From contig JANFAH010000007.1 in the NCBI GenBank assembly GCA_024663395.1, positions 1,674,001-1,738,000 of the forward strand: a stretch of 64,000 nucleotides of DNA. The letters run 5' to 3'. The translations under genes were made by a program, and so were the position numbers. This DNA is from Pisolithus tinctorius. Lineage: Eukaryota > Basidiomycota > Agaricomycetes > Boletales > Pisolithaceae. The notes under the pieces are model-generated. The model was not told the DNA's origin. It saw only the letters and a program-made list of their open reading frames with translations, and did not search any database. Below, one piece after another: positions 1 through 64,000 of the stretch. Position 1 is the stretch's first letter, and every line of letters starts with the position of its first letter.

Positions 1-130
1 GAGAGTGCAGTGCTATTCCCTTGTGTGGGCTGCAGTCCAAGTCTGGGGCCAAGATGGAGTTCAAAATAAGACTTAGTTAATTTCAGACCAGACTATGGGC
101 TAAACTGATACAAGCTTACACAGCAAGCAT
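1..130 (-). repeat. Fragment of D-family LTR
   Basis: The first 60 bases closely resemble 39062-39150, inside the LTR of element D2, including a shared stretch around TATTCCCTTGTGTGGG followed by CAGTCCAAG. The same block occurs in reverse orientation near 11290-11330. The fragment is cut by the window edge, so no terminus can be defined. Orientation follows the D2 LTR, whose sense is minus. Confidence 0.5.
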
Positions 131-906
131 TTTATAATTTTCTTTGCAGAAACATGGGGAAACAAGTGGAAATAATCTTATGTATTGAAAAGCTTTTTGG
201 ACAGAAAACATGGCATAGTAGATTTCCAATGTTTTACTGGTGAAAAACAATTACTATGACCCACCACCAAAAACCAAAAACAATCATTAAAAAAAAATTA
301 GTACTGTTTTCTGCATGTTATGTAATTGATTAATCAAATGTAGTACCATGAAATAATTTAAACACACTGGTCATTAGAGAACATGTGATGTTACATAGCA
401 CATCACAAGTAAATGATAAATGTTTTGTATGTGATAATACTAATAAACTTTAACCAAGTCTTTCAATGTTGACCCACAAAACATCAGATTATTGGCTCAA
501 TGTGTACTTCATAAGCATGACATTTGAAACAATATTTGTTATGTGCAAAAACATGCTACTGAGATTCCATATTAACATGCTAAATATTTTCAATCAAATC
601 ACACTGTTTTGTCTCCCAGAGAACATGATAAATAAAGAGTGTATTAAAGTGTCCTGTGGTATCACAGAACATGATAAGTGGCATCTGTAACCATCAATGC
701 TATCACTACTTGTCCTTGCTCAACCACCCCATCACATGCTGTCACATGATCTTATCAGTCATGATATGTGCCACCTGACTTTTGATACTTGAGTATTCTG
801 TGTCCTTTGTTGTTTTTCTTGCAACAACACATTGATGAGACACATTGTAATGTTCTGTGATAGAACAGGATAGTCCAAAATCCATGGTTGCCCCTGACTG
901 ACTAGA
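131..906. other. AT-rich, CpG-poor stretch without a gene
   Basis: No open frame here has a recognisable domain. The tract is AT-rich and nearly lacks CpG. Short strings such as AGAACATGATAA recur at about 622 and 667. It looks like old repeat-derived DNA into which Gypsy-A later inserted. I see no promoter, RNA gene or clear transposon terminus. Confidence 0.5.
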
Positions 907-911
907 GAAAG

Positions 912-1325
912 TGTGACGAGACCTAAACAACAGGGTTTGTTGTAGGCTCGCACCAAGAACCAACAAAGAAGAGTAAAGAAGAAGAAAGGGGAACGGCTTA
1001 GAAGCAGGCGGATTTAGGACTCGAAGACCCAAATGAACTAGCTTGGAGCTAGTTGGGTGATTTGAGCAACGGTACTTATACTATAGTACATGAGGCTACG
1101 GTGAGGCGTACATGAGGTCTGTGACATCATGGTGATGTCATAATGATATCATAGTGGAGCGGAACGTACTAGAAGAGGGAAGCAAGGCAGAGGTGAGGCA
1201 AGGTCCAGACCGGGGTCCGGGCTGAGTCCGAGAGACAAGATAAGACGAGAAGATTAGATAAGACGAAAAGAAAAGAGAGGATGAAAAGAAAAGAGAAGAA
1301 AAGAAAAAGAGTACGTATCGTAACA
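912..1325 (-). repeat. Gypsy-A 3' LTR
   Basis: This 414-bp direct repeat matches 6388-6801 at roughly 99%. The visible differences (for example the positions matching 6470, 6547 and 6631) are transitions. In sense direction it has a pyrimidine-rich U3 start, a TATA-like TATAAG and an inverted repeat around AAGCTAGTTCA at 1034-1044. It directly follows the polypurine tract. Confidence 0.93.
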
Positions 1326-1340
1326 CTATCCCCTCCTTAG
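1326..1340 (-). promoter_or_regulatory. Gypsy-A polypurine tract
   Basis: On the minus strand the sequence CTAAGGAGGGGATAG abuts the 3' LTR. Its position and purine content are those of the plus-strand primer of LTR retrotransposons. It overlaps the TAA stop codon of pol at 1337-1339, so coding sequence runs right up to the primer. Confidence 0.85.
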
Positions 1341-4300
1341 AAATCGACTTCCAGGCGATTGAAGGTAGGGACAGTGTCGGTAAAGTTCTCCAGGGGTTTG
1401 AAGAGGGAGGAGAAGAGGAAGGAATCCATGCCACAGAGTTTTTGGGGAGCAGAGGGGTTGAGACGATGGAAGTCCCTGACAGCACCAGGGGCAGACTTCA
1501 AGGCGGACTCAGGTTCCCAAGTGCGATCCTCATCATGATACCCCTTCCAATGGACGAGGTACTCAAGCCTGTTCCTTTTTAGGCGAGAATTGGCGACATA
1601 GTCCACCTCGAACTCTTCGTCGCCCTCGTGCCCTACCACCGGTCCCAGGCGAGTGACGGTTTGGCCCTCCAAAGGTCCTTTGTACGGTTTTACTCGAGAA
1701 ACATTAACGACTGGATGGATTTTGAGGGTCTTTGGGAGTTTCAATTCTACTGCATTGGGTTTTAATGAAACAACCCTGTAAGGACCGATCCAGCGTTCTG
1801 TGAGTTTCCTGGAGGGGCGACCAGAGAGGGAGATGCGGGAGGTTTCCAGCCAAACCATGTCACCAACCGAGTAGGAGGGGGCGTCAGAGCGAGACGCATC
1901 TGCAGATACCTTCATTCGTTCTGCAGCTTTGTCTAAAGCCTTCTTTGTGTCCTCCAAAACCTTAGCGAGATCAATAGCATGATCTGTAGCTGCCTCTGCC
2001 TTGGAAAGGAAGGGTTCCACGCCCATCCTGGGAGTGTAGGAACGAGTAACTGAGAAGGGACTTTTGCCAGTAGACTCCTGTCGCTTATTATTATAGGAGA
2101 ATTGGGTGACCTTAAGCCAAGAAGGCCAAGAATCCTGTCGGTCATTGACAAAGAGGCGGAGGTACTGCTGCAGGTCCTGGTTAAGGCGCTCCGTTTGACC
2201 ATCAGTTTGGGGGTGGAAGGCGGTGGAGAGCTTGGGTTTGACCCCAAGCATTTTGCAGAGCTCAGAGGTGAACACGCTGGCAAACTGAGGGCCCCGATCC
2301 GAGATGACGGAGGAAGGTAATCCATGCTGGGTCCACACATGGTCCCGAAAGAGCTCTGCTGTCTGAAGAGAGGAAACCTCCTTGGTAGTGGGGGCAAAGA
2401 CCACCTCTTTTGAAAACCTGTCCACCACCACCATGATGTTGTCGAAACCCTGTGCCTCTGGTAACTCCATGAAGTCAACTGAGATGTCGGTCCAGGGATG
2501 TTCTGGAACAGGGTTTGGAAGGAGTTTTCCTGCGGGAGGAGTCCTAGAACTCTTGGCCATCTGGCAACGGTGACATGCTGAGACATAGTCTCTAACAGTG
2601 GCTGTCATTCCCGGCCAGACATAGTTACAGGAGACGAGCTCCAGGGTCTTTTTCCAACCAGGGTGTCCTGCGACTGGGGTGTTGTGATGTTTCTCAAGGC
2701 AGTGCATCCTGACAGCAGGCGGGACATAGACCTTCCCCTGACAGACATATAACCCTTCTGTGAGGACAGAGCCTTCTGGTTGCGGTGTTACCGAGGAGGC
2801 GAACTTCAAGGCGACGACAAGGTCAGTGTCCTCCCCCACCACCAAGGTAGCTGCCACCCTGGAGGGATCGAGCAACGTGACCCCTTGATTATCTGACCTT
2901 TTCGGCTCGTGATCCTCTCTCCTAGAAAGGGCGTCAGCCTTAGCCATTGAAGACCCGGGCTTATACACCAGTTTGTAGTTGAAGCGAGAGAGGTACTGGG
3001 CCCAGCGTGCTTGACGGCGATCTAGATTCTGTGCCTTCATGAAGTACTGGAGGTTAGCGTGGTCAGTCCAGATTTCAAACTGGTAAGGGGTGGCCTCAAG
3101 GTAATGTCGCCATGTCTCCAGAGCACGAATTATGGCCAGCATCTCTTTATCAAAGACCTGGTAGTTTCGTTCTGGTGGAGACATGGAGTGAGAGTAGAAG
3201 GCAACAGGGCGCCAGAGGTCATCCTTGCATTTTACGGAGAGCACGGCTCCAGTGGCAAAGTCTGAGGCATCCGTTTCTAAGCGGAATTCCTTGTCTTGAT
3301 CCGGAAAAGCGAGGACAGGAGCGGTGGTAAAGGCGACCTTTAAAGCGTCAAAGGCTTGTTGTTCTCGGGGGCCCCAAGTCCAGAGCTTGTCTTTTCTTGT
3401 GAGGTCGTTGAGCGGTCGGGCGATCTGTGCAAAGTCTTTGATGAAACAGCGGTAGAAGTTTGCCAGTCCCAAGAAGGCTCGCACTGAGCGGACCTTTGTG
3501 GGAATTGGCCATTCTGTTATGGCTTTAACCTTGCTTTCATCCATGCTGACCCCCTCAGTTCCAACCACCATGCCCAGGAACTCCACCTGTTTTTGCTTGA
3601 AGAAGCACTTTTCTGGTTTGACGAAGAGGTCATTTTCCTCTAACCTTCTCAGTACCTCCAGGACTATCCTGTCGTGCTCCTTTTCATCACTCGTCCTTGT
3701 GAAGATCATCAGGTCATCGATATAGACCACGAGGACGTCCTCCATATCACCGAAGATGTTGTTCATCATGTTCTGGAAGGTAGACGGTGAGTTGCAGAGA
3801 CCAAAGTACATGACCAGTGGCTCATATGCTCCTTTATGAGTGATGAAGGCAGCCTTCCACTCGTCTCCTTCCTTTATGCGAACATTGTTGTATCCCCATC
3901 GGAGATCCATCTTGGTGAAGAGTTTACAGCCCTTAAGCTTGTCGACGAGCTGAGAAATAAGGGGGAGAGGGTATGCATTCTTAACTGTATGTTCATTGAG
4001 ATACCGATAGTCTTGCACCATGCGTTTCTTTCCATCCTTCTTTGGAACGAAGAAGACAGGGGAGGTCTGGGGCGACTTCGAGGGACGTATATATCCCTTA
4101 CGTAGCTGGTCCTCAAGGAAGTCCAACACCTCCTTTTGTTCTTCTACGGAGAGCGGGATGAGACGACCTCGTTTGGGAGTGAAGGTCTCCTTCAGGTCAA
4201 TGGCATGATCCCATGGTTTACGAAGCGGCATTCTTTCCAACTCTTCCTTTGAGAAGACCTTCAGGTACTGGTGGTACTCCTTTGGGACGAGTTCCTCAGT

Positions 4301-4636
4301 AGTACCAGCCCGGAGCCTGGTGGAGCGAAGCTTCGGGTAGAGATACTCCATATCTCGTGCCTCTTGTTCTTCGGCTATCTTCTCTGCCCTTGTTTTCGGG
4401 GCAAGATCACGACACTCGTGGGGACATCGGGACAGTTTCACCTGCTTGGTCTCCCAGCACACCTCCAGATTGTGTTTTCGTAGCCAGGTATAACCGAGTA
4501 TGAGGGGGTGGGTTCCGAGTGTAGTGACCTGAGCCCAAACAGACTCTCGGTGTCCCTGGTAGTTCATGATGAGGGAGGCAACATGCGTGATGTTTCCTGC
4601 TACATTGGGAGTTCCATCAACGTTGAGGACAGCCAT
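1337..4636 (-). CDS. pol: Gypsy-A Pol: RT, RNase H, integrase, chromodomain
   Basis: This 1,099-residue open frame replicates and integrates the element. It starts inside the protease fold (NVDGT near residue 6, ILGYTWLRKHN near 47). Reverse transcriptase follows, with FVPKKDGKKR near residue 195 and the catalytic box as YIDD near 308. RNase H has LETDASDFATGAVL near 455. Integrase has an H2C2 finger (HHNTPVAGHPG to CHRC) and an intact D, D, E triad (DISVDFM, SDRGPQF, GQTERLN). The C-terminus carries a chromodomain (VDYVANSRLKRNRLEYLVHW, then WEPE), which in chromoviruses targets integration to marked chromatin. The frame is continuous with the protease segment upstream except for one TGA. 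ATG 4636 is only the first ATG after that stop and is unlikely to be the natural start. Confidence 0.93.
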   Translation of the reverse strand: MAVLNVDGTPNVAGNITHVASLIMNYQGHRESVWAQVTTLGTHPLILGYTWLRKHNLEVCWETKQVKLSRCPHECRDLAPKTRAEKIAEEQEARDMEYLYPKLRSTRLRAGTTEELVPKEYHQYLKVFSKEELERMPLRKPWDHAIDLKETFTPKRGRLIPLSVEEQKEVLDFLEDQLRKGYIRPSKSPQTSPVFFVPKKDGKKRMVQDYRYLNEHTVKNAYPLPLISQLVDKLKGCKLFTKMDLRWGYNNVRIKEGDEWKAAFITHKGAYEPLVMYFGLCNSPSTFQNMMNNIFGDMEDVLVVYIDDLMIFTRTSDEKEHDRIVLEVLRRLEENDLFVKPEKCFFKQKQVEFLGMVVGTEGVSMDESKVKAITEWPIPTKVRSVRAFLGLANFYRCFIKDFAQIARPLNDLTRKDKLWTWGPREQQAFDALKVAFTTAPVLAFPDQDKEFRLETDASDFATGAVLSVKCKDDLWRPVAFYSHSMSPPERNYQVFDKEMLAIIRALETWRHYLEATPYQFEIWTDHANLQYFMKAQNLDRRQARWAQYLSRFNYKLVYKPGSSMAKADALSRREDHEPKRSDNQGVTLLDPSRVAATLVVGEDTDLVVALKFASSVTPQPEGSVLTEGLYVCQGKVYVPPAVRMHCLEKHHNTPVAGHPGWKKTLELVSCNYVWPGMTATVRDYVSACHRCQMAKSSRTPPAGKLLPNPVPEHPWTDISVDFMELPEAQGFDNIMVVVDRFSKEVVFAPTTKEVSSLQTAELFRDHVWTQHGLPSSVISDRGPQFASVFTSELCKMLGVKPKLSTAFHPQTDGQTERLNQDLQQYLRLFVNDRQDSWPSWLKVTQFSYNNKRQESTGKSPFSVTRSYTPRMGVEPFLSKAEAATDHAIDLAKVLEDTKKALDKAAERMKVSADASRSDAPSYSVGDMVWLETSRISLSGRPSRKLTERWIGPYRVVSLKPNAVELKLPKTLKIHPVVNVSRVKPYKGPLEGQTVTRLGPVVGHEGDEEFEVDYVANSRLKRNRLEYLVHWKGYHDEDRTWEPESALKSAPGAVRDFHRLNPSAPQKLCGMDSFLFSSLFKPLENFTDTVPTFNRLEVDF

Positions 4637-4639
4637 GGG

Positions 4640-5044
4640 TCAGCCGAGCTTGATCAGCGGAACGTCATTTTCATCGGCCCATTTCTTGTCCAAGAAGGTA
4701 TCGTTGGCCCCTGAATCCACCAATGCTTTTACATTCCATTTCCTTTCCCGTCCCTCCAACACCACTTCTAACTCCAACTCTGCCTTTGGATCTGCCGTTC
4801 TTATTTTCGGGGTTTCTTTTGTTCTCTGGATAGGCGTGTTTTTATTTTTATCGCAAGAGGAATTAAGCACTGGCAGTTTTACATCCGCGGCCGCGCCCAC
4901 TGGGGTCGCCTCTTCAGATGGTACAGTAGTCTCCGAGTTAAATATATCCTGCTCGGTAGAGAGATTGTCAACGCCTAAGACAGAAAACTTATTATATACG
5001 TAGCCAGTGGAGACCCGATCCTCTACTGGCCGAACTCTTTTCCC
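4640..5044 (-). CDS. Gypsy-A protease N-terminal part of pol, -1 frame
   Basis: This frame lies -1 relative to gag, overlaps its end and contains the aspartic protease catalytic box as LVDSGANDTFLD. It has no early ATG. The frame is open from the slippery heptamer at 5038-5044 down to a TGA at 4640-4642. Codons after the TGA continue the protease in the same frame (NVDGT), so the TGA splits one domain. Family alignments usually have an arginine just before P-[IM]-x-V-x-NVDGT, so a CGA to TGA change is the likely cause. I infer a Gag-Pol fusion made by -1 frameshifting and now prematurely stopped. Confidence 0.85.
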   Translation of the reverse strand, partial: GKRVRPVEDRVSTGYVYNKFSVLGVDNLSTEQDIFNSETTVPSEEATPVGAAADVKLPVLNSSCDKNKNTPIQRTKETPKIRTADPKAELELEVVLEGRERKWNVKALVDSGANDTFLDKKWADENDVPLIKLG

Positions 5045-6081
5045 TGGCTTTTCATTTCGTTGATCTGCTTGTTGTAGAAGAAGGCCTGCATTTCTTCAAA
5101 CGACATCTGACGGAGGGCGGTTTCTTGTGCTTCCTGTGTTACCTCCCATATGCTGGGTCTAGCAGGACCCTTTCCTTTAGTACGGGGGCAGTCACGCTTG
5201 TAGTGGTTCCCCTGGCAGTCGAAACACTTAATATGAGAAGGGACGGGACGAGGGGGTAAGCGAGCAGCGCCAATTTCCATAGGAGCGCCTCGACCAGGTT
5301 GAGTACTGGTAGGAGTGAAGCGGGGAAAGTATGAGGGGCAGTTATACGAGGAGCGGGGAGCGGGTTCGTCGGGGTAGTGATTATACAGAAGCTTAAAACG
5401 GTCCCTGGCAAGGGTAGCTTCGCGAAATGCGATGGTCATTTGGAGATAGTTGCCCTGTGTATATCCCCTCCTTAGGGCTTCCTTAACGATAGCGGGATGT
5501 ATGGCATTCTCCAGAAGGAAGCCGGCGGTTTCGTCAGTGACCCGTCCCTGTACTTTGAGAGACTCAAACTTGGCATAGAATTCTTCATAGCGGGAGTTCC
5601 CCTGCCGCATAGTACGCATCTGTGCTTTGGCCCATTCTATGTCCATTTGAGGGGCAAAGAACCTGTCAATATCCTCTATCATTTCGGCCGTGTCAGGCCA
5701 TGCTCCGGTGACGATTGCAAGCGAAAATTTGGCCTGAGCGAATCTTCCGGCTACAGGCCCTGTCATGCGGGACCATACCGCAGTACACTTATCCTGGGCG
5801 GTCGGTAGGGCGGTCCTATTCTGTGCAACCCACACCTTCATCTTCACCCACCATTCTGAAAACTTGGCACGATCTCCGGCATACTGGCCCGGATCAGCCA
5901 TTACTTCAATCCTCCTTTGGATGACATCGGCGGGGAGGGCATTCCACTGGTTTTGCTGACCTTCAATGGTCGCGATCGTTCCTTGAGCATCTCTTAGCTC
6001 GTTGCTTAGTCTGTAGTTTTCGTCTCGAAGAGCATCAAGAGTGTCGCGGAGGTCGGTGAGCTGGTCCTGGATGCCTTCCAT
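5023..6081 (-). CDS. gag: Gypsy-A Gag
   Basis: This 352-residue structural protein should form the virus-like particle and bind element RNA. The N-terminus (residues 1-45) is a heptad-rich coiled coil (LRDTLDALRDENYRLSNELR). The middle is the retrotransposon capsid fold with W, Y and F positions typical of Ty3/gypsy Gag. Near residue 285 lies a zinc knuckle, CFDCQGNHYKRDC, spaced C-x2-C-x3-H-x4-C, one residue shorter than the usual CCHC between the second Cys and His. A basic region precedes it. The start is the first ATG of the frame, about 300 nt inside the LTR. The stop TAG is 13 nt after a GGGAAAA heptamer used to enter pol. Confidence 0.92.
   Translation of the reverse strand: MEGIQDQLTDLRDTLDALRDENYRLSNELRDAQGTIATIEGQQNQWNALPADVIQRRIEVMADPGQYAGDRAKFSEWWVKMKVWVAQNRTALPTAQDKCTAVWSRMTGPVAGRFAQAKFSLAIVTGAWPDTAEMIEDIDRFFAPQMDIEWAKAQMRTMRQGNSRYEEFYAKFESLKVQGRVTDETAGFLLENAIHPAIVKEALRRGYTQGNYLQMTIAFREATLARDRFKLLYNHYPDEPAPRSSYNCPSYFPRFTPTSTQPGRGAPMEIGAARLPPRPVPSHIKCFDCQGNHYKRDCPRTKGKGPARPSIWEVTQEAQETALRQMSFEEMQAFFYNKQINEMKSQGKEFGQ
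5038..5044 (-). promoter_or_regulatory. -1 frameshift slippery heptamer GGGAAAA
   Basis: In the gag frame the bases read CA G GGA AAA G, exactly X XXY YYZ. The -1 frame is open from here through the protease box, and gag ends 13 nt later. No pseudoknot was folded, so the stimulatory structure is untested. Confidence 0.75.
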
Positions 6082-6374
6082 AGTGATCTGGACGTTTTAT
6101 GTTCTGACGGGGGCGGAGGTTGTAGCGGGGTTGCCGTGGTTCAGCGGGGAGCGAGCAAAGGAAGACGGACTCGATGGAGAAAGGGTAAGAAGGGGGTGGG
6201 GGAAGGGGGTAGAGGTCGTGATCGAGGAGCGGAGTGAGCGAGCGACGCTCGGGGATATACGGGACGAAGAGGTTTGGGTCGGGTTCAGAGGCTGGGGGAC
6301 TTGGCGAGTACACCCACGAGCCTTTGTGAAGGAAACGCGGAATGGTGACAGCGGTGCGAGGGTACAACGATGAG

Positions 6375-6385
6375 AAGCTAGTTCA
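6375..6385 (-). promoter_or_regulatory. Gypsy-A self-priming type primer-binding site
   Basis: Two bases inside the 5' LTR, the minus strand reads TGAACTAGCTT. This is the exact complement of AAGCTAGTTCA, which lies in the LTR (6510-6520) about 36 nt downstream of TATAAG, where transcription would begin. No TGG-starting tRNA-complementary site is seen. The arrangement is that of Tf1/sushi-type elements, where the RNA 5' end primes reverse transcription. Confidence 0.7.
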
Positions 6386-6387
6386 AG

Positions 6388-6801
6388 TGTGACGAGACCT
6401 AAACAACAGGGTTTGTTGTAGGCTCGCACCAAGAACCAACAAAGAAGAGTAAAGAAGAAGAAAGGGGAATGGCTTAGAAGCAGGCGGATTTAGGACTCGA
6501 AGACCCAAATGAACTAGCTTGGAGCTAGTTGGGTGATTTGAGCAACAGTACTTATACTATAGTACATGAGGCTACGGTGAGGCGTACATGAGGTCTGTGA
6601 CATCATGGTGATGTCATAATGATATCATAGCGGAGCGGAACGTACTAGAAGAGGGAAGCAAGGCAGAGGTGAGGCAAGGTCCAGACCGGGGTCCAGGCTG
6701 AGTCCGAGAGACAAGATAAGACGAGAAGATTAGATAAGACGAAAAGAAAAGAGAGGATGAAAAGAAAAGAGAAGAAAAGAAAAAGAGTACGTATCGTAAC
6801 A
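6388..6801 (-). repeat. Gypsy-A 5' LTR (promoter LTR)
   Basis: This LTR is upstream of gag in sense direction and supplies the promoter. On the minus strand TATAAG lies at about 6551-6556 and the predicted RNA start is near 6520. The start overlaps a dyad (AACTAGCT, then AAGCTAGTT) that could form a 5' hairpin. The end is followed by the GAAAG duplication at 6802. Confidence 0.93.
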
Positions 6802-7815
6802 GAAAGAGTAGCCTCTGATAGCACTCATGAATGTCCCCAGTCCACTTTTGAAAGTGAAAGAGCACAAGGCAGTTCATTCAAGAAATGGGGAGTTTGGCAC
6901 TGTATTTGTGGTAGGCAGCAGTCTGACAATAACTGAACAACTCAGAACCTTCACAACACCTTTACATATAACATGCTTACCTCACAGGCTATAACGCTCC
7001 ATGGTAGAACAGGATATTGATATTTTATTACACTATTTATTTATCATGTTCTGTGGTACAGTTGTGGACAGACAAACATGATGATTTTGATTCTGGATTC
7101 CCATGACTTTTTGGGGGTAAACTAACACTTGATTCAGATGCTACAGGTGAAAATACATCAAAAAACAGTGGTCCAAAGTTTTTCCCATGACTTTTTAGGG
7201 TGGCCAAAATTTGGGCCAGATTGAATGAGGTACTTAGGGTAGTGGTAACATGTTATTGACCCTATATAAGGTAGGATTAGGAACCACTTCAATGAACATC
7301 ATGGCTTTCTGTGAGACCTGATGGACATGAGGTCCCTTTTTGTATTCCTTGGGGCATCTGAGTGACTGCTTTCATTGGGCAGCACACTTTGCTTCTCTCA
7401 GAGGTAACCAAGTCTCACCAAGAGGGTCATCACCAGCACTAATGGCAAGGTTGACCAATTTTTTTCTGCTCCTCACTAGGGTGACAGCTGTACCCTGACA
7501 TTGTGATCATACTGTACTAGGCTAATGCTACTTATTCTGCCTTTTCCAGGATTTTCACAAATGCTCTTGGGGGCTGGCCACATCTTCGGGTCAAAATTTC
7601 AAAAACTTAGTATAACAAAAATTGGCTCATGCAGATTGCATTGTTATGTCCTAAATATGTATGCCTAGTACACATTTGTAACACCCCTGGAATGTTGTGC
7701 CATATTGGAATAATTCAGTGAGTAAAATTGTCATGTTTGTCTGTCCACAACTGTCAAACAGGATATTTTGTGCATGACAGACCCACCATGGTCCTCATTG
7801 GAAGAACTGGATGAG
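6802..7815. other. CpG-poor intergenic or old repeat DNA, no gene seen
   Basis: This continues the sequence interrupted by Gypsy-A. It has scattered AT-rich motifs, no long open frame and almost no CpG. The string TAGAACAGGATA near 7002 also occurs near 860 on the other side of the insertion, so both flanks may belong to one old repeat. Nothing else is supported. Confidence 0.45.
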
Positions 7816-8239
7816 TGTTCAAGTTGCACAACACCCCTGACTTCCTCTTGGAGCAGAGTAGGAGCAGGTTGGACTGCAGAGCATGGGGTCAAAGTCCAGA
7901 GCAAATCTGACCACTGGGTGGCAAGATATGCAATGAACAATGAGTGGAGGAGTACAGAGGAAAGTTTTTGGGTCAGAGGTCAGAGTTGGAGGTCAGAGGT
8001 TGGATGGGAGGGCATCAGGTTCAGCTAGTGCACTGCCCCCTTGTGTGAGCTCAGCCCTTGTATTTCAGAGGTAGACTGGGCTTAGAGGAGTGGAGATGAA
8101 ACTCCAGAGGGGACTCAGAGGGAGTCAGAAGTGGGGACTTTATATTTGTACTGATTACATCAGAGTACTATGTGGCCTTATATATGATGTAGGTCAAGGG
8201 AAGGGTAGTGTAGAATGCAAACCAATAAACATTTAACAG
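7816..8239 (-). repeat. Decayed G-family LTR, truncated
   Basis: The segment aligns by eye with 46660-47090 (young G LTR) along its whole length, including the block around GACCACTGGGTGG and a GCCCCCTTG core. Nearly every CpG of the young copy is TG or CA here, so it is an old copy of the same family. It ends where a C-family LTR begins (8240), with the rest of the LTR missing. Confidence 0.8.
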
Positions 8240-9061
8240 TGTGAGTCAAAGTGTGGAAAGGCAGTGAAAACCAACCAAAGACAACACCAAAGACAACAAG
8301 GAGTGAGTGGTGGTTTACCTCTGCAGAACCTGGAGGACAGAAAAATCTAATGTGGGGGGGAACTTCAATGGCAGGTGCTCCTGGCACAAGTCGTTGATGA
8401 GTTATGCAGGGGTAGATGAACAGAGGATGAATGTGAGGGGGATGCTGGCTAGAGTGAGGAACTTCAATAGAATGTGCTCCTGGCACAAGTTGACATTGAG
8501 TTATGCAGGAGTGAATGGATGACTAAGTGATGTTGCTGACTAAGCAAGAACAAGGCTGCAGATAATGAATGATGGTAGATAGACCCTTCTGAATGAGCCT
8601 CAACTACCACAGATATGAATGATGACAGATAGACTCTTCCAAATGAGCCTCAACTGTTGATGATGAGTTACTTCAGAGATGAACTGAACTGACTGACTTC
8701 TGATTGCTTCTTGATTGCTTGGGTTGTAGCTAAGTACAGGGGGTTTATATACTGTAGGGGGAGTGCAGCATATGACAAATGAGGCACAAATGCTTGGTAA
8801 GTAATGAGTAAGGACTGTAAGCAATGAGTAATCATGATGAGTAAGGAAGAAATGAAAAGTAAGCAAGCAAAGCAGATTGGTAAGTATTTGACAACAAATG
8901 AGTCAAGGACAGTCAAAATATCACAGTATGAGTCAAATAGTGTCAGAATCTGAGTAAGTGCACTGGTATCACATTAGGAGGTGGTGATGCAAGTCAGATC
9001 TCAGCAGAGACATCACTAGATCAAAAGATGGGATGACAGATGGATGGTGTTTCCAGATGGG

Positions 9062-9905
9062 TGCCATATCCATGACTCTCAGACTCAATCCTGGTCCAGT
9101 CCAGACCCCTAGCCCCTATCTCCAGTCAAGCCTGGTCCTAGTCTGGCCTAGAAAACCTAACTCTGGCCCTAAGAAACCCAACTCTGGCCTAAATAACTCA
9201 AGTCTGGTATTTTGCCCCTATCTCCAGTCCACTCCAGCCTCCCAGCCTTGTACTGCTCCACCCTGGTCCTCCCAGGTCCATGTCCAGGTTGCCCAGACAT
9301 AACTCTGGTCTGTTTTCCATTGTTTGTACTATATTTAGCTTGGTCCCCTCATCTAACTCTGCTTACTGTACAAAACCTGTATCTGACTCTGGTTATGCTG
9401 GTCACCCAGACTTTGACTATTAGTCTTGGCACAGCCTCTGTGGCTATCCTTCTCTTGCTAATCATCTTTCTAATAGCTTATCAACATGTCCAGCTTCATG
9501 TTCCTTACTCCAGACCAGCCTCATGTATTTAACCCCTGTACATACTTTGTAGCACTCCAGTCAGAATATCAACTTAGTATTACCCTCAAGTCTGCTCTAT
9601 AGCTAAGGCCAAGCCTTGAGCTATCCAAAGCCCCTGTCCCAGACCTCTCCCCAGCTTGCATAAGGATACAGCACATAAGCTGAGACCAAGGGAGGTAGAT
9701 CCAACCCTGGACCAGCTTCTCCCTGTGCATGCTCCAAGACTGGTCAGTTTCCCACACTACTGGCCTTATTCCCATACTCCCAGTCTTAAGTCTGGACCTC
9801 CAGACTTAACCCCTGACCTCCAGCCTTAACTCCAGTCCAACCAGACTTGGCCTCTGTCTCCTGGCCTTGAAGCCTGGTCACCTGAGGGTAAACCCATACT
9901 TCACA
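9062..9905 (+). repeat. Solo LTR with ATGGG target duplication
   Basis: An 844-bp block beginning TGCCATATCC and ending ACTTCACA is flanked by ATGGG at 9057-9061 and 9906-9910. It interrupts the decayed C LTR exactly where the intact copies are continuous. Its start resembles the D-family LTR start (TGTCATGACC at 10846), so I treat it as a diverged relative. It is rich in CCAGTCTGG-like pyrimidine tracts and has no gene. Confidence 0.8.
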
Positions 9906-9976
9906 ATGGGGAAGTATTAAATCCAGAAATGGATGGCATGAGTCAGGTGTCAAAGGGCTAGGGAATTGGGGGTCTG

Positions 9977-10342
9977 TCAGGTAATGGGAGCATAGGCAAT
10001 CATGTCTCCCCACCCATTTGTCCTCTCAGTGAAGTCAATAAATGCTTCATGCATGGGGCTCTGATGGAAGAGAGGGAGAAAGGGGATGTCTTCTGCTGGG
10101 GAATCAGGGAGTCTGGAGAACAGTAGATTACACTGCAGCTGTTGCAATGTGAGGAGAGTGATGGATGAGATTGGAATAAAGATGTTGCAGGGAGCAGGGA
10201 GGAAGGATCTGTATGCTTCATCAAGTGGAGAGACTGAAATGACCACATAAGACCTCTCTAACTGTGTGACAGACCTGAGGTGACCAAAGAACATCCTTCT
10301 GGAAGTCATACTGACAAGGAGAACATGCTGACAAAGCTGCAT
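9977..10342 (-). pseudogene. Remnant of the C-LTR-encoded ORF
   Basis: This 121-codon frame matches the 185-residue ORF found in both other C LTRs, for example VLLVSMTSRRMFFGHLRSVT and SYVVISVSP. It lacks the first part, has an internal deletion (the DRIHDEYDMHL segment is gone), and reads on into HEAFIDFTERTNGWGDM, which the other two copies reach only in a shifted frame. It therefore shows the frame order at the C-terminus. Function unknown. Confidence 0.6.
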
Positions 10343-10436
10343 GGGATGGGACAGGGCTGATGATGATGGAATGAACCAGGGGGCTTCAGGATGGAAGCTG
10401 GTGGGAACACCTGGCAGATATACATAGCCACTGTCT

Positions 10437-10845
10437 GTTACACTAAGACTGAAGTCAAGGCATAGGGTGAGCTCAGTTGCAAACTATTTTTTCTACTGAG
10501 CAAATGGCTGCAGTAACCTTCATAAATGATGAAGGATTTGGCAATGCCAGTAAGAGTGGTCTGGGTTAGGGACACTGAGGGTGAAGTGCTGAGAATGCTG
10601 CATATGATTGAGCAGCTCAAGCCTGGGGTTCCAGGACTTGAGCCAGTGCCCTAGATACTACAAGGAAAATGGACCATGAGGCATCCACACATAACAAGGT
10701 AACTATGCCATTGGTTGAACAATGATGACACATGTCCTAAGCATGTTATGAGGCACTAATGCTAATGGTGGAAGTAAAGGGCTGTCAGATCAACAAGAGG
10801 ATGGCTGAAAAAGGAAACAAGTCCAACAGAATGGAAATGAGGCAG
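10437..10845. other. No supported feature
   Basis: CpG-free sequence lies between the truncated C LTR and the D1 LTR. No domain, terminus or repeat match was found by eye. Confidence 0.4.
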
Positions 10846-11347
10846 TGTCATGACCATGCCTTGACCACCCTAGACTGGCTCTACCCCAGTCTTGACCAGT
10901 CTCACCTAACCCTTGCCCTGGTCCTGGCCTTAACCCTTTGACCCAGAAACATGTTAGCTTGTGAGGCACTGCTAGGCAGTGCCCAATCAAGCTGTTCACT
11001 CAGTTGGTACTGGGCTGGTGTAATACCTGGCCCAGACACTAGTCCTGCCCCAGTTCCTGGTAATTCCTTTGTTCATACCTTTGCTTGATAATATCCTTTG
11101 TAACATTACTTACCAATCTGTTTACCAATCATCAGTGTACTGGTGCAGACTGGTCTCTGGTGCTATGTTACACTTAGGTTACTTCTAGTATTTAAGCCAT
11201 AGGACAATCTGTTTAGCTTCAGTCTGAAATCAACTTAGTCATGTCTTAACCTGGTCCCCTCTGATCCCTGTCTTCTGTCTCTCAACTGGACTATGGCCCA
11301 TGCAAGGGAATAGTGCTGTGCCACCAGTCACTAAGTCCAACAGTCCA
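10846..11347 (+). repeat. Element D1 5' LTR (right edge approximate)
   Basis: It begins TGTCATGACCATG, matching the start of the D2 LTR (minus strand, 39813 inward, TGTCATAGTC). Both contain a GGGAATAGTGCTG block followed by CAGTCACTAAGTCCAA. It lies upstream of the D1 gag start. The right end is placed where the two copies diverge. It is shorter than the D2 LTR and CpG-depleted. Confidence 0.6.
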
Positions 11348-11688
11348 AATCCCCTAGTATCTTGTATTACCCTCTAACCCCTGACTGGACTCTGGACCAG
11401 CCTTGGACTGGTGAAGACCTGGACTTAACAGTATTTCAGACTCACACTAGTGTGGGTCACTACCCTTCTGTCCAAATCTCAACAATACTCTCTCAGCATG
11501 CCTACCCAAACCAGAACTCAAGCAGCATGGGCATGTGCTACCACCAACCCAGACTCCACCTCAGCAGTCAACTTGTGCTGCACTGCTGCCCTGGTGTCCT
11601 TAGGGACAGCCAGAAGGTCACCCAGTGAGGTCAACAACTTCAGGGGCTTCTCAGCCTGTAAATCCACTACCCCCATTCCTAATTGACC

Positions 11689-12402
11689 TGTCATAACCGT
11701 GCGTTTGTCATAGGTCTTTGCTCACTCCGCATCCCTTTCCGCCGTTCATCCGCTCACTCTGCACCAACTCCGCCCAACTTCTGTTGGCTGCAAACCATCT
11801 CCGCTCCGACTGCTGTTGGACTTGTGTTGCCCTCCTACCGGACCGAGCGGTCCATTCTCTGAGGGGTCATGTGACTACCTTCGCAGTCAGGTACTCCGCA
11901 GCGCGCTCACCACGTGGTCCAGCGCCTGGACTGTTTCCTTTTCTGGATGTTCTGTGTTACCCGTTCGTATGTCCTCTGTCTACCCTTCATTCGTCGTCCA
12001 GGAAATTTTACTTGAAAACTTATGAGTCTCCATATGTCAGTTCCGATTCCGGTTACTGTACCCCCGTAGTAGTATAAAAACATGTACTGTACTCCACTGT
12101 TCTTCAGTACGAATATCAACTTAGTTCCTACTCCCTCTGATTCTGTCTTCTGCCTGTCGGAGTTATCTCCGACTCTCCATCTGTACTCTCCCTCTGAAAT
12201 ACGAGGGCTGAGATCGTGCAAGGGGGTAGTGCACGAGCTAAACCCAACGCCCTCACTCCGCTCCGCCTTTGTCTCGGCGGTCTTCGTTCCTGCCGACACT
12301 CCACTAGTTGGAGTTCTGTTCTTCTGTGTCGGACTTGCTTCCGAACCCCTCTCTAGACCTTATATAGCGTTGGAGTTGGTCGGAGTAGGCCTGGACTTGA
12401 CA
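11689..12402 (+). repeat. Young solo LTR with TGACC duplication
   Basis: This 714-bp block starts TGTCATAACCG and ends GGACTTGACA. It has perfect TGACC duplications at 11684-11688 and 12403-12407. It is CpG-rich, in contrast to the gag it interrupts. It shares with the G-family LTRs the block around GAAATACGAGGGCTGAG and AACCCAACGCCCTC, but the ends differ, so it is a relative. No internal region is present, indicating LTR-LTR recombination after insertion. Confidence 0.9.
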
Positions 12403-12990
12403 TGACCCCTTGCACCCACTAATGATCCAGATGATGAACCAGACCCAGACAAACCAGATGACTTCAATCCCAGTGGTGATGGCCCCAGTGATGATGGTCC
12501 TGGCAATGACAGGCTTGGAGATGACCTGGATAATGATGATGAAGAACCCCTCCCAGAGGATGATGTCAAGCCTGGTGTAACCATGCTTGATAATCTTGCC
12601 AAAGCCATTGAGCTTCTTGCATGTAATGCTTGCACTGGCTCTGAGTCCTCTTCCAGAACCAAATTGTGTGAACTGGACACCTTTGATGGGACAGACCCAA
12701 AGAAGCTACATGCTTTTCTTATCCAGTGTGAACTCAACTTCCAGGACTGGCCCCAGGCCTTTTGAAGTGACCAAGCCAAGGTCACTTTCACACAGTCATT
12801 CCTGAAAGGGATGGCTCTTGAGTGGTTCAAACTGGACCTACTTGGGACTGAAGACCTGGAGGACTGACCCTATTGGATGGACTCATGGAAGGAGTTCATT
12901 ATAGAGCTCCAGACCACCTTTGGACCTCATGACCCAGTGGCCAATGCTGAAAGCCAGCTAGACCATCTCCAGATGAAAGACAATCACCAG

Positions 12991-13932
12991 TGTAGGGAGC
13001 TGTATACTCCCTGAGGCTGGAACAGGAATCTGTCACTAAATTCTGCAGGCCTCTATGACAAACCCATTTCAGAAATTTTCCCACTCATGTCCTCGTGTTC
13101 CCTCCCAACCCCTGTTGCCTTCAGAGTTTCTACTGACCTTCCGCATGTCGCTCAGTCATCAAAATGCTGATCTGGAGCCATGTCACCAGTCATCCATGCC
13201 GCTTTCCTCTGAAAAACTCTGCCTTCCCCTGTTGCCCCAAACTCTGCAAGCTGGACTTCATGCCAGTACACTATGCTCTGCCCTCCTGTGTCGCTCAGTT
13301 CCATCTCCCACTTGTATGCATACTCTTGTTCTGTTGGAAGATACCCCTTACTGTTGTCCTGCTCTTACTCTCGTCTACTACCCACTGGACTATTTCACAT
13401 GCATCTGTATTTTGCTGACATCTGATGTCCCTTCCTTTATTTTCCGGTCTTTTAGTTTTCCTGCCCCACCTTACTCTGACTCATACCTACTTTCCCTGTA
13501 CTATATAATTCCACCATGATGTTGGAAATATACCCACCCACCTTTGGAGTCGCTATCTGTGTGTGTTCTGTGAGTTTGAGAGTTTCTAGAGTCTAAGTGC
13601 ATATATAGAGTCTACAGCATCTCCAGTGTCCCCAGAGGTCTTTGTGTCTCCTGCGTCCTCCAGCCCTGCACACCTAATCCTGTATCCCTTTCGCTTCGAA
13701 TTTGCTCCTCTTGACACGTAGCAACCTCTCGGAATTTTGTATACCCATCTCACTGTTCCTCATGTGTCTACATCTGCCTGGAATTAAACTCCGTGGCTCT
13801 TGCTCGAAATTCCCCACTGCTTCTAAGCCCTTTCTCGACTTCTCCTTCCACACAGCACCCCTTGGGACGATCCTAGGGAATTCTCCCTTCACCCTTCCTC
13901 TAGTCACATGCTTCCCAGAAGTCGTGTCACAC
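12991..13932 (+). repeat. B-family solo LTR with ACCAG duplication
   Basis: A 942-bp block starts TGTAGGGAGC, ends near GTGTCACAC and is flanked by ACCAG (12986-12990 and 13933-13937). It interrupts the D1 gag, whose frame is restored on subtraction. Two diverged copies lie at 30272-31242 and 32886-33879. It contains a TATA-like CTATATAATTCC near 13502. The exact right edge could be one base earlier. Confidence 0.85.
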
Positions 13933-14623
13933 ACCAGGTCAATAAGTACATAGTTGAGTTCAACTGGCTTGCCTCTCAAGTCTGGGGATATGGTGATGGC
14001 ACCCTGTGCCACTTCTTCTACACCAGTCTCCCTGATCAAATCAAAGATGAGGTCTGCCAGGTTGGCAAACCCAGAACCTTACATGAGCTTTGCCACCTAG
14101 CTCAGGAGATTGATGTGCATTACTGGGAGTGCAAAGAGGAGATTCAGCGGTCCAGTAAACACCAGGGGTCATCCTCTGGTAGCAAGTTGACTCCCAACCC
14201 TGGTCACAACAATCAGTCTAAGCCCAGTCAAGAGAAATCCAAGACTGGCAATAACTCTGGAAATAGCAACTCTGGTAGCCAGCCCTCATCCAAACCTGCC
14301 TCAACCAGTCAGACTGGCTCTAACACACCCAAGCCAGACTCAAGCAAGTTGGGCAAAGATGGCAAGCTGACACTGGAGGAGCACAAGTGTCACAGAGACA
14401 ATAATCTTTGCATGTTCTGTGGGGGCACCAGACATTTGGCAGATAAGTGTCCCAAGAAAGCTGGGAAAGCCAAAGCTCACACTGTGGCTACCTCTGAGGC
14501 AGCACCAGCCTCAACCTTGGGCTCTGCCCCCAAGGCAAAAAAATAGGTAGCAGCTCTCAGGACTCCACACAGACTGAGAGCTGCATTGACTCCAGCTGTG
14601 CACTCACAGAGGCTTGTCTCAAC

Positions 14624-17318
14624 ATGTCTGCTCTTTCTAATCCAAATTCATTAACTCCCCATGTTTCCATTGTCAGTCACAGTTTGCCCTGGTTTTGTAC
14701 ACTAGTGGACTCCAGTTCCACACATAGCTTCATAGATAAAGATTTTGTTAATCAACACTCTTTTGCCCCTTACCCTGTGTCCCCTATCCAACTCTGGCTC
14801 TTTGATGGGTCATCAAGTTTCATCATCACTCAAGTGGTAGATCTTTTGGTTCAATTTGTGACCAGCAATGTCACCCTGGTAACCCTGGTTCTAGCCCCAT
14901 TGGATTCTGAATGTAAGATAGTCCTTGGACATGACTGGCTCACCTGCTACAATCCATTGATTGATTGGGTATTGAGCAGTCTAACTTTCCAGACATCTAC
15001 AGGAGGAATGCCAACCCAGTTGACACCCCCTGCCACACTGGTCTTAACCAGTCTTCCCAAACCCAGTCTACCTGACCAACCCAACCCTGGCCCTGTGCCA
15101 TCTGTACTGTCTATTGACTCACCAGTTTGCACCCCCCTGAAAGCTCCCCCTATCACCCTGATCAATGCAGCTGCATATGTATGCACTTGCAAGCTAGAGG
15201 GATCTACCCAATTCCAGCTTCATCTATGCCCATTGGACCTGGTCCAGGTCCAGTCTGCCTCTACTGGCCCTCCACTGGACTTGGCTGGTGTACCAAAGGA
15301 CTACCATGACTTTGCTGACATCTTTAGCAAAGCCAAGGCATCTACTCTCCCCCCACACTGGGAGTATGACCTTAAGATCAAACTGGAAGAGGGTACTACA
15401 TCACCTGTTGGAACCATCTACTTGCTATCCCTGGTTGAGCTGCAAGCTCTCCAGGCCTTCGTTGATGAAAATCTGACTACCAGTTTCATCCAGCCCACCT
15501 CTTCCCCCTATGCTGCACTGGTCCTCTTCATAAAGAAGAAGGATGGTTCACTCTGGTTATGTGTTGACTTCCAGGGCCTTAACAAGCTCACCAAGAAAGA
15601 CCAGTATCCTTTACCACTAATATCTGACCTACTAGACTCCCCTAGTTGCACCAAAATCTACACTAAAATCAACTTGAGGCATGTGTACCACCTTGTCCAG
15701 ATTGCACCTGGTGATGAGTGGAAAACAGCCTTCAGAACATGCTATGGGTCTTATGAGTGGTTGGTGATGCCTTTCGGTCTTACCAATGCCCTGGCTGCCT
15801 TCCAGTGGTTTGTCAACTCAATCTTTGCAGATATGCTAGATGTCTGCATCATCATCTACCTCGATGACATCCTAATCTACTCCAGAGATGAGTCATCACA
15901 CAAGCAGCATGTTCAGGAGGTCCTTTGCTGGCTCTGGTTGCATGGCCTGTACACCAAACCAGAGAAGTGCAAATTCCACTCAGACTCTGTGGAATATTTG
16001 GGTTACCACTTGTCCCCAGCTGGCCTCACCATGTCTTCAGAAAAAGTCAAAGCTATCTGCAACTGGCCTGAGCCCTGGAAGGTAAAGGACATTCAGTCCT
16101 TCCTGGGCTTCACCAACTTCTATTGCTGGTTCATCTTTAACTACTCAGACATAGTGGTACCTCTAACCCAGTTGACATGCAAAGGTGCTCCCTGGAATTT
16201 TTCTGAGGAGTGCCACCAGTCTTTCAATAAACTCAAGCAGGCCTTCACTACTGCCCCAGATGCTCCTATTACTGTTGAGACTGATGCATCTGACTATGCC
16301 ATAGCTGGTATTCTGTCCATCACCAGTGGTGATGGCCAAATCTGGCCAGTTGCATTCTACTCTCACACCTTAACAGCTGAGCTAAATTATGACACCCATG
16401 ATAAGGAATTACTCATGATCTTCAAGGCATTCCAGACATGGCAGCATTACTTGGAAGGCTCTGCAGTACCAGTTGATGTTGTCACTGATCACAAGAACCT
16501 GGAGTATTTCTCCACCTTGAAGGTGTTAACCCAGTGCCAGGCACACTGGTCTGAGTTTTTGTCACAGTTCAATATGGTTATCTGGTTCAGACCCAGTAAA
16601 CTCAGTGCTAAGCCTGACACCCTAACTAGATGATGGGACATCTACCCCAAAGAGGGGGATAGCAACTACACCTGGGTCAACCCACAGAATCTCAGACTGG
16701 TCTTCACACAGGAACAACTAGCCACCTACCTTGAATACCAGGTCCTACGTGCTGTTGCACTGATGGACATGGAGAAGTTACACAATGATATCCTCTCAGC
16801 CCTACCCTCAGACCTGGTCACCCAAGTCCAGTTCTCAGATACATCAGATTCCCAGTGGTCAGTTGATGACACCAGCTTCCTCCACCTAGATGGAAGAATC
16901 TATGTACCAGACTCTAATGACCTTTGCCTTCGTGTCTTGAGGTTTAAACATGATCACCCCTTGTCTGGCCACTTCAGCCAAAATAGAACCTTAGAACTCA
17001 TCTGGTGTGAATATATACCTGGCCTGGCCTAAGGACATTTGTCAAAGACTATGTCCAGTCTTGTACTACCTGTGCCCAGGCCAAGGTACCCTGCCACTGG
17101 CCTTATGGCCTGCTCAAGCAGCTCCCTGTGCCAGAGAAGCCATGGAATTCCATTTCAATGGATTTCATAGAGCAACTCCTGGCCTCAACTGGCTTTACTG
17201 CCATCCTCATTGTGGTTGACTGGGTTTTGAAGCAAGCCATTTTCATACCTACTCACAACACCATCACAGCCCCTGAGCTTGCCAAGCTCTTCTTGACACA
17301 TGTATTCTCCAAGCACAG
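14624..17318 (+). pseudogene. pol: Element D1 pol: protease, RT, RNase H, partial integrase
   Basis: The first 669 codons are open (14624-16633). The protease box reads LVDSSSTHSFID, with Ser in place of the usual Gly. RT has the YLDD box near 15870, and RNase H has VETDASDYAIAGIL. A TGA at 16631-16633 ends this part; downstream codons stay in frame (WDIYPKEGD, then the H2C2 finger) up to about 17005. There a 2-bp insertion relative to D2 (GAATATATACC against GAGTATACC) shifts the frame. Integrase continues (WNSISMDFIEQ) until it is cut at 17319 by an insertion. Codons are CpG-depleted. Best read as a dead copy of the D2 pol. Confidence 0.88.
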
Positions 17319-18300
17319 TGTGGGGAGCAGGTATCTGCTACCAAGTATGGGATGTGGGCTCCAGCCTAGGGATAGGTGATCTGAAGGGGTGAGTTTGACC
17401 CAAGAGGAGTTGCTCTAGCAGTAGGAGGGTGGAGGGAATGAATGCAACTGAGTCGGGTGAGTCGCTTGACCTGTAAATGAAAAGCATGATGGATTAGGGA
17501 GTGTGCAGGCCTCAAACCTGCTCAGAGATCTGTCAGAACTATGCCTGTGACTCAGTGCTAGGCAGGGGAGAGGGAAGGGATCATGTCAATGTTGTTACTC
17601 TGCTTGCTCTCTCTGTCTCTAACTCAGGGGCTTCAAAGTTGTTATTTTTCCTGTCAATGAGGACAGGTATATGTGTAGCTACATGGAGAGTATGTAACTA
17701 TGAACTAAGTGATGTCAGAAGTCAAAAGAGCGACAGGAAAGAATGGAAATTAATGGAGATTGATGTAATGATGGCTATGAGGCCAGTATAGTATTGGCAA
17801 TCAAAAGAGTGACTAAAATAAAGAAAGCACAAGGAAGTGCAAGCAGTCCGAAGGGAAGTGAACAAGATTACAGTGAGAGTGACAGAAATGTGCTTACACA
17901 ACCAACAGCATGGACCTGAAGAGTCCAAGTGAGCAAGTGCAAGCAACCAGAAACCTGTCACAAGTGTTGGAACTTTGTTGCAATGGCCAAGGGGGGTGTC
18001 TAATGGTCATGCTGTAAGAAAGTGATTTCTGATGGCTGAGAACTCTGACTCCAGAAGAAGTAGGTTCCACTTGAGTTGGGTTGACCCTGAAGGGGCTTTG
18101 CTCTGGATGCAGGGTAAGTACTTTAGACAAACGCAAAGGGAACTTGCCCGAGAAATTATTTCTTGTCTCTAAAGAAGAACCTTTGCAGAAAGGAGCTGGA
18201 GTTTGCTCTCTAAAGCAAGAACACAGAGTAGATGGTGATGACTAGTACAGTGCTCTTGTCCCTGCTGTACCATAGTTTCTAAGTGATGTGGCATGTGGCA
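17319..18300. repeat. Unclassified LTR-like insertion ending D1 integrase
   Basis: D1 integrase homology stops at TGTGGGGAGCAGG, an LTR-like start similar to the B family (TGTAGGGAGC). A TTTGACCCAAG block near 17395 resembles TTGACCCAAG in the B copy at 30293. Integrase does not resume to the right, so no duplication can be shown and the right edge is a guess. No gene is seen. Confidence 0.4.
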
Positions 18301-19285
18301 TGACCACCTGCGCACTTAGTCGGCTCTCTATCTTTCAACACCAAGTCTTTTTCAGCCACAACCCCTAAGTCTGAATCCCCCTCAACTCTCTCCTACACTC
18401 TTCACCCTCAAACCTTCCCTTTGACCCAACTGAAGCATGACTTCTCATAGGGAAAAGGTTCGCATTCCCTACATCCAAGGGGGGTTTAGATGCCGACAGT
18501 CCTCAGTCGTCCCCCTTCCTCATGCAGATGTCCTTGGCTTTGTACCCATCCTCACTAATCTCTCCTCTGCACCCTTGCCCTCTGACCCTCCTAGCCTTCC
18601 CCCTCGCTTGCTGTACCTCACATCACCCTCTACCCCACACTCAACAACCCCTTCCTCCATCAATGCACCCCTTTGATCCTGAACCTGCACTGCACTCTTC
18701 GAACCTCTCCCTTAGTCTCACCAACATCTCCAAGACCCCTCGCAACCAACTCTCCTGTACCTTCTCCACCACCTCATGCCTTCGATTTTCCACACCTCTG
18801 AAGCCAACCCTCCCACCTGAGCGATGACCAGAGCACTTCAAACATGTGGACAAGTGAGTGACAACTCAAGTGCAGAGCAAGGTAGGAATGGCTTGTTGAA
18901 ACACAGCCATTGGTAGAATTGCAACAGAGCATGTACACAGCACAGCAGCTGGGGGCAGCGACCCCTCTGTATACATGACCCAGCTCAAAGATTATTTTGT
19001 ACCTGTAAACCCTCTATCAGTGATGTATTCACAATCTTACAAGAGTGCATTGTGTGCTCTCAACTCCATTTCATCCTTAAGACAACTTAGTGGAAACAAA
19101 ATCAAGAAAAACAAAAGCTTGAGCCCCCAGGAGACCCCTTCTTCCCTATACTGCATTCTTTCTACGATACTCCAGCCCCCCCTTCTTGGCTCCTGAACTT
19201 GTGCTTCACATGCAGGGATGAATTTTGTGGCACATAACAATACTGGCAGCCTTTGACTCACATTTCTAGTACCCCTGTCTCTTCG
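18301..19285 (+). other. Pro/Ser-rich open frames, unknown
   Basis: Two overlapping plus-strand frames (18437-18676 and 18522-18827) encode Pro/Ser/Leu-rich peptides starting MTSHREKVRIPYIQGGF. A frame switch near 18670 would join them. The composition resembles the low-complexity part of the accessory frame at 21385-22845, but I see no conserved block. The rest of the interval, to 19285, holds no supported feature. It may be a relic of a transposon accessory gene. Confidence 0.3.
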
Positions 19286-20864
19286 TACAGTGGCTCAAAA
19301 AACTGACCACATGTTTGTATGTTTTACATTAGTTATGACTAAACACAATAACCCCTAACCCTAGCCCTAAACCATGAGTGTATGAAATAGGGTACTTACT
19401 CTTGGCTTTCTATTGGTCCATGAATCAAGTGATTTGGATAGGAATTGATAGAATAGCAGCCATTTGAAAATGACATGTCATGCAGTCAGTTTTTTGACTT
19501 TAAGTTTTGATTACATAGTTTTGAGTTTAACAAAGTTTAAAATGCTGTGAGGTGCTTACTAATGCTTACATGGTATATCACATGGTCTATTTGATGATTT
19601 TTCATCATACAAACAATGCCAAACAATGAATTGGACCATCAAGGCTCCCTCTTCTACCCCAACTCATGAAACCATCCTCCTGGTCCATCTGGGCCATTTT
19701 CTCAGAGTAATCCCCATAAATATTGGTGCCCACTACAGTAATGTCATCAGGGTATATGTCCAACACAATCAAACCCTTAAAAAATCTGCTTTCAGTCATC
19801 CCTGTGCTGTTTCCCCCACCCATACATGATATGTTCTGCACCTAATCAGTACTGAGACAGCTGGAAATGCCATGGAGGTCAATCTGGCACATCAGAAAAT
19901 GATGAACAAACAAAACACCTTTTAACCAGTACATTTTCACCACAGTACAATTAGTTTCAATGCTGGGGTGAGACAAAACATTCCTGTGCACTTCAGGTGG
20001 CATGGGAAGCATGGCTAGACTGTGCTCTCAGCTGACTGTGGATGACTGGGAATGGGTGATTTGGTCATATAAGACCACAGGTAATACCCAGGCCTAGATG
20101 GATTGATGGAATCTCCTTCCTAGCAGTTCAGTGGACTATCTCCCCCAGGGCACCTGGACTGTAATGAAGGTTTTCAGCTCACCCTAGCCCTCAACCCAGC
20201 ACCCTCAAGGTGGAAAGCCACCAGATAAGAGGTGATTGGATCATTGGTCATGTTTTACAGTGCCAGATTAACCATCATGGCTTTTTCAGCATTCTCAGTA
20301 CTGATTAGTTGCAGAACATGTCAGGTATGGGTGGGGGAAACAGCACAGGGATGACTGAAAGCAGATTTTTTAAGGGTTTGATTGTGTTGGACATATACCC
20401 TGATGACATTACTGTAGTGGGCACCAATATTTATGGGGATTACTCTGAGAAAATGGCCCAGATGGACCAGGAGGATGGTTTCATGAGTTGGGGTAGAAGA
20501 GGGAGCCTTGATGGTCCAATTCATTGTTTGGCATTGTTTGTATGATGAAAAATCATCAAATAGACCATGTGATATACCATGTAAGCATTAGTAAGCACCT
20601 CACAGCATTTTAAACTTTGTTAAACTCAAAACTATGTAATCAAAACTTAAAGTCAAAAAACTGACTGCATGACATGTCATTTTCAAATGGCTGCTATTCT
20701 ATCAATTCCTATCCAAATCACTTGATTCATGGACCAATAGAAAGCCAAGAGTAAGTACCCTATTTCATACACTCATGGTTTAGGGCTAGGGTTAGGGGTT
20801 ATTGTGTTTAGTCATAACTAATGTAAAACATACAAACATGTGGTCAGTTTTTTGAGCCACTGTA
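19286..20864. mobile_element. Foldback DNA element with TA flanks
   Basis: Two arms of about 570 bp (19288-19858 and 20293-20862) are near-perfect inverted repeats around a 434-bp centre. Outer ends read TA-CAGTGGCTCAAAAAACTG, with TA on both sides, the target and terminus style of Tc1/mariner-type elements. The arms encode the same 78-codon open frame in opposite directions (19605-19841 minus, 20309-20545 plus), with no transposase motif I recognise. Each arm contains a telomere-like CCCTAA run (about 19349-19373, mirrored at 20777-20801). The centre holds no clear gene. Mobilisation in trans is an inference. Confidence 0.85.
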
Positions 20865-21384
20865 TGTACCTCTGAGAGCTTTCCATTTTCACTTCCTGCC
20901 TTTCCCAACACTGAAAACAAAACACTTCAACATAGTTTATGTTCAAACTACAATAGAATACCTCACCTTGAACTCATAGCCTCTCAATTCTGCTTCAAAG
21001 ATAGGTCTTCAACCTTGACAGGTATGAATACAGGCCCTCACTTGACCTTGGACATTCGCCCTCCTGTAGTGACCCTTCTTAGACATGCAACAGCTCCAAG
21101 AATGTTGTGTGGTCTAGCACTTCCTTCACAGCTGGCTGTTACCCTTTGTACTTAGTTTGCTCATTTGAATTCAGACCATTGTCTTTCCTAGTGTAGAATG
21201 TTAGTGAGTGCCATAACATGAAAGGAAAATAAACTAGAATATGGCAAGAGTGCCATGGCTTTTTGAGTGTGCCAAGACTGTAAGACTGCTGCTGCATCAA
21301 GTGAAGGTTCCAATTTCTGGTGATAATTGATCCATTTCGATCAACTTCCCACTGTTTTCCTCTTCTTCTTATCTAAGCTGCCCT
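20865..21384. other. No supported feature
   Basis: CpG-poor sequence between the foldback element and the accessory frame. If the plus-strand frame at 21385 belongs to an LTR element whose pol is on the other strand, an LTR would be expected about here. I could not match one by eye. Confidence 0.4.
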
Positions 21385-22845
21385 GTGCATTCCTTCCATT
21401 TTTCCTCCCTCATCTTTCTCTTCCTTGCCCTCACTCCCATGTCATCCAACTCCAACAACTTGCCTCCCAACATTGGCATCCTGGCTGACAACCTCGCATG
21501 TGCCACCTCCATCCTCCAGCTCCTGCTGGGACCATTGCAAGGAGACACAGAGTCAAGGAATGCACTGTTAGTGTGCCTGGGGTCCCTGATGGTGTGTGGT
21601 CCTCTTCTTTTCCTTGATGGTCATTCTGTTGACACTTCCTGTCACCACAGGGCCCATCACTGGCTCCTCCAGCTCCTGAACCCCAAGCTGTCTCCTCTCC
21701 TGCACTACCAGTTGATGCTCTTCCCATTGACATCATCCAAGATGAACTGGCTCCTGCAACTACCACCACCCTGGTTGACCACACCCCTGCAGAGCCCATG
21801 CCTGCGACCATTGTTGCCCAGGAACTGGACCCCAGCCCTGCTCTCAACCTTCCAACCTTCAACATGCTCCTGGACACCTCATCATCCACATCCACATCTA
21901 TGTCCACCATCGCACCATCTCGTACACCCTCTCCCTTGCTCCTGGGTCCCTTGGACCCTCCATCCCCTCTTATGCCAACATTTCACCTGATCATCTGGTC
22001 TCTGTCCCAGACACTGCCATGCCTGTGGATCCTACCATGCCCACCTGCCAGGCACTTGATGCTTCCAAGCCTGGCCTTGATCATCTTCCTGCCAACTCTC
22101 CATTGACTGGCCACATGTCCCTCAACCACCCTTTGGTGAGTTTTAACCTCTTTTGTTCTTCTTCATCCCCTAGCTGACTTTTCAAGACCCAGAATGCAGC
22201 CCATCTTGGGGAGTCCAGTCTCCAATGGTGCATCTACCATCCTGACCAGCACATTGAACTTGTTGAATGTACTTTGAAGGATGGCAGTTTCCCCATCTAC
22301 CTGCCCATCCCCTGCAACTGTTGTTGCATTGCTTGAGCCATCTGCTCTGGAGCCTTGGGGCTCAAATGCACACATTGTTGTCAACTTCACTATACTTGTC
22401 CTTTATACATGCATGTTGCTCACTCTCTTTTTGTCCCAAAAGTGTCTTGCTGATACTGCTCCAGAATGACTTGGTGCAGTCCCAAGCCTGGGTTCAGGTG
22501 CTTTGCATGGGTTCTACTCCTCCTGCTCTCACTCCTCCTCAGTACCCTGCCAAACCCATCATCAAAATCACTCAAAGGCCTGCTCATGCTTCGAAATGTG
22601 CTCACATCAAGTCTCCATCTCCCAGTCTGACCCCTCCTCCTTTGACTTCTGGCATGTCCTCTTCCAACTTGGCACCAACCCCCTTGGCTTCTAGTTCCCC
22701 TCCTTTGCTGCCTTCGCTTTCCAATGCTGAGATGCTGGTCATGCTTTGCAAAGCCCTTCACACTGCGACTGAAGTGTTAGACCAGGCCTCAAAGGGCCAC
22801 ATCGCATCCAAGAAGGCATTGGGCAAGAGGAAATTGCACAATTAA
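21385..22845 (+). pseudogene. Plus-strand Pro/Ser-rich accessory gene beside minus integrase
   Basis: Several plus-strand frames (21385-21990, 21798-22106, 22267-22845) look like exons of one Pro/Ser-rich protein. The beginning MSSNSNNLPPNIGILADNL is at about 21439. The C-terminal part has PAKPIIKITQRPAHA, long Pro/Ser tracts and a final helical segment (LSNAEMLVMLCKALHTATEV) ending in KKALGKRKLHN. The next element part to the right is a minus-strand integrase relic (23290-23900), so the gene points against pol, as in elements C and D2. Composition resembles the middle of the C accessory gene (KKLTLKILARKQQP then Pro/Ser), but no Cys cluster is seen. Introns and exact structure are uncertain. 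Confidence 0.45.
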
Positions 22846-23289
22846 GTATCTTGCACTATGTCTTTTCTGGGCTTCAACAGCCCCATCATTGTACCTCATG
22901 TATATCCCTGTCCAACACAGAGTTGATCAGCACTTTTTGAATCATTCAAAAGTTGTGACTTATTTTATTTTATTTTATTTTTTTTGATCAGAATGTACAA
23001 GTTGGGGTGCAAGTTGCACCAAATTACACTTGAATTCGAGCCAATAGTTGAAGTGCCTCAGTTGAACGAGCACACCAATATCTACAAATGGAGGTCTCAG
23101 ATACTCCCACCTGACTTGCTCTCTTTGACATCCTCTTCTTGTAAGATGTCTTCGGCTTTGGGGATCGATTTGTCCTCTATCAATTCTTCTTTGAGCCTGC
23201 TCAGCTCTTCTTCACTTCGGTTTGTGAGTTTCTCTACTGCTATTGAGATTCATTTCCTAGAATAATAAGGGAGTAAGCGAAAAGCAGCA

Positions 23290-23900
23290 TATTGAAGTCA
23301 GGAAATTGAGCTGTCAAGCTCTGCTAATAGGTATGAACCCCCTTCAGTTCACCTGATGACTACCATAGGGCCTAAGTATCTTGGTTTTGTCTTGCAGTCA
23401 AGTTCCTTCTCGATTCTTGTATTGTGAGCTAGGACTAGCACTCTGGGTTCAAACTTGTAGCTTCATATTGACCCTTTCACCCTCTGCTCAAACTCCTTTG
23501 CCATCTGGCACCATGCCTTGTATACTTGTTGATGAACCTGCTGTAAGTCTTCCTGTCTTTGCTGCAGCTGGCAGCACCTATATGAAATCAGTTCTTCAGT
23601 TGAATATTTATCCTTGTCCCAATTTGTCAGAAAAGTTGCTTCAGCAAAGTCAAATGGCAATCTCGGCTCAATCCCATGGACCATCTGATATGGTGAAAGT
23701 TTTGTTGACTTTTGTGTCATCACCCTTTCGGCCCAGAACACTGACCATTTGCCTATTTCACCTTCGCAAGTCTTGACAAGAGCTTCTCAAATGGTTAGAT
23801 GTCTTCTCTCAACAACTCCATTGGCCTGAGAGTTGTATGCCAAAATCTTTATATGCCTGATATCTGTAAGGTTGTAGTAGAGTTGTCTCAAGCTCATGCA
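23290..23900 (-). pseudogene. Ty3/gypsy integrase C-terminal relic
   Basis: Minus-strand codons give the end of an integrase core. QANGVVERRHLTI keeps the catalytic Glu and is followed by an in-frame TGA where relatives have Arg (DVRE), then ALVKTCEGE, WAERVMTQKSTKLSPYQMVH and EPRLPFDFAEATFL. After a frame change, LVLAHNTRIEKELDCKTKPR follows. The same blocks occur in the element C integrase at 37733-39034. The relic lacks the first two catalytic Asp residues and is not functional. Confidence 0.75.
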
Positions 23901-23928
23901 TGCAAAGTGTACCATATGGTATTCACAC

Positions 23929-24060
23929 TGTAAGGCATAGAGACAAAAAAGGTGCTGTCTAAATTTTTCGAGACAACATTTATATATGAGGAGGCATGTG
24001 ATACCGAGGTATCACATGCCCATACTAAGTAGCTACTACTTTTGGGGTATAACCCCTAAC
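23929..24060 (-). repeat. Element E 3' LTR, 132 bp
   Basis: On the minus strand the segment starts TGTTAGGGGTTATACCCC and ends CCTTACA. It lies immediately after a purine-rich tract (24061-24071). A TATATATG motif is at about 23983-23990. TG/CA ends plus PPT support an unusually short LTR. The partner LTR is not in the window, because the upstream end of element E is missing, so this stays a candidate. Confidence 0.55.
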
Positions 24061-24071
24061 ACCCTCCCCTG
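24061..24071 (-). promoter_or_regulatory. Element E polypurine tract
   Basis: The minus strand reads GCAGGGGAGGG directly before TGTTAGGGG, the layout of a plus-strand primer next to a 3' LTR. It follows the sense accessory gene of element E by about 200 nt. Confidence 0.55.
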
Positions 24072-24776
24072 CAGAGCCAACCCAGGCTCAAAAAGTAAAG
24101 AGAAAAGAAAGAGATGAGGAAAGAAGAAAGGAAAAAAGACAGTTGTGCAAAGGTTAGGCTTTGCAAACTAATACTTTGAGGGTTAGGCCTCAAAGTCCAA
24201 ACACAGAGAAGGGGTGTTGAACCCAATCCTTTAATCGGAGAGTTGAGTCTCCAGAGGGAACATCCCCTCACATTTGCGACCTATCCTCATCCTTGAATAG
24301 GTCATCAGTCATTTTGCCCTCCTCGGGCTCAGAGTCTTTAGCAGGGGGATTTCCCCTGACAGTGGATGCTCCCCCATGAGGACAGTGGGGGAGGTCATAG
24401 ATGAACACTGCAGAGGCCAACATGGAGACAATCTGCTGATTGTCAGCCCATAAGGGTGTGTGACCCAGAGGGACCTGGTTGATGGTGCAACCAATGGCCT
24501 GAGCCTGATGCTCATACCACTCCCTCAATCCAACATCACTTGGGGGGCAAGGTTTAGTGAGAGCCTTCTTCAGGGGCTCGATTTTTGCCATAACCTGAGG
24601 GTTATTCTCCCCTCCATTGGCAATGATGCCATTGACATACTCTCGACCAGCATGTCAAGCCCATTGTAGCATGTCATCAGTGTCATATGCACTGACCCCA
24701 TTAGCAGTGAGATATGCTGTGATCAAGGCCCTGTCAGCTGAGGTGGTGAACTCACCATCCCAGGGATGTGATGCGC

Positions 24777-26619
24777 TGTCACACACCAAAGGTGTTGTGG
24801 ACATGGTTACAGCTGACTCTGCCTAACTCGTCAATGAGTTGTGCGCAATGCCCATGCATGCAGATGAAGACTAAAGGCCTCATGTGTAGAAAGACTGTTG
24901 GATGTGAACAGTCATCCTTCACACAAGAACGAGTCATCAGTGCTAAAGAGAAAAGAGGAAGTGAGTTAAGTGTGTGTTAAAAGTTTTTAGTGCCTGTGTA
25001 CGGCATTCCAGTTTTCGTCGTATCTCCACCATTTCCAAAGATATCAACTCGGTTCGCACACTCGCTTAAAGTGCTCAGCCCCACGATTCTTCCTTCCAGG
25101 TTTGGAGAGGATCCTCGCACCCTGCACGTTTCTACAGCACTCCATCCATCAGATGCTCATTTCGCTAAGTCCATCAATCATGGCCACCTCTTCATCGATC
25201 ATCTTGCTTGTCTCATCTGCCAGAGACAGTGGCTATGTATATCTGCCAGGCATTCCCACTAGCTTCTGTCCTGAAGCCCCCTGGTTCATCCCGTTGTTGT
25301 CAGCCCCATCTCATCCCATGCAGCTTGGTCAGCATGTTCTCCTTGTCAGTATGACTTCCAGAAGGACATTCTTTGGTCACCTCAGGTCTGTCACTTGGTT
25401 AGAAAGGTCTTATGTGGTCGTTTCAGTCTCCCCAGTTGATGAAGCATATGGATCGTTCCTCCCTGCTCCCTGCACCATCTTTATTCCAGTCTTGTCCATC
25501 ATTCTTCCCACATTGCAACAGCTGCAGTATGGTCTACTGTTCTCCAGCCTCCCTGATCGCATTCATGACGAGTATGACATGCATCTTGCCTTCTTACTGC
25601 AAGATCCAGCAGAAGACGTCCCCCCTTCTCCTCCTCCTCCATCAGAACCCCATCCATGAAGTTTTTGTTAACTTCGCTGAGAGGATGGAAGGGTGGGAGA
25701 CACAATTGCATATGCTCTCATTGCCCCACAGACCCCCAATGCCCTAGCCCCCTTTGACGCCTGACTCATGCCCTTCAGTTCTGGAATTAATACTTCCCTA
25801 TCTGGAAACACCATCCATCTGTCATGCCATCTTTGGATCTAGAGATGTCTCCGCCAAGATCTGACTTGCATCGCCACCCCCTAATGTGATATCAGTGTGC
25901 TTACTCGGTTTCTGACTCCATTTGACTCATTCTGTGATATTTTGACTATCCTTGACTCGTTCATTGCCAATACTTACCAATCCTCTTTGCTTGCTTACTT
26001 TTCATTTCTTGTTTACTCATCATGATTACTCAGTCCTTACTCATTACTTACCAAGTGTTTGTGCCTTGTTTGTCACAAGCTGTGCTCCCCCCATAGTATA
26101 TCAACCCCCATGTACTTAGCTACCCAAAGAAGCAATTCAGAAGCAGTCCAGCAGTCAGTCCAGTGCCTATCTCATCGTCAACAGTTGAGGCTCCACAAAG
26201 GGGTCTATCTGTCATCATTCGTATACTTGGTAGTTGAGGCTCACTTGGAAGAGTCTATCTGCCTCCATCATTCATCTGAAGCTTCCTCTTAGTCAGCAGT
26301 CTTAGTCATCCCTCCACTCCTGCGTAACTTGTCAATGACTTGCACCAGGAGCACATCTTATTGAAGTCCATTATTCCAAGAAGTCCTTTTGGCTGCACAC
26401 CTTCACTCTGTTCAGCATCCCCTCCTCAGTCATCATCCATTCATCTACTCCTGCGTAACTCATCAACAACTTGTGCTAGGAGCACCTGCCATTGAAACTC
26501 CCCCCACTTTAGGTTTCTCTGCACTCCAGGTTCTGCGGAGGCAAACCACCACTTGCTCTTATTTGTCTTTTGTGCTGGATTTGTTTGGTTTTCACCAGCA
26601 TTCCACACTTTGACTCACA
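24777..26619 (+). repeat. C-family solo LTR, 1.84 kb
   Basis: It starts TGTCACACACC and ends TTTGACTCACA, and is highly similar throughout to 34791-36629. Flanks are GCGC (24773-24776) and GCAC (26620-26623), a 4-bp duplication with one possible CpG transition. It splits the E accessory gene. It contains a 185-codon ORF (25102-25659), a TATA-like AGTATATCAACC near 26096 and several TCATC/GAGGCTC repeats. Strand follows the TATA; the sense of the element itself is uncertain. Confidence 0.8.
25102..25659 (+). CDS. ORF inside C-family LTR, unknown protein
   Basis: A 185-codon frame lies entirely inside the LTR and is conserved in the copy at 35116-35673 and partly at 9977-10342. A likely start is the ATG of MATSSSIILLVSSARDSGYV (25180). 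Later blocks are VLLVSMTSRRTFFGHLRSVT, VVVSVSPVDEAYGSFL, LPDRIHDEYDMHLAFLL and a Pro run before the stop. The old 9977 copy shows that the ancestral frame went on into HE(V/A)F(V/I)(N/D)F(A/T)ER, here in a neighbouring frame, so a one-base change has shortened it. No domain is recognised; the hydrophobic N-terminus could be a membrane segment. Coding status is an inference from conservation. Confidence 0.45.
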   Translation: MERILAPCTFLQHSIHQMLISLSPSIMATSSSIILLVSSARDSGYVYLPGIPTSFCPEAPWFIPLLSAPSHPMQLGQHVLLVSMTSRRTFFGHLRSVTWLERSYVVVSVSPVDEAYGSFLPAPCTIFIPVLSIILPTLQQLQYGLLFSSLPDRIHDEYDMHLAFLLQDPAEDVPPSPPPPSEPHP

Positions 26620-28804
26620 GCACCTTCAACTGGGCTGACTCCTACCCAGTCAAGGAGGGACCGATATTGTCCCCTTACTGTGAGTAGGCAAGCCAACTCA
26701 TGCATCCAGACATTTTGAGCCCTATGGCTCTGGGGAACTGGCGCCAGGCACTCGTAAAGGAGGAACCCTCAGACATTGTGCAGAGACAGAGGGTTGGCCT
26801 CTGCATCGGAGTCATCTGGCCTGCTAGATGTCCCCAGTACCCCTGGGAGCATGGCCACAAGTGTGGACTTGCCGTCTTTGCCCCAGCAAGGGTGCCTCTG
26901 CTCTTTGTCAATGAACTCCCTCCAAGCTTCAATGGAACTGTCGAGGGGAGGGGCATTCGATGGTAGCTCAGGAATGCCCCTAGACTTCCCACCAGAGGGC
27001 TTGGCCCCTTTTGCCTTGTGAGGAGGTTGTGTCCTTGTGGAGGACTGAGCTTGGGAGCTCAGCCTGGGCCTTTGTTCAGGGACCAGTTGGGTCTCATGTG
27101 GTTGAACCACTATGCAGTCAATGAGAGCAGGGGTAGGGGTTGAACCTACATCAGGCACTGGAGTCGAGCCCAAAGGAGCATCTGCTATCTGCTCCTGCAG
27201 CACTGGAGCACCTCCAGAGGGGCCAGACATAGGTAGGGGTATCCCCACAGCAGGTGCTTGTTCCTCTTCCCCTTGGGGTTGAACTGCCTTCCCCTTTTCT
27301 TTGAGGGCCTCTCTCCTTTCATGAGATTTCTTGGAAGACCATGCAGGAGGCTTCCATTTGCTCAATGTGAGGTTGATGACCTCATTTGACCCCAACTTGC
27401 ATCTTTTCCACAAGTTGAGGTAAGTTTTAAGGTCCTGTGCCTTTTGGATGCAGGGAGCCTTATCCTCTGGCTCCTGTAACACTTTTGCATAGAGCTGGCA
27501 GATATCATCTGCAGTGTTGAAGAGGGCAACGGGCCCCAAGATGCCTCCTTCAAACCGTATGGCCCAGCTGTATGGTCTCTTGCCCACTGGGACTGGCAGG
27601 ACGATGTGCAGCCTGAGGTTGCACTTCACACTGTCAATCTTTTCACCCTCATAGGTGTAGAAATTGTTGTTGATCCTCATGAAGAGGATTTTATTTTTAC
27701 CATCTGAGCCTTCGCCCAGACTAAGCATGCAATGGGGCCATTCCATCCCATCAAATTCAGGGAACATTGTTCCCTGTGCAGGAACAGAGGGTGCACCCTC
27801 ATCCAGAGTCATCTGGACATCACTAGGGATGTCTGGAAAGCCAACAGCATGGTCAGTCATCATCACATCCTCCATAGGAGGATGGTGAGGCCATCCATGC
27901 TGCAACGAGGGTTGCTCCCTCAAGCCATGAGAACCAGCAGGCTTTGCCTGCACCCTCCCCCCTGAAACAAACGTCACAGCAGGGAGGGCCATCTGGGACA
28001 TCAAGGGACCAGCTCCAGTCTGGTCTAGAATGCAGTGGTCAGGATGACCAAGGGACGCTACTCATGTACATTTGAAATCCCACACCTCCTGCTCAACTGA
28101 TGTGGGAGCTGGAAATGTACAACAAAGTTTGTCAATCTTGTCTTGTAAGTGACGAATCTTGTCGTCACAGTCGTTGAGGTCATCCTCAAGGTATGCAATG
28201 CGATGACGCATGTCATCATATGGAGAACAGCAGACAATGCATGCAGCTTTGTTCACAAGGTTGAATATTGCAGGAGTGAGGCCTGCTTTGGAGAGGGCCA
28301 TGCCTTGGGAGATGTGCAATGCATAAGCATTGCACATCATGCAACCGGAATCGTGATGCCAGATGAACAGCAGTTGTGGGTGGCACACCCAGAAAGGTCC
28401 TTGAGGGCGTTTGTCATGATGATCATCTCAGGACGAGGTGAGTGATGATGCGACAGACAGGGAGTGAGCATGCTTCTGGCCACTGCTGACCATATGCATG
28501 CTGCGCCAAGCAGCAGGGGATGGTGAGCAAGGAGCCTTGCTATCAGGTCATGTGCCTCAACATGCAGAGAGCTCACCATGATCACACATGGCTGACTCCC
28601 TGTGAGAACAGCATGGGGAGGGCTGGGGGGAGTGCGAGCTCTGGGTACTGCGACAATTATCGCAGGAAGACATTCTGGATGGTTTGTTGTGGTGGAAAAA
28701 GGTGGTGCTACAAAGTGGTATGAGTGAGGAAGAAGCAAGAGTAGAAAAGGAGGGCATGAGGCATAATTAAAAAACTTAAGTAATACTTGACATAGAAAAA
28801 ACAT

Positions 28805-28985
28805 GTGAACAAGGAGTGATCGGTGGGTGGCTATGTTATACTATCTACCTTTGACAGAATGTGGTGTTCAGTTATTTTTAGGCTTTTGATCTTTATCTTT
28901 GTTTTTTTATTTTTATTTTTATTTGACTTTGTCTTTTCTCTGAGTCTGTTTGGTTCTGTTAGTAGTACATGACTACTCGTAGTCA
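28805..28985. other. Spacer between E chromodomain and accessory gene
   Basis: AT-rich sequence with a run of TTTTTATTTTTATTTT near 28905-28921 and no coding signal. It separates the end of pol from the sense accessory gene in element E. Confidence 0.4.
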
Positions 28986-31892
28986 CTATGTGGCTACTAC
29001 ATGTTCTCGTGTATCTTGTGCCTTGCAAGGCAACTGGCATACATTCTGCATGCCTTGAAGTTTGAGGTACCTGTCTAGGGCCTCGAGCTTCTTGCAGTGG
29101 GATGTCGGTTCCCATGTAGAGTCTCCCAGATTCCACTTAACAAGGAATTCTACCTTGTTTCCAGACCACTGGTGGGTGAGTACCTCGTCCACTATCCATT
29201 CATCATTGTCAGTCGTACTGACATCATAGAAGGCATGTGCATCACATCATGGAAACAGTAAGTCATTGTTTGGCTCATACTTGTGCAGAAGCCCAACATG
29301 AAATGTTGGGTGTATGTGTCTCACTCTTAGCTGCTCTGGCAGCTTGAGTGTATATGTATCGCTCATGTTTTCACAGCATAGAACCTTCATCAGCCCGATG
29401 AATCTTGGCATGAGCTTACAAGCTTGTCCTTTGGGCATGGTCAGGTTCTTCATGGAGAGATACACCAGGTCTCCAACTCAAAGGTGAGTTCCTTTTGCTT
29501 GTTTCTTGTTGGCATGGTATGTCTGCACCACCCTACTCTCAATTATGGCATCATGTGCCATCTCTAAATTTTCCAGTGCTTGTCAGACAAATGTCCTTAC
29601 TCCTGGGGATGACATAGTTGTCCCTTTCTCGATGTGTTGCATCATTATGGGCATATGTCAGTAGTTTAGTTCAAATGGGGCGAACCCCATAGAACTGTTG
29701 ATGCTCGAGTTTATTGCAAACTCGACCATTGGCAGCTTCAACACCCAGTCCTTCTGGTCCGGATGGACCATCAACTGTAGCATCTGTGCTACATTGCGTA
29801 TGGCTTGTTTGGACACGCTGTCCATCTGTGGGTGAAATGCAGTTGACATTAGGAGCTTCACTCCTAACATTCTGTGTGTCTCATGCCAGAATGTCAACGT
29901 AAATTTTGTGTCTCTGTCTGAGACAATTGTTTCTGGTAGCCCATGTAAGCAGGCTATTTCTTTTATGAATATCCATGTGAGTTCCAAAGCTCGCACCATC
30001 ATCTTCACCAGTATCAGGTGTATCATGGACATCAGACGGCATAGGACTACCCACAGGTAGTCGTATCCTTCACTTGGTGGGAATGGTCCCACAAAGTCCA
30101 TTGCTATCAACCCCCACAGTCATCTTGGCACAGGTAGGCTGTGCAGTAGTCCTGGAGGCTGCTGATTGTTGGCCTTCATTGCCTGACATATGGGGCAGGT
30201 TCTGCAAAACCTGTCCACTTCTCAACCAATGTGGGACACTACCTCTGGGTAGTGTGCAAATAGGGGAAAGCTGTAGGGAAAATCCCTAGGCTTGACCCAA
30301 GGGGTGCTGAGTAGGAAGGAGATGTAGAATGCGATGGTAGAGTCAGTCAAAGAGTCAAATGTGGGTCATGGAATTTAATTCCACAGAGTCGAAGGTAGGG
30401 ATAGACTTGCTTTTGAAATTCTGGACGATGATCTTGCACCAATGAAGTAACTCTGAGATGAATTAAGTGCGCAGGAGAGGAAAATGAGTACTAGCAGAAC
30501 AAGGACACAAAGACAGTAGACACAGTAGATGCAGTAGACGCAAAGACACAGATACACAGTGGACACAGAGGACGCAAAGACTCTTTGAACTCTTTAGACT
30601 CACACAAGACACAGAATGTGGGTCCTAAAAAGATGATTCTCACTTCATCACTGAGGCAGAATTATATAGTACATGGATAGTAAGGTACTGATCGGAGAAA
30701 TATGGGGCAGGTGAAGCAAAACTCCAAAAAATAAAGGGGGCGATGTGTCAGACATCAAAGCCATACAGCAATGTGTGAAAACAAACTGTAAGGTAGTAAC
30801 TGAGAAAGACAACAGGAAAGACAGGTATCTTCCAACAGGACGAGTGTACACTGTACCATAGAGTGGAATGTGAAGGGTAGAGGCCATAGGTAGAAAGGGG
30901 TTCTTGCATTGTGGAGAAAGGTTCACAGGAAAGGAATGAGAGTGGTAACCGGAGTTCTTACTGATGATCTGCATGGTTTCCCAGCTATGTGGCAAGGTGA
31001 GGGTTGAAGTGGCACGACTGCAGAATTCCAGATAGATGTATGTCAGGTTGATGTTGACATGGAATTTCAGGACAATGACTGGTGTGTGTTATTGATGGAC
31101 AGGGGAGCTCTGAAGGTTTGACAGGTGAGGCAGCGCACAAGGCAGATGGAATAATTCCAAAGATGACAGATGTGGATGGTAATGGCAGAATTTCAGTGTT
31201 GGCATCCCTATTTTGGCCTCAGGGAGTATACTACTCCCTACACCAAGCTTTGGCCACCAGTACCACCTGCAGATATAATCCGCCATTCTCTGGGATCCAA
31301 AATGTCCTGGTGTCCTGTGCACCTGGTCTATGACCCATGCAATTATGTCATCATTTTTGTACTTTGTGTGAGGAAGGCACAACACTTCCTCTCCACCACA
31401 AGTTTTCATGTAAAGCAGACTGTCTCTTTCCTCAAATTGAGGGTGATGTGACAGTTGTGCTAGTATCTTCACAAGCATAGGCTCGCTCTTGTATCCCTTA
31501 TGGATGGTGTCCAGGAATTCTGGGGTGTCTCTGTAGGTTATTGGTGAGGTTCATGAGGCCTCAGCAGATTCGAATATCGATGGATCCTCTTCTGCAATTG
31601 TGAGAGGAGTGTCCGCATCGTTCCTTTCTGCAGCTGAGGCCATCTCCTGAGCCTCCAGGATGTGGTTTTCCTGTTTTTCCTTTAGCTGGTTACTCTTACA
31701 AAGAGTCCCTTCCTGCTCTTCCATCACTGATAGTCTCAGCTCTTGCCATCTGTCCTGAGGGAGATCATCTCCCTCTGGGTCCAGGCATATGTCAGGATTT
31801 GCCCAGTTGATGTTCTCATTGGAGATGTTGTCTCCTCCTTCCTCCTTGTAGTAATGGGATAGGCAATCCAGTCTCAGGTTTTGTGGATTCAC
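28986..31892 (-). pseudogene. pol: Element E pol: linker, integrase, chromodomain
   Basis: Minus-strand remains of a second chromovirus. A post-RNase H linker (CLSHYYKEEGGD, CLDPEGDDLP) lies at 31551-31880. The H2C2 finger begins HRTPGHFGSQRMADYICRW near 31290 and, after a B-family LTR insertion, ends C-R-T-C-P-I-C near 30200. The integrase core has IAMDFVGPFPPSEG (first Asp) and SDRDTKF (second Asp), but the Glu block reads MDSVSKQAIRN, so the third acidic residue appears lost. The chromodomain (VEFLVKWNLGDSTWEP) is at 28986-29192. A TGA near 31551 sits between frames that continue. RT is absent; at about 31885 the sequence switches to element D3. Confidence 0.8.
30272..31242 (-). repeat. 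B-family LTR inserted in E integrase
   Basis: This 971-bp copy is on the minus strand, starting TGTAGGGAGTAG and ending TTCCCTACA, so both ends carry TGTAGGG-like inverted termini. It splits the H2C2 finger of the E integrase (WWPKLG on one side, the CxxC part on the other). Flanks AAAGC and CCAAGCT suggest a 5-bp duplication, but alignment is ambiguous by a base or two. Similar to 12991-13932 with clear CpG loss. Confidence 0.75.
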
Positions 31893-31934
31893 TGGGGCAC
31901 AGCCACTATCCCCCTCTTTGGGGTAGACATCCCA

Positions 31935-32880
31935 TCATCTAGTTAGGGCATCAGGCCTAGCCCCAAGCTTACTGGGTCTGAACCTAATGACCATGTTGAA
32001 CTGAGACAGGAATTCTGACCAGTGAGCTTGGTGGCAGGTGAGTACTTTAGAGGTAGAGAAGTACTCAAGGTTCTTGTGGTCAGTGACAACATCAACCAGT
32101 GAGGCTGAGCCCTCAAGGTAGTGGCACCAGGTCCAGAATGCTTCAAAAATTGCAAGCAATTCCTTATCATGAGTCTTGTAGTTCAACTCTGGGGTGGACA
32201 GAGTCCAGGAGTAGAAGGTGACCAGATGAATCTGGCCATCACCACAGGTGATAGATAGAATACTGGTGATGACATGGTCCAAAGCATTGGTCTTGACAGT
32301 GATGGGGACCCTGGGGATGAAATGAGTTAAGACTGGCACAGTTGTGAAGGCAGCCTTGAGGTTATTGAATGACCAGTGGCACTCCTTGGAGAAGTTCCAA
32401 GGGGTGCCTTTGTGAGTAAGCCGAGTCAGTGGTATGACAATGTCTGAGTAGTTGAAAATAAAATGGCAGTAAAAGTTGGTGGAGCCAAGGAAAGATTGAA
32501 TGTCTTTAACCTTGTGAGGCTCAGGCCAATCACAGATGGTCTGGACCTTTTCCTTTGACATGGTGAGGCTGGCAGGGGAGAGGTGGAAGCCAAGGTACTT
32601 GACCAAGTCCAAGTGGAACTCACATTTCTCTGGCTTTGCATAGAGGCCATGAAGCCGAAGCTGGTGGAGCACCTCTTGGACATGCTGCTTATGGGACTCC
32701 TTATCTCCAGAGTAGATCAAAATGTCATCAAGGTAGACAACCATGCATGTGTCCAGCATATCCATGAAGATAGTGTTGACAAAGTGCTGGAAAGCAGCCA
32801 GGGCATTGGTGAGGCTGAAGGGCATCACTAACCACTCGTAGGAACTATACCAAGTCTGGAAGGTGGTCTTCCATTCATCA
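31935..32880 (-). pseudogene. pol: Element D3: RT to RNase H fragment
   Basis: A 297-codon frame (31935-32828) is highly similar to the same part of D1 and D2. It has MPFSLTNALAAFQHFV, the YLDD box (VVYLDDILIYSGD), the thumb, and RNase H with VKTNALDHVITSIL, where the catalytic ETDASD of other copies is degraded to KTNALD. It ends at the same TGA as D1 and D2. Upstream it is cut at 32885 by a B-family LTR. Downstream, after about ten codons of the D linker (VNPQNLRLD), it changes to element E sequence. Confidence 0.82.
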
Positions 32881-32885
32881 CCTGG

Positions 32886-33879
32886 TGTGGGACATGACTT
32901 CTGGGAAGCATGTGACTAGAGGAAGGGTGAAGGGAGAATTCCCTAGGACCATCCCAAGGGGTGCTGTGTGGAAGGAGAAGTTGAGAAAGGAACTAGAAGG
33001 TGGTGGGGGAATTTGAGCAAGAGCCACAGAATTTAATTCCAGACAGATGTAGACATGCAAGGAACAGCAAGGTGGGTATACAAAATTCTGAGAGGCTGCT
33101 ATGCACCAAGAAGAGTGAATTTGAAGCAAAAGGGATATGGGATAAGGTGTGCAGGACTAGAGGACACAGGAGACATGAAGACCACTGGGGACACTGAAGA
33201 TGCTGTAGACTCTATATAGGCACTTAGACTCTGGAAACTCTTGAACTCACAGAACACACACAGATAGCAACTCCAAAGGTGGGTGGTATATTTCCAACAT
33301 CATGGCGGAATTATATAGTACAGGGAAAGTAGGTATGAGTCAGAGTAAGGTGGGGCAGAAAAACCAAAAGACTGGAAAATAAAGGAAAGGATGTCAGACA
33401 TCAGCAAAATACAGATGCATGTGAAATAGTCCAGTGGGTAGTAGACAAGAGTAAGGACAGGACAATGGTAAGGGGTATCTTCCAACAGAATGAGAGTAAG
33501 TGTACAAGTGGGAGGTGGAGCTGAGCAGCACAGGAGGGCAGAGTGTAGTGTACTGGCACAAAGTCCAGCTTGTGGAATTTAGGGCAATGGGGGAAACTGG
33601 AGTTTTTTTAGAGGTAAGTGGCACAGATGACTGGTGACATGGCTGAGTGGTGGCACAGCTACTGAATTCCAGATGACTCTGCATGAATGCAGAATTTCCA
33701 GATCAGTGTTTTGATGACTGAGTGACATGCTGAAGGTTGGTAGAAACTCTGAAGACAGGGGTTGGGAGGAAACACAAGGACACAAGTGGGAAAAATTCCA
33801 AAACAGGTTTGTCATAGAGGCCTGTGGAATTTAGTGACAGATTCCTGTTCCAGCCTCAGGGAGTATATGGCTCCCTACA
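32886..33879 (-). repeat. B-family LTR copy, about 1 kb
   Basis: Read on the minus strand it starts TGTAGGGAGCCATATACTCC and ends ATGTCCCACA, aligning along its length with 12991-13932. One side abuts D3 RT codons; the other abuts unrelated sequence. The flanks CCTGG and CCTCC do not give a convincing duplication, so it may be the 3' LTR of a lost element rather than a solo LTR. Confidence 0.7.
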
Positions 33880-34790
33880 CCTCCCAGGGACTTCGAATGC
33901 TGACTGTCCTTGGTCAGACCAAACTGAGACATGACAGAGACAAGCACAGAATATTGGCAGATGTTACATAACAATGATGGCACATGGTCAGAATTCTGCC
34001 TCATGCAGATGCATTGTACAAGATGGCCCTGTGGAATTTAAACACACTCAGAAGGTGTCTCACCACTCATCAAACCTCCACTCTGCAGCTACACCCACAT
34101 CCACTACCCAAGCCCATACACAACCTATGCCATGCAGGCCTACTTGATCCATGACACACAACTGGTTTGCAGCATGAGGGACCAGGCCATCACCTTGCTG
34201 TCAGCAGCATTAAGGCATGTTAGGGTGCTAATCGACACAGTGCCATGGCCCAAGGAGAGCTTAGAGGCAATATATGAGTGGGTGGAGGACTGGGACCAGA
34301 CTTGGGTGAGTGCACTAGAGACCCATGCAACACAATGCACTGACTGATCCCCAGGATGTGATCTACTCATGGTGGAAGTATGTCAACAAGAACAAGATCT
34401 CTGTCCCAAAGGTGCACAACACCAACCTATGCAACATGACTGAGGAATCCACAATACAGCAGAACAAGGTGATCCTGGTGGTGATAGCAATAGTGGATCT
34501 CCAGTGGCCAGAAAGGCAACACAGATTCAACATTGACAATATTTTTGAGGACTACTAGGAGTGGGTAGAGGAGAGAATGCAGTTGGAGGCCAAGAGACTG
34601 GCCAAGGCACCATCCATGCACACCCAGGGCCAAGCAGCAAGAGGTGAGGGCCAAGAACATGCACCAGAAGACACTGAAGGGCATCCATCAAGAGGAGCTG
34701 CATGCTCAACAGGGGAGGGCTCTGGTAGTGCAAGCAAGGGAAAAGGGAAGCAGAAGGTGCATCCTATGTCCTTGACAACTCCAAGCACAC
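33880..34790 (+). pseudogene. Unknown ORF interrupted by C-family LTR
   Basis: Plus-strand frames at 34132-34347, 34325-34558 and 34577-34790 appear to be parts of one coding region after a frame change. Segments include TVPWPKESLEAIYEWVEDWD, SWWKYVNKNKISVPKVHN, IVDLQWPERQHRFNIDNIF and a Glu/Ala/Gln-rich tail (KRLAKAPSMHTQGQAARGEG). A TAG at 34556-34558 interrupts it. The C LTR starting at 34791 truncates the region. No family recognised. The first 150 bases hold no coding signal. Confidence 0.4.
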
Positions 34791-36629
34791 TGTCACACAC
34801 CAAAGGTGTTGTGGACATGGTTACAGCTGACTCTGCCTAACTCGTCAACGAGTTGTGCACAATGCCCAAGCATGCAGATGAAGACTAAAGGCCTCATGTG
34901 TAGAAAGACTGTCAGACATTAACAGTCATCCTTCACACAAGAACAAGTCGTCAGTGCTAAAGAGAAAAGAGGAAGTGAGTTAAGTGCATGTTAAAGGTTT
35001 TTAGTGCCCGTGTACGGCATTCCGGTTTTCGTCATATCTCCACCATTTCCAAAGATATCGACTCTGTTCCCACACTCGCTTAAAGTGCTCAGCCCCACGA
35101 TTCTTTCTTCCAAATTTGGAGAGGATCCTCGCACCCTGTGTGTTTCTACAGCACTCCATCCATCAGATGCTCATTTTGCTAAGTCCATCAATCATGGCCA
35201 CCTCTTTGTCAATCATCTCACTTGTCTCATTTGCCAGAGACAGTGGCTACATATATCTGCCAGGCATTCCCACCAGCTTCTGTCCTGAAGCCCCCTGGTT
35301 CATCCCATCATTGTCAGCCCTGTCTCATCCCATGCAGCTTGGTCAGCGAGTTCTCCTTGTCAGTATGACTTCCAGAAGGATGTTCTTTGGTCGCCTCAGG
35401 TCTGTCACTCAGTTAGAAAGGTCTTATGTGGTCGTTTCAGTCTCCCCGGTTGATGAAGCATATGGATTGTTCCTCCCTGCTCCCTGCACTGTCTTTGTTC
35501 CAGTCTTGTCCATCATTCTTCCCACATTGCGACAGCTGCAGTATAATCTACTGTCCTCCAGCCTCCCTGATCGCATTCATGATGAGTATGACATGCATCT
35601 TGCCTTCTTACTGCAAGATCCAGCAGAAGACGTCCCCCCTTCTCCTCCTCCTCCGTCAGAGCCCCATTCATGAAGTTTTTGTTAACTTCACTGAGAGGAT
35701 GGAAGGGTGGGAGACACGATTGTGTATGCTCTCATTGCCCCACAGACCCCCAATGCCCTAGCCCCCTTTGACGCCTGACTCATGCCCTTCAGTTCTGGAA
35801 TTAATACTTCCCTATCTGGAAACACCATCCATCTGTCATACCATCTTTGGATCTAGAGATGTCTCTGCCAAGATCTAACTTGCATTGCCACCCCCTAATG
35901 TGATATCAGTGCACTTACTCAGTTTCTGATTCTATTTGACTCGTTTTGTGGTATTTTGACTATCCTTGACTCGTTCATTGCCAATACTTACCAATCCTCT
36001 TTGCTTGCTTACTTTCCATTTCTTGCTTACTCATCATGATTACTCAGTCCTTACTCATTACTTACCAAGTGTTTGTGCCTTGTTTGTCACAAGCAGTGCT
36101 CCCCCCACAGTATATAAACCCCCATGTACTTAGCTACCAGGAAGCAATCAGAAGCAGTCCAGCAGTCAGTCCAGTGCCTATCTCGTTGTCGACAGTTGAG
36201 GCTCCACGAAGGGGTCTACCTGTCATCATTCATATACTTGGTAGTTGAGGCTCATTCGGAAGAGTCTATCTGCCTCCATCATTCATCTGAAGCTTCCTCT
36301 TAGTCAGCAGTCTTAGTCATCCCTCCACTCCTGTGTAACTCGTCAATGACTTGTGCCAGGAGCACATTTTATTGAAGTCCATTATTCCAAGAAGTCCTTT
36401 CGGCTGAACACCTTCACTCTGTTCAGCATCCCCTCCTCAGTCATCATCCATTCATCTACTCCTGCGTAACTCGTCGTCGACTTGCGCTAGGAGCACCCTA
36501 CCATTGAAGTTTCCCCCTCTTAGGTTTCTGCACTCCAGGTTCTGCGGAGGCACACCACCACTCGCTTTACATTTGTCTTTTGTGTTGGTTTTGGTTGGTT
36601 TTCACCACCTTTCCACACTTTGACTCACA
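34791..36629 (+). repeat. C-family LTR next to element C pol
   Basis: This 1.84-kb copy starts TGTCACACACC and ends TTTGACTCACA. Flanks ACAC (34787-34790) and ACGC (36630-36633) mirror the one-mismatch 4-bp flanks of the copy at 24777. To the right lies the element C accessory gene and, further on, minus-strand integrase, so I read this as the 3' LTR of element C. A strong TATA box, AGTATATAAACCCCC near 36108, points right, toward the accessory gene and away from pol sense. It encodes the same 185-codon ORF as its sister. Confidence 0.78.
35116..35673 (+). CDS. Second copy of C-LTR ORF, unknown protein
   Basis: Same length (185 codons) and blocks as 25102-25659: VLLVSMTSRRMFFGRLRSVT, VVVSVSPVDEAYGLFL, LPDRIHDEYDMHLAFLL, DPAEDVPPSPPPPSEP. 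Most differences between the copies are transitions, many at CpG or TpG/CpA sites. Both carry the same shortened C-terminus, so the change predates their separation. The intact frame in two CpG-eroded copies could reflect either selection or limited age. Product and role unknown. Confidence 0.45.
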   Translation: MERILAPCVFLQHSIHQMLILLSPSIMATSLSIISLVSFARDSGYIYLPGIPTSFCPEAPWFIPSLSALSHPMQLGQRVLLVSMTSRRMFFGRLRSVTQLERSYVVVSVSPVDEAYGLFLPAPCTVFVPVLSIILPTLRQLQYNLLSSSLPDRIHDEYDMHLAFLLQDPAEDVPPSPPPPSEPHS

Positions 36630-36637
36630 ACGCATGC

Positions 36638-37470
36638 TGACTTCAATGAAAATTCTGCAGGCCACCAGCAAGGAGGACAAGCTGGCTGATGATGTCAATG
36701 ATGATGAGGGCGATGGTGAACCAGGTCCATCCACAAAGGGACCTCACACAGCTGGGGACAATGAGCCCTGTGAGACGTGTGCCCAGGCAAACCTTGCATG
36801 TGTTGGGGAGCCAGAGGTGTCCTGCAAGTGGTGCAGGCAGGCAAAATGCAAGTGCTTGTGCTCTCGAGGTGTAGGGAGAAAGGTGAGTACTGCACAGGTG
36901 AAATTCTGCAAGGGAACGAGTTGACACCACCTTCAGTGAAAGAACTCTGGTACTGTTGGGGAGGCAGGGCCATCCCACAAATGAGTCAAATCATTTATGA
37001 CCTCAAAGCCAGCCCCAGCAGAATCTGCGACTGAACCCACCAAGAAGCTTACTCTGAAAATTCTGGCTCGAAAACAGCAGCCTGATCTGACCCCCACATG
37101 CTTGCCTTCGCCAGATCCAGCCCCTTCACTTCGCAATCCTTCACCAACACCCTGTCTCTTTTTCTGTGGGGCCACTCCAATTCCTGGACCTTCATTCAAG
37201 CCCTCACCAGTCCCTGTCGATGATCCTCAAGCATCACTCCATCAGCTGCAGAAATTCTGGAGGTCAAATACCCATGCAAGCAGTTGACAGCGAACATCAT
37301 TGAGTGTCTGCAAGTGCTCAAGGTGAGGGCTGAGGATGAGGAATTTGAGCTGGAGCAGGTCTACTGGCTGCTGGAGATGTTGGCAAGGTGGGTAACACAT
37401 CAGATCGAGACTGCACAGGCCAGATGGGAGGAGTTGTGAAGGTTGAAAGATGATCTCCAGGACCTGTAAA
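36638..37470 (+). CDS. Element C antisense gene, Zn2Cys6-like Cys cluster
   Basis: This plus-strand gene lies between the 1.84-kb LTR and the minus-strand pol end. Exon 1 starts at ATG 36635 or 36644 (MKILQATSKEDKLADD), is acidic, and contains C-E-T-C-AQANLA-C-VGEPEVS-C-K-W-C-RQAK-C (C-x2-C-x6-C-x7-C-x2-C-x4-C). A good donor, AAG|GTGAGT near 36881, follows. Coding resumes near 37015 with ESATEPTKKLTLKILARKQQ and a Pro/Ser tract. After another junction the C-terminus is helical (CKQLTANIIECLQVLKV, ELEQVYWLLEMLARWVT), with a TGA where CGA fits, then RLKDDLQDL and TAA near 37468. A DNA-binding, dimerising role is suggested by analogy with fungal Zn2Cys6 proteins; the last spacing is shorter than usual. 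Exon joins are uncertain. Confidence 0.55.
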
Positions 37471-37732
37471 TAGTGTACTAGAGTCTGCAGAATTTTTTTT
37501 TTTTTGTACTCATATGCTCTGAATTTGTAAGAGGTTTTCGTGTGTCAGTATTAGTACTACAGTAAGGGAAGGAAAGGTAAGACTTCTGAAGGAAGAAGTG
37601 TTGCAGAAATTATATATATATATATATAGATTCTTTCATGTGAGCAGTGCGGAATTTATATATGAGATGAAACCAGTATTGATAAAAGAAAGAACAGGGA
37701 AAGAAAAGAAAGGAGGTAGAGAGAAGGACAGG
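37471..37732. other. Spacer between opposed genes, with simple repeats
   Basis: It contains a poly-T run near 37493-37505 and a (TA)n tract near 37611-37628, no coding signal. It separates the ends of the accessory gene and the C pol, which converge here. Confidence 0.5.
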
Positions 37733-39034
37733 CTACTCATCTGACTTGTCCAAAGGGATGCCAGCAAGCATAGGGTCTGGGAACACATCATCTTCAAGAC
37801 AATCCAGGTCTTGTGAGGAAGTGCCAGTCAGCTGGGTGACTTCAATACAAGCATTATTCTGTGGGAAATAGGGGTATAGGCGAAAGGCAGTGAAGCAGAA
37901 TTTTGAGATAGCACCATCTAATTCCACAAGTATGTATGAGCTGCCTTTAGTGTGTCTGACAATGATCATAGGCCCTAGGTAGTGCAGTTTGGTTTTCTGG
38001 TCAAGTTCTAGTTCAATATGGGAATTCTGAACAAGGACAAGCGACCCTGGTTCAAAGTTAAAGTCTTTGATAGAATGTGCAAAATGATTGATGAAATCCT
38101 TGGCTGAGGCAAAGCATGATTTTAGGACCAGATCATGGATGCAAGCAAGGTCCTTGGGGCATTTCTGGAGTTGGCAAGCATGGTGAGCAATGAGGTCTGT
38201 GGTCAAGTAAAATTCCACCTCAAAAGGGGCTAAAAATGTTGCTTTGACCAGATCAAAAGGGAGTCTGGGTTCAACACTGTGAGCCATATAGAATGGAGAA
38301 AACCCAGTTGCCTTGTGGACCATAACCCTCTCAGCCCAAAGTACCACAGGGGCAACTTCTGACCACCTCAATGCTTCCCCACCACAACTTTTTACCATCA
38401 CCTCTCTTACATCAAAATGCCACCGTTGGACAACTCCATTAGCCTGCAAGTTATAAGGGGAGATGTGTATGTGACGAATTCTGAAGGTCTTGGAGAGCCA
38501 GTCAAGAGTGAGGACATATGGTCCCCCATTATCTGTGACAATCTCCACAACAGCACCCCAATGGCACAGAATCTGTTTGAAGATGAACTTTCCAATGGAC
38601 TTGCCTGTCTCTGCACAAAGCATAGCCCATTTGGGGTAACTGGTGAGTGAACAGCAGGCTTGGGTAATGTAGCGAAATCCATTCAACTTTGGCATTAAGA
38701 ACATGTCCATATAAGCCTTGTAAAATAGGGGTTTGGGAATGGTGATGACTGGTGGAATATGAATGCGATCCAAATGGTGGATCTGGCACTCATGGCATGA
38801 TTTAACATACCAATGGACATCCTGCTCTAGCATGGGCCACCAAAAGCAAGTCAGCAAATGCATGTGGGTTGAGAAGATACCCTTGTGTCCTAGATCATCA
38901 TGGGCCTGGTGGAGAAATCCAAGGTATTTGTGTGGGGGTATGTCAAGTTTGGGATGTCTGGGTTGAGGCCAGACCAGAGACTGAAGCAGGTGTGAGGCCG
39001 AGGGGTCAGGGTCAGGGGGGGGGGTCAAAGACAC
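37733..39034 (-). pseudogene. pol: Element C integrase
   Basis: A 433-codon open frame. The H2C2 finger is at residues 40-82 (HQAHDDLGHKG to CHECQ). The core has the first acidic residue in AYMDMFLMPK and the second in VTDNGG. The third block reads ANGVVQRWHFDVREV, with Gln where the relic at 23290-23900 has Glu (NGVVERRH), so the catalytic triad is broken. A C-terminal domain follows (GSLVLVQNSHIE, KLHYLGPMIIV) and a tail ends IPLDKSDE; no chromodomain is seen. Upstream RT is missing because the D2 LTR abuts at about 39045. Long but probably inactive. Confidence 0.82.
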
Positions 39035-39044
39035 AGATGATTGG

Positions 39045-39813
39045 ACTGATTGGACTTAGTGACTGAGGATGCAGCACTATTCCCTTGTGTGGGTCTCAGT
39101 CCAAGTCCAAGGCCAAGACAGGGTTATCAGAGTTAACTTTGTTGATTTCAGACTGAGGGGTACAGGCCAAGTATCTACGGGTTTATATACCAGAAGTAAC
39201 TATAGTATGGAGACCAGTAATGCCAGTCTCACAAAGATTGCTAAGGTGATTGGTAAGACAGGTATTAGTAAGATATGACTAAGACAACAGAGACTGGGAC
39301 AGAGTGGACCAGGGACATGACCGGTGTGAGGAAATATAAAAGTGTGGATTGAGGCTGGGGTAGAGGAATCTGAGAGGGAGAGAGTAAGACCAAGGGGCTC
39401 CTATAGCCTGAGCAAAGGAAGGATGGGATAGGGAACTGTCTAGGGCTGTCTGGGGCAGTCTTTCTCTTGTTCTCGTCTTTGGGGGTAACTTGTCTATTGG
39501 TAAAAACTTACAGTACAAAGAAACTGTAAGTAAGTGCTGACTAAGCACACAAAAAGCGAACTATGGTACTCAAGTATAGTACCCACAACAGTAAGTAAAG
39601 AAACCATAAAACAAATAAAATAGAAATTAATACCCAATCCCATAGTAAGGAGATCTCTCTCCTTACACTGGGCAGGACTTAACTGAAGTGACAGACACTG
39701 CAAAGCAGTGTTCACCATGCTAGACCAACTGGAGATATGGGATTGGTGAGGCCGAGGCTGGACTGAGTGAGTGCGAGGCCAAGTCCGGCCAGGGTCAAGA
39801 CACGACTATGACA
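39045..39813 (-). repeat. Element D2 3' LTR
   Basis: On the minus strand it begins TGTCATAGTCGTG directly after a polypurine tract. A TATA box (GGTATATAAACCC) is near 39190. The end near 39045 is inferred from where similarity to the D1 LTR (10846-11347) stops after CAGTCACTAAGTCCAA. It abuts element C integrase codons. It keeps more CpG than the D1 LTR. Confidence 0.65.
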
Positions 39814-39829
39814 GTATCCCCCTCTTAGG
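39814..39829 (-). promoter_or_regulatory. Element D2 polypurine tract
   Basis: The minus strand reads CTAAGAGGGGGATAC immediately before the LTR start TGTCATAG. It closely resembles the Gypsy-A tract (AAGGAGGGGATAG). It fixes the sense of D2 as minus and proves that the plus-strand gene at 39951-41018 lies inside the element. Confidence 0.8.
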
Positions 39830-39950
39830 GGTTGAACCCATGAGACCCCTCCAAGAGTGGCAGGCTGAGTCTGAAATTTGGCTGAGTTCAAAAAATTGAT
39901 ACTTGTGGCCCACTAAGCCCTTTGTGTCTTTCTTTCTCATCCTAACCATC

Positions 39951-41018
39951 ATGTCTGAATCAAGGCCAATTGTCACTGCCAATAACAACAACAAGGGCTG
40001 TGCCATCATTGATTGGACCCAAGTGCCCGATGACGAAATTAGGTACAACACTGAGGACAAGGAAGAGGTGATGAAGGCCAACTTGAAGGAGAGGAAAAGG
40101 CACAAGGCAGCTGAGCAAGCCCAGCAGGAGGAGCAGGCTTGGCTTGAGGCCAAGAGGGTGGCAAAAGAGCAAGCCAAGGCCAAGAGGGCTGAGAGGGAGA
40201 AGGCTGAGAGGATAGTGTGGGAGGCCAAGGAGCAAAGGGTGCATGAGGAGGAGGAGAGACACAAGGCCAAGGAGGAAAGGGAGGCCAAGCAAAGATGCAA
40301 GGCCAAGGCTGGGAAGGGTGATGAAGCCGGGGCTGGTGGTAGCAAGGCCGGCAAAGTAAAAAAGGTAGTTATGGACCCTGGGTGAGTCCCCCCCATCTTG
40401 TGCATACCTCTCTTGACATTCCTTTTTAGCTGCATGTGCTGTGCCTGGGCTCAAGTCATCTGTGAATTCCTCATGGATGGTAACAAAAAACAGGTTGCCT
40501 GTGTCCACTGCAACCAGTCAAAGGGCAAATGCCAGTGGCCTGGAGACAGGAAGGATGCCAAGGCCAGTCCCAAGGCCATCAAAGGCAAGAAAAGGAAGGT
40601 CGATGAGGACAATGCTGAAGCTGGGCCCAGTATGCAGAAATGGGTGAGAACAAGTGTGAGGCCAACTGAGGTCTTGGACCTCGATGAATTTGAGGCTGGT
40701 GGGAGCAGGGCGAAGGAGGCCAGTGCAGCCAGATACTTGGGCTTGGAGAACAAGCTCGAGTGACTGATAGAGGCCATGGGGCTGATTGCCAACAACTTGG
40801 CCAGCCTTTTTGAGCTTCATGAAACTGTGGTCGAGAACTCAGGCCAGATTGCTGATGCCCTTGAGTTGTTACTTGACCAATCATATGGCTTTAGGATGGC
40901 AGTGTCCCCTTCAGACTCCAACAAGCTATGCAAGGAAGCAGAGTGGCTGAAGACCCATGGTGAGGATGAAGAGGAGGAATCTGAGGGGGAGGATGAGAGT
41001 ATGGCTGAGGCTGAGTAG
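39951..41018 (+). CDS. Element D2 antisense gene, Zn2Cys6-like and coiled coil
   Basis: A two-exon plus-strand gene inside D2, antisense to it, between pol end (41205) and PPT (39814). Exon 1 (39951-40380, MSESRPIVTANNNNKG) is largely a long charged helix (EEQAWLEAKRVAKEQAKAKR). A clear intron, GTGAGT to TTTTTAG (40381-40429), joins it in frame to exon 2, which opens with C-M-C-C-AWAQVI-C-EFLMDGNKKQVA-C-V-H-C-NQSKG-C-equivalent KC-QWPG (C-x2-C-x6-C-x11-C-x2-C-x5-C). A basic patch (KGKKRKVDED) and a helical region follow. A TGA at 40761-40763 interrupts LENKLE-x-LIEAMGLIANN, where CGA (Arg) fits; the frame goes on to an acidic tail (EDEEEESEGEDE). Likely a nuclear DNA-binding protein by analogy; function is inferred only. 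Confidence 0.65.
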
Positions 41019-41204
41019 ACTCATAGTGTAGTGTTTTTGTTGTTTCCTCTGCAAATGTCATGTGTCTGGTGTCTGGTGTCCAGTTTCAGTCTTGTATAGT
41101 AAGTGAGAGCAAACAAGAAAAGAAAACAAGGTAAGTAAGGGATCAAAAGGAACTATATACCAACAGAGAACAGAACAGAAACTGAGGCCAGTTGAAGCCG
41201 GTTC

Positions 41205-44200
41205 TCATTGGGAAGGGCTGGGTTTATTGGGATAGCAGGAATGGAACTCTTGTACAAGTTCAGAGGCATTGTCTAGTTCAGTGGCAAGTACCCAAGCAGT
41301 TTCTTCATTGGTCCCCTCATAGCCAGTCCACTGGACTAAGTATTGAAGCCAACACTGGCAACACCAGTCGACCTTAGAGTCAAGGATCTCTGCTACCTTG
41401 AACTCTAGTTCACTGTCAGCTTCAACTGGTGGAGGTGGTGGTTGAGTCTGGTTCAGGATGGTATTAGGGGTGGCCAGCTCAAGTTGGGAGACATGGAAGA
41501 CCAGGTGGATTGTATGCATTGAGTCTGGCAGGCACAGTGTGAATGAATGAGTACTGGCCTGAGCTATGACCAGGTACGGCCCAAGGTTCTTCTCTGAGAG
41601 TTTCTTGGAAGGCCAGGTTGACCAGAAGTATTTAGCTTTGACATACACCTGGTCACTGACCTTGAAGTCCAGAGCTGGCATGCATTTAGCATCAGCTGGT
41701 CCTTGATAGCGCCATTAAGCAAGAGTCATCTCCTCATGTAGGTATTGGTGCAGTGAATCCAGGTTGACTGCATAGTCACGAGCCCGAGTGGATGTAAGAT
41801 CACACTCCGGGTACACCAAGATACTAGGATGGTAGCCCTTATTAGCGAAGAAGGGTGAAACACCAGTAGTAGTGCTAGGGGCATTGTTGTAAGTGAACTT
41901 GGCCAAAGGTAGTAGGTCAGCCCAGTTGTCCTGCTGATAGTTGCAGTACACTCGGAGGTATTGTTCTAGAGTCTGGTTGGTCCTTTTGGTCTGGCCATCA
42001 CCTTCAGGGTGGTAGCCCGAGGTGAAATGTAAGTACATATCTAAGGCCTTACTGAGTGACTGGAAGAAGTGAGACATGAACTCCGAGCCTTGGTCTGAGG
42101 TTACATGGGCTGGCACTCCATGCTCAGAAAAGACATGGAGTAGGAACAGTTTGGTGAGTTCTGGGGCTGTGATAGTGTCATGGGTGGGGATGAATATGGC
42201 CTGCTTGGAAAGCTGGTCAACTACAATGAGGATGGCCATGAAGCCAGTTGAGGCTGGGAGTTGCTCGATGAAATCCATAGATATGGAATTCCACGGTTTC
42301 TCTGGCACCAGGAGTTGCTTAAGGAGGCCATAAGGCCAATGGCAGGGAACCTTAGCCCAGGCACAGGCTGTGCAAGACTGGACATAGTCTTTGACAAATG
42401 TCCTGAGGCCAGGCCAGGTATACTCATGCCAGATGAGTTCTAAGGTACAGTTTTGGCCAAAGTGGCTGGACAGGGGGTGGTCATGCTTGAGGTGCAAGAC
42501 CCTGAGGTGGAGATCATTTGAGTCCGGCACATAGATCCTTCCATCAAGACGAAGGAAGCCAGTGTCATCTACTGACCACCAGGGATCAGACATGTCAGAC
42601 AGACGGATTTGTGAGACTGGGTCATCCAGCAGTGTGGTCAGGATATCATTGTGTAACTTTTTGACATCCATTAAGGCAACTGCTCATAGGACCAGGTACT
42701 TGAGGTATGTGGTGTGAAGGGAGACCACTAACTGCTCCTGGGTGAAAACCAGTCTCAGGTTCTGCAGGTTCACTCAGGCATAGCCGCTATCCCCCTCTTT
42801 GGGGTAGACATCCCATCATCTAGTTAGGGTGTCGGGCTTAGCCCCAAGCTTACTGGGTCTGAATCTGATGATCATGTTGAATTGAGACAGGAATTCTGAC
42901 CAGTGAGCTTGGTGGCGGGTGAGTACTTTAGAGGTAGAGAAGTACTCAAGATTCTTGTGGTCAGTAACAACATTGACCAGTGAGGCTGAGCCCTCAAGGT
43001 AGTGGCACCAGGTCCAGAATGCTTCAAAGATTGCAAGCAATTCCTTATCATGGGTGTCATAATTCAACTCCAGGGCCATCAGAGTCCAGGAGTAGAAGGC
43101 GACTGGATGGATCTGGCCATCGCCACAGGTAATAGAGAGGATGCCAGCAATGGCATAGTCCAATGCATCGGTCTCAATGGTGATGGGGACCCCGGGGATG
43201 AAGTGAGTTAAAACTGGCGTGGTAGTGAAGGCAGCCTTGAGGTTGTTGAATGAATGGTGGCATTCCTCAGAGAAGTTCCAAGGAGCCCCCTTGTGGGTAA
43301 GCCAAGTCAACAGTATGATGATGTCCGAATAGTTAAAGACAAACTGGCAGTAGAAGTTAGCAAAGCTGAGGAAGGACTGTATGTCCTTGACCTTGCGAGG
43401 CTCAGGCCAGTCGCAGATGGTCTGGACCTTTTCCTTTGACATCATGAGGCCAGCGGGGGAAAGGTGGAATCTGAGGTATTCGACTGAGTCCAAGTGGAAC
43501 TCACATTTCTCCAGCTTCGCATAAAGGCTGTGAAGCCAAAGCTGGCAAAGTACCTCTCGGACATGCTGCTTGTGAGACTCCTTATCTCCAGAGTAGATCA
43601 AGATGTCATCTAGGTAGACAACTATGCAGACATCCAGCATATCCACAAAGATAGTGTTGACAAAGCGCTGGAAAGTGGCTGGGGCATTGGTGAGGCCAAA
43701 AGGCATCACTAACCACTCATAGGATCCATACCGAGTCTGGAAGGCGGTCCTCCATTCATCGCCCAGGGCAATCCAGATGAGATGGTAAGCATGCCAGAGA
43801 TCAATTTTAGTATAGATCTTGGCTCGGCTTGGTGAATCTAATAGGTCAGAGATGAGTGGGAGTGGGTATTGGTCCTTCTTAGTGATTTTGTTGAGGCCGC
43901 GAAAGTCTACACAGAGCCAGAGGGAGCTGTCCTTCTTTTTGAAAAAGAGGACTGGTGCAGCATAAGGGGAGGAGGTAGGTCAAATGAATCCAGTAGTAAG
44001 GTTTTCATCAATGAAAGTCTGGAGGGCTTGGAGCTCAACTGGGGACAGCGAGTAGATGGTGCTGAGAGGCAGGGTTGTTCCTTCTTCAAGCTCTATTTTC
44101 AGGTCGTACTCCCAGTGTGGTGGGAGTGCCAAGGCCTTGGCCTTACTGAATACATCAGTGAAGTCATGGTACTCTTCCAGGACATTGGGTAAGGCCAGAG

Positions 44201-45735
44201 GAGGTGAAGCTGAGGCCAATCAGGCTTGAGCTGAACCCAAGGGGCAGAGCTGAAGTTGGAACTGGACAGACCCTTCTAGTTTGCAGGCATGCACAAAAGT
44301 GGCTGCATTGATTAGAGAAACAAGAGGGGCCTTCAGGGGGGTGCGAGCTGGGGAGTCGGAGACTGGTACAGATGGTGCACGGCTGGGTTGGTCACTAGGA
44401 CTGGGGTCAGGAAGGCTGGTGGAGACCAGGCTTACAGGGGGTGTTGATGGGGTTGGCATTCCTTGTGTAGGAGTCTGGAATGTTAGACTGCCCAATACCC
44501 AATCAATCAACGGATTGTAGTGGGTGAGCCAGTCATGTCCGAGAACTATCTTACACTCAGAATCCAATGGGGCTAAAAACAGGGTTACTGGTGTGACATT
44601 GCTGGACGCAAAGCAGATACTGGCATCTACTGCCTGGGTTATAGTGAAGGTGGACATTCCATTGAAGAGCCAGAGTTGGATTGGGGAAACCGAGTATGGG
44701 GTAAATGAGTATTGATTAACAAATTGATTATCTATAAAACAATGGTGGAACTGGAGTCCACTAAAGTACGAAGCCAAGGTATTTCTGGGTTTTCTAATGT
44801 GACATACTGTCATGACCATGACACCAGTGTAAGCCCCTAACACCTACTCCGCCCTCTTCCGACATGTTCCTGCACTTCTCCGCCCTCCTCCGACGTGTTC
44901 CCACGCTCCTCCGACCCTCCCGACACATCTCCACACCTCTCCAAGTTCCCCTGTCCATGTTCTGACCAACTCCGCTCAACTCTGCCCTAAGGTTGGTCAC
45001 ATGGGCTGTCGGACTTGTGGCCCTGCATCCTAGATAGGGTTCCGCCCTCGTGTCGGTTTTCTCCATTCTTCCGCTTCTTCGGTATTTACCCTCTCTTCCT
45101 CGTTGTAGTAGTTTCCTTGTCTCAGTTAAGGTCCCTGTTGTCCCTACTCTCTATCCCTTGTGTCGGAAGGGCTCTAACCCACTATACACTTATTGGTTTA
45201 CATTCCGTACTGCACCGCCCTTGACCTACATTGTATATAAGGCCACGTAGTACTCCGATGTAATCAGTATGAATATCGAATAAAGTCCCCACCTTCGACT
45301 CCCTCTCAGTCCCCTCCGGAGTTTCGTCTCCACTTCTTCTGAGTCTGCTCCACCTCTGAAATACGAGGGCTGAGCTCGCGCAAGGGGGCAGTGCACTAGC
45401 TGAACCCAACGCCCTCTCATCCGACCTCCGACCTCTGACCTCCGGCTCCGACTCCGACCTCAGTCTCCGAAACTTCCCTTCATACCCCTCCGCTCACTGT
45501 TCGTCGAATATCTTGCCACCCAGTGGTCGGATTCACTTCGGACTTTGACCGCTGTACTCCGCAGCCCAACCCGCTCCAACTCCGCCCTAAGAAGGAGCCA
45601 GGGGTGTTGTCTGACTTTGACACATATGGGGTTAAAGAGTTCAGACTGGAAAGAGCGGATGTGTTGAGATGAGCCTCCAAGTTTGCACAACCGGAGTCAA
45701 TGCAGCTCCCAGATTGTGTGGAGTCCCAGGAGCTG
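41205..45735 (-). pseudogene. pol: Element D2 pol: protease to chromodomain
   Basis: Minus-strand pol of D2, split by a G-family LTR (44808-45622). In order: pol N-terminus (LSSLNSLTPYV at about 45640), a protease region with a one-base deletion in the DSSST box (about 44740), then RT with YLDD (43709 inward), RNase H (IETDALDYAIAGIL), linker, and integrase 42671-41715 with H2C2 and an intact triad (ISMDFIEQ, SDQGSEFM, GQTKRTN has Lys where Glu is expected, so the third residue is lost). A C-terminal domain and chromodomain (FKVAEILDSKVDW, YLVQWTGY) end at 41205. TGA codons at 44220, 43980 and 42816 separate in-frame continuations; one TAA (41715) does not fit CpG decay. Clearly inactive. Confidence 0.85.
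44808..45622 (+). repeat. G-family solo LTR inside D2 pol
   Basis: An 815-bp block starts TGTCATGACC and ends GACTTTGACA, flanked by CATAC (44803-44807) and CATAT (45623-45627), one mismatch. D2 pol codons continue on both sides. It is CpG-rich and near-identical in reverse orientation to 46660-47300. Its first 150 bases hold imperfect tandem copies of a CTCCGCCCTCCTCCGAC-like unit. It is younger than the pol it interrupts. The strand shown is only the TG-first reading; LTR sense is not determined. Confidence 0.85.
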
Positions 45736-46665
45736 CTACCTATTTTTTGTCTCAGGGGTAGAACCTGAGCCTGAGGCCAGTGTGGCCTCAGTGGTAGCCA
45801 CAGCGCGAGCTTTGGCCTTTCTGGCTTTCTTAGGGCATTTGTCAGCGAAGTGACCAGGGCCTCCACAGAACATGCAGAGGTTGCCCTCTATGTGACACTT
45901 GCATTCCTCAGGGGTAAGCTTTCCATCTTTGCTGAGTTTGCTAGGCTCAGGCTTGGATGAATTGCTACTATTATTGTTGCCTGGCTTTGATGAAGCTGGC
46001 TTGGGGGAAGACCTGGTGTTGTTGTTGCTGCCAGGTTTGGATTTATCTTGACCAGTCTTGGGCTGGTTGTTGTTGCCAGAACCGCCAGACTTATTGTTGC
46101 TGGAGTTGGAGCCCTGGTGTTTACTCACCCACTGGACTTCTTCCTTGTGCTCCCAATAGCATGCATCTATCTCTTGGGCAGGGTGGCAGAGCTCATGAAG
46201 TGTCCAGGGTTTGCCAACCTGACAGACCTCATCCTTGATTTGGTCTGGGAGTCTGGAGTAGAAGTGATGGCACAACACACCATCTCTGTAGCCTCGGACT
46301 TGTGAAGCAAGCCAATTAAAATCGACTACGTATTTGTTGATGCACTGACTTTCCTTCATATGTAGATGGTCAAGCTGACTCTCGGCATCAGCAACCAGGT
46401 TGTGGGGGCTGAAGGTGGTTTGCAACTCTAAGACAAACTCCCTACAGGAGTCCATCCAGAGAGGCTGGTCATTGGGGTTGTTGAGTCTGAGCAAGTCCAG
46501 CTCAAACCATTCTAATGCCATACCTTTGAGGTAGGACTGGGTGAAGATGACCTTGGCATGGTTGGTCCTAAAAGCCTGGGGGCAGTCTTGGAAATTAAGT
46601 TTGCACTGGATGAAGAAAGCGTGAAGTTTCTTTGGGTCAGTACCGTCAAAGGTGTCAGGTGTCAA
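45736..46665 (-). pseudogene. gag: Element D2 gag, N-terminus missing
   Basis: A 309-codon frame carrying the Gag core: TFDGTDPKKLHAFFIQ, FNWLASQVRGYRDG, LPDQIKDEVCQVGKPW, a Ser/Asn/Gly/Lys linker and the zinc knuckle CMFCGGPGHFADKC (C-x2-C-x4-H-x4-C). D1 shows that about 200 residues should precede TFDGTDP; here they are replaced by a G-family LTR starting at 46660, so the apparent ATG is not the real start. Unlike D1, no stop interrupts the core, so D2 is the better reference for the family. Confidence 0.85.
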
Positions 46666-47300
46666 AGTCGGACAACACCCCTGGCTCCTTCTTAGGGCGG
46701 AGTTGGAGCGGGTTGGGCTGCGGAGTACAGCGGTCGAAGTCCGAAGCGAATCCGACCACTGGGTGGCGAGATATTCGACGAACAGTGAGCGGAGGGGTAT
46801 GAAGGGAAGTTTCAGAGGCTGAGGTTGGAGTCGGAGCTGGAGGTCAGAGGTTGGAGGTCGGATGAGAGGGCATTGGGTTCAGCTAGTGCACTGCCCCCTT
46901 GCGTGAGCTCAGCCCTCATATTTCAGAGGTGGAGCAGACTCAGAGGAAGTGGAGACGAAACTCCGGAGGGGACTGAGAGGGAGTCGAAGGTGGGGACTTT
47001 ATTCGATATTCATACTGATTACATCGGAGTACTACGTGGCCTTATATACAATGTAGGTCAAGGGTGGTGCAGTATGGAATGTAAACCAATAAGTGTATAG
47101 TGGGTTAGAGTCCTTCCGACACAAGGGATAGGGGGTAGGGATGATGGGGACCTTAACTGAGACAAAGAAACTACTACAACGAGGAAGAGAGGGTAAATAC
47201 CAAAGGAGCGGAAGAACAGAGAAAACCGACATGAGGGTGGAACCCTATCTAGAATGCAGGGCCACAAGTCCAACAGCCCACGTGACCAACCTTAGGGCGG
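46660..47300 (-). repeat. G-family LTR, truncated
   Basis: Plus reading starts TGTCAAAGTCGGACAAC, the reverse of the copy at 44808-45622, and matches it up to CCTTAGGGCGG at 47300. About 175 bp of the LTR are then missing and a different sequence (TGTAGGGAAC) begins. CpG-rich and young. It cuts the D2 gag. Confidence 0.85.
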
Positions 47301-47481
47301 TGTAGGGAACGAGTTCGAGTTCCCTAGGAGAATCTGTCTTGGTCAGGAGTTTAGGGGTGGAAGGACTTGTTTTATTTCTTGCCTTTGTTTTTGTGTTTGT
47401 ACCCCTGGACTTGGTGACGAGCAGCCGCGTCGCTGACTAAGCACGTGTGCTGTGTTCGCGCGAGTTCAGTTTACCATAACA
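47301..47481 (+). repeat. Candidate short LTR of element F
   Basis: The 181-bp segment starts TGTAGGGAACGAG, has an early dyad (GGGAACnnnnnnnGTTCCC-like) and ends CCATAACA. It precedes the Gag-like frame by about 460 bp. No second copy exists in the window and no tRNA-complementary site is obvious, so the assignment rests on TG/CA ends and position only. Confidence 0.35.
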
Positions 47482-47942
47482 ACCAATCCATGACAGAGGC
47501 CCTCAGTAGTAGGGTGATTTAGTCTCGCATTTCGGCGAGTTTTCGAAGTTAGAATAATTACTTTGGGGAGTACCCAAAGTGCCAGGAGGACTGGCAAGAG
47601 TATTAGACAGACAGAGCTAAGTATCCTTTTTCTAGTTCGCATTTTTTTACCTTTTTACTACACTTCTTTCTCCAGAGAGAACCTCCCTTTTGGGTCGAGC
47701 ACAATATACTCGCCCATTACTGACTATTACCATTATAGGTATATCTATTTTACCTATTCCTACATCTGGAGCCCACCGCGAGGGGGGTTCTGTCCAATTT
47801 GGGGAAAGAAGTCACCGTTTTATCACCGAACGAAGTCTTTGCTGGGTTGAGTTGGACAAGCTAAGTATTCAGAGTCTTGATTCTAGCTACCATCTACTCT
47901 CAGGAATTCAGGAAATTTTCAGAGTTATTTTTCGAGCAGCAA
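47482..47942 (+). other. Leader region upstream of element F gag-like frame
   Basis: CpG-normal sequence between the candidate LTR and ATG 47943. It contains pyrimidine-rich stretches (47625-47672) and no other open gene. The coding frame is open upstream to about 47877 without an ATG, so translation more likely starts at 47943. Confidence 0.4.
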
Positions 47943-50900
47943 ATGTCAAGCAAGTGTCGAAGTCGAAGATCCCTCGAGCCGAGAAGCAAGTCCGAAGGGA
48001 AGCTAATAGTCAAATTTTTGCGAAGAAGCCGTGAGAATGCGCCGAGAGAGCTCGAGGGAATGCCACCGAGGCACTCGAGGGGTGCACCATGGTTCTCGGG
48101 GTATGCATCTGACCTTTTTAGGTATTTTGAAGAGGTTCGAAGTCTTTGCGAGTGCGAGAATTGCTTCGATGACCAAGAATGGGCGAAATGGGTCTGCTGG
48201 TATACAAGCAGCGAAGTCTCGGACTCATGGTATGAATTCGTCGAAGATCAGCTGAGTTGGCCCGAATTCGTGGTGGCCATTGTGCGTTTGTATCCTGGGT
48301 CCCAGAAAATGGATCAACAGTACTCGAGGAATGACCTTTACAGCCTCGTTGACAGCCGAGCAAGAAGAGAAATTCGTACAGAGGAAGAACTGATGAACTA
48401 CAGACTATATTTTCTAGATTTAGCAACGTTTCTACGGGTTTCGAAGCAACTCAAGGCTGACGAGCTCGAAGACCTCTATGTACAAGTCTTCGACAAGGAA
48501 TTCCAGCGCGAAATTATTCAGAAAATGCAACGCGACGATCAACGGCGACACTCGGACGATCCATGGCCCATGGAGCAAGTAACATACACAGCCATGCGAC
48601 TACTACGCAAAGGATTTCGCTCGGAGCAAGCACAAACAAGTGCAGAAGACTACTATGAGCCACGAAGTGACCCAGAATCAAGTTTGGACAAGCAACATCT
48701 ATCTACGAAGTGTTTTCTGCCTACAGCTACACATGACTCGCTGACGAACAATGTACAGGGATCTACAGAGTTATCAAGGTACATAGAGTGCGAGAAAGTA
48801 CCGAAGTTAGTTTCGACAAGTTGTGCGCAGCCACCGAGTTCATCCGAGAAGACAAAGAGTGAAGACCGAAGCCCTGGCAGGCTCGTCGAAGCAGCTGCGG
48901 CAACCTGTTCTGAGACGGGAGAGTTTTCCTTGAGTACAAACAGAATACTGACTACTGAGTTACAGGAAGCGGTAGAACTCGAGCAAGTCGAACCTGCATT
49001 GGTGGAGGAACCACTCACAACGAAAGTCCCATTCGAATTCGAAGCGAATTACAACACTCAAAGGGGTTTTTCTTTTTGTTCGTATCGAGTTTCTCTGATG
49101 GCTACTGGTGTGTCACTACAGGAGTCCTACCTAAGAGGTCGAGGCAGTGAAAGGAGCGACCTCGGAGTTCCTGCAGTCAGCAGAAATACGCATCAGTTAA
49201 CCGACGACCTATTCAGGTCAAAGATTCCACTTGAGTTCGAAGCCGAAAGGCTCGAAGAACACCCGAAGCCCACAGGAGTTGAAGTTGAAGGGCTCGAAAC
49301 ACTCACAGGCAGTCCCGAAACAGATAGGTTGGCATACAAAGAGGTCATTGACTCACACAGAGCGCCGCAGCACATGAATCACATCGAGTCGAAGGTTATT
49401 GCGAGAAGAATTCAGATCGAGGAGCCATCGAGGCTCGTCATACGAAGGAAGCCGCCGGACGAAGTTTTGCAAATCGAAATGTTGAAGCACGCAGCGAGGG
49501 TGGACGACCTCGCACTTGAAATGTTCCATGGCAGTGCGGTGCCAGCAATATATATTTTATTCAAGAATCCGTCAAGAGAATCGACACGCGCACTCGGTAT
49601 TAGGACTTGTAGAGGAAGTCCAGCGATGTTGACTAAGCGGAGTCACGTGACCGCTCTGCGCGTCGTGGCTGCGCGCACTCAAGTAACACTACATACTGAC
49701 GACTCTAGAGTTATAAACTGACTACGCAAGATCGCTGCAATCGCAGGATACGAAGAATGGGGCGAGTGGAGTACCGTATGGAAGTTACCGCAACTACGAG
49801 CGACGGCAACGGCAGCAAGGACGACAATGGCGGCAACTCGAGCGATAGCAATGACGACAACGACCCTACTTAGCGCAGATAAACGGTCATACGAGGTTGG
49901 AGGTGCTGTCCGATGGGAACGATGCGCGATGAGCGCGGATACTGAGCTCGATGGCTCAGAGGTACGTTTTGATTTCGAGACGCTTTACTTACGTCTATGC
50001 TATTCTAGGGAAGGTAGCCATCTACGATGAACAGCGACGATCGTGATACAAAGAATGACAACGACGACAGCGTTTTACACAGACCAACGGACGCAAGAGG
50101 CTAGGACAGCCGTTCAATGGGAACAAGGCGCGGTGAGCGCGGATACTGGGCTCGACGGCCCAAAGGTCGGTTTTGAATTCGGAACGTTTTACTTACACCT
50201 GTCCTACTCTAGGGAAGCCAGATATCTACGATGGACAACGACTGTGATACAAGGAGCTATGACGACCTACGGGGAAAGTCAGCGGACCATCAAGGAGAAG
50301 ATATGCGACGCAATACGACTGAGCTACTACGAATGGGGTGGGCGAGCAGGACGAAGTGATAAGGCACCCGACGAAGCGTTTCACGCAGTCGCGCAGTGCA
50401 TGCGGCGACACCTGAGCAATCTAAATACGACACTACTGGGTTTTGACATCGACGGATGGCGTACCGAGGCGAGAAAAGTCCCTCAACGGGGAGATAGCCG
50501 AAGGATCTTGAGCGCTGCACTCGACGGCTCAAGATTTTGCCTTTATTTCGTGTTATTTTGCTCACAGCTACGTTCTTCTAGAGTACGCGATAACTATGGA
50601 CAAGGCAGGTCGCACTTCGAAGTACGAAGGAAGTACGAACGACTACAGGTGGCGACAGGAGCTCCGAACGAAGGCAAGAGTAGCATGGTGCAAGTACTAC
50701 ATGTCGACAGGACTCAGGATACAGAACGGATATGCAAGATCGGTACAGTCGAAGGTTACGACGAGTGGGGAGAACAGGTACAGTACCCGAGGGAAGGAGC
50801 ACTAACGTCACAGTGCGAGATTGAAGAAGAGAAGGAGCCGTTGGAGGGTGAAGGCGAAGAGGAGGAGCGACACCTGCTGGCGACGATGGCAGTAGTACGA

Positions 50901-51713
50901 ATGGCGACGACAAAACCCGATGTGGATCGAAGGCTGCACGATGCTGGAACAGCTGTTCGATGGATACGAGGCACGGTAGAGACGAACGATGAGCTTGGCG
51001 GCTCAAGGTTTCGTGTTCGTTTCAGTATATTCTACTTACATCTTCGTTATTCTAGGGTAGAGAGATACCTATGACGAAGTGCAATCGTGGCGCAAGAATC
51101 TACGAAGGACTATGAACGAAAGACACTCAGACGTACCGCGGAATGAGGGCGAGGACTACAGTTCGATCTGCGACAGCAGTCGTTGAAGATGCGACATCCG
51201 ACGAGCACGAGTGCTGAACACAACGGCCCAAGTTTTTATTTCAGTTGTGCGGCTTTATACTTACGGTTACACTATTCTAGGGTAGACGATGACTTCAAAG
51301 ATAGAATGTGTCGAGTTACAGTGCGACGGGCACAATGACCAAGGGAAGCTGCAAGAGAAAAGTTAGAACCGACTCTACGGACTTGCACGCGAGACTTACT
51401 ACGAATAACGACACACCAGAGAGAGTTGAAGTCGTGGCAAGATGCGCGACATGCGAGATGTGTAGAGACCACGCCGAGTGGGCTCGAAGGCCCAAGTTTT
51501 AGCTTTTTCTTTCGAGTGCTTTACTTACAGCTACCTCATATTAGAATAGATGATGACGTCGAAGAAGGGATGAGCCTATATACAGCAGTACAGCGAATTT
51601 CGAAGTCGCAACAAGATGCGCTACATGCAGAGGGCAGCGAGACCATGCCAGCTGGGCTCGATGGCCCTAAGCATTTACAAGGTATCGAAGAACCTACAGC
51701 TAACTACAAATGA
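47943..51713 (+). pseudogene. Element F Gag-like protein with C-terminal repeats
   Basis: One reading frame of 1,257 codons runs from ATG 47943 to the TGA at 51711, interrupted only by five TGA codons (49719, 50028, 51072, 51144, 51336). No in-frame TAA or TAG occurs. Residues 20-230 resemble Gag of agaricomycete gypsy elements: WFSGYASDLFRYFEEVRSLC, WYEFVEDQLSWPEFVVAIV, RLYPGS, LVDSRARREIRTEEELMNYR. The middle is Glu/Ser-rich and low in complexity, without a zinc knuckle. From about residue 630 it contains repeated motifs of the type (E/G)LDG(S/P)-x5-F-x3-YL-x-L-x-YSR. At each TGA an Arg CGA is a plausible ancestor. No RT follows, so the element is truncated. Confidence 0.6.
49944..51670 (+). 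repeat. Dispersed-tandem repeat units with conserved hairpin
   Basis: Six to seven degenerate units occur at about 49944, 50148, 50500, 50986, 51210, 51488 and 51665. Each of the first six has a short dyad (GAGCTCGATGGCTC, GGGCTCGACGGCCC, GGGCTCGAAGGCCC and variants), a T-rich stretch, a TTTACTTAC-like box and a TATTCTAGGG-like end, about 65 bp in all. The seventh has only the dyad. Units 1, 2 and 4 share a longer upstream homology. All lie in the same coding phase. The TTACTTAC plus TTCTAG pattern also resembles intron branch and acceptor sites. Confidence 0.65.
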
Positions 51714-52305
51714 AGTATGACAAGACAAATGCGACGAATACGGTTCGATCTACAGCAGCAAGCACTGGAAGCATTTCTCAATTTCTTTGCTAAAAACATT
51801 TTAAAAAAAGATTGAAAAATGAGACTCTTTAATTTGGGATGTTTTTGTGACAAATATTGTAAAAACATATAGGATTTGTATTGTCTACCATGCCTCACAA
51901 AATATTATCAGAAAAACTTAAATTGTTGCATATAAAATAATTATGGATGTTCAGCAGAATGATTTTGAGTACAATATGTGTGATACATTGTAAATAGTTC
52001 TCCAATATATCTCACTTTTTTTTTGATTTAACAATCTGCTTTTTTGTGAGCAGAAAGTTTAAAAGGTAGGAAGTATTTACTTAGCCCAAATATTGTACTG
52101 CAATAATGAATTGTGTGCTAAAGCTCATCTGAAAAACATTCTGCCTTTTTTATGCACAAACATGTAATATGCAGTGAAATATCTTTCAACAAAAAATCAA
52201 ATCAGATATAAAGTCTTTCCACATGAAAATCATAGATCAAAACATCAAAAATTACTTCTGGATGAAATATTGAGTATATTATTACATGTTCCAGGCTGTC
52301 ATTGT
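51714..52305. other. AT-rich, CpG-free stretch, no gene
   Basis: Composition switches near 51780 from CpG-normal to very AT-rich and CpG-free. Only short frames exist. No terminus of the element F is visible at the switch. Confidence 0.45.
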
Positions 52306-52310
52306 CATCA

Positions 52311-52338
52311 TGTGGTGGTGGTGGTGGTGGTGGTGGTG
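52311..52338 (+). repeat. (TGG)n microsatellite
   Basis: About nine uninterrupted GGT/TGG units. No other significance is apparent. Confidence 0.9.
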
Positions 52339-52399
52339 GGTTGGTACTGATAATGGTAGTTGAGTGTTGTTGTAGAGCTCACAAATTATGCTGATATAA

Positions 52400-53260
52400 T
52401 CATGCAATGCATCCAGTCCTCTGGCCTCTGCCTTCCATCCCTCTGAATCTCCCCTCTCCCCTCTCACCATTCTAACACTCTTCCAACCTCCACTCTGAAA
52501 TCTGAAGGCTGAGCTTGTACAAGGGATGCTTCAAGAGCAACAACTCACTGTAGTCCTAGGAGTGCTTGAGATGGAGCATGTGACCCAAGCATCAACACTC
52601 ACTGTGTTCCACTTCACATTAATTTCTGGGTGGTCCCAGCTGAGATGCTTGTGAAGCACTGTGTGGTTGTTGAATGTACCATGCAAATCACACATGACAC
52701 AAGACCATGACTGAACAGTGGTCCTACTGGTAGTGGATGCCACTTCCTGCTCTTCAGTGCCATTGGGGGGGGGCATGGACATGTGATAGAAATGGGATGT
52801 GCCAGTGATGACTGGATTAATCCCAAGCATCTTGCATCTGACTTTGAATCCTTTTTGTACATTGCACCAGAGGAAGGGGAATCTTGATTGAGCAGAGTAA
52901 GTTGGTTCCTCCATGACATCATCATCTGCTATATCATGCACTGTGCTGTGATCTGCAGTGTCATACAAAGACATGTTCTCTTCTTCTGAGTCATCACATA
53001 GGTTCTTGTGCTGCTGCTCATCTTGGGGTGCTGTGCACTTCATATCCACTTTAGGCTGACCAGATTTGACACCAAACTGTAATTTTCTTGCAGCCTTGAA
53101 ACCCACCTTTGGCTGCCTACAAGACTTGAGCAGCACACAAGCTGAACCCAATGCCTTCACTCCACTTCTGCCTCTTGGCTTTGTCAGACTTCCTCTGCAC
53201 TTTGATTCTAGCCCTCTGGCAGTGTCAGAGTTTGTCAGAGTGAGTGGTCCTGACACATAG
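52400..53260 (+). repeat. Decayed G-type LTR, interrupted
   Basis: The part around 52485-52525 (CTCTGAAATCTGAAGGCTGAG, GTACAAGGG) and the part around 53135-53200 (AGCTGAACCCAATGCC, TTGTCAGACTTCC) are the two halves of the conserved core seen at 12195-12330 and 45350-45420. CpGs have become TG/CA. The roughly 600 bp between the halves carry a zinc-finger frame absent from other copies. The outer ends could not be defined. Confidence 0.55.
52531..53256 (-). CDS. C2H2-type zinc-finger ORF within decayed LTR
   Basis: A 241-codon minus-strand frame. Its first 40 codons read through LTR sequence. The rest has an acidic Asp/Ser region (DDSEEENMSLYD), a segment FPFLWCNVQKGFKVRCKMLG, and a C2H2-like finger WSCVMCDLHGTFNNHTVLHKHLSWDH (C-x2-C-x12-H-x4-H). 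Fingers of this form are familiar from uncharacterised, repetitive agaricomycete proteins, but I cannot name the family. The natural start is probably downstream of the LTR-derived part, for example at MKCTAPQDEQ. Function unknown; may be a gene fragment carried into the LTR. Confidence 0.5.
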   Translation of the reverse strand: MSGPLTLTNSDTARGLESKCRGSLTKPRGRSGVKALGSACVLLKSCRQPKVGFKAARKLQFGVKSGQPKVDMKCTAPQDEQQHKNLCDDSEEENMSLYDTADHSTVHDIADDDVMEEPTYSAQSRFPFLWCNVQKGFKVRCKMLGINPVITGTSHFYHMSMPPPNGTEEQEVASTTSRTTVQSWSCVMCDLHGTFNNHTVLHKHLSWDHPEINVKWNTVSVDAWVTCSISSTPRTTVSCCS

Positions 53261-54140
53261 GTTTTGACCTCAAGGCACTTAAATTGGTACTAAGCTGTAT
53301 TTAAAGAAGAGCTGTAGGGGAAGCATGTGCACTTGGTATAGGGAGGCTCAGACCATGCATGGGACAACCACTGGCAGGAGCAGCAGGATGAGGATGAGGG
53401 GGAGCCACAATTGTAATTACAAACACTGCAAAATTAGTTCCATCACCACCCACAGGCCACTATATCCATGCACCCCCATTTCAAAATTGGCCACTCATTT
53501 TGCCAGATACTCAGATGACACTCAGATGGTAGTCTGATCAGCTTGGCTTGAAGTGGCAATGCACTTGAAAGCAATGGCAGTCACAAGATCTACAACTATA
53601 CAGTAGTCCACTACTTAATACTACATACTGTGTGCATTGAATGACCTGTGTTCAAAGACTCCTTTGTGCCTCTCAAAGGGACTGATTCAATATCTTAGAA
53701 CAATGTAACCACAAGCATCAATATATGTTGCCTCAACTCAATACAGGCATTCATGCTCTCTTTCAGTTATAATGCATGAAAATAAATTCAGTACTACAAT
53801 TACAATAGGCATCAAGTACAGGCATCCATACACCAGGATGCTTGAGCCAGGAGATCATGGGCAAGTAGGTTGAGAGGCAGGCAAAGCCTTGAAAGCAATG
53901 GGACTCAGAGAATCATCAAACTCACTGGTAGGTATTGTTCTTATTTAAATCTGTTTACTATTTTTTTTCAATTAAATCTTGTCCCTTACTTACAGTTTGA
54001 ATGTCATCAACAGTTCTGGCAACTCTCATAGGAACTTTTTCAGTAATGCAGCCAGCTGTACAGGATTGTCCTGTGAGAGATCCACAGTCAAAGGGTCATG
54101 ATCAATGTTTTCTCTGAGCATGAATGATGCATACAGTAAT
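53261..54140. other. No supported feature
   Basis: CpG-poor sequence with short frames only and no transposon terminus recognised by eye. Confidence 0.4.
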
Positions 54141-54143
54141 CAG

Positions 54144-54674
54144 CTAACATCCAGAGGCAGTGATAATGATGTGACAGTTTTTCACTAGTCCCTGATTGAT
54201 TGAAAAGTTCTGCATGAGACAATAAAGACCACCAATGCATACAGCTAAAGAGTGTGGTAGGAGTCCAGGAGGTGGATGTGAGGCAATGTAATCCAACATA
54301 GTACCTTGAGGAGACACCAACCCAGCATTGTTAGCCTCTTTCAGTGAGTCAGGGGCAAGGTAGGATATGGAAGACATTTGAAGGCAGCTGAGCATGATGG
54401 TGTTGTAGGTGTCATCAACTTGATGATTGGTAGGTCATAGTATGGCACATCTCATGCACACATCAGGTTGAGCCATAAGATCTGCAGGGAAAATGTAATT
54501 CACCAATTCATCTGTGTTTGGCCCATGTTCTTCAAGGTAACAGGGGATGTCTTGCAACATGTTTTCTGTGACACTGTGGCACTTGTACAGCCACACAGCC
54601 CACCACAGTGTCACAGAAAGGTCCCCCTCTGTACAGTGAGCAAAAAAATTTAAATACCACATTTTGGGGCACAA
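54144..54674 (-). pseudogene. Helitron Pif1-like helicase relic
   Basis: Minus-strand codons match the C-terminal part of Helitron helicases. FPADLMAQPDVCMRCAIL is followed, after a TGA and frame continuation, by PTNHQVDDTYNTIML, then YLAPDSLKEANN, LDYIASHPPPGLLPHSL, and the conserved GLYCLMQNFSINQGLVKN. In intact enzymes this region carries the late helicase motifs of the 5'-3' SF1 helicase used in rolling-circle transposition. Walker motifs, the Rep domain and the final SRI motif are missing here. Several stops make it a pseudogene. Confidence 0.65.
54563..54619. repeat. 17-bp perfect inverted repeat with 23-nt loop
   Basis: TTTCTGTGACACTGTGG (54563-54579) is exactly complementary to CCACAGTGTCACAGAAA (54603-54619). 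It lies inside the helicase relic, so it may be a small insertion. Fifteen bases further, TACAGTGAGCAAAAAAATTT resembles a Tc1/mariner-type end after TA. Confidence 0.7.
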
Positions 54675-55490
54675 AAATGGTATTGTTAGAATCTACTCAA
54701 GCTAAGCAATCAGTTTCATACATTAGTGTAGCAGTTTAAGTGTTATGTAGAGCTGCATTTCATGTCTAAGTTCACTCTGTGCTACCATGTGATGCTGTGG
54801 CAGCTGTCACACTGTGGGAAAATCATTGTTTTGCTGATGTGGCCAGGATGCTTTGAGGTACGAAAGGGATTCAGATAGTGAAGAAAGGCTGCAGTGTGTA
54901 GCATCTGCAGCCTGGATGAATTGCAGAGAGAAAGGCACAAAAGTAATATCATACAGAGGAATCATGACAAAAAACAAAGCCAAATGTGTAAGGATGCGAG
55001 ATGAATGAGAAAAATGGCAGATGGGCCAGGTGATCAAAAATAACTTAGCTAGCGAGATGGACAAGAGACAGGTCAGGAGGGTAAGGAAAAGGTACCTATA
55101 TGAAAATGGCCCACCTAGTGAGATGACAGGAGCAGGTCAGGAGGGGCAAAGCAAACAAAGGCATAATATGTACCTGTAAGCCTCGCATCAGTCATATATT
55201 TACCATTCATGCACACACCATGCTGTCAACTACTTTTTGTCCTTAAGACGACTTTGCAGAAAAACAAAAAAGGAGGAAAAGACTAAACTCTCGGGAATTT
55301 CAGCAAGGATCTTCTATCTGCAAAAGCTTGTATGTCGTTGATGACGTGGGACATCATAAAGCTCAGGCTGCCAGAGACAAACCTGCTTTGCATTTGGGAT
55401 ATTCCACAAAGGAGATTCAAGCAAAGAATCAAGAAACTACCTGCTACAGCAGTGGGGTGGGACACTCCAATACTTTGGAAATAGGCATCT
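54675..55490. other. Old repeat DNA up to host boundary, no gene supported
   Basis: Short minus-strand frames (54807-55064, 55283-55465) lack recognisable motifs. CpG rises near 55550. Two copies of a CACCTAGTGAGATG-type string near 55050 and 55120 suggest local duplication. The sequence near 55450-55530 seems to cut the next gene. Confidence 0.35.
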
Positions 55491-55501
55491 TCTGAATATA
55501 C

Positions 55502-56008
55502 TCAGAAAACATAGCAAAAGGTGGTATTTTGCTTACCTGTGTTGACAAAAACACAGGACTCCTTGTTGGGCGAACCGTACGAACTCTTCTCAACTTCCTC
55601 GCTCTGTTCATCACCATCACTCTGTATGGCCCCCTCACACTGCCCCACACCTTGGATCTGTCCCGAGTTCACAATAAGGTCCCTCCTCGGAAAACCATTC
55701 CAAGCAGCCTGCTGTATGGCATCGACCCTGTGCAACTCATCCTCTACCATAACCAAAACCTGCAAGCAAGCAGCCTCCAGATAGGGGAATTGCTCAAGAC
55801 GTCGTAGACTGAACTGGTCAAGCTTCAAGGTCAGTATCTTGCTCATGTGCAGAAAATCCATGCCAAGGTAAACGTCGCCTACGGTAGTATTGGAAGACAC
55901 ACTTTCCATTTTCGTGACGGTGTGGATATGCCTTTGTCGTAGATTATCGGGCCTAACCGCACTCGTCAACGGCACGTTTTCGATCGACGATGGCGTTTTC
56001 GCTTTCAT
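55502..56008 (-). CDS. Hypothetical protein, 5' part of a truncated gene
   Basis: A 168-codon frame starts at ATG 56008, in CpG-normal DNA. Segments include TVGDVYLGMDFLHMSKILTL, LRRLEQFPYLEAACLQVLVM and HRVDAIQQAAWNGFPRRDLI, then a Gln/Glu/Ser-rich tract. A possible donor, ACACAG|GTAAGC, lies near 55535, after which codons no longer look native (CpG-free sequence), so the 3' exons may have been displaced by repeats. No family recognised. Confidence 0.45.
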   Translation of the reverse strand: MKAKTPSSIENVPLTSAVRPDNLRQRHIHTVTKMESVSSNTTVGDVYLGMDFLHMSKILTLKLDQFSLRRLEQFPYLEAACLQVLVMVEDELHRVDAIQQAAWNGFPRRDLIVNSGQIQGVGQCEGAIQSDGDEQSEEVEKSSYGSPNKESCVFVNTGKQNTTFCYVF

Positions 56009-56570
56009 TGTCTGGTATTAGGTAAGTCCTGGCCGATTGAAACCGATGCAGGGGAAATCCGAGTGAAAACCTGTGAAAACCTCAAGGAGATATGTATGTA
56101 GTTTTACGTGCGGCACGACGAATGCACGAGACACGGTTCGAGTACATGGACTCGTGAATGGAAGCAGCGCGAGATTGGGTATGGGTAATGCCAGAAACAC
56201 CAAACTCAGTACGTACCGCTTATTTTTCCCCTTCACAGAAATCAATCAGTGCTCCCCACCCTGTTCTGGCATGTTGGGAAATGATGTCTGACAGGCTGAG
56301 TCAGCACTGGCGCCCGTGAAAATGTCCAAGCCATTTATCACATCGTTTTCAAGTCACTCAGTGGGCCTGTCCAAAATGACTCGGGAAATGCCGCCTGCCG
56401 GTGGCCTAAACCTTGCTTGCGAATTGTCGGAGCTGTTTGCATTCTCTCACTCAGACGAGCGCACACATTAATCATCTTCTATTTTGTGAATTATACAGAA
56501 GCTGCCTATGCTATTAGGTCGACTGGATTTAGCGGTGGCGGACGGCAACAACATGACCTTGACTTTAGAC

Positions 56571-57830
56571 CTACAATAGAATAGGGGTTGAGCGAGTGAG
56601 CAGGGCAACCAGCATGACCTCTGACGTAGTGGATGCAACCGCTTGCGCTGGCGGTGGGTGGACCGAAAGGTCGGCGACCCCAGCCTGGGTGACCGGAGAA
56701 GTCGCATTCCAGGAGTTCTGGTACGTGCTAGCACCTCCCATCTGTGCGACGGACGTCGTCTTCCACCCGTTGCTGACTACCAGATCCCAAGCATCTATGA
56801 AGGCCTGCACTGATTGGTTAGAGATCTCGTGCTCGAGGATGATGAGACCGGGTTTCTTGGGACCTGGGACGATGCTGTTGTCTGAGCTTTATGGAATGAT
56901 TGATGGCGGTGGGAAATTTACCGGTCAACCACGTATGCATTTGGGTAGCGATATTGTCCATACTTGTGATAGGAACTGGATCCGAGAGACTCCAATCATT
57001 GGTAATAAGGGATGGAGAGATACGCAGTAAGGTAGGTCAAAAAGGAGTACGACGGCTTACTCCTTGTTCCAAATCACGGCAGTGAGACCCAATACTTCGT
57101 TGGCGATCGCACGGACATGCATATCGGAATCGCCGTAGGGCGGCCTCCAGTGTTTAGGCACTCATGCCGCCGTCGAGGTATGGATGAGCTGCATCGTCCA
57201 TCCAAGTTCCACGAGGACCTCTTCATTCGTCTTCGTGGTCATGTAAGGATGAGTCCACGTATGAACGGCAATATCGTCCTCGTTGTCCCACGCCATCTCG
57301 AAGCAGTCGGGATACTGAAGAATGTTGATGCCGATGTAGAAGTGTGTTGCGTGTTGATCTTTCTCCTTGAGGAATTTGTACAGCGTGGGGGATGGCTGTA
57401 GAGTTATGAATAAAAGGCGAAAGAAGAAGTCACAGTCCGCGATGACCACTCCCCGGCAGCGGACCATCATCAAAGTTGAGGCTAAGGTAACTATCGGGAC
57501 CATCCCATATATCTCCCGGAATCCTGCACCGGTAGGTGGCAGAGCATACGTCAGGACTCAGTGGATCATAGCCGTCAGGGTATTTCGGATTGGAACCAGG
57601 GGGGGCGGTGGTGACGGGAACATCGGGAATCTTGCCAGCCGCGATGGCTTTATTGAGGGCGTCAAGTCAAGCCTGGGGCATGTTTTGCATGGATTCAGGA
57701 TCGGAGAACCCTTTGGACCATTCTGGTGGTGGGCGTGTTAGTGGAACGTGGGCGTGAGCAAGGCCACTTACTGGGAGACCCTACCGAAGCGTAGGTGACG
57801 CCGTCGTCCCCACCTGCCCTCCGGAAGAGG
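56571..57830 (-). pseudogene. Chitin deacetylase-like polysaccharide deacetylase relic
   Basis: Minus-strand exons encode a NodB-fold enzyme that would remove acetyl groups from cell-wall chitin. Motif 1 is NFDDGP (57463-57480). Motif 2 is HTWTHPYM (about 57250-57270), preceded by ATHFYIGINILQYP. Motif 3 is RPPYGD (about 57130-57147), and the later VIWNK follows. The C-terminal part has GLIILEHEISNQSVQAFIDA and a Ser/Thr/Ala-rich hydrophobic tail, possibly for a GPI anchor. One intron is clear (57723-57771, GTAAGT to CAG). TGA codons at 57667 (QA-x-LDAL) and 57162 (TAA-x-VPKHWRPPYG) interrupt the frame where Arg CGA fits. The junction after DDGPLPG lacks a good donor. The N-terminal signal exon was not resolved. 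Confidence 0.8.
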
Positions 57831-58430
57831 GCACGGACTGGGTGATTGTCAGGCTGCTACCAAGTGTTGGGCGGAAACTGAGAGTTAACAGAGTGGTGAT
57901 ATTGACCCGCGATATCGAACACTTGGACCGCCGGGGCTGCGAGGGCACAGCAAATACCGGTATACCACGGGTGTTACCGGTAATATCCAGAAACCTTGCT
58001 TCGCAGGAAGGTGAATTTAAAATCGCACGAAAACGGCATGCGTACGCGAAATGATGGGATTTGGGTCAGAAGCAACGAATGCGGGCGAGGCGACATTACG
58101 GGATTGTGTGGGTGTTGGAGAAGGAAGGGTATGGCTTGAAGACAAAGGCGAACCAACATCATAACCGGATAGACTTGAAGGCGAATGATACTCCACCGAA
58201 ATAGCGGGGCTGGTCACCTGGCGTCCGCCTTCCGGTAAGGTTCCTCGATGAATAGGGACTCGGAGACGTGTACGAAGGGGGAGAAGTGGGCCGAGGCGTG
58301 CTATGGGATGCGTCGGAGCCACGTCTGAGTTAGTCTCCCATAGGCAGACCAAAGACTCAATGGTAGACAATCGTTCCCTACGTCTGAGTGGAACTGAGGT
58401 AGATGATGTTGAAGAGAGTTGAGGCACGTG
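57831..58430. other. Gene-poor interval between two relics
   Basis: It contains the unresolved N-terminus of the deacetylase (alanine-rich codons near 57930, minus strand) and Ser/Pro-rich minus-strand codons (58017-58430) with no recognised motif. A dyad around TACCGG occurs near 57955-57985. Confidence 0.35.
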
Positions 58431-58900
58431 CCTGTTCTCGAGGGAAAGGCTGGACAGCTTTGTCGATGTGTTGGTGACCGGACTCGGAATTGCGGCGACG
58501 CGCTGCGAAGTTTTGTATATATCCAACGACCGTAGTTTAGCGGTTGCAAGTTTGATAAGAGGCCACTCTAGCGTAACGGATGTCTGCGTGACATTGCGAA
58601 CCTAGGCAATAAATAATACGGTGAGGTAGGTCAATTGAAGGGCATGGAGAGGAAACGGTATATGTTTAGTATAGTTTACCTCGAGGTGGGGAGGCTCTGG
58701 CGAGACACATCCGAATGTCTCCAAAATGACGTGTTGTAGTTGCCAAAAATGTTGATCGCGTTTGCGTTCTTTGGAGATGTTCTGGTGTACGGCGATGTTG
58801 ACGATGGTCCCGGTGGTCGTTCCTGGGGGTAGCAGAACAGATGGAAACTCAATTAGATGAGCCCGTCCGCCTATAAATATCTGTAATAGAGCAAATCTGA
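58431..58900 (-). pseudogene. Chs5-like protein fragment (chitin synthase export)
   Basis: Two minus-strand exons match the N-terminal and FN3 region of Chs5, the exomer scaffold that helps carry chitin synthase to the cell surface. Exon a (about 58680-58880) has AHLIEFPSVLLPPGTTTGTIV, NIAVHQN and FWQLQHVILETFG. A good intron (58602-58679, GTAAAC to CCTAG) leads to VRNVTQTSVTLEWPL, LATAKLRSLDIYKTSQRVAA and NTSTKLSSLSLEN. Homology stops there, within the FN3 domain; the BRCT domain and Lys-rich tail are absent. The upstream VGKLDA start is also missing. It is a fragment, not a working gene. Confidence 0.75.
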
Positions 58901-59290
58901 TATGAGCATTCCCGAAGGAAATGAAACTTGTTTTGTACCGCGAGTTGACGATCTCAGGCTCCAGAGTACACGCCGCATAGGGTGTTCGATTTCCTCGACC
59001 TCTGAATTCTACACGAGACGGATCCGTGTCGAACCTGCGTCGGACCACGGAAGAATCTGGTAAGTTTGAGACCATCCAAATCAAATCCGAGGCGGACACG
59101 AACCTCAGCAGGATCTCCCTCGAATCCACTTAAAATCTGAGCGTTCTTGCCACATCTGTCACAAACGTTTTTTTTTGCAGCGCAACAAGAAAATATTGAT
59201 ATCGATGTTGATGAGAAAATAAGTCCATACAAGCTAACCGACCACAGTACGTCATGCGTGTTCAAATCTCGGCAGCTTCTAATACTAACT
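58901..59290 (-). other. Unassigned open codons upstream of Chs5 fragment
   Basis: Minus-strand frames contain CDRCGKNAQILSGFEGDPAE and VRRRFDTDPSRVEFRGRGNR. They do not match the expected Chs5 N-terminus. They could be an exon of another broken gene. No function assigned. Confidence 0.3.
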
Positions 59291-59300
59291 CTGCAGGATC

Positions 59301-59824
59301 GTTGAAACCGCTGGCCGACATCTGTCGCCCATTTCACTGAGCCTTACTTGTGATACCGTTGGCCGACATCTGTCGCCCATTTCACTGAGCCTTACTTGTG
59401 ATACCGTTGGCCGACATCTGTCGCCCATATCACGGAGTAAGTGTTCACGATTTCTCAGCTCGTTGAAACAGTTGGCCAACATCTGTTGCGCGTTTCTGTG
59501 AGCTGGTGCTTATGCACCCAAACCTCCTCGACCTGCTCGTGAAACTGTTGGCTGACATCTGTCACCCATATCATGTAGTAGCTTTTCGTGGGTTTCTTTA
59601 CTTGTTGAAACAATTGGCCAACGTCTGTTGCCATGTTTCACTGAGCAGGTACTCACCCACCCCGACCTGCTCGCCCTGCTCATGAGACCGTTTGGCAGAC
59701 ATCTGTCGCCCGTATCATGTAGTAGGTCTTCGTGGTTTCACTGCTTGTTGAAACAGTTGACCAGCGGCTGTTGTCCGTTTCACCCTACTCATTGAAACCA
59801 TTGGCTCACATCGCTCTCGTCCGT
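59301..59824. repeat. Tandem array of hairpin units (minisatellite)
   Basis: Eight units plus a partial ninth start at about 59301, 59350, 59398, 59462, 59538, 59603, 59680, 59747 and 59791. Each carries a core like TTGGCCGACATCTGTCGCC inside an outer dyad such as GAAAC/GTTTC or GTGATA/TATCAC. The first three repeat every 49-51 bp. Later units alternate between two spacer types and form a higher-order repeat of 141-144 bp (59462, 59603, 59747). Arm changes are largely compensatory between units. No coding function is apparent. Confidence 0.85.
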
Positions 59825-60780
59825 GTCCTCCTCGGCCTCGTCCTCCCACTCCCACTCACATTCTTACTCCCAGGCCCGACCATCTCGTCCATCACCGCAC
59901 TCACAGGGCTCGACAATCCCACACGCCTCCTCAACTTCCAACCCACAATCACAATCACACAAACAATCCCATGCCCATTCTCAACCCCACCCTCATCCTA
60001 CCGATAACCGCATCTCCAGCGATGACTCAGATCTTGCAACCATGCTTGAAGGCATCTCTCTCGGCGCTGCTCCTGCCAAAAATGGCGGTCCCTCGATCCC
60101 AGTACATCCACCGATACCACTGACGCATCGAGCACCATCGCCAACGGCAGCGAAGTAGCGGGTGCACCCCCGAAAAACGATCCCGTGCAGCCTCTCTGTT
60201 CAGCGCGCGTCTCAACGCGTCAACCGATAACATCTCCCTCTCATCCACCATGCCCTTCAGCTTATCTATGACATTCTGACTCCTCGCCCCCTAATGTGCT
60301 ACGTCCAGGTGCCAACAACTACGACCAAGAAGCCTATATCCAGGACCAGGTCTCGAACCCAGCGTTCAACGGTATCCGGTCCAGCTCGTACAGCTCTCAT
60401 CCAGGGTCGACGCCACAACTCGGTCCCTTGGCACGTATACCCTCTCCCGATCCAGAGCAGATAGACGGACTACATCGACACCATTCGCACTCATCGACAT
60501 CGCAGCACGGCGGTGGCAATAGCGGGATTGCTGCTGCTGGAGGTAACTCGTCCTCACCAGTTGTTCTTTCTAGTTCCAGTAACGACTCGTCTTTGCGAAC
60601 AACTTGTCAGTGTACGATACTTTCTCTTCGGCAGTCTATGATCGACGAAGTGAACCTGCGACGTGGAGTCATCTCACTCCGACACTGGCGCAGAGGATCA
60701 AGGACGAGTTGAATTCGTATAAGATGGAGATTATCCGTCCTGACATCTGCAGCTATACAGGGCGCCCTCAAACGCGCAAG
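59825..60780 (+). pseudogene. Ser/His-rich hypothetical protein, frame-broken
   Basis: Plus-strand frames at 59823-60158, 60296-60600 and 60604-60735 appear to be pieces of one protein. The start is MSSSASSSHSHSHSYSQ, followed by DSDLATMLEGISLGAAPAKN. Later pieces have YDQEAYIQDQVSNPAFNGIR, a Ser/His-rich tract and SAVYDRRSEPATWSHLTPTL then AQRIKDELNSYKME, which looks like a conserved C-terminal segment. Similarity ends shortly after. At least two frame changes are needed and no clear introns explain them. I cannot name the family. Confidence 0.4.
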
Positions 60781-61378
60781 AATGAGATGTCTGGCCAGGG
60801 AAGGGTACGTGCCAACACATTTCCTGTTTGAAGTATTTCTTACTGAAACGTTGCTCTTCCAACACTCGTGCTTGGTATCGGTTTTAAAGTATGTCGTATT
60901 CCACTGCTGTATGATAATACACCATTCTTTGTGATATGATATTCCACCACTGCACGATAATCCTCCGTTTCTTCTGGCATTGCTTGACTCACCCTGCATG
61001 CAAATTTCGTTCCCTTGCCGTTTGAGCCACCAAACCCAGTCTCCCCGTTCCCATGACCTCGCTTCAGAGGATCCACTGGGGCCACTGCTGGCTCTCGCAG
61101 GATAATCATCTCGCGGACTACGGCCATAAAAATGGATTTCTTGTCCCCACCCGAGTATTCTAGCGAGAGTAGGCGGCATGGCAGACTCCGTGGAATTCTC
61201 TGTGGCATCGTCAATGACAGAAGTGAAAAGAGCCTCCTACCTAGTGCCAGCTTCGACTAGCGATACATGAGGAGCGTGAATTCCCTTCTCATGAAAGTGG
61301 TTTGAAATGGGGGCTCCCACTCTTCACATTTCACATCTTCACATCCAGCATTCGGCCATGTGACCACAGACCCGATTT
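60781..61378. other. No supported gene
   Basis: Two overlapping minus-strand frames (60607-61179, 60840-61214) are long by chance in this CpG-normal DNA and have no motif. A tandem string TCACATTTCACATCTTCACATCC lies near 61324. Nothing else is supported. Confidence 0.35.
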
Positions 61379-61841
61379 GTGTCATGTCGCCAACACGTTT
61401 ACATGCTCCGATTCAGTGCTGATATGATCACGTCTTCGCTCGAACACAAAGGCGTTGGTTTCGGAATCGCGATCGTTCATCTGTGCAAAATCGCAAATCG
61501 TTTTCAAGATAATGATCAACTACGGTTCAAGTACATCCTCTTTCGTATCGCTGCAGCAACCCCGCTGACCATGGCTTTCATACTCGAGCAAGGCTCTGAT
61601 GTCGTGCATCATTGTTGTTCTCTTCTTCCAGGTTCGTCTGCCCTGCGCGCTTTAGAGATTAGGCTTACATAATAGCATTTCCCTAGTCGATGACGATTAC
61701 TGTCGATTGGTGAAATTTAGTCCTTCTCCTGTACCACTCCAAACTCAGAGGTGCTCCTAAGTTTCGTATTCCAGGACGCGTAAGCAAGTCCTGGTCTGTG
61801 AGAACCTTTGCAATGCTCTCCCATTCCGGACCGGCGGTTCT
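61379..61841 (+). other. Possible degraded 5' part of MFS gene
   Basis: A 97-codon frame (61379-61672) has no recognised motif, but lies just upstream of and on the same strand as MFS-like codons. It may be decayed N-terminal sequence or unrelated. Confidence 0.25.
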
Positions 61842-62790
61842 GTGGATGTCCGGACGGAATGTTTGGCAGTAGGTTCCCGCGAACCCGTGGGAGCTGCATT
61901 TTATTCTCGTTTTGGCTTCCACGGACTGTTCATTTTTGGATCAATATGTGTGGCATTGGATTTCCTTGCCCGTCTTCTCGTGATCGAAAGGCATGAAGCT
62001 ATCGCATGGGGCGTCGACCCATGGGTTGCGTATCACCCACCAACTGGGTCGGCGTCGGCGGCCTGTTTGGTAACAGACATACAACGTCCACTGACTTCCA
62101 TTCCATCAGACTTTGTCCTGATGGTGACGACAGCGATATCTGACCAAACAAATGTTTTGGAACTTGGACTCATCATCATCATGCCTGAATCTCACGTTGT
62201 CAGTCGTTGGCTGGGATGCTACAAGATTCCGAAGCTGCCCTTGTGCGGAAACTTCTCTGCTTTCTGTTATTACCGATTTGTTGCGATCGCCTCATGTTCT
62301 CACTGCCCTGTTCATGCCATCGGTTTTTGGGTAAATACCACCTACACTTCCCAGTTTTATGACTCATCTTCTCAGCGGTGTTGTGAATAGCATGGAAGAG
62401 CCTACCTTGCCATTACCTCGCTGCTTTCATACCAGCTCTGATCTGTCAGTTAAATCTCATCTGGCTACACACCTTCTGACTTCTTGCAGCGTCGCCCATC
62501 GCTGGTTGGCTAGTTGACCGAGTAGGAACGGACTACATTACTGTACTCTATTTAGCCTGTACAGCGCCATGGTGGCCAGTGCTGGTACTGCGAAAATCCT
62601 TGGTTTTATTTATCATGTCTTTGGCTATACAAAGTAAGTAGTTTCTCTGCCATTTCTGTGTCCGTGCCCTTTGCGAACCAATTGTCAGGTTTCTTTGTCG
62701 GTAGGGTTTGTCCCACCAGTCACTTCCGAGCTGGCTGCCGTGTCACGGAACATGTAGGGCGTAAAATGTACGCAGCTTCTTATTCTCTCT
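61842..62790 (+). pseudogene. MFS transporter relic
   Basis: Plus-strand codons match fungal major facilitator drug/amine-type transporters. The segment AFYSRFGFHGLFIFGSICVA, LDFLARLLVIERHEAIAWGV fits the end of the first six-helix half. After degraded sequence, SPIAGWLVDRVGTDYITVLY (about 62491-62550) is the motif between helices 8 and 9, followed by APWWPVLVLRKSLVLFIMSL. A GTAAGT donor near 62633 and TTGTCAG acceptor near 62688 bound an intron. The last piece VPPVTSELAAVSRNM is in a shifted frame and meets a TAG. Several connecting parts are missing or out of frame, so it is not functional. Confidence 0.65.
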
Positions 62791-63126
62791 CAGCGGGTCC
62801 AGACTACTCTCACAATTCAGTTTTCCCAAGCTCTTAAACTTTCAACGCTAGAGGCTTTGGTTAAATACGACGATCGAGGGACTCAATACACTACATGCAA
62901 TGAAATCCACGAAAATCGTGGCTGTCAGAGAACAAATATTATTTACTTTTTTCTTCTTCTTCATGCTTACTTCGTCAACGTATTATGGGTCAAACACTAC
63001 AAGAGGCGCCTCGCTTCGCTCCGGCGGTGGAGTTTGAAATGTAGTAGTACTCAGTGTTCAATCGCAAATAAACGACGCTGAACGCTAAGGATACACGACC
63101 GCCTGCGACTTTAGTATGCTACCTAG
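62791..63126. other. No gene; GC-rich dyads
   Basis: Downstream (in minus sense) of the helicase end, where a Helitron 3' hairpin would be expected. A GC-rich dyad (GAGGCGCCTC near 63003-63012, minus reading) is present, but no following CTRR end was convincing. Confidence 0.35.
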
Positions 63127-63261
63127 TTAAAGTAGGATTTCTGGGAAGGTGACATTGTAGGTTACGTTGGCTCCAGGGGGAAGAAGCACTCGAGCATGTT
63201 CGCGATGGCGGATACGTGACAGTGCAGTGTACAACTGCCCATGAGAGAAAAGCTTATGATC
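63127..63261 (-). pseudogene. Helitron helicase C-terminal end
   Basis: The minus strand reads LFSHGQLYTALSRIRHREHA, RVLLPPGANVTYNVTFPEIL and stops at TAA (63127-63129). The GQLYTALSR block is the last conserved motif of Pif1-family helicases in Helitrons. Codons upstream of DHKLFSH belong to a different, shifted frame with unrelated sequence, so only the C-terminus survives. Confidence 0.75.
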
Positions 63262-63685
63262 CCAAGACCGAAGACAAATGCGCATGGACAATCAGGAAGT
63301 GCCACTTTGGGATGTATGTTCTCGCCACCACGAAGGTGACAGTATCGTCGACGTGGACTGTATCATTGAATGGACTGTACACCCGAAGCTGCGCAGGAAA
63401 GATCGCGCCGGATGTACATTGCACCATAGTGTCGTACAAACAATGGTATGTCTTCGACGTCGCCCCAGGTCTTGATGACTGCACTTGCTGGCCGCCAGAT
63501 AATGCAAAGAAGCCGAACACAGTTGTTGTAGACATCGCTGCCAGCGTCACAGAGCTCTCCCCTGTCGTTTTAAGTGAGTGAGACATCCACCCCAACCCCA
63601 AACGCAAGATGCCGTCGCCACCAAACGTCGAATGACATCCACCAGAATCCAGAATAACTACTGACCAATAATCCCCAAACCCCAT
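63254..63685 (-). CDS. Hypothetical protein next to helicase end
   Basis: A 143-codon minus-strand frame from ATG 63685. Segments are STTTVFGFFALSGGQQVQSS, YHCLYDTMVQCTSGAIFPAQ and LRVYSPFNDTVHVDDTVTFV. The beta-rich look and TVHVDDTVTFVVART block suggest a folded domain, but I do not recognise it. It runs into the helicase fragment with an 8-bp overlap, in another frame, and may have been captured into or inserted in the Helitron. The first 50 codons may be non-native. Confidence 0.4.
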   Translation of the reverse strand: MGFGDYWSVVILDSGGCHSTFGGDGILRLGLGWMSHSLKTTGESSVTLAAMSTTTVFGFFALSGGQQVQSSRPGATSKTYHCLYDTMVQCTSGAIFPAQLRVYSPFNDTVHVDDTVTFVVARTYIPKWHFLIVHAHLSSVLGS

Positions 63686-64000
63686 AGCCTCTCTCGACCT
63701 CGCACGCTGATCGTGTTTCGGCGGCGTTCACTTGCTCTCCCTGAAGGCCCCCAACGCCAACACCCCTTACACCGATCGATGGGGGCTGCAGATTGATAAC
63801 ATCTTGGCAACACAGCTAGTGACGTCTTACCCCCTCGTCGACCCCTGTTCATGTCAGAAGCAATATAAGGCCTCAGCGTCTGTGCCAAGATCCCCCAATC
63901 CACGCAGTAGACACAAACAGTGTTCAACAACGTGACCCAACAAGCACGAGAAAAAATCACCGTGTCCTGGACTGCCCGGAGGGTGGGTGTATTATCAATC
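63686..64000. other. Window end, no supported gene
   Basis: CpG-normal sequence with overlapping short frames on both strands. None has a motif. It may hold upstream parts of the neighbouring minus-strand frame. Confidence 0.35.

Follow-up and report, generated by a model that had tools for sequence, protein, structure and literature searches.

Two different gypsy families of Pisolithus tinctorius, in the window (the whole 64,000-nt stretch of DNA that was analysed) and in copies elsewhere in the genome, hold an antisense gene that lies after pol and before the 3′ LTR. Judged by sequence, each family has its own intron-containing, evidently protein-coding accessory gene, and a real protein is supported by codon-level selection, conserved splice sites and a recognisable cysteine pattern. 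Both window copies are broken, and open copies were found elsewhere in the genome. Its product is most likely a regulator that the element encodes for itself and that would bind DNA in the nucleus, perhaps with an anti-silencing role. An earlier note on this DNA had already placed such a gene in both elements, C and D2, and its presence in the two families was confirmed.

Layout of the two elements

D2 is a chromodomain gypsy element (chromovirus), with reverse transcriptase, RNase H, integrase and a C-terminal chromodomain in gypsy order as detected with Pfam. Its features are:

38941–39813, minus: 3′ LTR (TG..CA), interrupted at 39325–39666 by an insertion relative to copies
39814–39950, plus: leader between 3′ LTR and antisense ATG; contains the element's purine tract
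39951–41018, plus: antisense gene, whole; one 48-nt intron; between pol and 3′ LTR
39951–40381, plus: antisense exon 1 (N-terminus and charged coiled coil); ATG in 21/21 sequences, codon periodicity, dN/dS 0.17
40382–40429, plus: antisense intron, 48 nt, GTGAGT..TTTTTAG; donor and acceptor kept in copies
40430–41018, plus: antisense exon 2; zinc cluster, K/R-rich stretch, C-terminal helix, acidic tail, stop
40431–40532, plus: six-Cys cluster C-x2-C-x6-C-x12-C-x2-C-x6-C; spacing identical in 121/137 relatives
41205–41714, minus: pol C-terminus, SH3-like and chromodomain (PF24626, PF00385)
41715–42683, minus: integrase (PF17921, PF00665)
42816–43979, minus: reverse transcriptase/RNase H (PF00078, PF17919, PF17917)
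45736–46659, minus: gag; Ty3_capsid and zinc-knuckle matches below curated cut-offs, homologous across copies

The minus-strand sense that had been assigned to D2 stands: gag, reverse transcriptase, integrase and chromodomain all lie on that strand, and the 3′ LTR is followed by the purine tract when read in element sense. Within the window, no further D LTR long enough to be of use was found. The leader presumably also holds the antisense promoter or 5′ UTR. A single in-frame TGA (40761–40763, exon 2) breaks the window copy of the antisense gene.

The structure of gene C was derived from its copies, and its neighbourhood is as follows:

32880–33916, no strand given: C-family LTR-like sequence adjoining gene C, homologous to the upstream end of copies L006, L007 and L008
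34132–37469, plus: gene C, whole; four exons, three introns
34132–34305, plus: exon 1
34306–34354, plus: intron 1, 49 nt; GT..AG in 10/11 copies covering all exons, one with altered acceptor
34355–34756, plus: exon 2, 402 nt; in-frame TAG at 34556–34558 in the window copy
34757–36660, plus: intron 2; 61 nt in 11/11 copies covering all exons, GT..AG in 10/11; in the window split by a solo LTR
34790–36629, no strand given: 1.84-kb solo LTR (TG..CA) within intron 2
36661–36882, plus: exon 3 with zinc cluster; dN/dS 0.21 over copies
36769–36855, plus: zinc cluster C-x2-C-x6-C-x7-C-x2-C-x6-C, inside exon 3
36883–36936, plus: intron 3, 54 nt; GTGAGT..TTCAG in 14/14 aligned sequences
36937–37469, plus: exon 4; broken (first codon TGA at 36937–36939, further stops, ~100 nt missing near 37238)
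37733–38940, minus: C-terminal part of the C element's pol, with Integrase_H2C2; truncated at 38940 by the D2 insertion

This layout replaces the one in the earlier note, which had gene C at 36638–37470, starting from an ATG that falls within intron 2, and which took for the 3′ LTR of C, at about 35.4–36.6 kb, what is the right part of the solo LTR. The solo LTR is flanked by an imperfect target-site repeat (ACAC/ACGC) and has a direct copy, 93% alike, at 24776–26619. Exons 1 and 2 of gene C lie to its left, which rules out that the window copy lacks 880 bp of the gene. The inner edge of the C-family LTR-like sequence (~33916) was set by eye at ..GGTCA, and an inverted copy of this sequence lies at 12990–13939.

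Linkage to the elements and selection on the protein

Linkage was assessed in the 40 best D copies ranked by pol alone, and 38 of these hold the antisense gene in the expected place (37 scored by matching to the gene-match lists by eye, the 38th, L067, by reading the DNA). In one copy (L066) no such gene lies within 1.6 kb after pol, and another is truncated by the end of its contig. This test replaces a result of 37/37 places, window included, which was biased because the search query contained the gene itself. The refuting conditions named in the earlier note, genes mostly outside retrotransposons or related elements lacking them, were examined within this one genome. In all 20 fetched D copies the gene lies beside the integrase; an LTR is present on the gene side in 19/20 and same-orientation LTRs on both sides in 12/20. 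Starting from the gene, the best 150 of 554 first-look D exon-2 candidates were scored (for C, 40 of 380 places). Ninety-eight pair in the expected layout with an integrase among the best 150 of 1933 integrase candidates, at a distance of 1.5–1.9 kb in 95 cases; three are oddly placed and 49 have no integrase within 6 kb among the matches listed.

Comparison of copies, proposed in the earlier note and carried out here, gave a median dN/dS of 0.156 for the D gene (208 pairs, 21 sequences), with a median dS of 0.91 across copies under purifying selection. Far higher values, 1.05 and 1.44, were obtained in the shifted plus-strand frames of exon 2, which serve as the frame control, as three antisense-frame controls amount to one frame and are not cited. 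For gene C, dN/dS was 0.269 (55 pairs, 11 copies) and 0.76 and 0.85 in shifted frames; these 11 came from 14 aligned sequences, with L043, L004 and the window omitted as incomplete. The GTGAGT donor and AG acceptor of the D intron are present in 21/21 sequences at an intron length of 48–52 nt. Over 12 of the 20 D copies and the window, the intron interior differs by ~33% between sequences, and blocks of the leader by 2–14% as against 30–31% at third codon positions.

Of the 20 D copies, eight have a reading frame open throughout and 12 are broken; among the 150 top-scoring matches, 123 are open over the exon 2 part. Only one of 11 C copies is open over all exons, the other ten being broken. 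The antisense proteins of L032 and L033 are identical, and L002 is the same as L003. In the 20 D loci, CpG observed/expected is 0.53 and TpG and CpA are raised, a pattern fitting cytosine methylation, under which anti-silencing would pay.

The zinc cluster and other protein features

Translated in all six frames, the window shows the six-cysteine pattern at exactly two places, 36769–36855 and 40431–40532; 40 simulations of the window under a first-order Markov model gave none. The spacing is 2-6-12-2-6 in D2 and 2-6-7-2-6 in C; the C-x2-C-x6-C start had been correctly described, but the linker given as 11 is 12 in D2 and the last gap, given as 4 or 5, is 6. All six cysteines are kept in 121/137 D relatives (linker 12) and in 29/61 C relatives (linker 7). 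Fungal Zn2Cys6 domains (Zn_clus, PF00172) have the spacing C-x2-C-x6-C-x(5-12)-C-x2-C-x(6-8)-C, and both clusters lie within it. Profiles of C and D align with each other only across the cluster (72.5% probability, E 3.3e-5), and UniRef names beginning 'Zn(2)-C6 fungal-ty' were carried by 30 of 120 D relatives listed and by 6/61 C relatives.

The comparison with Zn2Cys6 DNA-binding domains in the earlier note holds for the spacing but not for the domain model: the Pfam Zn_clus model gave no match to the antisense proteins at E up to 10, and the 32 Zn_clus matches of this genome all lie more than 1 kb from the listed antisense genes (150 D, 39 C). Against the Gal4-type domain, a basic C-x2-C-x6-C half and a P-x-C/P-x-x-C type half are recognisable, but apparently in reversed order. 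Matches to the PDB structures of Leu3 and Lac9 were crossed between halves and weak (E 0.55 and 7.2), and a whole-profile PDB search (A1 profile) returned no Zn2Cys6 chain, only designed repeats and thanatin. The canonical reference was drawn from 20 Zn_clus stretches, of which seven gave both halves, seven the second half only and six were unused (L049 and L065 nearly duplicate L047, and L059 nearly duplicates L052; L061–L063 are irregular or duplicates). Hap1's second half, likewise irregular, was omitted too. The reversed order fitted better than shuffles in 8/8 sequences (P 0.0014–0.0185), as against P 0.02–0.37 for the canonical order, basic half first and non-basic second, from which the antisense proteins appear to depart. 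In leave-one-out scoring the half-order difference S was positive in 11/11 canonical domains and negative in 29/29 C and 121/121 D antisense proteins, while S by itself lay within shuffles (P 0.07–0.33). An aromatic residue after the third cysteine, common in the canonical second half, is found in 121/121 D and 0/29 C proteins. With two independent cases, C and D, behind the half-order test, we have moderate confidence that the cluster halves resemble canonical halves in reversed order; the assignment supported by these comparisons is Zn2Cys6-like only. If the reversed order holds, the cluster would represent the best-known DNA-binding domain of fungi in rearranged form, one that escapes the Pfam model; no circularly permuted Zn2Cys6 was found in the literature searched.

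A K[KR]x[KR] motif, of the kind known from nuclear signals, follows the cluster within 80 aa in 111/121 D relatives, and follows it in 7/29 C proteins. The acidic tail of the D proteins has a median of 17 D/E in the last 40 residues. AF2 models were poor (mean pLDDT 59.5 and 47.3), with a helix at 37–113 in that of a D2-gene relative.

Possible function and known systems

With roughly even confidence, we propose that the antisense protein would enter the nucleus, bind element DNA and regulate element transcription or counter host silencing. The gene would have to be transcribed apart from gag-pol, and the simplest source would be an inward-reading promoter lying either in the conserved leader or in the neighbouring 3′ LTR. 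The gene's introns can persist, since the sense RNA, which is the template for reverse transcription, does not contain them as introns. The protein has a Zn2Cys6-like cluster, to which D adds a coiled coil, an acidic tail and a K/R-rich stretch resembling a nuclear signal; it is predicted to enter the nucleus and may then bind at the LTR or leader. Its effect, of either sign, might be control of the element's own transcription or anti-silencing, as with HTLV-1 HBZ, which is a bZIP protein, as suspected of Grande GENE23, or as with VANC proteins.

The zinc-cluster motif, coiled coil and nuclear-signal-like stretch, together with retention in 38/40 pol-ranked D copies, would also suit a protein that rides with the pre-integration complex and serves nuclear import or chromatin tethering with no role in transcription. 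We consider this rather unlikely, as the D integrase already has a chromodomain at its C-terminus and a protein made from its own antisense transcript is not thereby linked to the particle. A nucleic-acid chaperone or RNA-binding protein acting on the element's own RNA, instead of a reader of DNA sites, seems improbable: the basic stretch beside the CCC-CCC cluster and the lack of a Pfam DNA-binding domain match would agree with it, but gag has a zinc-knuckle match of its own, albeit under the curated cut-off, the cysteine spacing is that of Zn2Cys6 and the acidic tail of D recalls activators.

Antisense transcription may regulate some retroelements (PMC7264820), and the antisense RNA itself could act here, through dsRNA or interference, with the reading frame incidental. 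This is very unlikely, given that a single frame is constrained at the codon level and that the splice sites are conserved although the interior of the intron diverges; non-coding antisense RNA as the sole function is disfavoured by dN/dS. It is also very unlikely, in our estimate, that the gene is a mere hitch-hiker, either a captured host gene or a nested insertion; its introns imply that it did not enter as sense-strand cDNA and one of 40 pol copies lacks it, but it occupies the same place in 38/40, is under purifying selection across copies at a median dS of 0.91, and no listed antisense gene coincides with any of the genome's 32 canonical Zn_clus matches.

Antisense accessory genes of gypsy elements are long familiar, and to our knowledge none has been given a function. 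In plants, the aORF-3R class includes Grande GENE23, RIRE2, Retand ORF4 (TRP28) and PvRetro13; these share the place of the Pisolithus genes, antisense between pol and the 3′ LTR (PMC11963269, a text in which the word 'zinc' does not occur). The D copies agree with that class in having the gene antisense, between pol and the 3′ LTR and inside the LTRs, and in its being carried by most copies and conserved as a protein (38/40 copies and dN/dS). Boty-like gypsy elements of Botrytis cinerea have an additional antisense gene, brtn (Zhao et al. 2011, as cited in PMC8365987 and PMC4227169; PMC7264820), and compared by description only, they are like D in being fungal gypsy elements with gag, pol, a chromodomain and an antisense gene. 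HTLV-1 HBZ is an antisense-encoded nuclear protein of an LTR element (PMC11963269). An independent origin of HBZ and the Pisolithus proteins is assumed. VANC of the Arabidopsis VANDALs, which are DNA transposons and not LTR elements, is proposed as a parallel only, described in outline as element-encoded, sequence-specific and countering silencing. The position is already known from plant gypsy elements and Boty; an antisense Zn2Cys6-like protein in retroelements was not met in the literature searched, by titles and abstract starts, and the Pisolithus items listed included no such antisense gene.

More tentatively, and with considerable doubt, mushroom-forming fungi may have a class of LTR elements in which at least two gypsy families have evolved or captured antisense, spliced, sequence-specific regulators of half-swapped Zn2Cys6 type, directed against silencing by cytosine methylation. 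The two families in one ectomycorrhizal fungus offer many copies, some of them open, with clear selection, a metal-cluster motif and conserved antisense introns, so that the question of function is directly testable.

Among the matches listed, no relatives outside Pisolithus were present, and in one protein search the best 120 of 175 matches were all from P. tinctorius. The host is a mushroom-forming, ectomycorrhizal root symbiont.

Structure and conservation of the antisense gene in D elements

Copies of the window elements were located in the same 92.5-Mb genome, and 20 copies of family D, represented in the window by the minus-sense chromodomain gypsy element D2, were compared by script. 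In element sense, the antisense gene of D2 follows pol, and a leader containing a purine tract separates it from the 3' LTR (coding parts of the element from frame annotation):

45736-46659, minus, gag
42816-43979, minus, RT/RNase H
41715-42683, minus, integrase
41205-41714, minus, SH3-like domain and chromodomain
40430-41018, plus, antisense gene, exon 2
40382-40429, plus, antisense gene, intron
39951-40381, plus, antisense gene, exon 1
39813-38941, minus, 3' LTR with TG..CA ends

The window yielded no further D LTR long enough to be useful. D2 is nested in element C, a member of a second gypsy family, because the pol of C reaches 38940. Relative to its copies, D2 carries extra sequence at 39325-39666 (inside the LTR) and at 44807-45622. 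Since the latter is missing in most D copies compared, the 645-nt inverted repeat on either side of D2 gag (44979-45623 and 46659-47303, 95% complementary) probably reflects one repeat inserted twice, in opposite orientations.

When spliced RNA serves as the template, an LTR element is apt to lose its sense introns; an intron on the antisense strand goes unrecognised in the sense RNA and so survives reverse transcription. The ATG, the GTGAGT donor and the AG acceptor of the D gene were preserved in all 21 sequences, with an intron of 48-52 nt. Among 13 sequences, pairwise differences at codon positions 1/2/3 were 0.158/0.098/0.300 in exon 1 and 0.129/0.083/0.312 in exon 2, and 0.326 in the intron interior. 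Given that antisense introns pass through reverse transcription, kept splice sites around a drifting interior point to selection acting on an antisense mRNA of its own. The gene, proposed in the earlier note as an internal, antisense, Zn2Cys6-like gene, is under purifying selection across copies, with a median dN/dS of 0.156 (208 pairs) versus 1.05 and 1.44 in the shifted plus-strand frames of exon 2; by region, values were 0.17 for exon 1, 0.14 for the cluster, 0.23 for the middle and 0.10 for the C-terminus.

Of the 20 copies fetched, 8 were open to the gene end and 12 were broken, and D2 itself has a stop at 40761-40763. The exon 2 part was free of stops in 123 of the best 150 of 554 candidate matches, a sample biased toward good copies, and an integrase stretch of similar length was open in 141 of the best 150 of 1,933 candidates. 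Several stops in D copies resemble CGA to TGA changes. In the same alignment (39951-43979), third-position difference was higher in the antisense gene (0.30-0.31) than in integrase and RT (0.19-0.205), possibly owing to recombination, older age or a different constraint.

Linkage of the gene to the element

In all 20 fetched D copies integrase came next to the gene, with order and relative strand unchanged, and an RT match lay beyond it; the RT match in L029 was distant and just 70% alike. An LTR adjoined the gene side in 19 of the 20, was present in the same orientation on the far side in 13, and flanked both sides in 12. Ranking copies by pol alone is a fairer test of linkage: 37 of the 40 places scored had an antisense gene match at the expected position, at one further place (L067) the gene was recognised when the DNA was read, and one place ends at a contig end. 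Conversely, 98 of 150 D gene matches had a partner in the expected layout among 150 listed integrase matches, three were oddly placed and 49 had no listed integrase within 6 kb. The earlier note had allowed that such genes might occur mostly outside retrotransposons, or that related elements might lack them; from the pol-only and pairing counts, neither holds within this genome, where 38 of the 40 pol-ranked copies hold the gene. The remaining place of the 40, L066 (G000:C2:3868300-3869900), has a well-kept D pol; the 1.6 kb next to its end hold just a short stretch of D LTR and no copy of the antisense gene.

The leader beside the D LTR shows low difference (0.02-0.14 by block), for which the purine tract accounts in part. 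Directly beside the D2 3' LTR, 39814-39836 is almost invariant (2.4% pairwise difference) and includes the purine tract; it also contains the inverted repeat CCCCT-CTT-AGGGG, a possible candidate binding site.

The antisense gene of element C

For family C, 16 further loci were used (L002-L008 and L037-L045), of which L037 overlaps L004 and L003 is the same as L002. Comparison with these copies placed the gene as follows:

34132-37469, plus, gene C, the antisense gene of element C

Copies of gene C have four exons and three introns. Intron 3 was preserved in each of the 14 sequences aligned. In the 11 copies spanning all exons, intron 1 had GT..AG in 10, and intron 2 was 61 nt long in all 11 with GT..AG in 10. 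One of these 11 copies was open across all exons. The dN/dS was 0.269 (55 pairs), against 0.76 and 0.85 in shifted frames, with 0.211 in exon 3, which holds the cluster, and 0.330 in exon 4.

The window copy is interrupted in intron 2 (34757-36660) by an LTR-like block of 1.84 kb (34790-36629) that is 93% alike to 24776-26619, and what the earlier note took for the 3' LTR of C is the right part of this block. The LTR-like sequence adjoining gene C in L006, L007 and L008 corresponds instead to one ending at about 33916, and in L002 it is the other type of LTR whose end abuts the gene leader. On the other side of the gene lies pol, recognised by Integrase_H2C2 in the window and by integrase and RNase H in L037, where Pfam did not match the RT-like frame at E up to 0.1. 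At the point in intron 2 occupied by the 1.84-kb LTR in the window, L004 has a C-family LTR-like block, and L006, which is uninterrupted, shows the palindrome GCACATGTGC; two different LTRs at one palindromic point suggest an insertion hot spot.

The zinc cluster and a possible role

The D protein has about 340 aa, with a predicted long helix (37-113), the cluster, a low-confidence K/R-rich stretch, a helix at 238-286 and an acidic end (mean pLDDT 59.5); the C protein has 468 aa in the open copy, and a modelled relative gave a mean pLDDT of 47.3. The D and C profiles match over the cluster only (72.5%, E 3.3e-5). Homologue searches, which required shared 5-residue words and scored limited candidate sets for D and C, found 181 D relatives by protein (120 listed, all P. 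tinctorius), 175 with the D region (120 listed, all P. tinctorius) and 61 C relatives from P. tinctorius and P. orientalis; UniRef names include Zn(2)-C6 for 30 of the 120 listed D relatives and 6 of the 61 for C. The Zn2Cys6 likeness proposed earlier stands for the cysteine spacing (2-6-12-2-6 in D, 2-6-7-2-6 in C) and fails for the Pfam Zn_clus model, which matched neither the C nor the D proteins.

Weak PDB matches to Leu3 or Lac9 were crossed, the second half of the query matching their first half and vice versa. Half profiles (12 first and 18 second halves) were built from solved yeast factors and canonical Zn_clus genes of this genome. Under leave-one-out, 11 of 11 canonical proteins preferred the canonical order, and all 29 C and all 121 D antisense proteins preferred the reversed order; the latter amount to two cases (C and D), as family members are not independent. 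Against same-residue shuffles the difference score was not significant (P 0.07-0.33); the reversed-order fit was significant in all eight sequences tested (P 0.0014-0.0185), the canonical-order fit in only one (P 0.02; others 0.08-0.37). Reversed order of the halves is judged likely, not proven. In Gal4-type clusters the two halves each supply one bridging Cys to a pseudo-symmetric cage, so a swap of halves could leave the metal cage intact.

The most economical reading of the D and C antisense proteins would be an element-encoded nuclear DNA-binding regulator. In the 20 D loci (L017-L036), observed/expected ratios were 0.53 for CpG, 1.19 for TpG and 1.17 for CpA, the usual trace of cytosine methylation decay; with such decay, an anti-silencing role would be attractive, by analogy with VANC proteins, but is unproven.

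Antisense additional genes of gypsy elements are already known, according to PMC11963269, PMC8365987, PMC4227169 and PMC5987419. Among the titles and abstract starts listed by searches of an open-access library, none reported an antisense gene of Zn2Cys6-like type in LTR elements; the text of a Boletales transposable element (TE) study covering P. tinctorius (PMC5689174) contains neither 'antisense' nor 'zinc'. A Pisolithus comparison (PMC10066745) counts zinc-finger genes among those most often found near TEs; part of these may be such element genes.

Elsewhere in the window, another minus-strand gypsy element (1337-4636 and 5023-6081) has a 1099-aa open pol frame that includes a chromodomain, together with a frame weakly resembling gag; with six antisense proteins as tblastn queries, no antisense gene came up next to it. 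An RT/RNase H frame at 31935-32915 belongs to a further D-like element, which is 92% alike to D2 over 31865-32164. Long plus-strand stop-to-stop frames at 47865-49721 and 50031-51074 (618 and 347 aa), which had no Pfam match at E 0.01, are accompanied by a direct repeat of 189 nt (74% alike) at 49850 and 50054.
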